From Apteryx mantelli (Eukaryota > Chordata > Aves > Apterygiformes > Apterygidae), in contig NC_089985.1 in NCBI RefSeq assembly GCF_036417845.1, forward strand, positions 32,012,583 to 32,076,582: a stretch of 64,000 bases of DNA, in the 5' to 3' direction. This document shows, piece by piece, positions 1 through 64,000 of this stretch. The notes beneath the pieces are model-generated. The model was not told the DNA's origin, ran no database searches, and was given only the letters and a program-made list of their open reading frames with translations. A program made the position numbers and the translations under genes. Numbering within the stretch: the first letter of the stretch is position 1; each line of letters opens with the position of its first letter.

Positions 1-2059
1 AACATTTTTCACACTACTTGGCAGCTGAAAAAAACATCTAAAAACACAAAGTATTGCCCATGCCATATTTTGAAGAACTATGGGAATTCATCAAAATAAT
101 AAATGATGGATTAAAGTGCTAACCATACACCAAAATGGAATCTTCCCACATATGGATACTGAAAGCTCTTATGAAAAAAACAGATGTTACTGAGAGATTA
201 AAACCTTGTTTTTCAAGTTTAAAGCCAATTAATCTATTTTGCAGAATCATCAGAATTGGTTTGTGTTTAGAAACAACACTGCGATCTATATATTCCAAGA
301 TGAAAACATGCCAGAAGCTTGTCTATACAGAAGTTTCCAGAGTAACAGATGGGTTTTGCGTGCATGTGTCAGGTTCTGTATCTGACCACTTCTGCAAATC
401 TGATAGCCCCAATTCATTGAAATTTGTCAAGAAAGGTCCATATGGACACATCTGTACTCTAAAAGTCTCCTCCGACTTTGACAGTCCTCCCACTGGTATC
501 TCATACGGTACTGCTTTACAAGCAGACATGCCCATTTACCTGCTTTCTTGCCATTTCTCTAAGGTCATACTGAATCCTACCACCTTCAAAATTTCTGGAA
601 CACACACATGCATCTGTCCAGCCACATAACCCTTGCAAAGCTTTTAATAGCCAGGTCTTGTACACATATGCAACCATGTTGAATGCAGCAAGGATTCTTC
701 TTTCTAAGGAAAGAAGGTGGTTTGTTTCTTTCTTAACAATAATCAGAGACACAAGGACATACAACAGTAACATAACCAGAGAAAAGCGACTTCTAGGATT
801 GCAGTGAAGGAAAGATTCTCCAGGAAATAAATAAGAAAACACTGCCAACAAAAAGCCCCCTTTTCAGCAATGCTGCTGCTGCCTGCCCCTTCTAGCCTTG
901 GCTGATTCAAGCTTCCACAACCAACGCTATCACCATGTAACTACTGCATCAATAGCACTGGATACACTGAGGAGACCACAACCTCAAAGCCAGCCAGCTT
1001 ATCTTCGAAAGCAAGTTCTATTTTGTATTTTGCATATTTTGGAAAGGAAAGTTTCTGGGGAACCCGTACAGAAGCCTGTGTAACAAGACAAGGCTCAGAA
1101 CCTCAGCCAGGAAGTGTGATATATTGCAACTGAACCATTCCAGGGGGTTTTAAAGAGTTTACTCCAAGTACCAAGATGACACCATCCTGGACATCTAAAA
1201 CTCAGAAGACTCTTAACTTCTAATAAGCACAGAATGGGGACAGCACAGAGTTCCCACATAGTTCCCACATTGCTTTTCAACAATTATTCCTGGATGTTTT
1301 ATACCCTACAGCCACTGGCAATACCATCATGCCTTACACCTCTTTCCTGTGCCATTTGATATTCCACTCCTCACGCACCTTTAACAGTCTGCAGCACTGT
1401 TTATATTGGAGACCTGTAGTATTTATCTGAAATAATAGAACTTGCTCCTTGCTCCCCTCTACTGCAGGGAATGGGGCCCCAGGGATTATATATACCTGTG
1501 TTAAACAACTGTGTTAATTGACACTACTGATGCAAAATAAGAAAACATAGTTTAAATAGTATCAGGTTTTAAATGTGAACTTTTAACCACTTTTAGCATT
1601 TTATGAAGTGAGGTACTGTAAAACCCAGAGAAGGTGTTCTGACAGTTTTAATCAAGTCCAAAGGTCTTTTAAGCCCTTGAAGAGAATGAAATCGAACATC
1701 TATTTTGCAGTGCACTTTGATCTATAGACCTTTTGCCATGAACATTACAAGGCATGAGAGCCTTCTCAGGGCTGCCTTTAAAGGCAACATTGTTCTCCCC
1801 AAAACCTCATGACAACAGAGGAGGAGAAATAGCAATGAACAGCATATCTATATTGTTTGCTCAAAGCCTTTATGAATAAAGTCTTCTCTATCTCTTAACA
1901 GCATACACCAAGATAATATTATTCATCATAATGAAAGAATTGCAAATATGTAATTACTGGCATATCCCTGCTGCATAATACACACCTCCTGCCCACCTGT
2001 CTTGCAGAGATGTGGATAGATCCTAAGCAGAAGTGAAGTAAGAAGTTCTCCAGTCCCTT

Positions 2060-2098
2060 AAAAAAAAAAAAAAAAAAGCTCCCCCCCCCCCCCCCCCC
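2060..2098. repeat. A18-GCT-C18 homopolymer pair
   Basis: Eighteen A residues are followed by GCT and then eighteen C residues. On the minus strand this reads as a G run, AGC and a T run. The tract opens spurious ORFs on the minus strand that should be ignored. Lengths of such runs are prone to sequencing and assembly error. Confidence 0.9.
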
Positions 2099-3589
2099 AA
2101 ACACTGGATAGGTGTTTCCCCACCAAGGGTGACTGGATAAAGAACACAGTATTTTGCCAGTGTTACTATCACTACTATAGCACATTTACATTTAAATATT
2201 TTCGGTATGGAGATGAAAAAAAACACCTTCCCTTGGAAAAGAGCATCAAATGTGACCAGACTATTTGCCAAATCCCAAATCTTTGGGTCGAAGCATGAGA
2301 GATTTTAAATTAAGTACTGGGAACTAGACATCTGTGTTCCAGGAGAAGGACAAGAAAAGAATAGAAGGCATGTCCTCGCAAAGAGGAGTGAGCACTGGGA
2401 ATCAACACAATGAACAAAGGACACACAGAAATGACACCATTCTCCTAAACAATATTGTAGTAACTCTTCCATTCAGTACCATTACCTCCAGCCCAATAAG
2501 ACCAGTACTACAAAGTGGGAAGGGCAGTACAAATTCCAGTTATAGGTACTTCCTTCCCAAGACAACAGCTCAAGACCGGGGGAAAAAAAGTAGATATGCC
2601 ACCCTTCCCTACATCTGCATTATTTTCAAGCCATTTTACCTCAAGATCAGGACAATATGCAGAAAGTCCACATTTATTTGCATTTGTGACTAGGACATGA
2701 TAAAGACATGTTCAGCTAGCACTTTTTAGCATGTGTACAACATCTGCACTGCAGTCTGTAAAGTTTATACTGTTATGTATTCCATTCTACTAGTTTGAAT
2801 GTTCAGCACTTTCTCTAATAAAGTATGTATTATCAAACATCCATATGGAAAAGTCACTGAAGACAATTCATTTTAAAAGAAGTGCTATACATATAAAATA
2901 CAGTGAACAAGGAATAAACATTCTGTTTGTTTGGTCACAGCCTTGAAATAAATGAGAAACAAGTGATCCCTAACCATATAGTCTGATGATTTGCTGCAGC
3001 TGGCATATATATCCTCTTTGCATGTTCAGTGTTTTGCTGGAGCTTTCTTTCTGACCTAGTCAGTGCAACTTTTAGATGCTGAACAAAATAAAACAAGCAG
3101 TTCTGGGCCAGGTGTTATCTGGCTGGTTCAAACTTCGTCTTTATATCTTCCAAAGACACACTATGCTGTTATTCTGCAGGCATATTGTGCAGGCCAGGAG
3201 TTAAACAATGCCATTCTTCTATCCTAGTGTCCTACACTAAACTGGGGAATAGTAGAAAAACATCTGGAAAAAAAAAAGAAAAAAGAAAAGATATCCTCTA
3301 GTTCATCTCCTCTCCTGAGGCTCAAAAGACTTTAGCTCTATCCTCTCCCATCAGTCTTTGAAAATAAATTAAGCAATCCTCCAAAAAAAGAATTTGTGCA
3401 GTGATCTTCAGCCTGCAGGGCTCCAGGGGTCCACGAATTACTCCTAAGATGTCTCAAAAAGTATCAGAAAAACAAGTTTGTTATCAGTTGGCTGGAATTC
3501 ATTATGCAGGTATTCATACTGCCACTGGAATATTTTTGGGGGAGCTGTAAATCAAAAAAAGATTAGCATATCAGTGTTGTCCAGCATAT

Positions 3590-4920
3590 CTCTAAAATCT
3601 GTCTTCATTATCTTTATACCTTGAAAGTCTGTCCCCGCACCTAATGCCTAACCCAAATATCTGTTGCTGCAATTTCAGCCTATGACTACTTGTTCTATTC
3701 ACAACGAATATCGGAAAATTGACTAACCTCTCTTTGCAGCTACAATTTAAGACATCTTTTCTCCAGCCCAGTACTTCAGTGTTGCCTTACTGAAAGGCAA
3801 TCCTAATAGTTTTTTGAGGGGGGGGAGTGGAAAAATCCCACAGGCCATCCTGTATCCCAACACTGTTTGGCAGCAGAAAAAGGGATGCAATAATATATTC
3901 TGGGATCAGATACAGTCAAGTTTTTCAGAAAAACAACCCCCAACCCCCTAATTTTATTGCCAAAGCTACAGGCTTTTAAGTTCAAAGTATTGATGATGAT
4001 AAAAATTAATGTGACCCACCTACCAAGCATGACAGTTTGCAGGCAGTGACAGTATGTCAGAGCCAACTCCCAGTTATACTTGCAGATAACATTTTTAAGC
4101 TGCTTTATAGATCACCTACTGATGTCTGATAAACTATAAGCTTAAAAACAAACAAACAAACAACAACATTCCACAGCTAAATAACCTTATCTATGTCAAT
4201 CTTCACTCAGGGGTCTTTCTTTTAGAGACCTTGTTATCCTTGGTAGTTCAACCATATCTTTCTCAAAGTGTGATAGTTTCATAAACTCAGCATAATGCTT
4301 TTAGCTCAAGACCTACCAATCCTCAGTAGAATGGAAAGATTACTTCATTAGCTTATTTATGATGCTCTTTTATGTATTCCAGTATGACAAGAGCTTTCTT
4401 CATGACAGCAATGCTGCTGACTCATGACAATTGAGGAACCACTACAACCCCTAGATACTCTACCACAGAACTGCTGCCTAGCCAGCTGTTCCTTCTCTGT
4501 GTAATGTAATATTCCTTAACCTCATAATTTGAATCCATCTACACTAAAATGCATTGTATTGATTTCAGACCATTTCTTTAGTTGATCAAGATCATATCAT
4601 CTGTGTGTTTAGTGCAAATATTGTTCATTTCAATACAGAAAAGTGAAAATACCAAACAATATGCCATCTAGGATAGACTCCCTAATGCGAACACTCTTCA
4701 CTTACCCTTGTCACAGAAGGACAAGCTGATCAGACCTAAGTCCTGTCTTTTTCTAAAGGGTGAGAAAGCACCTCTGGCCACTTTTCAGTATTCTGGAACT
4801 ACGCTTGTTCCCATAGGCTTTCAATTCCCTAACTATTCTAGGGTATGTTCCATCAGGCCCATCCAATCTGAAGACATTTAAGTCATCTTTGACCTGTTTC
4901 TCTAGTTTAACTCGAGTTCG
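3590..4920 (-). repeat. Decayed CR1-type LINE pieces, antisense
   Basis: Several short blocks, read on the plus strand, match the reverse complement of amniote CR1 elements as I remember them. They include the block with CTTGTTCTATTCACAACGAA near 3,690, one with GATTTCAGACCATTTCTTTA near 4,562 and one with CCATCAGGCCCATCCAATCT near 4,851. The blocks are in the order expected for one old minus-strand copy, with gaps and insertions. No reading frame survives. Edges are approximate, and the subfamily is not resolved. Confidence 0.6.
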
Positions 4921-4982
4921 AAGTAGAGAAAAGACAGTTTTCTAGAACTAACAGTCCAGAACATAACACATTCAACGTTTAC

Positions 4983-4993
4983 GGGGGGGGGGG
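4983..4993. repeat. G11 run
   Basis: Eleven consecutive G residues within intronic sequence. No other structure is visible next to it. Confidence 0.85.
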
Positions 4994-7329
4994 AGAGTTC
5001 CATCATCAAGTGTTTAAAGATTAGAATCAAAGGTCTTTTTAAACCACCTCCCACTAATACTGATTAATCCCTCGATGATAGGCGACTATGGCAAAACATT
5101 CCTTTCCGCTGAAAGGCTGGAGACCTGTTGTAATCCTTACCATAAAAACTCATCAGTAACTTCCTGTGTACTGCTAATCTTTGTGCCCATATACCTCTAT
5201 GGCAGACCTGGCCTTTTATTTACAAGATAACTGTTCAGAGCAAATTGAGGATGACAGGGGTCCAAAGAGTGATGATCACTGCCACACGCCCTGTATGTTG
5301 CAACTATGCTATAAGGGTCACACAAATGTCCAGGAAAGCAGCCTCCGCCACATTAAAACTCTTGTCCCCACTGGCAGTTATTCTTGGCCATGCTATTATC
5401 CTTCCCCAATATTTACTATCTACTTGGACCTAGAACAGATGCTGAAAGTAAGGCTACTCTAAGGAAAACTCCTTTAAGATAGATATATTTTCTCCTCTTC
5501 TGGAGAAAGGGGATTCTTGAAATCAAGGATGTGCATCTGAACAACAATATAAACACACAGCTTTGCCTATTAAGAGTCACAACCACCACACCACAACCTT
5601 AATACTCTTTCCAAGGTGGAGGATAGCACTATGAAAACGCCAAACTGGAAGAGATCACAAGATGCCAGGAAAAAAAAAAAGAAATGCTGACATTTCTGCT
5701 AGAACGACCCCAAGTCCTAGGACTTCAGTAGCTTCTGGTGAACCCTCGATCGCAGAGGCATGAAGTCATGTACCCCAGAAATTTGTTAATTGTGTTAATT
5801 CTCCTCTTTGCCAGAGACTTTTGAAGCCCAACTAGAGAAGGCAGGAACTGAAAAGAGGGAAACACATTTGATTTAATCAAGAAATTCCAATTTAGAGTGA
5901 TAAAGTCTGACTGCTAATCTATATGATTAATATGCTCTCTCATTCATTGTCATGCTAATGTCTCAACTCAACCTTAAATTTTTAGGTCTGCACAGTATCT
6001 GCACATATACATATGGGGCAATGGGGACTTAGCCACTATCAATCTTCATATATATTCCCCAAAATATATTTATCTTTTGACCATACAGTTACTCATTAAA
6101 GTTTGGCACATTTTCACAGGAACATTAACTTATAGAACACAAGTTAAACAACATCCTGGCATTCGTGAAGTATTCTAAGGAGAGCCATGTTTCTGCCAAC
6201 TTCACTGCCTTTCATCAAACCTGACAAGTAAAGAGAACATGCACTTCAATTACTCTTACTGAAATGAAAGACACCTACTCTTAGCTGGTATCCTGGTCAC
6301 TACAGAAGTGACACTAGAACATCTACTTACACAGTTGTTAGCTAAATGAACTCTAAACCGCTCTTGCCTCACTGACAGCAATTAATTCCAAACAAGTTAG
6401 CATAAAATTTAACAAACTAAACAAACTTGGTGGTACATACATTGCCTCACCAATTGCAAAATTCAGTAACTATGAACTTTCCCCCTATAAGTTAAAGGAA
6501 GAACAACCTCACATTTGCGCAGCTTTTACAAAACCTAGGAAAAAGCTGTATTCGTGCAAGAACAGCCAGAGCTTTACTGAAGAGGTGTGCTCATGTTTTA
6601 GCTCTGCTTAATATTACTACACCTTTTCCAATCTGTTCATTCAAACAAATGAATAAAGCACACTCTGAAATACACATCACAGATCAAACCAATTCAGCAA
6701 TTACACAACTAACTCCAAACATCTTGTAACACTGAAATTAAATACAAAAGCGATTTCTAACCCTTCAGCCAATAAAGTTTTTGTTCACTTAGTGAAGAAA
6801 AGAACTCCATTATCCGACACTCGATGTTCCTGAAGAAATTTGAAGATCCAACCATAGTATTTTCCAATACTAAGAAAATCAGTGTCCCATGGCTCTTGAA
6901 ATATTTTAACATGTAATGAAAATGCTAGTGAAGATTACTTTCCTATAGTGCCTTCATTTCTTAGTGTAAAACAGGAGTTTCAACAGGCACTAATAGCATA
7001 TTCTAAGCAGTCATATCTATGAGACAAGGTGACAATACCCTGCAACAATGTTCTCAAAGCAAAATCTTTTTCATCATAATCCAGAGTGTGTGCTTTCATG
7101 TGGTTTATTATATATCACATCTGCATTCTCCTTATCTCTCTTATTATTAAGACATCCACTGAAAAAATTAGGACTTTTCTTTTTTTTTTTTAAATGCCAT
7201 CTGTTCCATGCATATTTTTCACTTCAAGTCCTCGTACGGTATCTGCAATGGAAACTTCTATGTCATATGGATTAAGACTACAAACCAGAGGAATTGAAAA
7301 AGCAGAGGCTGGCTTTTATACAAACTACT

Positions 7330-7357
7330 GGGGGGGAAAAAAAAAAAAAAAAAAAAA
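7330..7357. repeat. G7-A21 tract
   Basis: Seven G residues run directly into twenty-one A residues. It could be the tail of an old plus-strand retroposed sequence, but I see no recognisable body upstream and no target-site duplication. Confidence 0.85.
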
Positions 7358-9094
7358 GCATTACTTGAAGTTTTTCTATTCCAAACACAAAGTTTTTAAG
7401 AATTCTTGAGGCATATCTCCCTACAAATGATCTGAAAGAGTGTGAGAGGAAAAACAGCTCCTCTTAAAACTGGCAATTTTATTTCCTCCTCCTACTCTAC
7501 ACCTGTTTCTCTCCTGATTCAGGCACTGGAAATTGGAAATACCGCTCTCCAAACAGATGAGCACAGAGAACCTTTCACTGAAATACAGGCCATATTCATT
7601 CATGAACTAACATTTGCATAAGCTTTTCTCATAACCAACTAACATTTTACAGTGGCAACGTCAGCTCTACAGTAAGCTCACCTCCAAAGGCTTTTCAATT
7701 ATGAGCTGTTTTCTCATCTCCGTGCCCCCTTTTGTTATTTCCATACTTTCCTCAGTCACTTCCAACATTTCAGAATATTATTAACATTATTAAGATTTGT
7801 GTCACTCAGAGCTTGGGGGTGGGGCAAGGAAGGATGACTTACCTGGTCATATTAATATAAAAACATTTTTAAGCCAAGCTCTTAAAAGATTCTGTCATCG
7901 CCTACAATGATTCAAATAACAACTGTTCTCCTAAAGCTGTTTAAAAACTTGTAACTTCTGCAAACACCTACTAACTACTCTAAAATTGTTCCAGATTGGC
8001 TCATTATTAAATTGAAATCGACTCAGTCTTAAATACTTCTTTGGAACAGTAGGTGTGAACACAGCTGTTCTGATCAAGTCTAACTACAGCTGTTTAAGTT
8101 AAACCATGCAAGGCCTCAGGCTAACAAGGCATAAAACACACCAGACACATCGAAATAACTTTCAGGAGGGCGAACAGCGAGAAAGCCGCTCCACACTCGC
8201 ACCAGGCGTTGTTATTTTGCGTCGCATTGGGAAGGGGAACAGATAACGAGTAACATCTGACAAGTTTCCCAGCCCACGTTTGCTCTGGCCCCGCACACGT
8301 CGGCCGAGAGAAGATCGCAGCGGGCTGGGGAAACACGGGCTCGGCTGCCCAGAGCACACGTGTCACTGCCACACACCGATCTCGCCCTCCCGCTGGGGGG
8401 TGCCGGAAAAACCGGCCGTAAATCCTGCAGCAACGCAAGGAAACAGCCCGAGAAAGCCCAAGCGAGGCACGGCTCACCCAGTTTCGTTTCCAGCTCGCAA
8501 TCAAACCAGGAGGCAGCAGAGTCGCCTCTGCCCCAGGCGCTCCGCCTGCCCTGGCCCGGGTCGCCGAGCAGGAAGCCCCGAGTCCGGCTCGGCCCCCCCG
8601 GGGACTTTACCCCGGCGGACGGCGGCGCCCCGGCCTCTCTCCGCCCCGCGCGGGCCCATTTAATGACAGGACGATGTAGAACTCCCGGCGAGCGTCAAAA
8701 CAACGCCCGGCCGAGGGAAACGCCGAGGCCGTGTCAAGCGCTAGAAACTTTCCGGCGAAGCAGGAAACAATAAACGAGGCGCCTCAGCCCCTACCCCCGG
8801 CCCGGCCCGGCCCCGCGGGGGCCCCGCGCCGCCCGCCCCCGGGAGCGCGGCTCCCCCGGGCCCGCCGCGGCTGAGGGGGAGCGCGGCGGGGCCGAGGGCG
8901 GAGAGAGCCCCCGCGGCGGCCGCACCGCCGCCGCCTCCGGCGGGGTCCCGGCCTGGCGGGAGGCCGCTGGCGGGCCGCTCCGAGGCCGCGGGGCCGGCGG
9001 GGGGCGGCGGGCCGGGGCCCGGCGCGGCGGGGCGCGGGCCGGGCGGGGAGGCGCGGCGGGGCGCCGGGAGGAGGGGGGTGGGTGCCGCACTCAC

Positions 9095-9200
9095 CGGCCA
9101 GGCCCCTCTCGCTGCCTCCTGCGGCCCCAGAACCATAACAAAGCTCTGCCCAAAATGGCTGCCCGGCCCTGCCCGGCCGGGGGCCGGAGGGGGCGGGGCC
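9095..9200 (-). other. GPBP1L1: GPBP1L1 5' UTR exon 1 (5' edge unknown)
   Basis: On the minus strand the exon ends in CTGGCCG followed by a GTGAGT donor whose G is at 9,094. It lies beside the YY1-like motif at 9,151-9,163, a common start-site element. No coding start that joins to a known protein is visible, which fits a non-coding first exon. The upstream edge at 9,200 is a guess; the true start could be tens of bases either way. The gene name comes from synteny with human TMEM69, so this is a moderate-confidence call. Confidence 0.45.
9151..9163 (+). promoter_or_regulatory. YY1-like motif
   Basis: The sequence CAAAATGGCTGCC contains the AAAATGGC core typical of YY1 sites close to the start of CpG-island genes. 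It lies within the inferred first exon of GPBP1L1, so it could position that start site. Confidence 0.5.
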
Positions 9201-9346
9201 TGCGCGCGCGGGGGGCGGGGACAAGGAGGCGGAAGGGACACACCCACCTGGCTCGGGCAGCGGCCACGCGGAGCCCCTCCCCCCCGGCTAGGGAGAGGGG
9301 CGCGCGCACTCGACCCGGCGGGAGCGCGCGCCGGGCCCCCGCCCCA

Positions 9347-9351
9347 CCAAT
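9347..9351 (+). promoter_or_regulatory. CCAAT box (NF-Y type)
   Basis: CCAAT is followed by CGG, a favoured NF-Y context (CCAATCGG). It sits about 50 bases before the first ZNF143-type motif, between the two divergent transcription units. Confidence 0.55.
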
Positions 9352-9400
9352 CGGAACGGTAGCACGCGCCGTCGTCGCCGCCTGTCGGGCGCCGCCGGAG

Positions 9401-9419
9401 ACTACGAGCCCCAGAAGGC
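9401..9419 (+). promoter_or_regulatory. ZNF143/THAP11-type motif 1
   Basis: ACTACGAGCCCCAGAAGGC resembles the ACTACAATTCCCAGAATGC-type element bound by ZNF143 and THAP11 in many CpG-island promoters. The ACTAC and CCCAG blocks are kept; the middle and the 3' end differ. It faces the second copy at 9,468-9,486. Confidence 0.6.
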
Positions 9420-9467
9420 CGTGCGGCCCCTCCCGCGGCGCCGATCGCCGGAGCGCCGCGCCGCAGT

Positions 9468-9486
9468 GCAGGCTGGGATTTGTAGT
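9468..9486 (-). promoter_or_regulatory. ZNF143/THAP11-type motif 2, inverted
   Basis: On the minus strand this reads ACTACAAATCCCAGCCTGC, a close match to the ACTACA-CCCAG-TGC element. It is inverted relative to the copy 48 bases to its left. The TMEM69 start site is likely near here. Candidate TMEM69 exon 1 donors follow at 9,515 (GTGAGC) and 9,535 (GTGAAG); I cannot choose between them. Confidence 0.65.
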
Positions 9487-10566
9487 CCGCCCCGAGCCCG
9501 CCACGCCTTTCCGCGTGAGCGACGCTCTCCCGCGGTGAAGATCCCGAAAACTAAAAAGGGGGAGCGGGCGCTAGCCCCCCTTCAGCGGACCAACACAGCA
9601 ACCCTGGAGGAAGCAGAGGCCCTTGTAGCAGCTCTGCCAGCCAGACCAGCAGCCGCAAGCCCCGGGGGTCCGGGGACGCTCGCTGCAGGGCGAGGAATGC
9701 AGACCCGGCGCAGCTCCGGCAGCAGCAGCAGCCCGCCTTTGACACTCGTGCGAAGAGTCACGCCAAACCCAGGGCCTTTCCTCGCCTCCGCCCGAGAGCT
9801 GGTGAAGAGCCTCCCTGCATGAGAACGCCTTTCTCCAGCCGAGTTACTGCAGTGACAGCGGGCACAGACACAAGCCTGCTCCCCTCCCTTGGTGGAGGAT
9901 CTGCTTTTTGACTCTGTCGTCCCCCTTTTTTAAGCACTCCAGATCCCGGGATCCCGGGCGGGTGTCACGCACGCCTGCACGCGGCCCGGGCACGGCGGAA
10001 CGAGATCGGCAGCGCCTGTTCCCGCCCGGACTTTCCCCGCCGAGCGCCGGCGCCGCCTCCCGGGGCACCGGAAGCTGCGGCAGCGAGGAGGCTGCAGGGC
10101 CGCGCCGGGAGCCGAGGCAGAGCGGCGGAGGCCGGGCCGGTGGGTGCCGCCGTGCCGGGCGGGGGCTGGCGGCGGGCACAGCCCGGGGGGAACCGCTTCG
10201 GCCCCGCGGCCGTGCAGGCTTCTCCTGCCCCGGCCCTGCCGCGCGGGGCACCCCGCTCCCCCTGCTCGCCTTTCCCCCTTCGCTTTCGTCCCTTCTCGAG
10301 TAGCTCAGGTACAACTGAGCGTAATGAGGTTTCCACCCTGTAGTAGCTGAGGGTCGTTTTTACAAGTTTATATTACAAGTTTATTACTTCAGTTCATAGA
10401 GCAATCTGAAGCAAAATATCTTGTAGCTGGTAAATAAGGATAGAATGCATAAAGTATTTAAGTATACAAAGAGTCTTACAACTGATAAGACTCTGACTTA
10501 ACTTGGGACATAACGCAAACTCAGCTATTCATCAGTTTCAGACTGTCTCCTGAATTTTTGTTTTAG

Positions 10567-10629
10567 GGCCTTGATAAAGCAAGTATGTTTCATCTTGTAC
10601 AACGATGCTGCTTCCAGACACCTTTCAAA
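10567..10629 (+). CDS. TMEM69: TMEM69 coding exon 1 (CDS from 10,585)
   Basis: The acceptor is a T-rich tract ending TTTTAG at 10,566. ATG at 10,585 has A at -3. Fifteen codons (MFHLVQRCCFQTPFK) end at a GTAAGT donor at 10,630, in phase 0. The opening MFHLVQR resembles human MLRFIQR. Bases 10,567-10,584 are 5' UTR; the first, non-coding exon must lie in the CpG island. Confidence 0.85.
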
Positions 10630-12001
10630 GTAAGTTTTTGAAGCATTTTTTGCTCTTTCTTTAAAAATAGAACAGCAAAAGATATAATTGGAGCACTGAA
10701 AAAAGGTGACTTACACATTAGAGTAGGTGTGCTTTTATCACAATAAGCTTTTCTGAGAGAATTCCTAATTTTACAGCAGTGTTTAGCCAAAACTAAGACA
10801 TTTCTTTTATAAAAATCAAGTTTTAGTGACCAAAGTGCTTTCCCCAGCTCCCGTTATCTTTGTTTTTGTATAGTGTTGAGGGGATAGTAGCTAGTTTTTG
10901 GGTTGACAACTGTCCTATTTCTATAATCATTTCATGCTCTTCTGTCAAAAGGACTTCTGAAAAGGATTGGTACATCTAATTTAACAAAGCCTAAAGAATG
11001 TTTGGTTGGAAGAATAGGTGGATATACATATCTTTCAGATCTCCTTATTCACTACAAAGAACCTAGCTGCTCTTCATCAGATTACTTATGAAAGCCATGT
11101 CAGTTAACCGGTTAAGTTAAAAACATCCCAAAACTGAGGGGAAGGGCAACTGTGGGGGACCTTGACCTGGAAAACTATTTGGTACAAAATTTCCCATTTA
11201 AGTTAGGTAACTGTAGGATAAAAAGTTTTCATTGCAAGGTGTTCAGTACAAGTTTTATAATTGCAGCTCCAGAAGTTAACTGGTCCCAGACTGCTGCAGT
11301 ATGGAAAGAATAAGACAACTTACTCTTCTCCTCTCATCCTCCACCTGCACAGAGATGTTTGTCTTCTTTCAAGATCTCCGAGCCTCAACCGAGCATCGAT
11401 ATATGCAACCAAGCTCCAGGCATTTCACACCTCTATTCCCCTCTTAAAGAAAAAACCCCCCAAAGAACCTGAGACCAAAGACTTGGACCCAATGCAATAC
11501 CGTATGAAGTCACTAAAGGATTCTCCAAAGCCAGCCCTTTACTTAAGCCTTGCAGGGCTAATTCCATTTGTTTCTGTGCCACTGGTAATGGCCATCCAAG
11601 GGACCTATTACCCGGAGCTGGCATTTGCTCAGATTACATATGGTGCCGTAATAGTCTCTTTCCTAGGAGGAATCAGGTGGGGATTTGCTGTCCCAGAAAA
11701 CAGTCCAGCCAAGCCAGACTGGCTGAACCTGGCTAACAGTACAGTTCCTCCTTTATTTGCTTGGCAAGCCTTACTTTTTAAAGATGTCACCCATGGTGCA
11801 ATCCTGCTTGTAATGGGCTTAGGCATAGCGCTACATTATGACCTTGGCCTTCTTCCTACTTATCCTAGTTGGTTTAAAGCGCTGAGGGTAGTGGTAACAG
11901 TGTTGGCAGTATTGTCACTAATAGCCACTGCAACACTGAAGACAATTGATTCAGAGAAGCAGCTAAGTAACAGCACAAACAAATGGAAGAACACAAAATA
12001 A
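10585..12001 (+). CDS. TMEM69: TMEM69, transmembrane protein 69 (2 coding exons)
   Basis: Joining 10,585-10,629 to 11,267-12,001 gives 259 aa; human TMEM69 is about 247 aa from memory. The N-terminus has several basic and no acidic residues, so a mitochondrial targeting segment is plausible (inference). The membrane core starts around residue 100 with the SPKPALYLSLAGLIPFV block. It includes FLGGIRWG (about 147-154), the hallmark of the DUF3429 family, and ends with the LPTYPSWFKALRVVVTVLAV helix. Four or five membrane segments are likely. The molecular function of the family is not known to me. The reading frame is open to TAA at 11,999-12,001, and no frameshift is seen. It is convergent with IPP downstream and divergent from GPBP1L1 upstream. 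A start at TTG 11,261, suggested by a simple ORF scan, is wrong because it falls in the intron. Confidence 0.93.
11267..12001 (+). CDS. TMEM69: TMEM69 coding exon 2 (terminal)
   Basis: The acceptor TTATAATTGCAG ends at 11,266, and the exon opens in phase 0 with CTC CAG AAG. It carries 244 codons and a TAA stop, and holds the whole DUF3429 membrane core. Confidence 0.92.
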   Translation, partial: LQKLTGPRLLQYGKNKTTYSSPLILHLHRDVCLLSRSPSLNRASIYATKLQAFHTSIPLLKKKPPKEPETKDLDPMQYRMKSLKDSPKPALYLSLAGLIPFVSVPLVMAIQGTYYPELAFAQITYGAVIVSFLGGIRWGFAVPENSPAKPDWLNLANSTVPPLFAWQALLFKDVTHGAILLVMGLGIALHYDLGLLPTYPSWFKALRVVVTVLAVLSLIATATLKTIDSEKQLSNSTNKWKNTK

Positions 12002-12204
12002 GAAAATTAGAGGAAAAAGGTATTTATTTGTTAAGCCATTTGTATTGAATTCCAGGGAAAAAAGTGTTTGTGCTTAGAAGTCATAAGATATCAATGTTCA
12101 AGATGCTTGTACCAGAAGCAAACAGCTTCTTGGCAAGTTTAGCAGGGAAGGATTGTAAATACTGATCACTTTCAAGGCAGGCATGAATCTGGCCTTACCT
12201 GTGG

Positions 12205-12210
12205 AATAAA
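12205..12210 (+). terminator. TMEM69: TMEM69 poly(A) signal candidate
   Basis: AATAAA lies 204 bases after the stop codon. Further AATAAA hexamers at 12,840-12,845 and 13,423-13,428 could give longer 3' ends. Confidence 0.6.
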
Positions 12211-15200
12211 GCATCATTTCTGATTGAGATAAGTTGTCACTGCCATATGAATTTAAAATGGAGATTCATCTGACAAGAGTATGAATTGCTTTATTGAATT
12301 ATTGAAGTATCCGAGTTAACTGTAGTATGTGATAGTGTTCTGTGTTGGGTAGAACACTCATGTAGCCATCACAATCATGTCGCTATCAGGTAGCCTTTAG
12401 AACAAGTTCTAAAGGAAGGTGAAAGCAAGGTGAAGCAACTCCTGCTCCCTGAGAAGACATGTCTGTCTCCAGTGTAGTTTATTATTTAGGGAAACGGAAG
12501 AGAAGTACATACAGGTTCAGTTGCTATTTTGTAGAAATGCGGAAAAAAAAAAGAAAAAAGACAAAACTCTGCCTCACTTCAGCTGAGAAGATGCTGAAAG
12601 TGCTATGCAATGAAGCACTAGTGAGGTACCAAAGCCCAGGCAAGGCAAAGTTTGTTTCCAGCAACAAGCCAAGGGCAAGGGTTGTTTGCAGGGACAAGCA
12701 AAGGTCAGCATTTACCTTAGGTAGTTCCTCCAGCAATTGTGTTGAAGTATAGAAAGCTAGAAGAGAAAACTTCAAATTTGTATCTTCTGTAAGGTGCCAC
12801 CAGAGACAAGGAGATTAGCTTCCTGCATAGCCTTGTTTAAATAAAAGTAATATCTGATCCAGCTGTTTCTAGATTTTGTTTAGACTTGGGGTTACCTAGC
12901 CAAGGAAGCTGCATGCAACATAGCCCTAAAGAACTATCACATTCCTAAATGAAAGTACTATCAAATGATGCTTGGTATGATATGACACAAGGACTCCACC
13001 TCTGGCACTAAGGGACCAGATAATGGGACTAGAAAGGAGTTTACACCCTCTCCCTCCTCAACACAGTAGTTGAATTTGAGCACCTGGGACAGATAGAAAC
13101 AGACTTCATGTCCTGCAAACCCACCACAGGGGGCCAACTGTTGAAAACACTGGAAAAAGTATAATCTCTTCCCATTTATGTTGTAGCTTCTTCGCCCACA
13201 TACTGTGAAAGGAAGAGCAAGTCACACACTTCTTCCTCAGCTGCCTCAAGAAACCTAAGAAGTTGTATGTGTGTATGTTTACTGTAGGCTTTTCATCTTA
13301 AGTATTGTTTAAGGACACTATGAGATGCAAGAAGAAAGCCAAAACATTACATCCAGACACATACTTAGCACCAATTTAGGAAATCCTCATGGTTCTCTCA
13401 AAGTACTATTCTCAATGTGCTCAATAAAGAACAAAGCACCTACTGTAGCTTAAACTTGGTATCTATTCATTCTACAAAGAACAGGAGGTTTTTTTTTAAA
13501 AAAAGCCTATCCTAAAGATGGAGCCATCTTCCTCTTATGTGAGGAAACACATACATACATAATCCTCAAACTTTCAAATTGACATGTTAACAGCATCCTA
13601 TCCCTGAAACAGTGATGTATTTCCATACTCTCTGAATACAAAGGAAGTAAAATTGAATTTGTGAATTAAGACAGTTCTTTTATTCTTTCTTACTCAGCCA
13701 TGGCAATTGTTTGAATGGGTCCAGAGAAGAGTACTTCCTTTGGCCCCAAAGTCAAAGGAAGAGGTGTTGAGTATCAAACAATTGTCATGTTTCAGTGAAA
13801 GTCAGTTTACTATGTAATCACAAAAACTGGAGAAGGTAGCTTCACATAACAACTGATTTCCTCCAGCTGCTCTAAACCAGGAAGTTTATGGGATGAGATT
13901 GGAAGTGAACTAGTAACTCCCAAACAAATAAAATGCAGTTAAAGTAATGTTTCTCAAACAGTTCAAGAGGGGTCATGAAGTGTGAAGAAGGAAGCTTAAG
14001 AAATATTACCTGTCATTTGGGCCCAGAGAGGGCTACACACACAGTTAGCAAGGCAGCCACACTTCCAAGAAGCCTGAGTGTTTTTATATTGAGAAAAGAA
14101 ATGCATAAATATTTCACTATGGAAGTGTGTAACCTGCAGTTTAAAAACAGTAAACATTTACATTTATAAACAATCTTTCCTAGTGTCCTACTGGGAAACA
14201 GGATTCCCGGTAAAACAACAGCTATTAGATAAGAGCAGCAGTGATACAGCTTACTACAATAGGAAAGCACCCTGTACAAGAGCATTTCACCATCAGTAGG
14301 AATATGCATTTCATTATGAAAAGCTGTTTAAAGCAACTAGCTTCAACTTTTTTGGGAGGGTTGGGGGGGAATAGGCATTAGTCCATAGGCATAAGAAGTC
14401 CTTTTTGAAGTAAAAGCACATACAAGATTACAGAGAGATCAGCAATATGAATGCTCCATCGTACAGCATGTTTTAGCACAGCAGTCTCCCAACCCTATGC
14501 TGGAATGCAAAACCTAGATTCTTAAGGTACTTACAACACTAACCTTGGAGGCTTTTATTCATACATTAATTTGTTAATATTACACAGGGGATGTTGACCT
14601 AAATGGTGTGAATGCTCCTTTGTCTACATAGTGCAGGCTTCCTGATTTGTGACATTCCAGTTGTGGTTTTCTGTTCTAGAATAACACTGTCCGTCAAAGT
14701 TTGAGCAGCCTTATTTCAGACTCTGAGTCCTACCTCACTCATCCACAGCTGTGCAGACAAGGCAATCATATTGTGCAAAAGGCAGCTTCAAGGACAATGT
14801 TAATTAGATGAATCTAGGAATAGTTACAAATTGCTAGAAATATTGTTCTACGAAGCATCCAAGCTAAACACAAAATCCTTTAGACAAAACACGCTAATAG
14901 CATCATTAATGCAGAATACAACTAATTTTATCACAAAAAGCTACATCCACTTGAACTTGGAAGAGGCAGGATACAAGATGAGGCAAACATGAACATGTGT
15001 ACCTTGTAGAACAGCTTCTGTTCCAATGCCCAGTCTCAGCATGTCACATAGAGTAAAACACATTCAAGTAAGGGAGGAATGTGGGCAAGAGGCTTTTGCT
15101 AAATTTTTGTATTAAGAACAGTCCTAAATGAAGCAGCTAATCTAATGAATAGCATTTCCATTTAAAATTCATCAGAGCTTAATGAACAGGAGCTCTACTG

Positions 15201-15789
15201 TCATCACTGATATCATTGAAAAGAAAAGCCTGCGCTAAATGGAATGACAATATGACAACTGTGAGAAAAACCTTTCAGAACATGAAATTCTCAGTCACTT
15301 ATCACTAAAGTTTAGTGGGGTAGCAGGAAAGTAGTTATCCAATTCATATTTAATGCCTATGCCCAGCAGCATCAAATATATCAGGGCCAGTACCAAGCCT
15401 TCTCCATCTTTCATCCTTTCTACATTGTTTTCTGCCAGAAAAGGACAACTAATACTAATCAAGTAGCCAATCTGCTCTTATTTACATTTCTATGTGCTGG
15501 AATCAGGTATCTTCAGGGCTAATTTGCCATTTGTTTCAGTGAGCTTAATCCAGTCATAAAAGGTATTCCTACTCTTCGCAGAGCACTTCCTGAAACAGAC
15601 TTTGCACAAGCCAATTTACTTTCAGGGCCAAGAGTTTTAATATTTCCTTTTGCTCAGGAAGAGCCCTCTAATCTACTCCTCCATGGCCTCTACTAAAGCT
15701 CCTGCTGATGGAAGAGGTTTCTGGTGAATGAAACCGGAAATCCAAGGAGGTAAAAACTCACTCTTTCCTCAGGGGATTTTCCTTCTTTT
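12211..15789. other. TMEM69-IPP convergent interval, mostly IPP 3' UTR or intergenic
   Basis: No coding exon is visible. The interval must hold the 3' UTR of IPP (minus strand) and any extended TMEM69 3' end. Minus-strand AATAAA hexamers lie at 14,559-14,554 and 13,684-13,679. A T/A palindromic stretch lies near 13,491-13,505. Nothing else stands out. Confidence 0.6.
14554..14559 (-). terminator. IPP: IPP poly(A) signal candidate
   Basis: On the minus strand this reads AATAAA, about 1.2 kb after the IPP stop codon. A second minus-strand AATAAA lies at 13,684-13,679. The choice between them cannot be made from sequence alone. Confidence 0.4.
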
Positions 15790-16014
15790 TTACAGCACAG
15801 CTACACCTCCTTCACAGCGGCTGGTGATCATGTTGGCAATTTCAGTCCAACTGTCCATATGAGGGTTATACACTTCAACAGAGTCAGAGGTTACTGGAGC
15901 AGCAAAATCATGACTGGGAGCACGACCTCCTGAGGCATAAAGAAATCCATTCACAGCCACAACACAGACACCAGCTCTTGGTATCTTCATTGATGCAACT
16001 TCAACCCACTTTTC
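15790..16014 (-). CDS. IPP: IPP coding exon 8 (terminal), last kelch blade
   Basis: The acceptor TTCTCATTAG ends at 16,015. The 74 codons run from EKWVEVASMKIPRAG to MITSRCEGGVAVL, then TAA. Confidence 0.96.
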   Translation of the reverse strand, partial: EKWVEVASMKIPRAGVCVVAVNGFLYASGGRAPSHDFAAPVTSDSVEVYNPHMDSWTEIANMITSRCEGGVAVL

Positions 16015-19000
16015 CTAATGAGAAGGTGGAAGAGTCAGCAAGCAGTTTTAGGGTAAGGCCCCAATTCTGATAAGAATAACTTTTTAAGCTTAAGTACTGA
16101 AACGTATACAAAGATTGCTAAGCAAGCACTTCACAGGCTCAAATACTGTTACACTAATACTGTACATGTATGGTATTGAGAGGATTATCAGGATTAGAAT
16201 GACAGCACAAACTCTTAAACACTTTCACAAGTAGTCCAAATCATACAAGTCTGACTAAAGAACAGATCACATACTATTTATACATACACCCATCCCTTCC
16301 TTCAGTCACTGCAAGACGCAGTCTACCTCCAAGACAGAGAATGGCACACAATTCGATGGGAAATAAGGAGAACTATGTTCAATTCCAAATGCAAAATAGA
16401 ATGGAACATTGGAACTGTTTAACACTACTGTTTCAAAGAGCAGCGTGCACAAGCAATAGTAGCCAGGACTAGTTTCACATCTTATTGAAAAATAAGAAGT
16501 GTTCAAAGTGATTTTTCTAGTTGTGCTTGAATATAACTACATTTTGATGCAGAAGACAGACCACCAGTTTTTGCAGCAAAGGGCAGCTCTTACTTTTTTC
16601 GGGTGTTTTTCTCTCTCTAGTCAGAGTATTGACCATTCTGTTGCAGAAGAGGAATCTATTTCCCATCCCCCCATCCTAACTCTGAGCATTTAGCAGACTA
16701 CAGTATATCTATGCATCATCAGTACTGGTTAGCTTTCAGTTACTCAAAAGAATGCATACAGTCTTTATAAATACATTACTCAGAATAAGATTAGAAAAAT
16801 TCTACAGACTGGTCAGGACACAGACAGACCCTAAGGTCACTGAAGCTTGGCTTTCGCTGATTAACAGCTAACAGTGAAGAGGAAATGGAATTTGTTTTAA
16901 ATTGCTTCTAGCAAACTGAGTTTTCCCAGCTGTGCAACATCCCAGTTTTTTTCCTTTTTAAAGAAGAGAAACAGGCTATCCCTATAGCATCGTACACAAC
17001 GTTGATGCAATCGACATTTCTAAAAGAAAGGGACTCTACCATACCTCTTCAAAGGAGTATCTTTCTACAGTGGCAAGTGCATCTTGAGATTCATTGCAGC
17101 CTCCCACAGCATAAATACAATCGTTGAGAACAGCTACACCAAGATACGCTCTTCGGGTTCCCATTGGAGGAAGCTCAGACCAACGTTTAGATATTGGATC
17201 ATAGACTTCAACAGAACGCAACTCTACTCCTTCATTGCTGATACCGCCAACAACATAAATCAAACCTGCAGAAATAGGGTTTTCCCTATGTTAGATTTCA
17301 TAATAGATAGGTCTGAAAGAAAGAAAATGTTTGTCACAATACCCATTTCAGCCTGGCATTATGATGGTTTAAGAGTCCCAAATAAAATCATCTGTTTGTC
17401 CAGAAATAACATACTTAAAATTTTCAAATAAGTAACTAAGAAGCTCAAACACTAGAAGCTCTCATGAAAGCCAGCATTAATTTAAACAAATGCAGGGTAA
17501 AGAATTCAGAAGCCTGCAACTGCTGGGCAGGCCTGAATCAAATACTTAAGAAACACATTTATACATCAAGTCTTTAGACAAGTTTGTCTTGAGATGACCT
17601 GCAGCAACTCTTCAGATACCCACAGACACACAGACAATGATACAAGATAAATAAAACCACTGCCAGGAATGACAGTCAACTGCTAATATGTTAGTTGGAT
17701 AACCATACCGATGATCATGTAGAAACTTCTTTTAAGGGGTAAAAGGAAGGAGACTGAAAGAGAACTTTATGGCCTTTGAGTTTTGTAGAAATAAAAATGG
17801 TACCAGAAGGACAAATAAGTGGGGCACAAGAGTGATACATCAGCTTGTGCAACTGACAGCACAGTACAAGACAAAGGTAAGAATTCACAACTAAAATTCA
17901 GAGTTTCAACATCCAACAAAACCCAATCACTCTTAGGCCTCTTTCTGGATCCGAGTTTACCAATACGCACCTTGCATTTCACAACACCCAAAGCAGTACC
18001 GGGGCACAGCCATGTTTCCCACCACATCCCAACTATTCTCTTCAGGATCAAATCTTTCAATTGTGTTGCCAATCTCTGCACCAATCCAGCCGCCTGTAAG
18101 CAACAGCAAACACAGGAAAAAATTTTGTGCACAAAGTTGTGTGTTAACTGAATTTTAGACATATTGAACACTGTTCCAGGACACATTAATTTTGAAACCA
18201 GGTGTGGTATAACAGCATGCAATCTGCAAAGGAAATAAATTATAACTGAGCAATAATCAATCCACAAAGATTTGTTATACTATTGTTCATTTGAACAACC
18301 GTTTTTCAAAACTTAGATTTGCAACACAAAGGTATAATATTTACAATCAATCAGTTTACAAGTTCCATTAACTGACACCCTTAAAATCAGCTTCGCATAG
18401 GGGAAACAAAACAGTTACCTAAAGCATAGATAGCACCGTAACACGTGCACACTCCCAGTCCACAACGGGGATGGTTCATGGAAGCCACAGCAGTCCACTG
18501 CTTTGTAACAGGATCATAACATTCGGTACAGTCAAAAATCATCGAGTCTTTTTCACCTGGATAATAAGAACAAAAATGAAGACAGGGGAATGACAAATGT
18601 TTTGCACTGCAAATATAAAACCATTCTTCAACTTCTTCCAGAACAAACAACATCTGAATACAAGATCTTTCTTTTAGCTAGCCAAACAGCCAAAGTAACA
18701 AAAGAATCACCACTGGAAACAGCTTTCAGCAATAGTTCCCTGAAACTTTACTGAAAACATCAGAGGAGTGAACAGCGTTACACACTTTACTCTGAAGCAC
18801 AACTGATAGGGTTTTCAAGACCACAGAAGGTGCTCTGCAGTGAGAAAAACAATATACATATGCATTCTTTAATGATGGGCAGGTAGAGCTACCTGTCACA
18901 TCCTTGTGAAAACATACAAAACAAATCTCTCCAAGCAGGCAGACCGCAAGTGGACTGTTCTGTACCACTGTCTTTCATGCTGTGGGTTTCTGCTAAACTA

Positions 19001-22000
19001 GCCAAGAGAAAGGAACTGCTATTTCTGTGGGCTTCGTGCACCACTAGTATACCAAACACCTCTTAGTACACTTGCACATATCCATATGCTTAACCTGTGA
19101 GTCACTATGCCATATGGGAAAAGCAGCTAAGAAATGGCCAAAGGAGCCCAAAACTCACATTCATAGAGCAGTGATGGTAAAGAATGGCAGAACCCAATTT
19201 CAACCGTTATTAAATCTAAAGGCTGCATTGTCTACTGTTGTGTTCCTCAGAACCACCTACAAGAAGAATAATTTTAAAGTCTCCACCATGATTTCTATAG
19301 TAGCCACGTGCCCTTCTCCCAGGAACAAACTCAGCTCAAATTAAAGCATATAACACTGATTCCCTATATAGTCAGTAAATCAGTAAAGGACACTGCACCA
19401 AAATTTTCCTGGCTACTGAACCACAGTTAACTCATTTGTGAGGAAAGGAACCTCTGTACCTATCAATTCTTGCCTTAAAGCTAACAGAATAATAACAAAA
19501 CAAACAACCAACCAACCATACTCTGCCACTATAGTTAAGAAGCAGGAATCTACCGTACCACCATAGGGTAAGTGTTCCTAAAACATGTGGAAACTATTCA
19601 ACATTCTGACATCAAGTCACAGTCCAGATGACAATGCCTCTGATACAGGTCAATTCTTCAGGGAATTTCTAGGGGCAGTCTTTTCTTTTTAGAAGTACAC
19701 AAATGCTTTACATAGCAGGACAGGGCTCTACTGTTAGCACTGTGAACCCTCCCAAGGAAAGCGTTCATTTCAGCTGTTACCTCCAATGGCATAGACCATT
19801 CCTCCCACAACAGCTACACCCAGCCCACTCCGGGCCTGGTGGAGAGAAGACACCGTGGTCCAGTAGTGGCTGAAGGTGTCAAACCGCTCCACGCAGCTGA
19901 GGGCTCTGCTGTCACTCCAGCGTCCTCCTTGCAGTCGGGTGTATCCACCTAGAAAGCAAGTAGAAAGGCCATAACAGAGTAAGAGCTTCGCATTCATCCT
20001 CTTGCTCCTATACCTGAACCATAGGAAAACCTACAATAACCGGCATTAGCCCCTTTTAGTAGGAATCAAACTTTTTCAAGTAGCACTGCTTCTCCAGCAG
20101 ACCTGGAAGAACAGTCATCTTGCAGGTTGCTCAACTGAACACCTCACTGCCACAGTACAAATGTTACTGACTACATATTACTGATTTTCTCAGTAAAACG
20201 CAGAGACCAACCAACAGCCTATGCTACCTAAAGGGGGTGTTACTGCCCACATGGTGAAACAGGAGTATTCCTCTCCAATGCAAAACTACAGCTTTGCTGA
20301 GAAGTTGCAAAAAAATTCAAGTTATCCCATTATGTGAACTGGAATTTTCTGGTCAGAGAAAATTTCAATATACGTCTTCGATAAATGCTCTGTGTCACAT
20401 ATTTGGCAACAAAGTTTAATGGGCGGAAAAAAAATCTGCCCAGGTTATTAAAGGCTAAAATATCCTAACTGTAAACCTAAGAGAAAAGATTTCCTTTCAA
20501 ATACCACAGTATCAACCTGAGCAGATCAGGCAGTTTTATAATCAAGGCAGAGTATTGCTTTCTGTGATACAGGGAGTCTAGTCCCTGTGTTCTGCTGCAA
20601 TTTTTCTGGTGGATCTTGGCAAGTCAATTTATCTCTGGTTCAGCTTCATTTGAAAGATGCAGGCATCAGCCTCCCATTCTCCACAGTGACTCTTTGAAAT
20701 AGAAACTATAACTTCTTACTGATCCCTCAATAAAACACTGAAGGAAAGAAAGGAAGCAATCAAGCCTTTGATCTTAATCACGTGATGCTTTTGCAATTGT
20801 TAACATACTTAAAGTCACTTTTTTTATTAATACATACATGCTTTTATACTATCTTCACTTGATGCATTTCCTGTCTGGAACAAATAACATAGTCAAATAA
20901 AACTAGTATAATCCAGAACTCAAAAGACCTGAGGATTGTTTATACATACTTTGCCTTTATAAAGGTATTGCTGCTTTTGCAAAGTTTTATTTTAAAAAAG
21001 GGAAAAATATAACCTTTAGAAGAACAAAGAGTGCAGCAAATCTGCATACACCATTCTAGTAGTGAAACACTGGCAAATCTCCTGCCGATTCGCAACTTCC
21101 TATCCAAGGCAAATAACTTCTGAAAGGCAAATCTAGGCTTTGAATACCATGTTATGATGATACAAAACGTGAATTCTCCCCTTTTCTGCAACACTAAGCA
21201 GAAAGCAACTAACACAGTAACTCTGCCCAATGAACCATTTTGATATTTTGGTATCTTCTAATCAAACAAAGAGAGCTCAGTATCTCTTTCGGTATTGTAA
21301 TATGAGATACTACTATATCGTTTGTTTTACAAAGTTCAAACGGCCACATTCTAACCTACTGCATAAAGGTACTTCCTGGCTTTCCTCCGGGGACGAGCTT
21401 TAGAAGCTTGCAGAAAACTGCTGACCTTGTTCTCTTTGGGAGATTTACAGACTTCACAGTATTCTTTCAACAGAGTTTGCAGGGCCACCCGAAGGCTGAA
21501 ATCTGGAACACCTTGAGATGTAGAAGATCAAAAAAGGCATAATGAAAAAAACAGAAACAACAATGACTAACTCATCTATGAAAAAGCTGCTAGCTTCTCC
21601 TAAAGCAGCAGACAAATTAAGCATATCTTTATAATTTTTTCAAAAACTTATTTTTAAAATATGCTTGTGCTCATTTGTTAAGAAATGCAACTTGTTTGAT
21701 GTAAAGTAATTCTTTCCACTCATTGTACTATTAATCTAAGAAAAGAAAAATAAGTCCCAGTAACCCTGAACAACACACAGTTCACACAAATATCTGACAT
21801 TCTTCCTTTCCTTCCTTCACTTACCTTCTATGTATTTTAAGAGTCTTTGTGCTGGTAACAGAGGGAATCGAACAGGCTCCAGTACTTCTACTACATGTTT
21901 CTTTCTTTTCGCCAGATCCTTCAGAATCCATTGCATTGCAGCTATAAAAACCTGGTACTCATCCTCTATGCTTAGGTCCTCACTTCGCAGGATCTTAATC

Positions 22001-22756
22001 AGCTGCTCCTTTGTCAGCGCCAGGAATTCCTCCCCACTCTGCACCTCCAGGAAGTGTGCATGGATGTAGCTCTCGGTGAACTCCAACAAGTCATGGCAGG
22101 CAATCTGCTCGGAGAACTGGAAGAGGCCGATGCAGTTCAAGGGGTCGATCTGTCCCTTCAGGAACTCGCAGCAGAGCTCCACGACCTCGGTGAGCTGCAG
22201 CATGTCCGCGGCGACTATCAGCTCCTGAACGTTGTGCTCCCCGATGCTCACCACTCCTGCGGGCACGCACACCACAACGGGGCCCCGGTGTCGGCTGCGG
22301 AGGACGCGGCACCCTCCGCCCGCGCACACGGCGCGGTGCTGCCGGGCGGGCGCAGCCGTTGCGCGACCGTTACCCGGGCACGGCAGTTGGGCGACCGCCA
22401 CCTCGGCGGCCCCCGCCGCCCCCTGCCAGCGCGCGCGCGCCGCCGCACGGGGCCCCGCCGTTACCTGTGTAGATGAAGTCGAGGAGCGTGTGGAAGGTGC
22501 CCGCCTCGACGCCCGCGATCCGCACCACGTCGCGGCCGGACTCCTTCATGCCCCCCGCGAAGAGCGCCGCGAAGTAGGGGCTGCTGGCCGCCAGCACCAG
22601 GCGGTGCACGGCGAACGCCTCCGGGCCCACCTCCAGCCGCACGTCGCAGAAGCTCTGCCCGCCCCGCAGCCGGTTGATCTGGGCCAGGAGGAGGCGGGCG
22701 TGCCGGTCCGAGGAGAAGGGGCTCCCGCCGCCCCGCGCCGCGGCGGCGCACGCCAT
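15790..22756 (-). CDS. IPP: IPP (KLHL27), BTB-BACK-kelch protein, 8 coding exons
   Basis: Eight exons with consensus splice sites join without a frame error into 584 aa, the length of human IPP as I recall it. The N-terminal BTB domain (about residues 30-140, with FCDVRLEV and HRLVLAASSPYF) is followed by BACK (about 140-290) and six kelch blades (about 293-584, with repeated GG doublets and conserved Tyr and Trp). Proteins of this class bring substrates to CUL3 ubiquitin ligases; IPP was named from a mouse transcript driven by an IAP retrotransposon and is reported to bind actin. The start is ATG 22,756-22,754 in the CpG-island exon, and the stop is TAA at 15,790. The first six splice junctions split a codon after base 1; the last is in phase 0. 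No damage is seen. The call is firm because the C-terminal kelch sequence, ending SRCEGGVAVL, matches IPP closely. Confidence 0.96.
17045..17265 (-). CDS. IPP: IPP coding exon 7, two kelch units
   Basis: The 221 bases encode LIYVVGGISNEGVELRSV through VERYSFEE. The acceptor is TTTCTGCAG. The donor GTATGG at 17,044 leaves phase 0, unlike all upstream junctions. Confidence 0.96.
17971..18093 (-). CDS. IPP: IPP coding exon 6, kelch blade
   Basis: The 123 bases encode GWIGAEIGNTIERFDPEE through RYCFGCCEMQ. It is a symmetrical phase 1-1 exon with donor GTGCGT at 17,970. A longer ORF in another frame over this exon (17,767-18,267) is spurious. Confidence 0.95.
18419..18556 (-). CDS. IPP: IPP coding exon 5, kelch blade
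   Basis: The 138 bases encode EKDSMIFDCTECYDPV through YGAIYALG. It is a symmetrical phase 1-1 exon with acceptor ATTATCCAG and donor GTAACT. Confidence 0.95.
19781..19948 (-). CDS. IPP: IPP coding exon 4, kelch blade
   Basis: The 168 bases run from GYTRLQGGRWSDSRALS to GGMVYAIG. It is bounded by phase-1 splice sites at Gly-Gly, so it carries one blade unit. The acceptor is TTTCTAG and the donor GTAACA. Confidence 0.95.
21356..21511 (-). CDS. IPP: IPP coding exon 3, BACK end and linker to kelch
   Basis: The 156 bases encode VPDFSLRVALQTLLKEYCE, a basic linker with RPRRKARK, and the opening YLYAVGG of the first kelch blade. The acceptor ends CTCAAG at 21,512; the donor is GTTAGA at 21,355, a weaker site. 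Confidence 0.93.
21825..22256 (-). CDS. IPP: IPP coding exon 2, BTB end and BACK
   Basis: The acceptor GTGCCCGCAG precedes GAGTGGTGAGC; the donor is GTAAGT at 21,824. The 432 bases encode GVVSIGEHNVQEL through LLKYIEG and are flanked by phase-1 junctions. Confidence 0.95.
22465..22756 (-). CDS. IPP: IPP coding exon 1, first part of BTB
   Basis: It contains 97 codons plus one base, ends FIYT-G and has a GTAACG donor at 22,464. It is very GC-rich, as expected for a CpG-island exon. The frame stays open upstream of the ATG (see findings), but the resemblance to other IPP proteins begins here. Confidence 0.92.
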
Positions 22757-22823
22757 ACTGCTCCCTCCTCCGGCGGCGGCGGCGGCGGCCCCCCTCCCCC
22801 ACACCGCCCTGAAGGATAGCGGT

Positions 22824-22835
22824 CGCGCATGCGCG
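22824..22835. promoter_or_regulatory. IPP: NRF1 binding site
   Basis: CGCGCATGCGCG fits the NRF1 consensus YGCGCAYGCGCR exactly. It lies 68 bases upstream of the IPP start codon and so is probably next to the transcription start. Confidence 0.75.
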
Positions 22836-22920
22836 CCTGGCGCCGGCGGCTCCGGCTTTGCCCTTACACGCCGCGAGCGGGCGGGGAAGGGGGGGGGGAG
22901 GCGGCTGCACCGCTCATGAG

Positions 22921-23130
22921 GCGCGTGCGCAGAGGGCGGCGGCGCGTGCGCAGAGGGCGGCGGCGCGTGCGCAGAGGGCGGCGGCGCGTGCGCAGAGGGC
23001 GGCGGCGCGTGCGCAGAGGGCGGCGGCGCGTGCGCAGAGGGCGGCGGCGCGTGCGCAGAGGGCGGCGGCGCGTGCGCAGAGGGCGGCGGCGCGTGCGCAG
23101 AGGGCGGCGGCGCGTGCGCAGAGGGCGGCG
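22921..23130. repeat. Ten tandem 21-bp units with NRF1-like cores
   Basis: Ten apparently identical copies of a 21-base unit beginning GCGCGTGCGCAGAGGG follow one another, then a five-base partial copy before the sequence diverges at 23,136. The lack of visible differences suggests recent expansion or homogenisation. Each unit, on the minus strand, reads TGCGCACGCGCC, one base short of the NRF1 consensus. Because 21 is a multiple of three, the array opens long repetitive ORFs in several frames on both strands; these are not genes. It lies 165-374 bases upstream of the IPP ATG. Confidence 0.95.
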
Positions 23131-23230
23131 GCGCGCCGTTGGCGGGAGGGCGCGCCCCGCCCGCTGAGGGCGGCCGGTGCCCGGCAATGGCGGACTTCGT
23201 CAGAGCTGGCTCGCGGAGCTGGCCTGTCTG

Positions 23231-26200
23231 CTCTGCGCGCTGCCCTCTCAGCGGCCAAAGGAGGTGTTTTCGCCTTGGTTGTAGTACCTCTGCCTGACCC
23301 TTGTCTATGCGCTTGCCTGGTCGCTTGGCCCTGCTGAGCCCGTTGGCCCCCACAGTCACCTCTGCCTGCTCTGTAAGGCAATGCCTTCTTATATGTGATT
23401 AAACTGGTTTCCTGCTAGGTTCATCAAGTGATCCTAGTCCTAGTGCTGAGGGAACAGGTGAGTAGCAGATGTGGATTCACTTTATCCGTTGCCTTCACAA
23501 TCTCTGTTCCTCAGCCTTTCCTCCCTGAACTGGATTCTTAGCCCCCTTAATCTGGCCTTGTGAGGGAGAAACATGGTAGTGCTGGGGGCAAAACTAGAGC
23601 TACCATCTGTCTGGGCGAGCTTCAGAGACTGGGGGCAACCACTTGTCTGCACTTCAGCAGTGTGGCATCAGGGCTTGCACTGACTGCGGGGAGAGCCAGC
23701 CCACCGACCTTCTTTCCCTATAGCATCATGCTACAAGCGGGCCCTCTTCATTCCAACACTGTTTTTTCACTGCAGAGCCTTGTAGTACCATGTGGGGCAT
23801 TGGGGCCAGCACTGATCCTGAGGTAGCTCATATTTCCATCTTAGTACCTAAATGCACTGAATCATTGCATGCCTGAGCACTGACTGAGGGAAGAGCATCC
23901 CATACTGCGTTACACACGCTCATTCTCCAAGTCTGGCAAAGCTAGCACTGATTCTGAGGGAAAAAGTATCATTCCTGAGTTTTCCACAACCATTCCAGCA
24001 ACATGACATGCAGGCAAAGCAAAAAGTAATTGGAGAGCCTCTTGGAATGCTTCCATATCTATTTACTGTGAGGTTGAGAAAGAAAAACGTCTGCTTATAG
24101 TTACAATCGTCTTGGGCCTCCAGACTTTTCTCATGATTCTGCATTTCGTTGTAATAACTTATAAAAGTGCTTCCAGAAGGAGTCTGAATCATGATACTCT
24201 CTGGGGACTGTTGGTTTCCTCATTCATCAGCACTTCATTCTTGACAGCAGAATGGTAAAATTACCTTTCAAGCTGATCTTAAAAAAATACCTGTAGAAAA
24301 TACAGATCTAGATAGATGAATAAAGTTTTTTCAAGCACACACAGCTGGATTCATGCTGCCGTAACTCAATATAAATTTTAAGCCAGGCTAATAAATGCTT
24401 TGAGATTTTTTTTTCATTGATGAATCTGTAAAAGAAACCAGACCTCTCTTGTGCTGACATTTTATTTGTTGGAAGTGGCCTGTGAGTAAAAGGCTTAGGA
24501 TTCTCCTAAATGCCAATGTCTCAGTCAGAGACTGATGTCAGCTCTTAGACACTTGGCCAGTATTAGGATTTCACACCATAGTGCCAAATTTACAGACACA
24601 GAATGGCATTGCTGAGACCGCCGAATTTGCCCTGAAGGCCTGTCGTATACTGTGTTAATGGAGTTGAATGGTTCTGTCTCCAGAAGAGGGCACTGCTTCA
24701 GCATTTTTCCTTTATAACCAGGCAGCAATTGTGCAAGATGGAGCTGGTGCTCCCGTATGCTATTGTGCAGCTCCTAAAACAAGCTGCAGATTTTCAAGAA
24801 TAAGTCTGAAACTGTATTTGGCACTGTAAAATTGCACTGTGTAATGAGGAACCTTTTGGTTAACTAACACCAGGAATGACAAGTCATTGCAGTGAAGGTA
24901 AAATGTCTTCTGTTATAATTTAATAAGTTCCTACCATGACATTTGCCAATAAGCCAGCTGAGTGTTGGCTGACGTATGGGACAGGTGACAAAGAAGGTAT
25001 GCCCTGTGCTTCTCTGCTTGTCCCACTGCCCATGCCTGCACAAAAGTGCTGCTGTCACAATACTCAGTGAGAATAATTTGACAAACAAGCTATTCAGGCT
25101 TTCTCTTGAAGAACCCCTGCACTGTGCCAGAGCCCCAGGAAGCACTGCAGTCCTCCCTGTGTTATCCCGCAGAGCCCCATGGCTGAGATTTCCCTGGCTG
25201 AAGGCTTCTTCGGAAAACCTTTTCAGCTGCCTGGAAAACATTCTTCTGAGCTGAATAAGACATCTGTGCTCCCTCTCTAAATCCTGCAGATGGTGCTCTC
25301 TCTACAGAATGGTGCTTCATGAATGTGCAACAAAAATGGGTAGCTAAAAGGTGTCTTGCTGTGTGTGGATGTTAAGCTTCCCCTCTGTCATCATAGAAAG
25401 ATTTTTGTTAGATAAGATCTTTTTCCCTCCATAAAGACAGAGGATTTTTAGTCTCACAGAACCTAAAAGAAAAATAATCAATCTGAAAGTGCAGTTTTGC
25501 TTTTCTGCCTCCACTTGGGCCTCTCCATACACATAGCAACCACAGTGCTCCGTGGCTTGCACTGAGAAGAGAGTTACGACTTGTGGAAGCGTGTCCATTA
25601 TACCTGTAGCTTTGGCGATCCATCTGACTTCATATTCAAGCAGTACCCCCAGGTGATCCTTGAGATATTGGCTGCTGAAGTTCTGTCTTGCAGAAGAGTC
25701 GCAACACTGAGGCATTGGCTATTTGTGGGTATGACAAACCCCGTGGGATGTTTTGTGATAGGGAGCTACTTTCCATTACAGTCAATCAAACTGTGCCAGG
25801 CCAAATTCCCCCACAGTTCCAATACGTAGGTAATCTTTGCTTCCCATTCCAAACTGTAGCGTATCTCTGCACCTTGTCTTCTGTGCTAAGTCAGCTGTTA
25901 CAATCTTTCAGTGATACAGTCAGTTACAATCTTTCTTTTCAGTTGTAGTCTTTCAGCTGGTCTCTTGTTACCCACTATAGTTACCACTCATAATTTTTAA
26001 TGCACTTGATTGTTGCTGAGACTGTCACCAAAAACGAAAAGAGCTTTTTGTTTTGGTGTCGAGGTGACAAAGCCCTCATAGGATACAACCATTTTTGCTC
26101 CATTTCCCAAAGTTTCTCAACAACTTGAGCTTAATTGTCTCCCAGGGAAGCCAAGATTGCAGAAGTACAGTACCACCAAGAGTTTATGAGGACTAGAAAT

Positions 26201-29200
26201 AATTCTAGTGCACTCAGTAACATCTGTTACATTTCTAAGACACCTTCTCTCTGTTAAGGCTTAAACTTGCCCAAATATCCTGTTTACCCCGGATGCCATT
26301 GCATGTACAAGACAACGATGCAGATCAGTGGTCTCTGCCGAAGCACAGCTTGTCACATAGAGGGGTGGTGGTATGTGCTTCCTGATGAGTTTGTGGCCCC
26401 TGGCAGGGGTAAGATGAGAGAGGCTGCTGTGCTGCACATCTGCACAACACAGAAGAGAAGAGGCTCCTGGTTACTCTCGAGGTTTTTCTCAAAGAGAGTG
26501 GTGGATAATCCGTTATCACCCCAGTGGGACTGGCTAGCATGTTGTTTGTTCTCAGTGAAAAGCCTTTAACAAGCCACAGACACTGATTCTAATTAGATGC
26601 CTGTATAAACCTGTTGTCAGTTTACATGTTTATGTGAAATGTAATCTTTAATGGGTGAAGAAGCTTCCCTTCAAGGTCTGAACCTTTCCCATCTCAGTGG
26701 GAAAAGGCATTGTGCTTCACAGTCAGTTAACACATTGTCCAGACTTTAGCCAAGCCTGAGAATACTCTGGGCAGGTGTGGACCAGGCCCAGAAGCTATTA
26801 CTTTCATTCCTGCTTCAGTTAATGAATCCTGATGTTTATGTGTATGTGAATGTCTGTAGGATGGAGATCTGAAATGGAATTAACCCAAAGATGGAGAGCA
26901 AGAGGCACCCCAAAAGCTAGTCTTTCTGCGTAGGCAGCCCCAGCATATAGGTGTTTGTGTGAAAACTTCCAAGTTTTCACAGTGTCAGCAAAGTGGTGAT
27001 GCCTCTGTCCATTTGTCAGCTGAACTGTTAACAGGGAAATTTTAAAGCTCATTGAAGTGCTACATTACAAGATCGTTCTCCCCTTCCCCTTCCCCTTCCC
27101 TTTCCCCTTCCCTTCATCTTTATAAGCTGTTGTAAACTTTTCTGTCTATTTTGAAATTACTAACTAACTACATTTTTTACCCTCACTTTATTGTGGCTTC
27201 AGGTAAGGGTGATTTTAATGTAACTGCCGGTTATCAGAGTTGTCAGTCCAGGCGTGTTTACCAATCCTTGAACTGGGTATTGAGACACTCTCCCAAATAT
27301 CCAGCTACGCAAAACATGGCCGCAAAGGTACTGAAAACCAAGCAGGCTGTGCCAGAGTCCGGCTGAGTGGGGTGATGCCCTCCAATGACCAGCCATATCC
27401 AGGACAGCCATCTGACAGGCAGCAAAAGCAGGGAGCATGTCCGAGCTGTAAGAGCCTCCAGAGAGAATGCGATGCTCCCAGTGAATAATACACAGATAAT
27501 GGCTTGTGATTTCAAGAGCACTGGCAATGTTTCAGTGTTGTGTGCTGCAGGCTTCACCTTGAACTAGTGCTGAGCTTGCAAGGCAGCAGGTAGAAAAATC
27601 ATTTTTGTATGATACAAAATCATCAAAACATAAAAAACTCTTTTGGTCTTAAAATATGCCCCAGCAATGAAAGGATTCTGTCATCTGACCTACTTGTGTG
27701 GAGAGGTTCATGTTCTGAGTGCACTTACCTAGCAGGAAGTTTGGAGAAATTCCAGTGAAATGCGAATGTTGTGCAACATGCGCGACTGCAGTTCTCCAAT
27801 GGTTAGAAGATTTTTGTGTTTAAGCCATAGGTCTGGAGTAATTCCAGGCAACTTGATTTAAAGTAAACATCCTGGATGCTGTGTGTCAGATACTAGCACA
27901 ATATTGTTTTAGTCTTTCTCATTTCTCCTGTGGGAATAATCATTCCATGAAGAAGGAAAGTGATCTAATGAGAGAATTAACTCAAGAGCTTGAACAGTGA
28001 ATTAATCACAGCTGTCTGAGAGGGGAACCAAGGCAAACCCCACAGAGGGCTTGCTGCATTTCCAAGGAAAGAGGCCAAAAGAATACTAAGAATTTGATAG
28101 CAGTTGGTGATTGAAACAGAGACAGGAGAGTTATGCTTTTAGTAGCTAAAGGAAGCAAAACTGTGTAGTAGAGAGTTTCCCTTCTGCTGTGAAATGTTTC
28201 TCCCCAGTATGTTGACTTGCAGTAGAAGGGACCTCTGCAACTTTTTCTTGGAGATGTTGAAGGATGCCAGATTGTTGGAGCCTGATCCTCACTGTTCCCT
28301 AACACTTATCTGAAGCAGATGATTGATTTCATGACTTGGCCTGTTTTTCACTATTGTCTAGTCCTGCAGCTTCACACTGAATTAGACCTGCTCACTAAGG
28401 TGAGCTTATCAAAGATGCATGACTTCTTTTGCCAATAGGAAAAATGAGTTGTGCTTGAGAATTACCAGTCTTCAGGCACATGGGACTTTCAGTCCTGGCA
28501 TTAGTAAAGTTTGGCTAGGTTTCAAATTGTAATCCAAATACTAATGCTTTTTGGACTCTACTTAACTGTTCTTATCTAAATCACTGCGTTCCCTTGGATA
28601 ATAAACTATAGCAAACACAACAGACCCCTGAGCTGTTTAGAGCATGTGACAATTTTTAAACAGACTCCATACTGAACAGAAAAAAGGGAGGGAAAACCTC
28701 ATAAAATATGCATGAATTCTGCTAATTTTATTCCTCTTATTTTATGTAGTCATTAGATATGTACCAAAGGCATGTTCTTTCTCCTAGAAAGTATTGTGCT
28801 TGCATTGACAAAGCGTGTGAGCTGGCTTCATCGAGAAGATGGATAGAGTTAAACTCTGCCTGATACCCACCACATTCCAGAGCCTGCGTGTGCAGCGGGG
28901 TCATTCCAGAAGCAGTGCCTCCATGGAATGCGAGACATGTCATGACCTCTGTGAGTAACCCTTAGCAGGATGTCTGCAGGTCCTGAGAGTGTTTGCAGCA
29001 TGGGTCAGGCCATCCGGGGCTCTGCATACACTGAAGCCTCGAAGATGGAAACCTCCACAGTGTAACATTTCAACTGTAAGAACACAGGTTACTACTACAA
29101 ATCCCAGCTCTTTTGCTGGTGTGTGGTTCCCTTGCCATGTATTTCCCAGGTTGCATTTTTCCCTTCATTTACCTTTCCTAGGTGTGAGTATTTTTCATGT

Positions 29201-29229
29201 CCCTTTATGGAATTTCATCTTTGGGGGTT
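23231..29229. other. IPP-RBP intergenic, left part
   Basis: No exon that I can support is found. Several short minus-strand ORFs (24,525-28,943) occur, one with an ankyrin-like GMTPLH motif, but they do not join into a gene. A CCCCTT hexamer tract lies at 27,077-27,115. Confidence 0.55.
27077..27115. repeat. (CCCCTT)n microsatellite
   Basis: About six imperfect hexamer units of C4-5 T2-3. It is a polypyrimidine tract on the plus strand. Confidence 0.85.
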
Positions 29230-29720
29230 TGGACTAGTTCTCCAGTTAGAAAAATCATTTGTGTTCTAGTCCTGTCATCCAAAGTGCTTGCAAAATGTCT
29301 ACTTTGTTGTCTGAGCGAACAGAAGTGTTGACTAGATTCAGAACAGACCCTCTGTAATTCCTATTAAAAGACCTGTCTGAGTTTAATGACAGTTTACTCA
29401 TAGTAATATTTTAGCATATTTTTAACCAGTTGTGCACCCATGTTACGGTGATTTTATTTGCACTTTGATGCTCTCAGTTTGCTTACCAGAATGTCACACC
29501 AAATGTTATTAGAACCCTTAAAAAAGCCATATCTCATCTACAGCTTCCCCTTTTTCAGCAGAACAGTTGTCTGTCAGTGAGGGAAATTAGCCCGCTTTGG
29601 CATTATTTATCTTAAATAATTGATTATTTTTATCTTTTCATTATCTTTCAAAGGGCTTGGAAATTCATTGTTTAGTAATTTGTTCTACTGTTTTTTGGGA
29701 TGTTAAAGTTTTTGCAACAT
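29230..29720 (-). repeat. Decayed CR1 LINE fragment, antisense
   Basis: On the plus strand the order of blocks follows the reverse complement of amniote CR1 (recalled): AACCAGTTGTGCACCCATGT near 29,426, then GTTTGCTTACCAGAATGTCA, then AGTGAGGGAAATTAGCC near 29,575 and TAGTAATTTGTTCTACTG near 29,673. This is the reverse-transcriptase region. The frame is broken in many places. Confidence 0.75.
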
Positions 29721-30039
29721 TTTATTTCATATAAAATCATTTTTAGATAATAACTTTTGTCCAGTGCTCACCTTAAAAAGCACAACTTTATTTGCAGGGT
29801 GAAATGAGGTTCTGAAACAATTTGTCCATGCTAGTCATAGTTCTGCAATACTTACAGTGATCTGATAAGTCTTTTACTGACACTCTCCCACTGGCTCAGT
29901 GGGAAGCAAATGCTTCTCACTACTTATCTTCCTTTTAGGTATTTTTTGAAGATTAATTAATATTTATAAAATACTCTGAGTGAAACCTGCATATGAAAAA
30001 TGTGGTAGAAGTTGAAATGTCATTACTGATGACTGCTAT

Positions 30040-32690
30040 TTTTTAAAAGAAAACTATACTGCAGTCAATATCAATGAAGAATTACGAAGTATAAAAGTAG
30101 ATTACGGACTCTAAAAATGCTAGAGGAAATCATGGCTGGTGTGACTAAACTGAAGGTGAAAACAACTGAATAACCTGACCAAGAAAGCCCTACAGTGGCA
30201 CAAGATGCAGAGGGCAAGTTTAATTATTAATGCTTGGTATTGAAATATATACAGGATAAAATATTTGTATCACAGAAAGATGAAGATGTCCTTTTCAGTC
30301 TGTGAGTAATTAAAAATGAGTTGATTACCATATGTAACGTTAATATTTTTAAAGCAGCAGGCTCAGATAACCTAGACTGAAGAGCTGTAACTCAGCTGTC
30401 TAAAGAGGTCTCATTTGTAATAAATCCTGGCATTTCAGTGAAATTCCAGAAGACTGATAGTATTGGGCCAATATTTAAGGAAAAAAAACCCAAAGAAACA
30501 GAGCAAGCAGGATGACCCAGCTAGCTGTATTATGGTTAACATGACACCAGTCCAGAACAACACAGTACAAAAGCTGATACTAAGCAAGGCAGTAAATGAG
30601 TCAATAATTGGCAACAATTTTACTTTTATCAATCAGTATTGTCTTGTTGAGAAATCCAAATTATTTTTTTCATAAGGGTTGTAAGTCTGATTCCTACAGG
30701 TTAGTGTAAATATTACAGCATGTTTCACAAAGTATGTGACCTACCATTGTGGCATTTTGATTAAGATCTTAGTTGAGTCCAGTATCACTAAATATGCATG
30801 TCAAATAGATAAAAAATGGCTTATTTACAGAACTGAAAAGATAGTGAGCAATGGGAAATCATAATTCAGTAGCAGCAATTCTTCCAGGATCGTGTGGGGT
30901 TTAGCATTAGCCTGCTGTTATTTAACACTTATAAGAGCAAACTAAAAGCATAGTCAACTCACAGTGCTTTATGCCTGAGAAAATATTTTGGACTTCAGTT
31001 ATCTGGGCTACATATGTAGAGACATTTCCGTTGGCTGGGCCAGTGTGGGTGCAGAAGCAGGACACGTGCTTTTGTGCTGTGATGCATAGCAGGCACTTAC
31101 CAAATCAGGTCAGCATTAGCTGGGGATGTATGCAATCATTGGTAACTTTGATCTTTCTTTTCCTTGGTTCACCTTCACTGCATGCTTTTGTAGTCTGATT
31201 TTTTGTGATTAGTGTAAGTTATCCCAGCCAGTTTGTAAATGTAAAAGCACCATTAGTAACATTTCTGAATGCCACAAAGATCATCTAGGAGGTAAATTAG
31301 TGTGAGTACAAAGCAGCTAGACAGAGCAAACAGTGACTTGGGAAGGCTGGCCCATTCACATGAAGATTTTTAATACAACCAAGTTCAAATCAATAAACCT
31401 AAGAGCTAAGATCACAGCTCACAATTCTGCAACCCAGGAGCAGTATCCTGGAACAAAATAATGTCAAGAAGGATTTAGGAATCCTAACACACTGACTCTG
31501 AAGGCGTACAAACAAACAGAATGATGCTGTTCTAGAAATGGGCAATCCAGTCTGGGAGAGGTGTGTGGAGGTGAAGGAATGTGGTCCTCTCTGTATGTCA
31601 CCTCTAAAGCTGACATGGAGCATGGTTTTGATATGTACAGTTTAGGGAGGATGTTAACAACTGGAAAAGGCACAGAGAAGAACCATAAATATGATTTGAG
31701 GGGAGAGGAAATGTCTTATAATGACGGACATAAACAAAATAGATGGAGCTGTTGTTCAAAATGAAAACTGAGAAGCAATTTGATTACGTATATATGCTAC
31801 TGAGCAGGAAAACAGTGCTGAATACTAAAGAACTCTTTAGTACAGAAGCATTTAGCAAAAACAGTGGTTGAAAGCTGAAGCAAAACAAATGTTAAATTAG
31901 GGATAATCTTTAACACTGAGGAACTGTCAAGAGTATTAGCCAATTTTCCGTTGTTTGAAGTTTTAAATCAAGACTGAACCTTTTTCTGGAAGATAACTTG
32001 TATTTGAGTAAAACATATCTGGATCAATCCAGGAATAACCAAAAGGTATGGAACAGCTTCTATGCTAGGAACAACTCCATGTGTCTTGACTTTTTGGCTT
32101 AGAAAAGCGATGACTTAGAGGAAATACAATAGCCCTACAAAATTATGAGTGGCCTGGTAATAAGGAGTAGGGACCAAAAGTTCACTCTGTTTCAGTAGAC
32201 AAACTAGGGACAATAAATTAAGCCATTAATCTCGATACAAGGAGATGGATCTTCATTCAGTGGGTAATATTCCTGTGGAAGTCACTGCTACAGAATGTTG
32301 TGGATGGTAAAGTTTTACATGAATTAGAGGGAGACTGGACAAGAACTAAAAGCAAAATCTGTCAGGGTTATTAGATAAATGCCGCATCTGGCTCAGGATG
32401 TCTTCTGGTCTGAGAACTGCTGGGGCCTGAGAAGTCAGGGTATCGTTCATGTTTGAACTCTTCTCTCTGTTGCCTACTCACCTGACCACTGTTGCTCATG
32501 CTGACTGCTGGAGACAAGACTCTTGTTCTGATACATGACATTTCTTTGTGATAGAAGAGGCTCTGGGCAAAATGATAGGGTTTGTGTTGTACAGGAGGCT
32601 GGACAAGGTGATCTAAGGGTCTCTTACATTCTATGAACCATATAAAGTAGGTATTATTTATTTTCCAAGTGGGATCACACAAGAGTTAAA
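30040..32690 (+). repeat. Decayed CR1 LINE, sense, with 3' end
   Basis: Scattered blocks match CR1 in sense order: AATTCCAGAAGACTG near 30,441, then a run with CACAGAGAAGAACC near 31,671, and a 3' end GGCTGGACAAGGTGATCTAA followed by GGTCTCTTACATTCTATGA near 32,588-32,637. The last part is the classic CR1 3' end before the short terminal repeat. Heavy decay and insertions mean more than one element may be involved. Confidence 0.65.
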
Positions 32691-34392
32691 TGATTTTCCC
32701 AGAGTACATCATGAATCAGTGGTAAAAGTCGTAAAAATCATGAACAGGAGTTAAATGTCTTGGCCCCTTAGCTGCTGTAGTATCCAGTGCTATTCAAGAA
32801 CATGCATTACCTGTCTCATGGGTGATCCTGAAACTAAGGACGAAAGAACTGTTTGTTGAGAATGGTTTCAAGGGTGATTTACCCAGAGCAAAGGGAATAA
32901 TGGGGTGGGAAGAAAGAGAGCAGAGACACAGAGACAATTGTACTAAATTTAACTAAGAACATGAAGGAAATCTTTGGCAATGGGGGTATGAATAAAACTG
33001 GTGTTATGGTGGTGGAAGGGGAAGATTAATTTTTAAATTTTGAACACAGCATGAAAAGCAGAGAAATTTCTGCTCTGATTCAGGTGCTCATTCAGTCAAG
33101 AAGAACAGGAAAGAACAGAGTTTAGTGAAACAGGGGAAGAAGGACTAATAGGGCTTAACAAAAGCCCGAATTCTTGTTCTTTCTTTTAAAACAGTAGAAC
33201 TGACAAATTGAATAAGCATGAAATACAGATGTGACAAAATATCATTCTAAAAACAATTCAGTGCTGGTAGGAATTATTCCATTGTTAAAGATACTAAAGA
33301 AACTGGTGGGAAGCAGAGCATGACCTAATGGGTCTAACATTACTCTCGCAGCTGTGTGAAACCTCAAAAATAAATAAACATCCCAGTGAAGAGAGTGTGC
33401 TGCATTTTTACCATTCTCCTAGTTTAACAGGATGTGCAAAGTCACTGTTTTAACTGTGGGCCAGATCCTTAAATGTTGTGAGGTGCCTAACTCCGCAGCA
33501 GGCACCGAGGTGCTGCTTTTCATCATTTGATAATCTGGCCTCCCCAAATTAAAGCATTCCCGTAGTTGCCCAGGTGATGTCACTGTGAAAGGCTGTACGG
33601 AGCGGCCTGTTCGCGTTCTAGTGCTGTCAGAGGGATTATGCAAGCGCAAGTGAAAGCAGGATTTCATTCATCTTTACCTGAAGAGTCCCTCTGGGACTGG
33701 TGCAGATTTTGGTTTTACTTTGACAGTAACAGTGATGCTGGGAAGTAGAATTTACTGTTGGGAGAAACCTGACTGGGGTCCTCCCTAGGGAATGTTTCCA
33801 TTTGTCAGAGATCATTCTGTTTGGAATCATTCAGTGGGATTAATAACACTCAAAATTAAGCTTCAAATTCATATTTTAGGAGAGTTTTGTACTGATACTG
33901 TTTAAGGTAAAAGCCAAGTGCAACAGTCTGTGCATACCATGTAATGGCAATACATGGATCCAGGGATTTATCTAATATATAACAATCCCCCATTTTGCAA
34001 GTATGTTTTTGAGATACAAAATAAATAAATTTTCAATTGTCAGTAACCAGTCCCTGATGACCTTTTTCTGCCTGCAGCATTTCTTCTTTATCTGAGCAGA
34101 ATCTGGCACGCAGGAGCTTGTGACAGAAAAGCTGTGTGTCTGCGCAAATGATTTTGATTGAACGTTTGATGCATTATGGGCATGGCTTTCCAGAAATCTG
34201 TAGTTCTCACTGTTCCACCCTAAGTCAGTGGGAGCTGCCTGTGCCTCTCTGAAAGCCAAGCCCTAAATGTTACCTTCATGCTTCTAGTTGTTCACTTCAA
34301 GTCACAAGATTACACCTGTGCTAGCCTGTTAGGAAGTTTTATGATGCAAATGCAAAAAAAATCAGAGAAAGATTAATATAACCAACCATTGA
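32691..34392. other. IPP-RBP intergenic, right part
   Basis: I see no coding exon. A block near 33,465 with GGGCCAGATCCTTAAATG looks like another old interspersed repeat, but I cannot name it. Confidence 0.5.
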
Positions 34393-34398
34393 TTTATT
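34393..34398 (-). terminator. RBP: RBP poly(A) signal
   Basis: On the minus strand this reads AATAAA, 97 bases after the riboflavin-binding protein stop codon. It predicts a short 3' UTR of about 120 bases. Confidence 0.75.
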
Positions 34399-34494
34399 AT
34401 GTTCTCAGAAATAAGAGATAAGGCAGGCTGGCACAAAGCCCTGAGCCCGGCCTCCACAGTGATTTCTCTCCTCCTGACACACATCCACCAACAT

Positions 34495-34731
34495 TCATCT
34501 TGTCTCTCCCCCTTCCTCTTCCTTTAGTTTCTCAAACTTCAGGAGTTTCTTTTGGCAGGCACGCTCCTCACTGCTGCTCACACTGGAGCTTTCCTCTGAG
34601 CTTTCGGATAGGAGATACTTGATTGCCATCATGTCCTTCTTGTTCATTTGCAAGCAGAGGCAGGAGGATTCGCTCACCTTAAATGACTCCCCCCACATAC
34701 TCTGGCACATGTCGGTCCCATTTACATACAT
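34495..34731 (-). CDS. RBP: RBP coding exon 5 (terminal), phosphoserine segment
   Basis: The acceptor TTTGACACCCAG ends at 34,732. The 78 codons run from MYVNGTDMCQSMWGESF through the SESSEESSS-V-SSSEE cluster to EEEGGETR, then TGA. Nine serines lie in the cluster (202-214). Confidence 0.96.
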   Translation of the reverse strand: MYVNGTDMCQSMWGESFKVSESSCLCLQMNKKDMMAIKYLLSESSEESSSVSSSEERACQKKLLKFEKLKEEEGGETR

Positions 34732-37700
34732 CTGGGTGTCAAATAAAAAGTGCAGCGATTACATTTAAAAAGAATTGAGTAAAAATTAATTTGTATTAGA
34801 TTGGTTAACATTTATCTTTTTTTTTAAAGTGGTACTAAATTATTAAAAAAAAAAAGCAATTTGCAGTCATCCAGACACTCTCTTGCTATGTGCCGTGCCT
34901 CATCGCTTCTGAGAGATCTTAAAATATTATGCAGTCACACCACTGGCAAAAGATATTTGCCTAGTGCGAGGGCAAGTCATTAAACAAAGTGCGAAGTGAT
35001 GAATGGCCCAGCCCTTTGTTTCCACCCAGGGTCTGACAGCCCAGGCAGCTTTCTGCATCTGACAAACTAACGCTGTGCGTGAGACATGTACAGCTTGCAG
35101 CATGTCAGGACGCTCTGACATGTCTTGTGATCTGAATACTGCTGAAAGTGCCAGACTGACTGTTTTGAAAACTGGAATCTTTTTATCTACAGGCTAGAGA
35201 CAGCCCAGTGGATTCACAGCTCCCTGGGATCTCACTGTGCCTGCTGCAATGTACATCATGACTGGGCAGGACCTCACAGATGAAGAGGAAGGACAGAGCT
35301 CAGAAACTGCTTGAAGAAAAGAAGACAGACAACTGTGGTCCCCCAGCCTGCCTTCAAAGTGCTGTGTCTGATGGTGCACAGAGCTTTCTGGCTCAAGAAA
35401 GTGTAAACTGCAGCTTCTTGTGCTCTATGCAAGTGAATCTGTCCTATTCTTGATACTACATCATTTTGTAAGGCCTGTCTGTCATAGCACCAGTGTGACC
35501 ATGCAACAAAGAAATATCTTGCTTGCCAAGCTTACATCATGGCAACCTCCTGTCCTCCCAGCTTGAGTATGCCTAAGGAGTCTTAGCTTAGGAGTTATCA
35601 TGTCCAGCTGCAGACTGGCCTGGATATGCACTTTATCTTGCTTGCACATCTCCCATGTGTTTGTGGTTGAAGTTCAATCTTTTCTGTTTCAATAAAGGAG
35701 ACTTTAGATACTCCCAGAAGCAAAGGTAAGAACGAAGTTGGGGGCGGGGGTGATGACTGGAGTAGAAGCTTTGTGAATTAAGGAGAGGGAGTGTTGTTAA
35801 TGAGTGAAATGGGACCAGGCAGCAAGACTGCTGGGCTCCATTACTGTGTCACTGATTCACTTTGCCACCTTGCCCATGTCACCAACACGTCTCTGAAGGA
35901 AGCTGTGTTTGATCTGTGATAGTACAAGTAGTCTTTGTGTATGACATTGATTCTTTAATCCTACAGCATTTCTCTTAGTGCTGTCATTTCTGGAGAGTGT
36001 GCTGGGTTACCGCTGTCACTAGCATATATAAAGATCTGATTCTGTGCTGTCATCACATAACCTTGGAGAACTTGCCCTTTCTTTATGGTTGGGAGATTTC
36101 TGCAGGAAAGGTGCTCTGAGTGCAAAAAATTAATGATTGCAAATGTAAGTCTACTGTGTGGAAGTGGGACTGGGCATTGGTAGTCCTGCAGCTGCTTCTG
36201 CTCCACCCATTTTCCACAGCAAGCTCTTCTTACATGGGGTCTCCTTGTCTCCCTGCAGGCAAAGCAGCGCTGACTGGGACTGTGCAGGTGGGCAGAGGAG
36301 ATCATAATCATCTCTTTTGACTTAGAAATCTGTCCTTTCTGAATAATACAGAGTCCATTCCAATAGCCCCACAGGCTCTGTAGGCTGTAAAATAACTTTT
36401 CAGTTTACACTGGCCCTAGCAGGGACTCACTCTATGGAAACTGCAGTTGCTGGAGGAGGAGTGCAGGGGCCTGCTAGTGCCCTGGGAGCAACAGCAGAAT
36501 CAGGAAGGGAAAGGCTGGAGCATCTAGTTTTCTCCTTGTGTTCTCATTGCAGCTAGATCTTAGCTGTGTCTTCCCCCCTGTTCCTGTGCTTTTAAGCAGC
36601 AAGAGCCATTATCCATCAGCTTCTGTACAGATCCTGGATTTCTACCTGCTTCCGGCTAATCAGTTCAGAAACTATTAAAAAAACTGTCCTGGGTTTTCTT
36701 AGGTCCTTATGTAAGAGACTATTTGTATGTCCCACAGGCTCTGTAACATCTATTTATGCTCTTCTGCCTGTTAAATTAGTCATTTTATTTTGACCTTCCT
36801 GCTAACTCTGCTCAAAATCAGAGCGTAGCCAGAATGCTGCAGCAAACAAACACATCCCACAGCCCACTTAACAAACCTGTCCCTAAATTACTGCAGAGGC
36901 TTCTAATTCCTCAGCTTCTTGGACAATGTGCTAATCTGTGCACTCACATCACTTGGGGAGTGCTCTGCTGGGAAAACAATGATCGAGTGTGCCTCATAAA
37001 ATTTAAGACAGACCAAATTAGGCTAAAACTGGCTATGATCCATTGTACATTCTTAATATTTAACATTTGTTCCAAATACTCCTTACAACCACTTGCATAT
37101 GTCAAATGTAGAGCTGCTGATTGCTCCTCCATATGAGCTAAGGGCATCTAAAAAATAAAGCATCTGTCTACAGCGCTCTGACATTGGAGAAACTTTTGTG
37201 CCTTTTATGTAATAGTAACTTTCCTTCTATGAGTTCAGTCTAACTAAATGAGTCGAGGGTTTGTGTTATCATTTCCTTTTCACATCTAAGTGTGGGGTTT
37301 TTTTGATTGTTAGGAGAAAAAATCAGTGTTCCTGACCGTTACAATGGAAATAGGCAGACTACTTTTGGGTTCGGCTATTAGCTTTTTAAAATTTATTATT
37401 GTTTAATATAGAAAAGAAGAAGGAAAAGTTAAGATTTGGTTTTTCTAGCTAGCAGAAACTTTGATTGAAAAGAATGGCCTTGCACTTTGTGTCATCATTT
37501 ACAGATGTACAAGGTGTGTAATAATACACTCCGAGGGTTACCAAAAGCGCTGTATTGCCTATAATTAGCACTGCAGAGTGCTAGGTATAGGTCATGCTTC
37601 AGATAATGCAGAAAAAGGACGGCTGAACGCTCTCTGGGCAGTCTTTACCTGTTCACATCACAGCTCTATTCAATCCTGCTGACAATGCTACCTGTTTACA

Positions 37701-40700
37701 CAGCTGCAGATGACCATCATGGACGGCCATGTAAGCCCAATTCCTTTTATTTCTCATTTTAATTAATTTTAGTATGAGGTGCATTTTCTCTTCTTCACTC
37801 TATCTCCCTGCTTATTTGCATTTGTTTTTCTATATAGCTATTATATATTAATTTCTTTAGTTTGATCACTTCTCTTGTTCTCTAAGGACAAGTCTATACG
37901 TCTACAAACATATATTTAACTAGTACATAAAATGGGTTAAGACTGTGGGTTATGAGGAATAAAGAACTATGGGATAGCTATATAAAACTGTCAGCTGCTA
38001 CTGACTGTCAGTGTGGTGGAGAAGAAGGAAACAACAGTGCTGTACATGTTAACAGTAATTCTGAATAGAGGAGGGGACTTGTCTGGGTAGAATAAGGAAC
38101 CTGAGACTTCTGAAACATCTAATCTGAAACCTTCAGGCAAAGAAATACAAATTATTCCAGTTACCTACCCAATAACCTTACATTTCATGAGTCAATCTGA
38201 GGCTGAATTGTTGAAAGGCCATATAAAGACCTCTTCATGTGTTATTTCCAGCCTTTATCTCCTGTGATCTGCAGACCAAGTCTGAACAGCCAATAAAAAT
38301 TTATAATATTTATTTATCACTTACTTAAAAGATATCCAACATAAAATAACCCACAAACTATCCTGGATATGTCATTATTAAGCTAGTGTTATCAGTTAGT
38401 TGTTCCACTGGGACATGTATTAACTAAATATATTAGGATGTATTAAAGATGTCTTGTGGGTTTTGTCTGAAAATAAATGGCTATTGCTTGAAAACTGGTG
38501 TAGAGTAGCAGGGAACCTGCTCTGAAGAAACATCATCTTTACTCTTACTTATCATACAAGCTTATTTTTGGTGAAAAACACAGGCAGTTTAGGGTGTGGT
38601 TCTAGGTTTAGTTTAGGAATGGCTGCGCCTGGCTTCAAGTGATAAGACTTCTGGATTTGCTGCATGTTTTTCCCTGTAGATGGTATATTTTCTTTAATAA
38701 ATAAGTACCAATGAATTTAGGGTTGAAACCTATCTCTGGGCCAGGGACAGCTTGAACAGGGACTGGAGATTATTTATGGAGATTATCATTTGACTTTCAC
38801 TTCAGCTGGAGCTACAGATGAGTTAGCACATCTGGGAAACTCAGCTGTTAGTTTCCACAGCCACTTGGTTTTTGGCCGCCTTCTTAAGCCTGCTGATTAG
38901 TGTCACTTTTGTAAGGCAGACACCAATCCTGCACTAACTTGACTGTGACTTCCACTTATATCAGTTTCTGAACTGACTTCTCTAAGTACGAGAACATGAA
39001 CCACATTCAAACCAATGAATCTCGGATCTCTGCAACCCCTATCACCAGTCCTTAACCACTACACATTAGTCCTGTTCAGTTCTTTGCTTTGAACAGTTTG
39101 CATGTGCTCAGTGAAGCTCAACTCTTAATAATATTCAAATAATTTTAGCAGTCTTGAGCTGTATAAACTTGCCCTGATCCTAAACTTGAGTATGTCACCA
39201 GAAAAACTCCTATCAGACACTTAAAAGGTCTGTGGATCATTTTGTTCCTAGAAATCTTGTCAGTCCTCATTTTATACACTTTTGTTCATAAAATTAGTTA
39301 TCCCAGCCACTAAACTCTCTCAGAAAGATGGGCTGTGCTCCCAAAAGGCTTGTCAGTGCTGCTCTTTAACCACCAGAGTAGGCTGGTAGAACAAAGTTAG
39401 CTCTGTCTAGCCCTTGGCAGACACAGTGGAGAACATGCTGCAGAGATATCATAGGTATATGGAGAATAAAAGGGAGACAATTAGAAGAATGTAAGGAATT
39501 TGAGAGGGGTTTGGAGGATGGAGAACTTGAATATAATAATGTAAAATAGAGAAAAGGGCAAGGAATGCCTAATAGGTGAGAAAACCTTAAAAATTCCTTA
39601 GTGATTTGGGAATATACTTCCCAATTTCAAAAGAGAGAGGCATGTAAAGCCCTATGTCATGTAAGGAACTTTGTAAAATGTAACTCAGTGTCTCTTTTTG
39701 TTAGATGACCGAAGTTCATTTATCTTTTACTACCTAAATCCCACTGTGTTTAAAATACCAGTGCTGTTTGAACTTTGTCATTGGCCTTCTACTTTGTTTC
39801 CCAATAGTATGAATGGTGATAAATAGATGTATGATAAATGCATGTATATATATAGAGAGATCTACATAAATATAAATGTTTTAAAATTTATATTTTAAAA
39901 AAATCTGGTGTAGGTATAGCTTGAAATCACTGAAGTAAAAATAATGTACCTATTGCATTTTACACCCACATATTCAAGCAAAAAACTCAGATTTTTTAAA
40001 GCCATGTTTGATTGACCAGGTTTTCTTACCTCACTGTATGGGATGCAATTATTCTTACACTGGTTTGCTCCACTTTCATCCCATTCCCAGTCCGTCAGCC
40101 AGTTATGAACACATATGGAATCATCTTTGCAGGCTTCATACCTTCATGGAGATTATTGTGGAAGAAAAAGTTATTCTTTCACTGTTTTTCAGTGGGTTAT
40201 AGAGATTCAACTCAAAACATTTATGTGGCCTATGCTAGTAACGTGGAATGATCACATGGCACAGCTGAGCAGTCTTCAAGAGATGTGCACATTATCTTAG
40301 CTTTACATGTAAGTAAACTCTGAACTGGTCAGGAAGACCTAAATACCAGTGAAAACTAAACAGTTCACCCATTGCATTTGATACTCACAGATTTATGTAA
40401 AGGGCTTATGTTCTGAGGAGCAACACTCACTGATGCAATGTTTTCTGCTTGGTTACGCTTGCTGATGTTCCTGAGTGGAAGAAGTATTTCTTGTATGGGA
40501 GGGAGCTTTTTGAATGCTGATGGTCAGCACTGTGACATGGAGCAGGCACCCTAAGAGTGAACTGTCCTGTGAGGGTGATGGTGGGAGTGTTTGTATTTAT
40601 GAATTAAGATGGGAAGGGAAGAATGATAATTCTTGGGCAGGGGATTGCTGTGAAGAATGTTTATTGAAGTAGGGAAAACCCATAAGCAGAAAATCATACA

Positions 40701-43700
40701 AACTAACAGGGTGTCAGCCCTAGAATCATACTCTCAAAGAAGTTAACCTGGAAGTGAAGGAGGAAAGTTAAGGGTCATGTAGGGTATAGAGTCCAAAATG
40801 TTTATATTTTGAGTGATTTTTAAGTGATAATGTAAAGAAAAGCCTGGAAATAGGCTAGAACCAGTAAGGTGTACAACTGGCTGGTCTATGTGATGAGACA
40901 TCACATGACTTATCATTATTCTAGATCATTTCCTTCCTTCCACTTCTTTTATGTTCTACTTTGAAGGCCACAGCCTTCAAAAAGTAAGAGTATCTCAATA
41001 TGATATTTAAAATTAATGCATTTGGATATCTTTTTTCTACGTCTTTTTTAATCTTCAGGGTCATGTTTCCAACACTGCTTTGAAATAATGAGGGCTGCTG
41101 AATTTACGTTTTTAAGTGAAAGATGTATTCACATAACTACAGGAACTAGACATTGCAGTACATCTGCACATGTAGAAAGTTAAGAACATGCACATCTGAA
41201 GAACATTCGCATGTTCTGAGCTTTTTGTGCTACAGACCACCTTTACTGTATAGTGCCTGGAGAATTAAGCCACAGCCTGCACCAGGTGTTGGTTCTAGGT
41301 GTTGGTTATTACAAGTACAAATACTAATCACAAGTGCTTAGACCAGTCCAGGCACATTAGAAACTGACCTTTAGTACTTTTTATTACAGTGGCGACTAAA
41401 GTGATTTTAAACATATTTGCAGTGCAATGCACACAGAAGCTATACAATAGCATTAAAATGTTTTCTCATTGAAATCAGTTTTCAAAAGTCAAGGTTTACG
41501 CTGAAGGACTGGCCAGACAAAAAGCTCTATTGTGACTCAGTGACTTATTAAACACCTACGTTGCAAAAGTTCAGCTTTTCAAAGCTGCTCTTTGACACAA
41601 TGACCAGAACACTAGTTCCTGCATATTGTAGTGGTCACAAGTCATTGCTTTCTTTCCAAAACACTCCAGTTTTTTTCTGTCTCTTTGCCTTGGTGGCAGG
41701 GTAAGGACAGAGTGAGTGGCGGGAGAAAGAGCAATGCCAGATGAAGAATAGTCAGGATCTGGACTAAACAGGTTTGGGGCAGAAGACAGAGGTATTCTCA
41801 TATGTGTTCATCCATAAATCTGCTGCCAGAGCTAGGGGCTCTGCTGGAAATACAAGCTGCAAATTGGTAAATTAACATAATATGACACTAATAGCAGGTC
41901 CTGCCAGTTTGTGTCATGACTGAATTTGGGAATAGGGACTATAATTGGTTTGTTGGTTGTTAGTTGCTGTGTATAGCCTGACTGAGAAATAAATACAGAG
42001 ATAACTCCCCAGTGAGAGCTCTTTCTCCAATAATACTCACTTTACCTGCTTGAAGGCACACCAGAGTTAGGAGCATGAACACAAAGTTTTTGTTAATCAC
42101 CATCTATGGACTCTCCACATACCAACATCAGATTCAACAATCGCCCTGGATTCCTCAAGCCATGTAGGCATGTCCTTTACTTTAAGCGTGCACTTAAATT
42201 CATTGCTTTCCAGCAAAGTAGTTCAACATATACTGTGAGCTGCCTAATAGTAGCACTTCCACTGAAAGCAGCTGTGCCCTTTCCACGGGCTTTTTTGTTT
42301 GCTTGTTTTCCTTTCTTATTTGGCTAGGTATTTTTCAGCTTGATGGTTTCTCTGACCAGGGTTGCTCTGTGGCCTCTCAATCAGCACTGCTGGCACATGG
42401 GTGGGGATGGGGTAGGGGAAGGAATGAGCAGCCTGGGGTTGGGAGAGGCAGAACTGCTTCTTTTGAAGTCAGTGTCACCTTCAGTTATACATTTCAAACT
42501 TATGAATATGTATTGCAGAGTTTTACTGAGCTGAAGCATTTATGCTAGATATCCTTGGGAATCTGAAATAGGTATGTTTGTTAAAGTATTTTTATTTTTA
42601 GTCACTGTTACCTATTGAATTGTCACATGAAATATTTCCTAATTATGATCATTGCCTGGCTCTGTGGTTTGTTATATAAGCAGGCAGCAAAGCATAGTTC
42701 TATTTTTACGTTTTTTTTCTTTAGTCTTTTAGGAAGTAATTATGAAGCTAAGTTTATGAGAAATCATGACTTCTGAAAGTCTGATTCCTGCTGCTCAGAA
42801 ACCCATAATTAGTTTCTACAAACATTAATTAAAACCTGTGAGAAACATAAACATAAATACTTGAAAGATCCTCCCCTACCATACTAGCTGCCCATGCACA
42901 CCTGGTAGGATATTTTTATTTTAAAGCTATTTTTTCATTTTTTAGAATTGGCCTTTTCCCTTTTAAATGGCGCAAGGGCATTTCACAGGTGGATCAGAAA
43001 GCATCTTGCCCATAAGGCTTTTAGAAAAGCGATAGTTTTAGGACTAGTGGGAGCAAGGAATCCTAAGACAACAGGAAGAAAGGGAAGGCCCTAAGCTAGT
43101 CAGATGAATTTCTTTTAAATGAAGTTACCGCTCATTCAGAATCCTCTGCACATTTCTGGCCACAAAGACATACAGTATGCAGCAGGCACACTCACGGCAT
43201 GTAGAAAAAGTAGGTCACATCACTAGCAGTGCTACAGCACGCTAAAAGGACTTCAATGAATAGAAAGTGAAAAAATGTGACTTTAAATTGCCAGAAAGAG
43301 TAGGAAATCTGTCCAAGCTCTTTTCTAGCCTCTGGCCTTAAGCAGGGTGAGGAAGAGGGATTGACATTGGCATTGGGCAGGCATTCAGGCTAGCATGCAC
43401 AGTAATGGGTCATCTTTACATTTTTGATTCAGGCAAGGCATCTGTGACACCAACAGGGGCAATAGATCATTGTTCAGTATTTGTTTAGAATAGAGCCTGC
43501 TCTCTGCCAGGAGACTGTCAGTCCTGGAAAAGGGACTGTTTTTCCTGTATAGCAGCTCTCAATCTGCTGTAGCGCATATACTTCCCAATAACAAAAGTTA
43601 CAAAATGCTATGTACCTGGAGGTTCTGGTAAGAATCAGGGGAAACTGAGGGTTTTGTGATGTAATATTGACCCACAATATACATTTTGTGTATATGAGAT

Positions 43701-46700
43701 TTCTCATGTATACTGAGGCTGGTTTAAATCAATCCATCACTGTGAAAAGACTTTTCAATGGATGCGAACTAAATTTTCAGGTTTCTTTCATCTCTATGCT
43801 TTTATTGGATATAGCAACTTGATGATGACTTTGATGTGATGACTGATGTGGATTCTACTTATATTATTTTGAGATACATTTATTTTAGATATTGGTATTC
43901 TATCACTTTGCCTGTTAGGCCTAATCTAAAGCCACTGGAAACTCCAATGCCCAAATATTCAAATCCTTTCAAATTTTGTAATATTTGATTCTGAGGTTTG
44001 AGGTTCTGAGTACTGAGTCAAATTCAGGATCTCAGTCCTTATCTTCAAGGCAGTCAATAATCTGTATTCCGTTTAAAAGATTACCAAAAATTTAGGAAGG
44101 AGGACTGCAAATGACAAATTGTTCCAGAGACACATGGAATTTCCTAACACAGAATTTAAATTCATCACTAGAGGAAATTCTAGGGAAGCTAATAAATATA
44201 TCAGCCCTTATCACTATCTTCCATTCCAAATGCAGGCTGTGTTTCTTGCTTCCTTCTCTGGCACAAAGCAATGCAGACAAATTTAAAGACAAATCCTACC
44301 AAAATACGGCACTGCACACATTACTTTCCCCTTGCAGAGAAGATGAAAGTGAAAATGGATCCATGTGTCAAATAATAGTGAAGTTGCATAAGCACTAGGG
44401 AAAGCGCTGTACAGAGCAGCACAAACCATGCACTACCATGTGTCCTGTAAATTCTATGCTTCCAAGAAAAGCTCTTTTATAACATTTTTAGAAGTATTAA
44501 AACAAATTTCCATGATTTTTAAAGCAGCCCAAGGGATTCAGACATTCATGGTTAATTATTTTCAAGGCAAGCTAGCAGTCTTAATCCTATAGTGTGAACA
44601 GCCTGTGCTGTTTGTACTACATTTCACACCAATTTACCCATATGGACAAGTTACTGTGGTTACTAGGCACAAACCCAAAAGACAACATTAATGTGATGCT
44701 GGGTTTTATATATGCAGGGATGACATTATTTAAAATCTAACATCTTGTAACAGTCTTGGAGGGAGATGTACACTAGATACGGATCACTAAAACCTCAGCA
44801 CCCCACCTGGATATAATGCTTCTACTCCAAGACTAAGGCCAGATAGGTGCCCGGCTCTCCAACTATATGTCTTGCACTGAAAAATAAATGCGAGTCCCTG
44901 ACCCTGTATTTTGGGAAATAGAATGAAATGCTGTTATGCTTGCTCATTATTATTATTATTTTTAGCATTAGTTGGCTGAAAGTTTCTCTGAGAGTCAGGC
45001 TTTTAGACTTAGTTTTAGCAGAGAGGGTTGCTGGAAACAAAGAGAAAAGGCCAAGAGTAAAAAATGAACCTAATTTGTTGCATATATGAATTTAAAACCA
45101 TAGAGGAAGTGGCTGCTTTCATGATTTCATAGTGCACTTCATACATAGAGAGATAAAAGAAATACATCATGAACAAGTATTTAGAATTAAAATGCTAACT
45201 GCATAATCTGTATTTCAAAACTCGCAGACCTAGATTTATTGAAGGGCAGACAGGCCCCCACTGCTGCTAGTGCCTGTCAGCGTGGTGTGAGCTCCTCCGT
45301 CACATCGTGCAGTTCTGGTGCCCCAGCGCAGCTTCCTCACTGAGAGCAGGGCTGTGCTGCCCTTGAGTCCCTAAACTATGACAGAGACAGGCTCCATCCT
45401 GATTCAGCCTGTGACATTATTATTTTGAGGGTAGTAGCTTAACAGAGGAAAACACAGAGGCAGCAAACAATGGACAAGAAAAACAAGTGAAAAGTAATAA
45501 AGCTGATGCAACACTATAGAATCTAGTTACCGCTTGCTTGGGAGCTCTGGGCTTTCACAACCTGAGTAATAGAGGCATATTAAAGCTAAATGGAAATACT
45601 TTGATAAAAAGCTGAACCTACCAGTCATCACAGAAGCTTTGACACAATGGAACAGATTGAATAGCAGCAGTGTAGTTGGGATGGATCCAGTGAGCAGCGT
45701 GTGGAGAACACCGGTAAAAGCACTCAATTTTCTTTGTGAAATCTTCACAGCTGTGACAGGGGAGAAAAACCACAAATAAACCTGTTTCTTAGCATCAAGG
45801 TTTTAGCCTCAGTTTTCTAGGCCTGCTTTGATGTGGATGCAACATTACAGATTGGGAGAAAAAACTTAGAAAGGCATCTTTCTACCCTGTTTGTGTCTAG
45901 GTTCCAAACTCATTCCTTTGGCATTGTGCACAGCCTCTGACCGTGCAATTACCATAGCCAACTGAAGAGTGCACAAATGTTTCCATGCATATTTCAGCCC
46001 TATTTGTGTAAGCTTTCCATAAACTTTTGAGGCCTTGAGTTTTCCTGGCAAGAATGACTCAAGGCAATAATAAAATGTAGCTTAAAACTATAGTACAAAA
46101 CTTTTTCTGTGTTGTAGTCTCATGGTTTCTCTAATCTGTAGATTTTCTCACCACCAGCTGAAGTTACTTAAAAACACATACTGTTGCTGCTCTTCTGGGA
46201 GTGGCAGGCCATAGTGTTACTTTTGCACATCTGTTTTTCCTTAATTGTTTTGTACTTTCATTCTTTTCCTTCTATAACTTGCCATGTTTCACAGCTCTAA
46301 CACCTAACAAGGTACTAAAAGTCTTAATTATGAAGACATTCTTCACGGTGACAAAACCCACAGCACTACATGAATTTTTCTTATAAATATACAGAAGTTT
46401 CATTTCTGGTCTCTTTTGTGCATTTTGTTTGCAAGGCTTAGTCATCTAGTTGATCTGCTTCCTAAAGAAGGGAAGAAGCCTTGCCTGTATTAACTAGGGG
46501 TCACACTCTCCAGTATCTGATGGCTGCTTTGCACAGCTACAGAAGTGCAGTGTGGTTGTTACCTACTGGGTTTATGACTACTTTGCATTGCCAGATTTCA
46601 GAAGAACAGACAGGTCTGGTTCTAAAATGAAAGAAAACTTTATAAAGCATAATCCTTTCTTATAAAATGGCATGAATCATTCTGCACAAAGAGTATATGC

Positions 46701-47974
46701 TTAAGGATTCGTGGACTTTTGTGAGAGGAGAAAAAGAAAAGCAGGACTTTGGTCTGGTGAAGAGAAACATGATGGGAACTAGGGTGGGTGGTATCCATCA
46801 TCCCTAGGGCGACCTAGCGACTTTCCATCAGCAACTCCAGGGGGAGTTAACACTAGCTGTGTAGCTGCTACAGCAAAGCTCTAACGAACCAGGACGTAGA
46901 CAACATCAAAGCTGACTTACGATTTACTGAGCTGCCCACATCTGTTCCAGTAGCTGTTGTTTATTTTAATTACTGGGGAATGAGCCAATTGCTCTGTGAA
47001 GTTTGCATAGCAACAGGAAGCTGTTAGGAATGAAACAAAGATCTTGCAATAAGGATTTTCTTTAACACTATATTTGGAAGACTGAAAATTTAAGATGAAT
47101 CTTTTTTGGCCAATAACAAGATAAAATCTCTTGGTACTAACTAGAAGAACTACTCAAGCTCTTACATTTTTGGCTTTGGAAGTAGCAGTGTGAAGGCTAA
47201 ATGAGATGAACTGGTGTCAATATTTCTTTGTAAAGATGTACAGCTCACTCCCCTCCCCACCGAGTAGTTCAGTATTGTTTAGGCAAATGTTATATACTGA
47301 GGAATATTAATTTTGAAAGCTATCAAACATAACAAGAGAATTAAAGAAATGTAATAAATATACCTGCTATACTTTGCTTATTAGGGAATTTTGATTTTAA
47401 CCTCTTGCAGTTGGTGTCTGCTACAATTAATTAAACAATGCTGTTTTTAATACGGCCATGTAGGGACATACACAGGGACAATAGCTAATTCACTAGTACA
47501 ATCAAGAGGGAAATAGGTATTTGAAATATGCTTATACTTAACCAAAATAGGCCAAATTCATCTTTGCTGTAAACTTAAGTAGATGGAGTTAAAGAAAGAA
47601 AAATTCACATCAGAGTTTTTAAAAGATAATAAATAAAGCCAATGGGAGTTTTGCAACTGACTTCATAAGAAGCAGAATTTGACTCTTCACTTGAATGCAG
47701 CAAAATGCCAATGAGGGAAGCTTTTCACATGCAACTTCTGCTGCATCTTATATATTTTCAAGAAATTAAAGGAACTGCCAGGACAATTAATGAGTACCAA
47801 GCTGTATTTTGAGACAAAAATTAAGCCACTCTTACATTCAGAATACAGAGTGCATTCCTGCATGTTTGGCTCAGGACTTGGCCTCAGTTTGTGAGTTTCC
47901 CCTTCCAGACAGCTGTACTTTCTGCAGGTAGATGACGTTATGACAGCAAAGAGGGTGACAGCAAACCGCAACAT
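34495..47974 (-). CDS. RBP: Riboflavin-binding protein (egg white/yolk), 5 coding exons
   Basis: Five exons with good splice sites join in frame into 238 aa, the length of the chicken precursor as I remember it. The secreted protein binds riboflavin and carries it from plasma into the egg; it is a folate-receptor-family relative (retbindin is the mammalian paralogue). A signal peptide of about 17 residues (MLRFAVTLFAVITSSTC) comes first. Eighteen cysteines follow it, matching the nine disulfides of the chicken protein. Conserved sequons lie at N53 and N164 (mature 36 and 147 by chicken numbering). A serine/glutamate cluster at 202-216 matches the phosphorylated segment needed for oocyte uptake. 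The frame is intact, so the gene looks functional. It is oestrogen-driven in hen liver and oviduct; I did not identify a complete oestrogen response element. No single ORF shows it because each exon is short. Confidence 0.95.
40030..40141 (-). CDS. RBP: RBP coding exon 4
   Basis: The acceptor ends at 40,142 in TCCATGAAG, with a weak pyrimidine tract. The donor is GTAAGA at 40,029. The 112 bases complete W123 and encode YEACKDDSICVHNWLTDWEW, then DESGANQCKNNCIPYSE. Plus-strand ORFs over it are shadows. Confidence 0.93.
45622..45750 (-). CDS. RBP: RBP coding exon 3
   Basis: The acceptor CCCCTGTCACAG ends at 45,751 and the donor GTAGGT starts at 45,621. The 129 bases encode CEDFTKKIECFYRCSPHAAH, then WIHPNYTAAIQSVPLCQSFC and DDW. 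It contains six cysteines... of which C81, C90, C94, C116 and C120 are encoded wholly here; the count is five. An NYT sequon is present. Confidence 0.95.
46921..47020 (-). CDS. RBP: RBP coding exon 2
   Basis: The acceptor ATTCCTAACAG ends at 47,021 and the donor GTAAGT starts at 46,920. The 100 bases encode SSCCYANFTEQLAHSP, then VIKINNSYWNRCGQLSKS. It holds the conserved sequon NFT and an additional NNS. Confidence 0.95.
47836..47974 (-). CDS. RBP: RBP coding exon 1, signal peptide and mature N-terminus
   Basis: ATG at 47,974-47,972 opens MLRFAVTLFAVITSSTC, then RKYSCLEGETHK and on to CTLYSE plus one base. The donor is GTAAGA at 47,835. A good acceptor (TTCTCACCATACAG) ends at 47,993, so this exon may extend to 47,992 with a separate leader exon upstream. 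Confidence 0.95.
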
Positions 47975-48009
47975 TGTTGGTCAGTGCTTTTCCTGTATGG
48001 TGAGAAGAC

Positions 48010-48017
48010 TATTTATA
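48010..48017 (-). promoter_or_regulatory. RBP: TATA-box candidate of RBP
   Basis: The minus strand reads TATAAATA, 36 bases upstream of the RBP ATG. If it is used, the 5' UTR would be only about 5-15 bases. The acceptor-like sequence just downstream (ending at 47,993) offers the alternative of a leader exon farther right. Confidence 0.35.
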
Positions 48018-51000
48018 TTTGTTATTTCTAGGAAAAGTCATAAGCTTAAAGGAAGGGCTGCTTTAAAAAAACACATATATACACAACTAAAATACACTCA
48101 GCAAAGATGCACGTATAAATATTAACACACACATGTCCCTTTTCTCATTTCTCATGTCTGAACACCCATATTTCTGCTACATATTTTTGAGGTTCGGCAG
48201 CCAGTGGTAAAAGCATTACTTCAGGCTATTTATGAAAAGGTGTTATAATTTTCAGTATTATTTTCCATTCTTTATGACTTCTTCTCTTTCTCATATGTTA
48301 TTTTTACTACCACTGCCCACTGAACAGAGATTTTCTGTGGCTTGTCTATGAATTTCTTCAGAAGTAGCGTCAGCGAGTGAACATTCTTGCTTCCATAGTG
48401 GATACACCTTTTTTTCATGGTGTTCCACTTAGGCATAAATATGAGAGTAAAGCCATAAAGTAATAGATTAAGAATGGGTAGTAAAATTGAGTTAACTCTT
48501 TAAGAAAATGATTTCAAAATTTTATATTTCTTACACTGACTTGAATTTATCTTTGAACCCTTCCAAGAGACTGCTTCATGAGATTTGAACAAAAGATTGA
48601 TTAGTTCTAAAAGCTGCAGAGTTCTTTTGCATGCTGGGCAACCATATATTTAATACAGCTACAAGTGAGCTAATGGACTGTAAAATAGTGGTCAGCACCT
48701 GAGCTGGATCAATTAAGTAGGTAACTTGCCTTCAGTGAGGCTTTGCTCATTTATACTTCAGAATCTGGTCCATTATTTTCTGCCTCTTGTGTAGAGTTCA
48801 GTCAAAAATGCAAGATAAGAATGTTTTGTCTGGGAGACCAAAATTTCTCTAAATGGAGACTACATATTAGTGAGCTATATAGATAAATCTAGAACCTGCT
48901 ACATAAATCAAAGCATAATTCTTTATACGTTATCAATTTAACACTTCATTCTTTAGTTAAATATCCCTGTTACCTTTTTGCCAGAATTTTGCCTGAATAA
49001 GGACTACAGCTCCTCTACATACCTAGACTTTTCAGATATAAAGAAAACAACATGTTACAGAAGAAGGAAACTATACATTTTCTCACTGATTTCTCACCTC
49101 TTTTGCTGTCCTTCTGGGTGATACTTCTCCCTGGAACAGGGACACAGTAAGTTGCTTTTTTCATTTTCCCCTTTATATACACACCATCTGGCAGCAGTGC
49201 TCCAGCAGTTGTTTGCCCTGGAAGAGTTCCTTGGCCTTTTGGAATGCTAACATAGATTTAGTTCAAAAGCAGATGCAATGACCAGCACATAATGCCCTTT
49301 TATAGATTGCAAATATGGACAAGGTAAACAGGAAAATACAAACACAGGTTAGAACTAAAAAAAAAAAAAAGCAGCCCTCCTCTACCAAATGCAACTGCCC
49401 TCCCAAATTTATCAGTGATTCCTGTTATTATTAATTCTTAGTTTCATTTTTAAAACAGTGTCATCGGGCTCTCAGCAAAGATTAGGACTGAATTAGAGAT
49501 ATTAAAAACAACACATCATATTTCAGCCTAACTGGCTTAATTTTGACTATAGATACGATGGCTTGCCTTGTGTTACACGCTAAATTTATCACAGCTCCTG
49601 GAAGAGAATTCGTGTCTCCTGATTCCCAGGTCTTGGCTCTTAGATCAAAAGATCCCTTTTAAATGTGCTGCTGTTTGCTCTGGCTGATGTACCTGCCTCA
49701 TATGTGACCTCCAATAGGTGACACAAACACTAAAAGAAACTTGCTTGTAGCATTGATTCCTGCTTGGATTTCATTGAGAGATCTACTTTCTGCAAAGAGG
49801 ATTCCACATCTGAACATGAATGTTCATATAAAGTAGACATGGTGATTAAAAATAGTTGCACTTACTTTCACAGATCAAATCTCACTGACATTCTCTAATG
49901 AGCAGCTCCACTGACAACCTTCAAATTATGTAGATGCATAAGGAACAAAACATCTGCTGTTTCTGTGTTCAAAACACAACAGTAGTTTGTCAGATAGTAC
50001 TATGGGGTCAGTATTTAGAAATCTTTTTTCTTGAAAAAACCCCTATTGGCGTAATAGAAATGTTGTATGAATCTCACTGAGCAAACTCACCAAGTTTGAT
50101 ATTAAAACAATCTCTATAAGCACTGATTCCTATTCTAGCTCTAGTACATGCCTCAAGGCAAAAGTGCTGCTAGCCTAAAAAAAGCCATTTTCAGATCAGT
50201 TGGAACTGTAGGCTTTTTTAATTTCCCAGAATGAATTTATTTAAGACAAGTTTAAAGGAGCATAAAGTAATCATAGGAGACACTGAAGTAAATGTAATAC
50301 CTAATTACCTAGGCTTTCACCTCATTTGCCTTGGTGTGATGTTGGCTGAAATTAATGGAGCGGCTTGTTGATTTACAATGTAAAGGACCTGTGTGTACTC
50401 TTTGGTACTTGGATCTGCGTACTCATACAAAATAAAGACCACTGTGTAATATAAACACTCACTTTCAATATTGGGATGAGTGGATGGGCTAGCCAGCATT
50501 GTAAAAAGAGCAGAAATAGTACGTTCTGGCCTTACTGCTTGGTTTGCATGAAATACATGCACATTTGCAAAGGTGTAAGCATGCCAGAAGGTATCTTGTA
50601 ATGCCTCTGTTTACAGAATTGACACACAAATTATATTAAGCTATAGGAAACTCTGATCTTTTTCAGGCTTTGAATATGAGTCAAATGGGACCACTTGTCC
50701 AGAGATTAGACAGAGTTTCTAGCAGCAGGAAGGAAAATTGTCATATGTTTGTGATTTCTCAGACTTGGCTTTGGTTAGGAATATATGTAAGCAGGCTCAG
50801 CCTAGGTGCTATTAGAGATTTTAGCTATACATCATCCTCACTGGAGAAAAGAACCTTAATTCTTTTTTCTTAAATTATTCTCCAGGTAGTTATTTTGTGT
50901 GATGTCTTATATTGAGAAATGGGTTAAAGGAAGTTTCTTACCCCTTCCCATACTTGAATAGGTCATTTCTCTTAATCTGTTAAAATTGAAATTATTTTCA

Positions 51001-54000
51001 AGTACTCATTGTTACTGTACCTTACTTATAAGACTCCTATTCTCATTTAATTTCAACCTGAATATCAGTGCCCTGTAACTCCTATTCATCTTTTCACACT
51101 TTTTAGACTTAAAACATGCATAATGTTAAGATATGGCCACAGAATAATCATAATATTCAGGCACCACAACATTAAGTTATTATTATTACATTATTATGTG
51201 ATGATCTGATGGATCATGGACTATGATGCTCGTAAAAGTATTCCGAAAACACAGGAACTGCTATACCAGGTCTCAAAAGCCATCTGGCTGAGTAGCTTCC
51301 TTCTGGCAGGTGCCATTAGCAGATAATTAGGGAAAAAAATTATAAGAAATAAAACAGCACTAGCTAGTATAACTTCTCAGCTTCTGGCAATCAGTTTAGT
51401 AACTCTGTCAACTGACAGCTTCTCACTCAACATAGTGATTCCTTTTTTGTGAGTCAGATCTCTTCAACGACTGAAGTAAGCTTCTACGGTTTTTATTAAC
51501 TCTGCAAAGCTGATGTGGTTAAGGGAAGAACGGTTTGCACTTCCAACCAGTGACACTTGCCAGCTCCATTTCCCTCCGCGGTGTTCTCAAAGTGTGACAC
51601 CAGTGTGGCTGCAGGGAGTTGGAGTTTCAGGAGCATATATGGTTTTGGCCTGTTATAGCTTTCTTATAGATGATGATGTATGCTTATGAAATTATTCTGC
51701 TTGTTCCTTGCATCTCAGTGTGAGCCTGCATGCTCAGAAGTTGAAAGTGTTTTTCTCATTAATCGTAACAAAAAATGTAATGAGGAGCACAGGCCATTAT
51801 CTAATTTAGTGTCATTCCTGAAGCTCTTTTACAGAACTGCATTTCGAGTTGCAACAACTGCCACGTTATTTGCTGACCAGTTAAGTATATATAATTGACC
51901 TCTGTTTTGTTAGATTTCAGAACCACGAGTTTGTGTTCACAAGTCTCTCTGCTGAATGAATCATGTCACAAGTCAAGCTGAATGCCAGAGGAGACACTCC
52001 AGGTGGACTCAGTCTGGCAATCCCAACTCTGGAAAAAAATCTGAGGTCAAATCTTGACAGTACTCAATTTAAGATGTAATTTATTTCTATTCACTTCAGT
52101 GGGTCCAAGATTTCTCCTTTTATTTCATCTGTGGAAGGAATACATCATGGCATGAAGTAAGGCTTACTTGATTTTCTTTTCAGTACACAAATGTTTCTGT
52201 GCTAGTTCTCCAGCCAGGCACAGGAATGACCAAAGGACCAGTAATTTTATATAACCAAAAGAATGAGTCAGTGGAAAAAAAAAGCAGAGATTGTAATGAA
52301 CTAGTAGGTTTAAAAAGCAATCACAACCCAAACAACAAAATTATCAATGTAAGAAATGTTATTTTAAGTCCCATGTTGGGTTTTTCAAAATTAAAAGGGG
52401 TAAAAAGCTGCATTTTTAGCTTGTTACTGAGTTGAAAGCACCTCTTGAAAACATAACTGAACGCTCCTCCTTTACCCTAGTCTTTCATTTGCCTTTCACA
52501 TTCTTGCTAGAATGTTACTATGAGGTTCCTTGAACCAATTATTGTTCTTTTTTTTTATGAAAGAATGGGCTTTGGTTTGGATGGCTACTGACTGTATGGT
52601 GTGACATGCGCTCCCACAAGTGACAAAGAAAATCCAGGTCCAGCTTGGCCAGAATTCAGAATTAATCAACCACAATCTTGTCCCTGATATAGAATGTTAA
52701 TATTTTATTAAATTTCCTACAACTGCTTATGAATGATTAATTTCTTTAGGGAAGCATGATTACTTTTTTTTTTATTTGCACTTCTTTTGTTATGAGTCAT
52801 TATTTATATTGAGGTAATACCTAGATATCCCCACGTAAAGTTGTGATGTAGTGCTTTGAAGCGCTTAGTGGCAATACTGGATTATGGATGGTCGTGTCCC
52901 CCAGCTCCCTTTCCTACCCCGATCCTGTGCTGCCCCATTCCCTCCACTGAGCTGGCACAACTCTGTGCTCCCAGCTAGACAGGGGAACTGATCCAGCAAA
53001 GAAGAGCCAAGCAATTTCCCTCACTCCAGTGTGTCTGGAGCCAAATCGGCTTCCCAGTTCAGTTCATAGCATGGCTGTAGAAATGGTTGTGTTGCTGTGA
53101 GGACAAGGGTGGGATAACATAGTAAAAGAGAAAAAAGTGGAGGCTAGCAAAGGCAGGACTTCAAGCCAAGAACTGCCAACCTCTAAGCCTCAGTGTGTTA
53201 GCATTCTAGTTTGTTTGTTTTTTTTAAGTGCTATCTTGAACACTTTGCAATCAAGGAGTCTAGAGGGTAAACAAACAATGCACGCACAAGGTAACCCTGA
53301 GATCACAGTGGCCGCCTTATTAAACGACAGTGACAGGACACCACCAGATTAATCATTGCTGAACTTTTTGTGTAAGCATCACAAGAGGGCGGCTTTTGAG
53401 GACCCAGTTGAGCTCAGTGTAGTGTCTCCGCAGACTTCTCTGAGGTGTGACTCCCAGACATGCCTTATTAGCTCTAGAACACTTGCCTCATATTCTTTTG
53501 CCCTGGGGTGAATCTGAGGTTAGAAAATTGACCACAACACTCCTGGGAATGGTATTTTTTCCTAATACCCTTCTTTGCCTTATAACCCTCTCTGCATCCC
53601 ACCACTGGCTCCTCTCTGTCTGTTGCATTAATCAAAAACTGTCTTCTCTTCCAAGTCCCTCCACATTTTATCTTCACCCTTTTCCCCTCTCCTCTCTCAA
53701 TACAGGCAGATTAAGTCTCTTGGAGTGTCCTGATGACAGCTTCCACTGCATGCCTGTTGGATTTCCATGGCTTGCTTTCTTGTATGTGTAATCTCATATT
53801 TGGAAGGCATAAAAAGCAGTAAAACTATGTGTAATCCTCCCCCTGGCCCTCCTTAAAAGTCACCTTTGTTTGGGTGCCCAAAGAGACCGTGACAAGTTAG
53901 GACCTGATGCTAATCCTGCTGGCCAGCATCTCTCCACTCCCCATGTGCTTCCCTTTCCGGACCCACCTTTTCAGGCACGGTTTTTCCAGGGCCTGGCAAG

Positions 54001-54599
54001 GCTCCATCCTGCCCGGGAACTGTGGCTGCGCTGTGCACTCTCTGCACGCCCATCTGCTCAGGCTGGTGCTGGATCTGCCCCTGCAGCTGGTGTCTCACTT
54101 TCTTCTTCAGCTGTAGGCTCTCTAGGGCTTTTTGATTTGGGGTACTATAGAGAGGCACACATATGTATATTTGTATATATAATTAGTACTCTGTTAGCAT
54201 CTAAGAGCAACAGCTCAACTGCAGCAATTACTGTACAACCAAGTGTGTCCTGACAGTGAAGACAACATATTCACTGGTCTCTTTCTGTGTCTTGAAAGCC
54301 ATGATGTGTTGATGAGCTTTTCTTGCTAAGAACTCATGTTAACCTAGCTATTTTACTAAGCTCTCCCTAAACCTCACAGCTTTCCTTTTAACTCCTAATG
54401 TGTATTTGCATATCTACACTTACTTTTTTATCAGATGTAACTATGATATCCAGAATGAGATTACAGTAGTGCAAAGCTGTCACTTCAACATACTGCATCA
54501 CTACAAGCAAGGATAGATGTCCTTCACATTATATAAAGAAGGGAAATAATAATGGAAATGGAAATCATATCCAGTTATGACTGGACTTTGGTTATATGT
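48018..54599. other. RBP-MAST2 intergenic, left part
   Basis: No exon that I can support. Short ORFs here lack splice partners or family resemblance. ATT-type simple sequence occurs near 51,178-51,190. If RBP has a non-coding leader exon, it would lie within this stretch. Confidence 0.5.
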
Positions 54600-54860
54600 G
54601 GATCTAGCAATTGCCATACTGGACCAAGCTCTCCATTGGTTTACTTAATTATCTTGTCCCTGAGTGTGACTAATAGTAGTAGTTCCAGGGAAGATGGAGA
54701 ATATTTATAATATGCTCTTATGAAATAACCTGCCCGTAAGAGAAATTTCTTCCTAATCCTCCTTAATTCAGTGATCAGCTTGTGCCCTGAAACATGAGTG
54801 CTTATATCCTTCCTACAAAACGAATCCTACTGTAACTATGAGTATTTTTATTAACTACAC
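54600..54860 (+). repeat. Old amniote interspersed repeat
   Basis: The block GCCATACTGGACCAAGCTCT near 54,614 is followed by AATAACCTGCCCGTAAG, AATTTCTTCCTAATCCTCC and a stretch with TGTGCCCTGAAACATGAGTG and CTTATATCCTTCC near 54,780-54,813. I recognise this arrangement from a widespread archosaur and turtle repeat but cannot name its class with certainty. Confidence 0.6.
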
Positions 54861-57800
54861 AAATGTCTAATGCAGACCTTTTCAAATAGCATACCTTACT
54901 AGATTCACACTGTGTGTAGATTTTGTCTAGATTGTGTCAAGGTCCCAGACCTATAACTTCTCCTGAATTCCTTTGGAAAAATCTGTATTTCTTACCATTT
55001 TCCTGGATTTCGGGAGGGGTGGGGGGGCAGATGCACTCTGCAGCTGCAGTTCTCAGCCGTGCAGGCAGCATGCATTGCTTGGCTAGTCTAGCAGAGCTGG
55101 GATTGGCGTGTTGCTTTTTGCTGAGCATAATGATGCATCATTCTGAAAAGGTTAATTGATTAGTCTTGGTCAAACCTTTTCCTAACCAATCTCTCTCTCT
55201 CTGCATTTCACGTAACTACCTTTTACCTTTAATTTTTTATTTTATTCATAACTGGCATTCTTTAGTTGCATCACACTATTTCTCAAGTGAATCTTGAAAA
55301 AAGAATGCTGTCATAGAGGTGAAATTAAGGAAATAGCCTGGAGGTACTCTTACGATATGCAGCCTATATAATTACTTCTCATTACCGTGATCCTCCTCAG
55401 GTACAGCACAACATATCCCAAAGATATGTGCTGTCTTAAGGGCTGACAGCATATTGCCAATTGCCAGACACTAGTATTGCAGTGCACAGACCAAAACTTC
55501 ACTGTGAAACCCATTAGAACTGGGTTATTTACAGAAGGTGCGTGACAGCTTAACACACAGAACAGCTAAAGCTGTTTCATCCATCTCATACAGAGCAGAA
55601 ATACTGAGAGTGAAGATTAGGTGAACAGTGTAAACAGAATGAAAAATGACAAGCTTTAGTAATATATTTGTTTGGTGGCATTAGCTATGCAGTTCTGCCT
55701 TGGAAACAGTGACGCAGGTGATCAGCTGGGTTTTGTGCTGTACTGTTCTTTTTTTTTTAATATTGAAATTCACTTTAATAGGAATTTAAATGATCAGTTA
55801 GATTATTTGATTTTGCTCTTGCTCTGCAACATCCTAACATCTAGTATTTAGCCTTTTCTATCATGTTCGCAGTGAAGAGGTTTTTAACATCACACTTTCA
55901 AGTCATGTATTTCTATTCCAGCTCCAGGAATTATTACTGTAGCAGTGTGCTCAGCAGTCATAAAAAGGCTCCAGATGGATTTATGTCCTTTCAGAAAACA
56001 TTATGGAATAAGCTGGACTAGATTCTGTGGTCTGCCTTACCAAAGTCCCTTTAAAAAAGCTAGAGAAGGACATAGGGGAATTTTTCCTGAATAGCACTAT
56101 TCCAGCTACCTTCTGAATCAGAAGTGCATACTGTTATGTTCTTTATACAGAGATAAATGAAGGTGGAAGCCAGGGAAAGGAAGTATCTGGAAGTGCAAAA
56201 AGAAACACAATTAAATGAGTATTAGCTGAGTATCAATCAGTGAGCCACAAAGGCTCTCTCTAGTCCCATGCTTTCCCTTCATATTTGTCTATCTAGATAA
56301 CATGAAGAATAATCCCCTTTATGAGCCTTTATTAATTACCCTTCTGTCTTTTTTGGATGTGGTGGAATATCCCTGGAAACAAACACTTTGAGCCTAGGTG
56401 TAGCATCACACCATGCTCTACCTCATTCATCCATAACCTTTTTCTCTGGTAAGCCACTCACACTTGGTTACTTTTATTTAAAGTTGCAAAACAAATGTTC
56501 AGAAAACTAGTTTATATGGAAAAAAAAAAAGGCCAATAAGATTGGTTTGCACATTCAGCCCATATTCAGTGAACAGTTTAAATGGAAAAAATATGGGAGA
56601 ATCAGTAAAGTGAAGAATATTTTTCCTACTCTTTCAAACTGAAACCTTACTGTCCTTTTGTTTCAAAAGTACTTGAAAGCCAGCTTGAGTCTAAAATACT
56701 GAACAGGGACTAAAGAGAGAAGGAAATAACCCAGAAGCAAACTGAAATATAACCGTTTCACATGTAAATTGTCCTATAAAATCCCAAATGGCTTTTTGGT
56801 TCAGGCTGACCAGAAAGATTTTTAAGCTGTTTTGAGTTAAATACTGAACCAGAAGGCAATTATCTGCAATTCTATCTAAAACCAAAAACTGAAGATTTGT
56901 TGTTAATATGTTTCAAAAGTAGGCAGTATTATTCAAATTCTCATTAACATTGTGATTTTTCTTCCTCTATTCTTGTATTCTTTTTTGGCACTTTAAGTGA
57001 ACAGCTGTGAGCCAGTGCAAGGTGGCCCACAAGCCATAACCAACAAATAACTAATTGGCATCTATGTTGCAACAGGGCACAGATCCAACCAAATTATGAC
57101 GAGGCACCGTGCCATCCTAATAGACTAACATTATCACGGATGCCAAGATTCCATAAATTTGCATCATTTACATGTACTTAGGGCAGGATTCCCGACTGGG
57201 AAATTCCACACGATTGTCCATCTCCATCATATACAATTACGATTAAAAAGGATCTCTGTGACTAATCCAGCTTCCTGGAGAAGTTTTCAGCAAGAATTTA
57301 AACATTCTCAACAGTTATTAAAAAATGCTCCCACTCGTTTACATCAATAAATCGTTTAAAAGTATCTTTATTGCCTTTGTTTCTATAAAATGAATAAATA
57401 ATGTATAAAACCAAACTTTCTGGTTGAAGATGTATGAACTTTTTTGGCTTGGTAAACAGGGAGAAGGAATGGCTTTTTTTCTGCAGCAGTAGCAAGGTTA
57501 CTGACTACGTGTAAAAAGAGAGAAGAAAGACAACTTGGAAGTTCCTTTTGTGAAAAATGAATGCAGAAACTGGTAACTTATACCCTCAGGAAATAATTTG
57601 CAAAGCCAAAAATGCAGAGAGGGTGTGAATTATTGAGATGAAACACAAGATGATGATATATGCTCTGATTACTCCTTGCGGTAATGAATCTCTGTAGGCT
57701 TGTCTTTTCTACTGAGGAGATGATGAACTACATCTTAATCTGTTTCTGATCCAACCTTGCTCTAAATAAAACAATGGGCTATAGCAGCTGATTGAACAGC

Positions 57801-58260
57801 TGATACCTACTGGTAAAAATTTTCCTGCGTATTCCATAGTTTCACACACTTGCAAAGGACTTGGAGCAATCTAGAGAAGCACCAGCCACATGAGCATCGT
57901 TGGGTTGCTCCAGCTTGGCTTCCACTCTGTCATGCTGGAGCTGGTTGACCTCTTGAAGCAAAAACATGCGGTATTTTTACAAATGCTACCTACTACCAAT
58001 GAGATGTGGTGACACCACAGGAAAGGTCCTGTGCTGTCCTTGCATGTTCTCACAGGCAATTAAGTGTTTAACTCTGTTGACACCAAAGCTGGTCCTTGCT
58101 GGACCGCTGATCACCGTGACTGGGGCACAGCCCCCAGAGACACTCCTGTGCTCTCCACCCTCAGCCTAGGCTTCTGTGGTCTCTCTTGTGAGGGCAGCAG
58201 CTGGAGATGGCTCTTCCTCCTCTTCCCCTGCATGAAAGCAGGCTGGTTGTGGCCCAGGAG
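54861..58260. other. RBP-MAST2 intergenic, right part
   Basis: Nothing coding is supported. A TCTCTCTC run lies near 55,189-55,201 and a run of A near 56,519-56,530. GC content starts to rise after about 58,100 towards the MAST2 island. Confidence 0.5.
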
Positions 58261-58857
58261 AAGCGCCATTTGCCAAGTGCCGCCCCACAGGGAGCCCGCT
58301 GCGGGGCTCGTCCCCGTACGGCCGTTTTCCCCTTTTCCGTTTGCTTCCCAACGGCACTCTGGGCCCGGCCAAGGGGAGCCGCACACCACAGCAGCTCCTC
58401 ACCACTCCTGCCCCGTGCACTGGGGCGGGCAGCAGGGAGCCGTGCGGGGCAGGGGCCTTTTGCCCTACGGGGAGGAGCGCGGGCCCGCGGCGCCCCCACA
58501 GCCCCGCAGCGGCGAGCCCCGGCCGGCAGCGTCCCCTCAGCGACGCCCGCGGGCCGCCGCCTTCCCAGCGTGCTCCGCGCCGCTTCCCGCCTCGCACCTC
58601 CCTCCCGCCCCGCGTGCCAAGTCTCGCGCGCCCCGCCCTCCCCCCTAAGTCTCGCGCCTCTGCCCGCCGCTGGGCCCGCGCTCTCGCGATAGGCGGAGCC
58701 CGGCGGGGGGGCGGCGCCGCTGCAGCCGCGGCGCCCGCGCGCTCCTGACAGGCGGGAGCGGCGGCGGCGGGCGGGCATGTCCCTCCGCCCCGCGCGCAGG
58801 TGGTGGCGGCGGCGGTGCCGGCGGCGCCGCCCCGGCTCTCCGTGACTCCCGCCGGCC

Positions 58858-58908
58858 ATGGCCGGCTCCGCGCCGCGGGGGCCCGCGCCGCGCCGCAGCC
58901 GCCGCTGA
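58858..58908 (+). other. MAST2: Short upstream ORF before MAST2
   Basis: ATG in a strong context (G at -3 and +4) opens 16 codons and ends in TGA, 15 bases before the MAST2 ATG and in the same frame. Its stop rules out a longer in-frame MAST2 N-terminus from here. Whether it lies in the mRNA depends on the start site, which I cannot see. Confidence 0.5.
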
Positions 58909-58923
58909 GGAGAAGCCGCCGCG

Positions 58924-59100
58924 ATGAGGAAGGGCCGCTCCCGGGGGGACAAAGCGGCGCCGCCGCCGCGGAGGGAGCCGGGGCGGGCGGTGGCCGCCAG
59001 CGCGGCGGAGCGGAGAGCCACGCTGCTGGGGGGCGGCGGCAGGAAGGAGCCGGAGGACGCCAGGGCCGTGGGGGCGCCCTGCCGAGAGGCGCTGGAGAGG
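58924..59100 (+). CDS. MAST2: MAST2, first coding exon (partial gene)
   Basis: ATG at 58,924 (G at -3) opens 59 codons that end exactly at a GTAAAA donor at 59,101, phase 0. The human MAST2 first exon also encodes about 59 residues by my memory, beginning MKRSRC; here it is MRKGRSRGDK. The segment is basic and Pro/Ala/Gly-rich, with no folded domain. MAST2 is a microtubule-associated serine/threonine kinase with DUF1908, kinase and PDZ domains, none of which lie in this window. The name rests on position next to IPP, strand, exon length, phase and the weak N-terminal resemblance, so it is likely but not certain. Confidence 0.75.
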
Positions 59101-60916
59101 GTAAAATCGGGTGGGGGGGCTCGGTGCGCGGGGCCGGGGGCCTTGCGCGGCCGCCGGGCCGGCCGTTGGCGCCCGTTGGCATGGAGACGCGCGGCCCGCG
59201 GCGGGGGGAGCCGCGGCGGTGCCGCCCTCCGCGCCCGTCCGGGCTGCGGCTGCCGCAGTCGCGGGGCAGGGGAGCGCCTGGCCGCGGGGCTCCCTGGCTC
59301 GGCCTGGGGGCGAGCAGCGGCGGGTGGCCGGGGGAGGCGCAGCCGTCTCGGGGGGTCGGCTGGGCTCCGCTGCGCGCGGAGAGCGCGTCCTCTGAGCATC
59401 CTCTCACGTGAAACGCGTTTCTTCAGGTAGATGCCCTGAGAAGAGGAAAGGATAAATGTGGTGGTCAGAAATGGAGTTGTGGTTTGTCAGTGTTTTGAAC
59501 GCATGGTGTTGAGTAAGTGGTGGCGGTGGGGGCCTGCTGGGAGTCTTTCTGGTGCCAAGAGTCTTGCCTGCATGCTGATGGAGAGGTAAGGGAGGATGCG
59601 GTGAAATCTAGTTGGTGTTATATGCTGCCTGGTGTTAATGATTACACTGTACATTAATCCTAATTGTAATGTTAATTATGGTGGTACTTCTTCTGATATG
59701 CTTGTTTTATCTTAATTCTTAAAACAAGAAGTGATATATTTAGGAAATGGATCTTTATAGCTATTTGAAAATATGTAGGCTTGCTACAAATGAGAGCACA
59801 GAAGTTCAGTATGTCCACTCTTATCATGTCTTTCATTAAAAAAAGAATGGATTCCTTCATTACTACTTAGCATTACAGGGGTGGGAGACCCAAAAGATCT
59901 TCAACTTTGTTTTGGATATATTTTGCTATTCCTATTTTTACAAGAGAGAAAAATGAGGGATGAGATTTAGCAGATTAAAAAGTGTAGGTGATGCTTGGCA
60001 ACTAGCACTTCTACTTTTTCCTCATCTCCAAAGAAAAATAATCACAAGTACTAAGATTCCAAAGATAGAATAATTCATTGGCTTACTTTGCCATTTTTAG
60101 GAGCAAAGTGAAAAACTATGTTGTCTGACATCTCTTTTCTTGTCGAAAAGGTGTCTTGAGTTTACATCATCTTTGCAGATGCTTAGGCTTACACTGTGTA
60201 GTTTTTTTTATCACTTTCTAGGTTATTCCGGAAGAGCTGCATTAGATGAGTGAAGATGACTTAATGACTTCACAGTACTTTAAACAAGTGCTGTGAGAAA
60301 TACTAACATAATTTCATTTGTAATTATTGCAAATATTTGGAAAGAGTAAACGTTAGTAATTATTGTTCAGGATAACTTTCCTAGTTCATTGACTTTTGAA
60401 TTACTATGGCCTTTTGTCTGCATTTGCTATACCACTGCTAGCTATCCTAAAGTTATCATTTGGTGTGTCTAAACCGAGAAGGGTGATTCCCCTGAGAAGG
60501 GGAAAGGTATTTTCATTTGGATATTGGAGAAAGTATATTTTGCAACAGAGATGCTCGTTGTGGAGTTCTGAGTCTGGAACAGAAGTACCTGCTCAATTTA
60601 ATTGAAAATTTGATTTGTTAGTTGTTAACTTTGGAGGAAGACTCACTGCTTACCAGGTTATTGGGGATCTACTAACACTAGACAATTATAAGATACAAAT
60701 GATAGCCTAATCTAAAAGCCCCACTTATATATATGTTCTTGCCAAGATCAGAATCCATCCTGACCTTTCAGAAGGAAAAAATGCTGTTAGAATTCCTAGA
60801 AACCAGACACTACCTTCAATTTATAGGAGACTTTTATTTTGGTTGGTGGCTTTTGACTAATGGTTCTGTCTTGAATATGGAATTCCTGGTTTGGCCCTAG
60901 AAAAAGAAAGGAGTTC

Positions 60917-60936
60917 TTTTTTTTTTTTTTTTTTTT
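60917..60936. repeat. T20 run
   Basis: Twenty consecutive T residues followed by CTCTC. It could be the reverse of an old A tail, but no element body is recognised on the left. Confidence 0.85.
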
Positions 60937-61669
60937 CTCTCTTTATTTTCTAGCGCCTTGTAAAGCCAGGTGATTAAGAGGGCAGATTCTGGTCCTCTTT
61001 ATTCCTCCATGCTCTGGTGCCTATTGCTTTTGATGCTTATCACTTTCTGAAACATCTGAATAACACTAATATTCAGGTTGGGGCAGGGGAGAGTCTAAGA
61101 ACAGAAGAGGTGACTTCTTTTTTTCCTTTCCTGTCTTCCCAACTGTCCATTAAAACAGTGGTTGGTAGAGTGACTGAATACAATAGCAAAACGTTTGCTG
61201 TACTGGTTTGACATATGATGTTGATAGGTGTGAGTTGAATTTCTTACAAATCGTGCATGCAGAACACACTATATACTGTATAACATTGTATAGTTCACTC
61301 AGGAAGTTTCACCAAAACAATAGTAAGATTGCAAAATAGGAAAGGCTGCAAAATCAGTAGTGCCAGTACTTGAGACACCCAAGCCTTTTTAATGGGAAAT
61401 ACTGCCAGCTTGTTTTTAGCTCAGGTACTCTGATTAAGACCTGATACAACCTGTAGGAACAGATCTTTATGTACTGGAAAGTATTCAGTGTGATGGAATC
61501 TTTGAGGCGTTTAGCTGCTAAAATTTGTGAAGCTTCTACTCAGCGTGTGCTCAAAGGAGAACCTCTTGCCCCTCTTCCCTTTTGCCTTGCATTTGAAGTG
61601 GTAGAAGTTTTGTAAATGTAGAAAGTGACTGGAAATCCATGGATTGGGTTGGGCAGCCTTAATAACTAG

Positions 61670-62100
61670 GATAACTAAGAACATAAAAATGACTGCACTC
61701 TGTCACACTAAAGATCCCTTTAGCCCAGTATCCTGTCTGTCAGCTGCCAAAAGCAGATGCTTAGAGAAGACTATAAGAACAGCATAAGCAGTGTATAGTG
61801 TATATTGAGGAAATACCTCTCCCAGCCTCCAGTAATTTGTGGCTCACAGACTTCCGGAACTAGAGGTGATATTTGTTTTTAGTGCCCCCAGTGGATTTTT
61901 TCTTATGTGAATTTGTCCAATCAGTATTTGAAGCTATATATACTTTTAGCATCCATAACATCCTGTGGCTGAGTGCTGTTTTTGAACTTTCTACCTGCTT
62001 GTTTCATCCCTTGTCCATCAATTCTTGTGTTGGAAGAGGCAGTGAAAAAAAATTCCATGTTCTTCTGTGTGGCTTATCGTTTGGTAAGCCTTTATTTTAT
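61670..62100 (+). repeat. Old amniote interspersed repeat
   Basis: It opens with AAGAACATAAAAATGACTGC, followed by TTTAGCCCAGTATCCTGTCT near 61,721 and CTCCCAGCCTCCAGTAA near 61,819; later parts include CATAACATCCTGTGGC near 61,955. It appears related to the element at 54,600, though more of the 3' part is kept here. Confidence 0.6.
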
Positions 62101-62379
62101 CTACCAATCCCTTGCTCATGATTTTTCCAGAGGAGTTCTAGTTAGAAGCGACTCCATTGTTTTGATGGTCCATGTCATTTTCTTTGTACCTTTTACAGTT
62201 CTGTATCAGCTTGGAGATAGTGATGCAGGGATCAGAGGAAACAGGGTTTGGGGAACAATAATCAGGACTGGCTCTACAGTATTTTAGCATATGATCTTCT
62301 GTGAATTTATTTAGCGCATTAGATCTTATTCTTTGTTCTTCTAACATCTGCTTTTGTTGTCTGTCTGTCTGTCTCGCTC

Positions 62380-62960
62380 CCCCCCGCCCACTTGGCAATC
62401 CTTGAGAATTGAGCTGGTGCTTTCATGGAGCTGCCTATAATAACTCCACAATTGCTCTTATTCAGTGGTAATAGCTAGTTCAGAGTCTGTCATTGTGTAT
62501 ATAAATTTGGGATTTTTTTTTTTACACTGTACATCACTTTCTGTATTTATCTGCATTTAATCTTATCTGCTGTTTTACAGCCCACTTACACAGTATCATT
62601 AAAGTCTCCTTCAGATCTTTGGCCATTGCTTTTGCAACCTTGAATAACTTTAAACATTGTCAGCAAACTCTGTCACGTAAGTGTTGAGTTTCTTTGTTAG
62701 ATTTCACTTTAAAATATCTTAAAGGTATTGATCCTAGAATGGATCCTTGTGGAGTTCCACTGGTGATCCTTCTTTTTTGTGAAAAAGACCAGTTATTCCG
62801 ACCTTTTATTTCGTGTCTGTTAATCACTCATTAATTCACAGCAGAATTGTCTTTCTTATCTCACGACAATTTAGTTTCATTGGGCCTCTAATGTGGGGGT
62901 CTTTGTCAAACATAGCCCAGCTGGATTTCCATGAAGTATCAGCTTAATCATCATGTGCTT
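62380..62960 (-). repeat. Decayed CR1-like LINE fragment, antisense
   Basis: On the plus strand, GTCAGCAAACTCTGTCAC (near 62,659), GATCCTAGAATGGATCCTTG then TGGAGTTCCACTGGTGATCC (62,730-62,769) and GGTCTTTGTCAAACATAGCC (near 62,899) are in the order of reverse-complemented CR1 reverse-transcriptase sequence. Many frame breaks are seen. Confidence 0.75.
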
Positions 62961-63199
62961 GCTGACTACTTTGAAGGAGAAAAATGGAAGTTGAGGTGAA
63001 AATTATTGTTGCTTAGGAGGCATATTTTAATCATTAGATTGTTTCCATATCATGCTTATATAATTAGTTTAAGACAGAGTGATGTTTATTGTGAAAAACG
63101 CCAAATGGATCATAGTTTCTATTTGTCAGTTGCTTTTGTTACTTCCTACTTAAACTGAAAGATCAAAGTTCTTGTATAAAGGACTGTTCAGTATTTAGA

Positions 63200-63520
63200 A
63201 GATATGACTTGGGGGTTTATGATGGAAGCACCCAAGACCATGAATGGTATGGAGAGGGTAGATAGGGATCAGCAGCTGCTTGTTTCTTCTTATATTAGAG
63301 TGGGAGTCAGGCTTAAAAGGAGGTGGGTCTTCATGCAAAAGATAATAGGTGTGTGGAACTCCTTTTGCCAAAGAATGTTATGGATGCAAAAAGCATTCAG
63401 AGTGGAGGTACTTGGAGAAGGGCTCTGTTGAAGGTTACTGAGTAGTCTGAATTCAGCTGAGGAAATCTGAGCTGAAAATAACGAGCCTGGGCAAACTTGC
63501 CTGAACAGGGCAAACACATT
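63200..63520 (+). repeat. Old interspersed repeat, sense
   Basis: The stretch with ATGGAGAGGGTAGATAGGGA near 63,249, then CTTATATTAGAGTGGGAGTC and GTGTGTGGAACTCCTTTTGC near 63,350, matches a common amniote LINE-like repeat recalled from turtle and archosaur genomes. Overlapping short ORFs are remnants, not genes. Confidence 0.6.
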
Positions 63521-64000
63521 ATGCTTCCCTCTACTCATCCATAGGGGATGTTTGTGGCTATTCATATGGGCTTTTTTTCCAAGAGGAATGGCTGTTAGGC
63601 TGTCCCTAACAAAATTAAATCCTGCCTTCCTCTGAAAGCAGGGGGAGAGTAAACAGATCTGGGAAAAGCCTAAGTATTGTTGGAGGGTTAGGGGGATGGA
63701 GGTTGAGGGTCAAAAGAATAAAAACAGAGGATGCTGAGCAGAATATCCCCTAACAGCATTCACTGCTCTATGAAGGCATTCAGGGAACTGGTGGGTGCTG
63801 CCCAGTGGTGTTCTGCTCAGAGACATGACAGGATGACGGAACAAAAATAGACCCCATGGTTGTCAGCATTCCACCCTCACTTCTGTCAAGCTTCCTCTTC
63901 CTCTTGTTGTGGGTGACCAGGGCCAGGAGAAGATTAATGAGTAGGTTCTGTGACTTTATTTGACCTCCTAGGATAAAAAAGAGATGAAGGGAAGACAGTA

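Follow-up and report, generated by a model that had tools for sequence, protein, structure and literature searches.

The closest described counterpart of the locus analysed here is the riboflavin-binding (carrier) protein (RBP) of chicken. In its mature form this protein contains 18 cysteines, which make up nine disulfides, and it begins with a pyroglutamate. An acidic serine cluster in its tail is phosphorylated, which assists the oocyte in taking up the protein. The flavin ring is reportedly sandwiched between Tyr75 and Trp156, as Monaco 1997 is said to have described. RBP mRNA is reported to be 66.92-fold higher in the liver of laying hens than in that of pullets, and the protein to be present in yolk and vitelline membrane (PMC6839265). 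In rd/rd hens, a change in the donor site of intron 3 is reported to cause skipping of exon 3, so that functional egg protein is missing; the eggs contain too little riboflavin, and embryonic death occurs at days 13–15 (PMC5836443). A turtle riboflavin-binding protein is also mentioned in the literature (PMC4172855). This indicates that the RBP gene is not confined to birds.

The second system for comparison is retbindin (RTBDN), the gene for which stands head to head with MAST1. The protein is described as a retina-specific riboflavin binder that is homologous to chicken RBP, with 27% identity over 135 residues (PMC9298789). Two gene lists for the horse give the order DNASE2, MAST1, RTBDN, RNASEH2A (PMC10378902; PMC12291906), and a list for human chromosome 19 gives RNASEH2A, RTBDN, MAST1 (PMC11321361). 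A frog gene likewise carries the name Rtbdn (PMC11342244).

Here, we analysed a 64,000-nucleotide stretch of DNA (the window) from the kiwi Apteryx mantelli. We are virtually certain that it contains an intact orthologue of the avian RBP gene. As such a gene is already well known from chicken, this main claim is not new; what is new is solely a link to retbindin, which is unproven. By analogy with chicken, RBP would be made in the liver and oviduct of laying females, would bind riboflavin in plasma and egg white and would provide the embryo with vitamin B2 by way of yolk and albumen.

The riboflavin-binding protein gene and its product

The coding region comprises five exons on the minus strand, listed in transcript order together with the polyadenylation signal:

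47836..47974, minus strand: RBP coding exon 1, with ATG, signal peptide (about 17 amino acids) and mature start; ends in phase 1; 38/46 residues as in chicken RBP
46921..47020, minus strand: RBP coding exon 2, with a length of exactly 100 nt and an intact gtaagt donor; ends in phase 2; 31/34 residues as in chicken RBP
45622..45750, minus strand: RBP coding exon 3, 129 nt; contains Tyr92 (mature Tyr75); 40/43 residues as in chicken RBP
40030..40141, minus strand: RBP coding exon 4, 112 nt, preceded by a weak acceptor (AAG); 30/37 residues as in chicken RBP
34495..34731, minus strand: RBP coding exon 5, with Trp173 (mature Trp156), serine cluster 202–214 and stop; 68/78 residues as in chicken RBP
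34393..34398, minus strand: polyadenylation signal AATAAA, beginning 97 nt beyond the RBP stop

Between 47974 and 34495, these exons of 139, 100, 129, 112 and 237 nt join without a frame break into 717 nt including the stop codon, which encode a protein of the secreted type with 238 amino acids. The exact coordinates of the coding sequence thereby bear out the five-exon gene model of the preliminary description. All four introns (815, 1170, 5480 and 5298 nt; phases 1, 2, 2 and 0) follow the GT-AG rule. The splice sites had been called consensus throughout, which holds for the four donors and for three acceptors (CAG, preceded by 14 to 16 pyrimidines), but not for the weak acceptor of exon 4, which ends in AAG and has pyrimidines at 12 of the 20 preceding positions. 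When chicken RBP was searched against the window with tblastn, the same five exon pieces were recovered (E 8e-17 to 1e-23), and neither a second RBP copy nor a leftover exon was detected in the window at E values up to 1. A search of the window for RNA families gave no match at gathering thresholds.

The spliced product aligned with chicken RBP (PDB 6hce; gene 396449, chromosome 8) from residues 1–238 to residues 1–238 with an E value of 2.5e-145 (485.9 bits), which excludes chance for this full-length match. Without gaps, 207 of the 238 residues (87%) are identical, leaving 31 substitutions. The search of solved structures returned 11 distinct sequences at E values up to 1, namely RBP, nine chains of folate receptors or Juno and one chance match (E 0.15). 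The best match was RBP and not another member of the folate-receptor family, the best folate receptor or Juno chain reaching 89.6 bits (E 2.7e-24). The outcome that the preliminary description had named as a refutation, a closer match to such a member, thus did not occur among solved structures. Pfam assigned the product to a single family at E values up to 0.001, Folate_rec (PF03024, 1.1e-58).

The two proteins share their length of 238 amino acids, the cysteines, the flavin-stacking aromatics and the serine cluster. All 19 cysteines of the kiwi protein are in register with those of chicken RBP, which together with the full-length match supports the identity proposed earlier. The count of 18 cysteines given at that time applies to the part after residue 17, whereas the total is 19. 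Mature Tyr75 and Trp156 are identical to chicken RBP, and in the tail cluster at 202–214 nine of nine serines are kept, the one change being M211V.

Differences were found at several positions. N-glycosylation motifs occur at 53, 67, 105 and 164, and those at N67 and N105 are additional to the chicken protein. At the mature N-terminus (residues 18–19, window positions 47918–47923), the kiwi protein has RK where chicken RBP has QQ. With R in place of Q, a pyroglutamate could not form, provided that cleavage takes place at the same site. Residue 143, encoded in exon 4, is W in the kiwi protein and R in chicken RBP; the aligned position is also W in folate receptor alpha and Juno.

Neighbouring genes and the relation to retbindin

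The gene had been placed between IPP and MAST2. The following features flank it:

11261..11998, plus strand: gene for a DUF3429 protein, TMEM69-like (Pfam E 8.4e-43), the far neighbour
17039..22545, minus strand: gene with Kelch repeats and a BACK domain (Pfam), presumably IPP, downstream of RBP
58924..59100, plus strand: candidate first coding exon of MAST2, with ATG and 59 codons followed by GT, in a CpG island and head to head with RBP

Nine frames of the window were compared with Pfam and five of them gave a match. The frames of the left neighbour matched BACK (2.3e-31) and, in three frames, Kelch_1 (2.8e-25, 6.9e-9 and 2.6e-7), while a BTB match (0.0026; 18.4 bits) stayed below the Pfam cut-off of 20.5. 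The Kelch and BACK domains support the proposed left neighbour; the gene at 17039–22545 fits IPP, and the DUF3429 gene at 11261–11998 fits TMEM69. A CpG island lies upstream of the IPP-like gene's coding region and contains a 21-bp unit that is repeated 10.3 times with 100% matches (22920–23135). These perfect copies suggest a recent expansion or an assembly effect.

On the right side, MAST2 is the probable neighbour, judged from the candidate first exon. This exon has the same length as the presumed human MAST2 exon 1 (59 codons), and its score against that presumed sequence was reached by 12 of 5000 shuffles, the candidate having been picked after the tblastn search. In tblastn itself its match was not significant (E 7.5), and the query scored slightly better at 10045–10122 (E 6.2). 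When MAST2 was sought beyond a first exon, a presumed N-terminal stretch of the human protein gave no tblastn match better than E 1.6, and the peptide of the candidate exon had no match among solved structures. The assignment of the right neighbour in the preliminary description is therefore probable rather than established. Just upstream of the candidate exon, a GC-rich 59-bp unit is present in two copies with 77% matches (58654–58771). Four of the nine frames lacked a Pfam match at E values up to 0.01, and two of these lie to the right of 50 kb (50320–50610 and 62141–62422). The former, which is on the minus strand, is an open frame of 97 codons in the gap that separates RBP from the candidate MAST2 exon; it may be due to chance.

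RBP is accordingly flanked by an IPP-like gene on one side and by a probable MAST gene, compared with MAST2 alone, on the other. Retbindin also adjoins a MAST gene, but in its case this is MAST1. That RBP lies next to a probable MAST2 and retbindin next to MAST1, each pair presumably arranged head to head, suggests that the two are genome-duplication copies of which mammals kept one. According to this scenario, a riboflavin-binding ancestor related to the folate receptors stood beside an ancestral MAST gene and was copied in the early vertebrate genome duplications; egg-laying sauropsids kept the MAST2-linked copy for their eggs, while mammals such as human and horse lost that copy and retained the MAST1-linked one for use in the retina. 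We regard the chances of this scenario being right or wrong as evenly balanced. Birds may have lost the reverse, MAST1-linked copy.

Alternatively, retbindin might be the direct mammalian orthologue of the kiwi gene that has moved to another chromosome, which we consider unlikely. Its homology to chicken RBP has been published (PMC9298789) and would fit such a move. The same applies to a five-sequence test with a presumed retbindin sequence, in which the best partner of retbindin was RBP (66 bits for chicken, 61 for kiwi); Juno reached 42 bits and folate receptor alpha 36. Nevertheless, duplicated blocks explain the two MAST neighbours, MAST1 and probable MAST2, better than a move does.

Based on this presumed sequence, retbindin is 25% identical to the kiwi protein and 28% to chicken RBP, and it shares the motif GTD[M/L]C with the kiwi protein. 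RBP scores higher with folate receptor alpha and Juno (109–112 bits) than with retbindin, and in the same alignment retbindin has Leu at both the Tyr75 and the Trp156 position. Fast change in retbindin could explain both its low score with RBP and the Leu residues at the stacking positions.

The preliminary description had read the locus as marking where mammals lost the gene or egg-layers kept it. The absence from mammals was already in print, since chicken RBP on chromosome 8 has been classed among genes lacking mammalian homologues (PMC6839265), and retbindin had been left out of that reading. The wording that there are no mammalian homologues is too strong, because retbindin is one. A duplication origin of RBP and retbindin is not stated in the titles and abstract beginnings of the literature matches listed, and among the matches for RBP with MAST2 or IPP no paper combines RBP with MAST2. 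The words retbindin and riboflavin are absent from a history of the folate-receptor family (PMC4807442), and neither RTBDN nor MAST1 appears by name in the main text of a 2026 paper about genes that birds lack (PMC12954441).

The anchored position of RBP shows where remnants could be sought in monotremes, marsupials and placental mammals, and it offers a way to test whether retbindin is its partner from a genome duplication. The position is also relevant to a 'riboflavin carrier protein' that is reported from the serum of pregnant women and from tumours (PMC7072493). Should mammals have lost the MAST2-linked gene, these reports would need another source protein.

Integrity of the locus and kinship with folate receptors

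It is very improbable that the locus is a decaying copy, with the working gene elsewhere in the genome. The weak acceptor of exon 4 could be taken as a sign of decay, but the introns are present, so that it is not a processed copy, the 717 nt are free of frame breaks and early stops, and every functional position that was examined is kept.

The possibility that the gene encodes a folate receptor or a Juno-like protein instead of a riboflavin binder is practically negligible. Both share the Folate_rec family with the kiwi protein, identity to folate receptor alpha amounts to 57 of 166 aligned residues, and blastp gave about 32% identity with folate receptor alpha and Juno (FOLR1, IZUMO1R). However, among solved structures RBP outscores the next match by about 400 bits. 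The folate-anchoring residues Asp81 and His135 are replaced by Ile and Leu, respectively, in the kiwi protein. Sixteen folate-contact positions of folate receptor alpha were compared, and its own chain has the expected letter at all 16; the kiwi protein keeps six of them and chicken RBP five. Folate receptors alpha and beta carry a C-terminal GPI signal. The kiwi protein has an acidic, serine-rich tail and a charged C-terminus (ending in KLKEEEGGETR) without a hydrophobic stretch, and thus has no GPI signal. Identity as a folate receptor or Juno was therefore rejected, with the match to RBP being far stronger and 10 of the 16 folate-contact positions changed. We also set aside the archosaur-only 'green' group of folate receptors (Grayson 2015), in which 15 folate sites are reported to be fully or nearly fully conserved (PMC4807442), since the kiwi protein lacks the folate sites conserved there.

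Transcript start and exon numbering

Upstream of the ATG of the RBP gene, one further feature was noted:

47975..48017, minus strand: TATAAATA motif (first base 48017) and acceptor-like CAG (47995–47993)

The TATAAATA motif lies 43 nt ahead of the ATG, and the acceptor-like CAG ends at 47993. The segment 47975–48017 can be read in two ways, as a core promoter followed by a short leader or as the 3' splice site belonging to an untranslated exon 1, and the transcript may start further upstream than 47974. With regard to the oestrogen-induced liver expression that characterises RBP, the window contains no perfect oestrogen response element, and within 33–60 kb only two similar sites with two mismatches were found, both of them in intron 3.

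The exon lengths also bear on the numbering used for chicken. Skipping of coding exon 2 (100 nt) would break the frame, whereas skipping of coding exon 3 (129 nt) would not. The RBP mRNA of rd chickens is reported to carry a 100-nt deletion. If so, the published exon 3 would correspond to coding exon 2, with an untranslated exon 1 upstream. In the kiwi gene, the donor that follows the 100-nt exon reads gtaagt, and a broken donor of the rd type is thus absent here.
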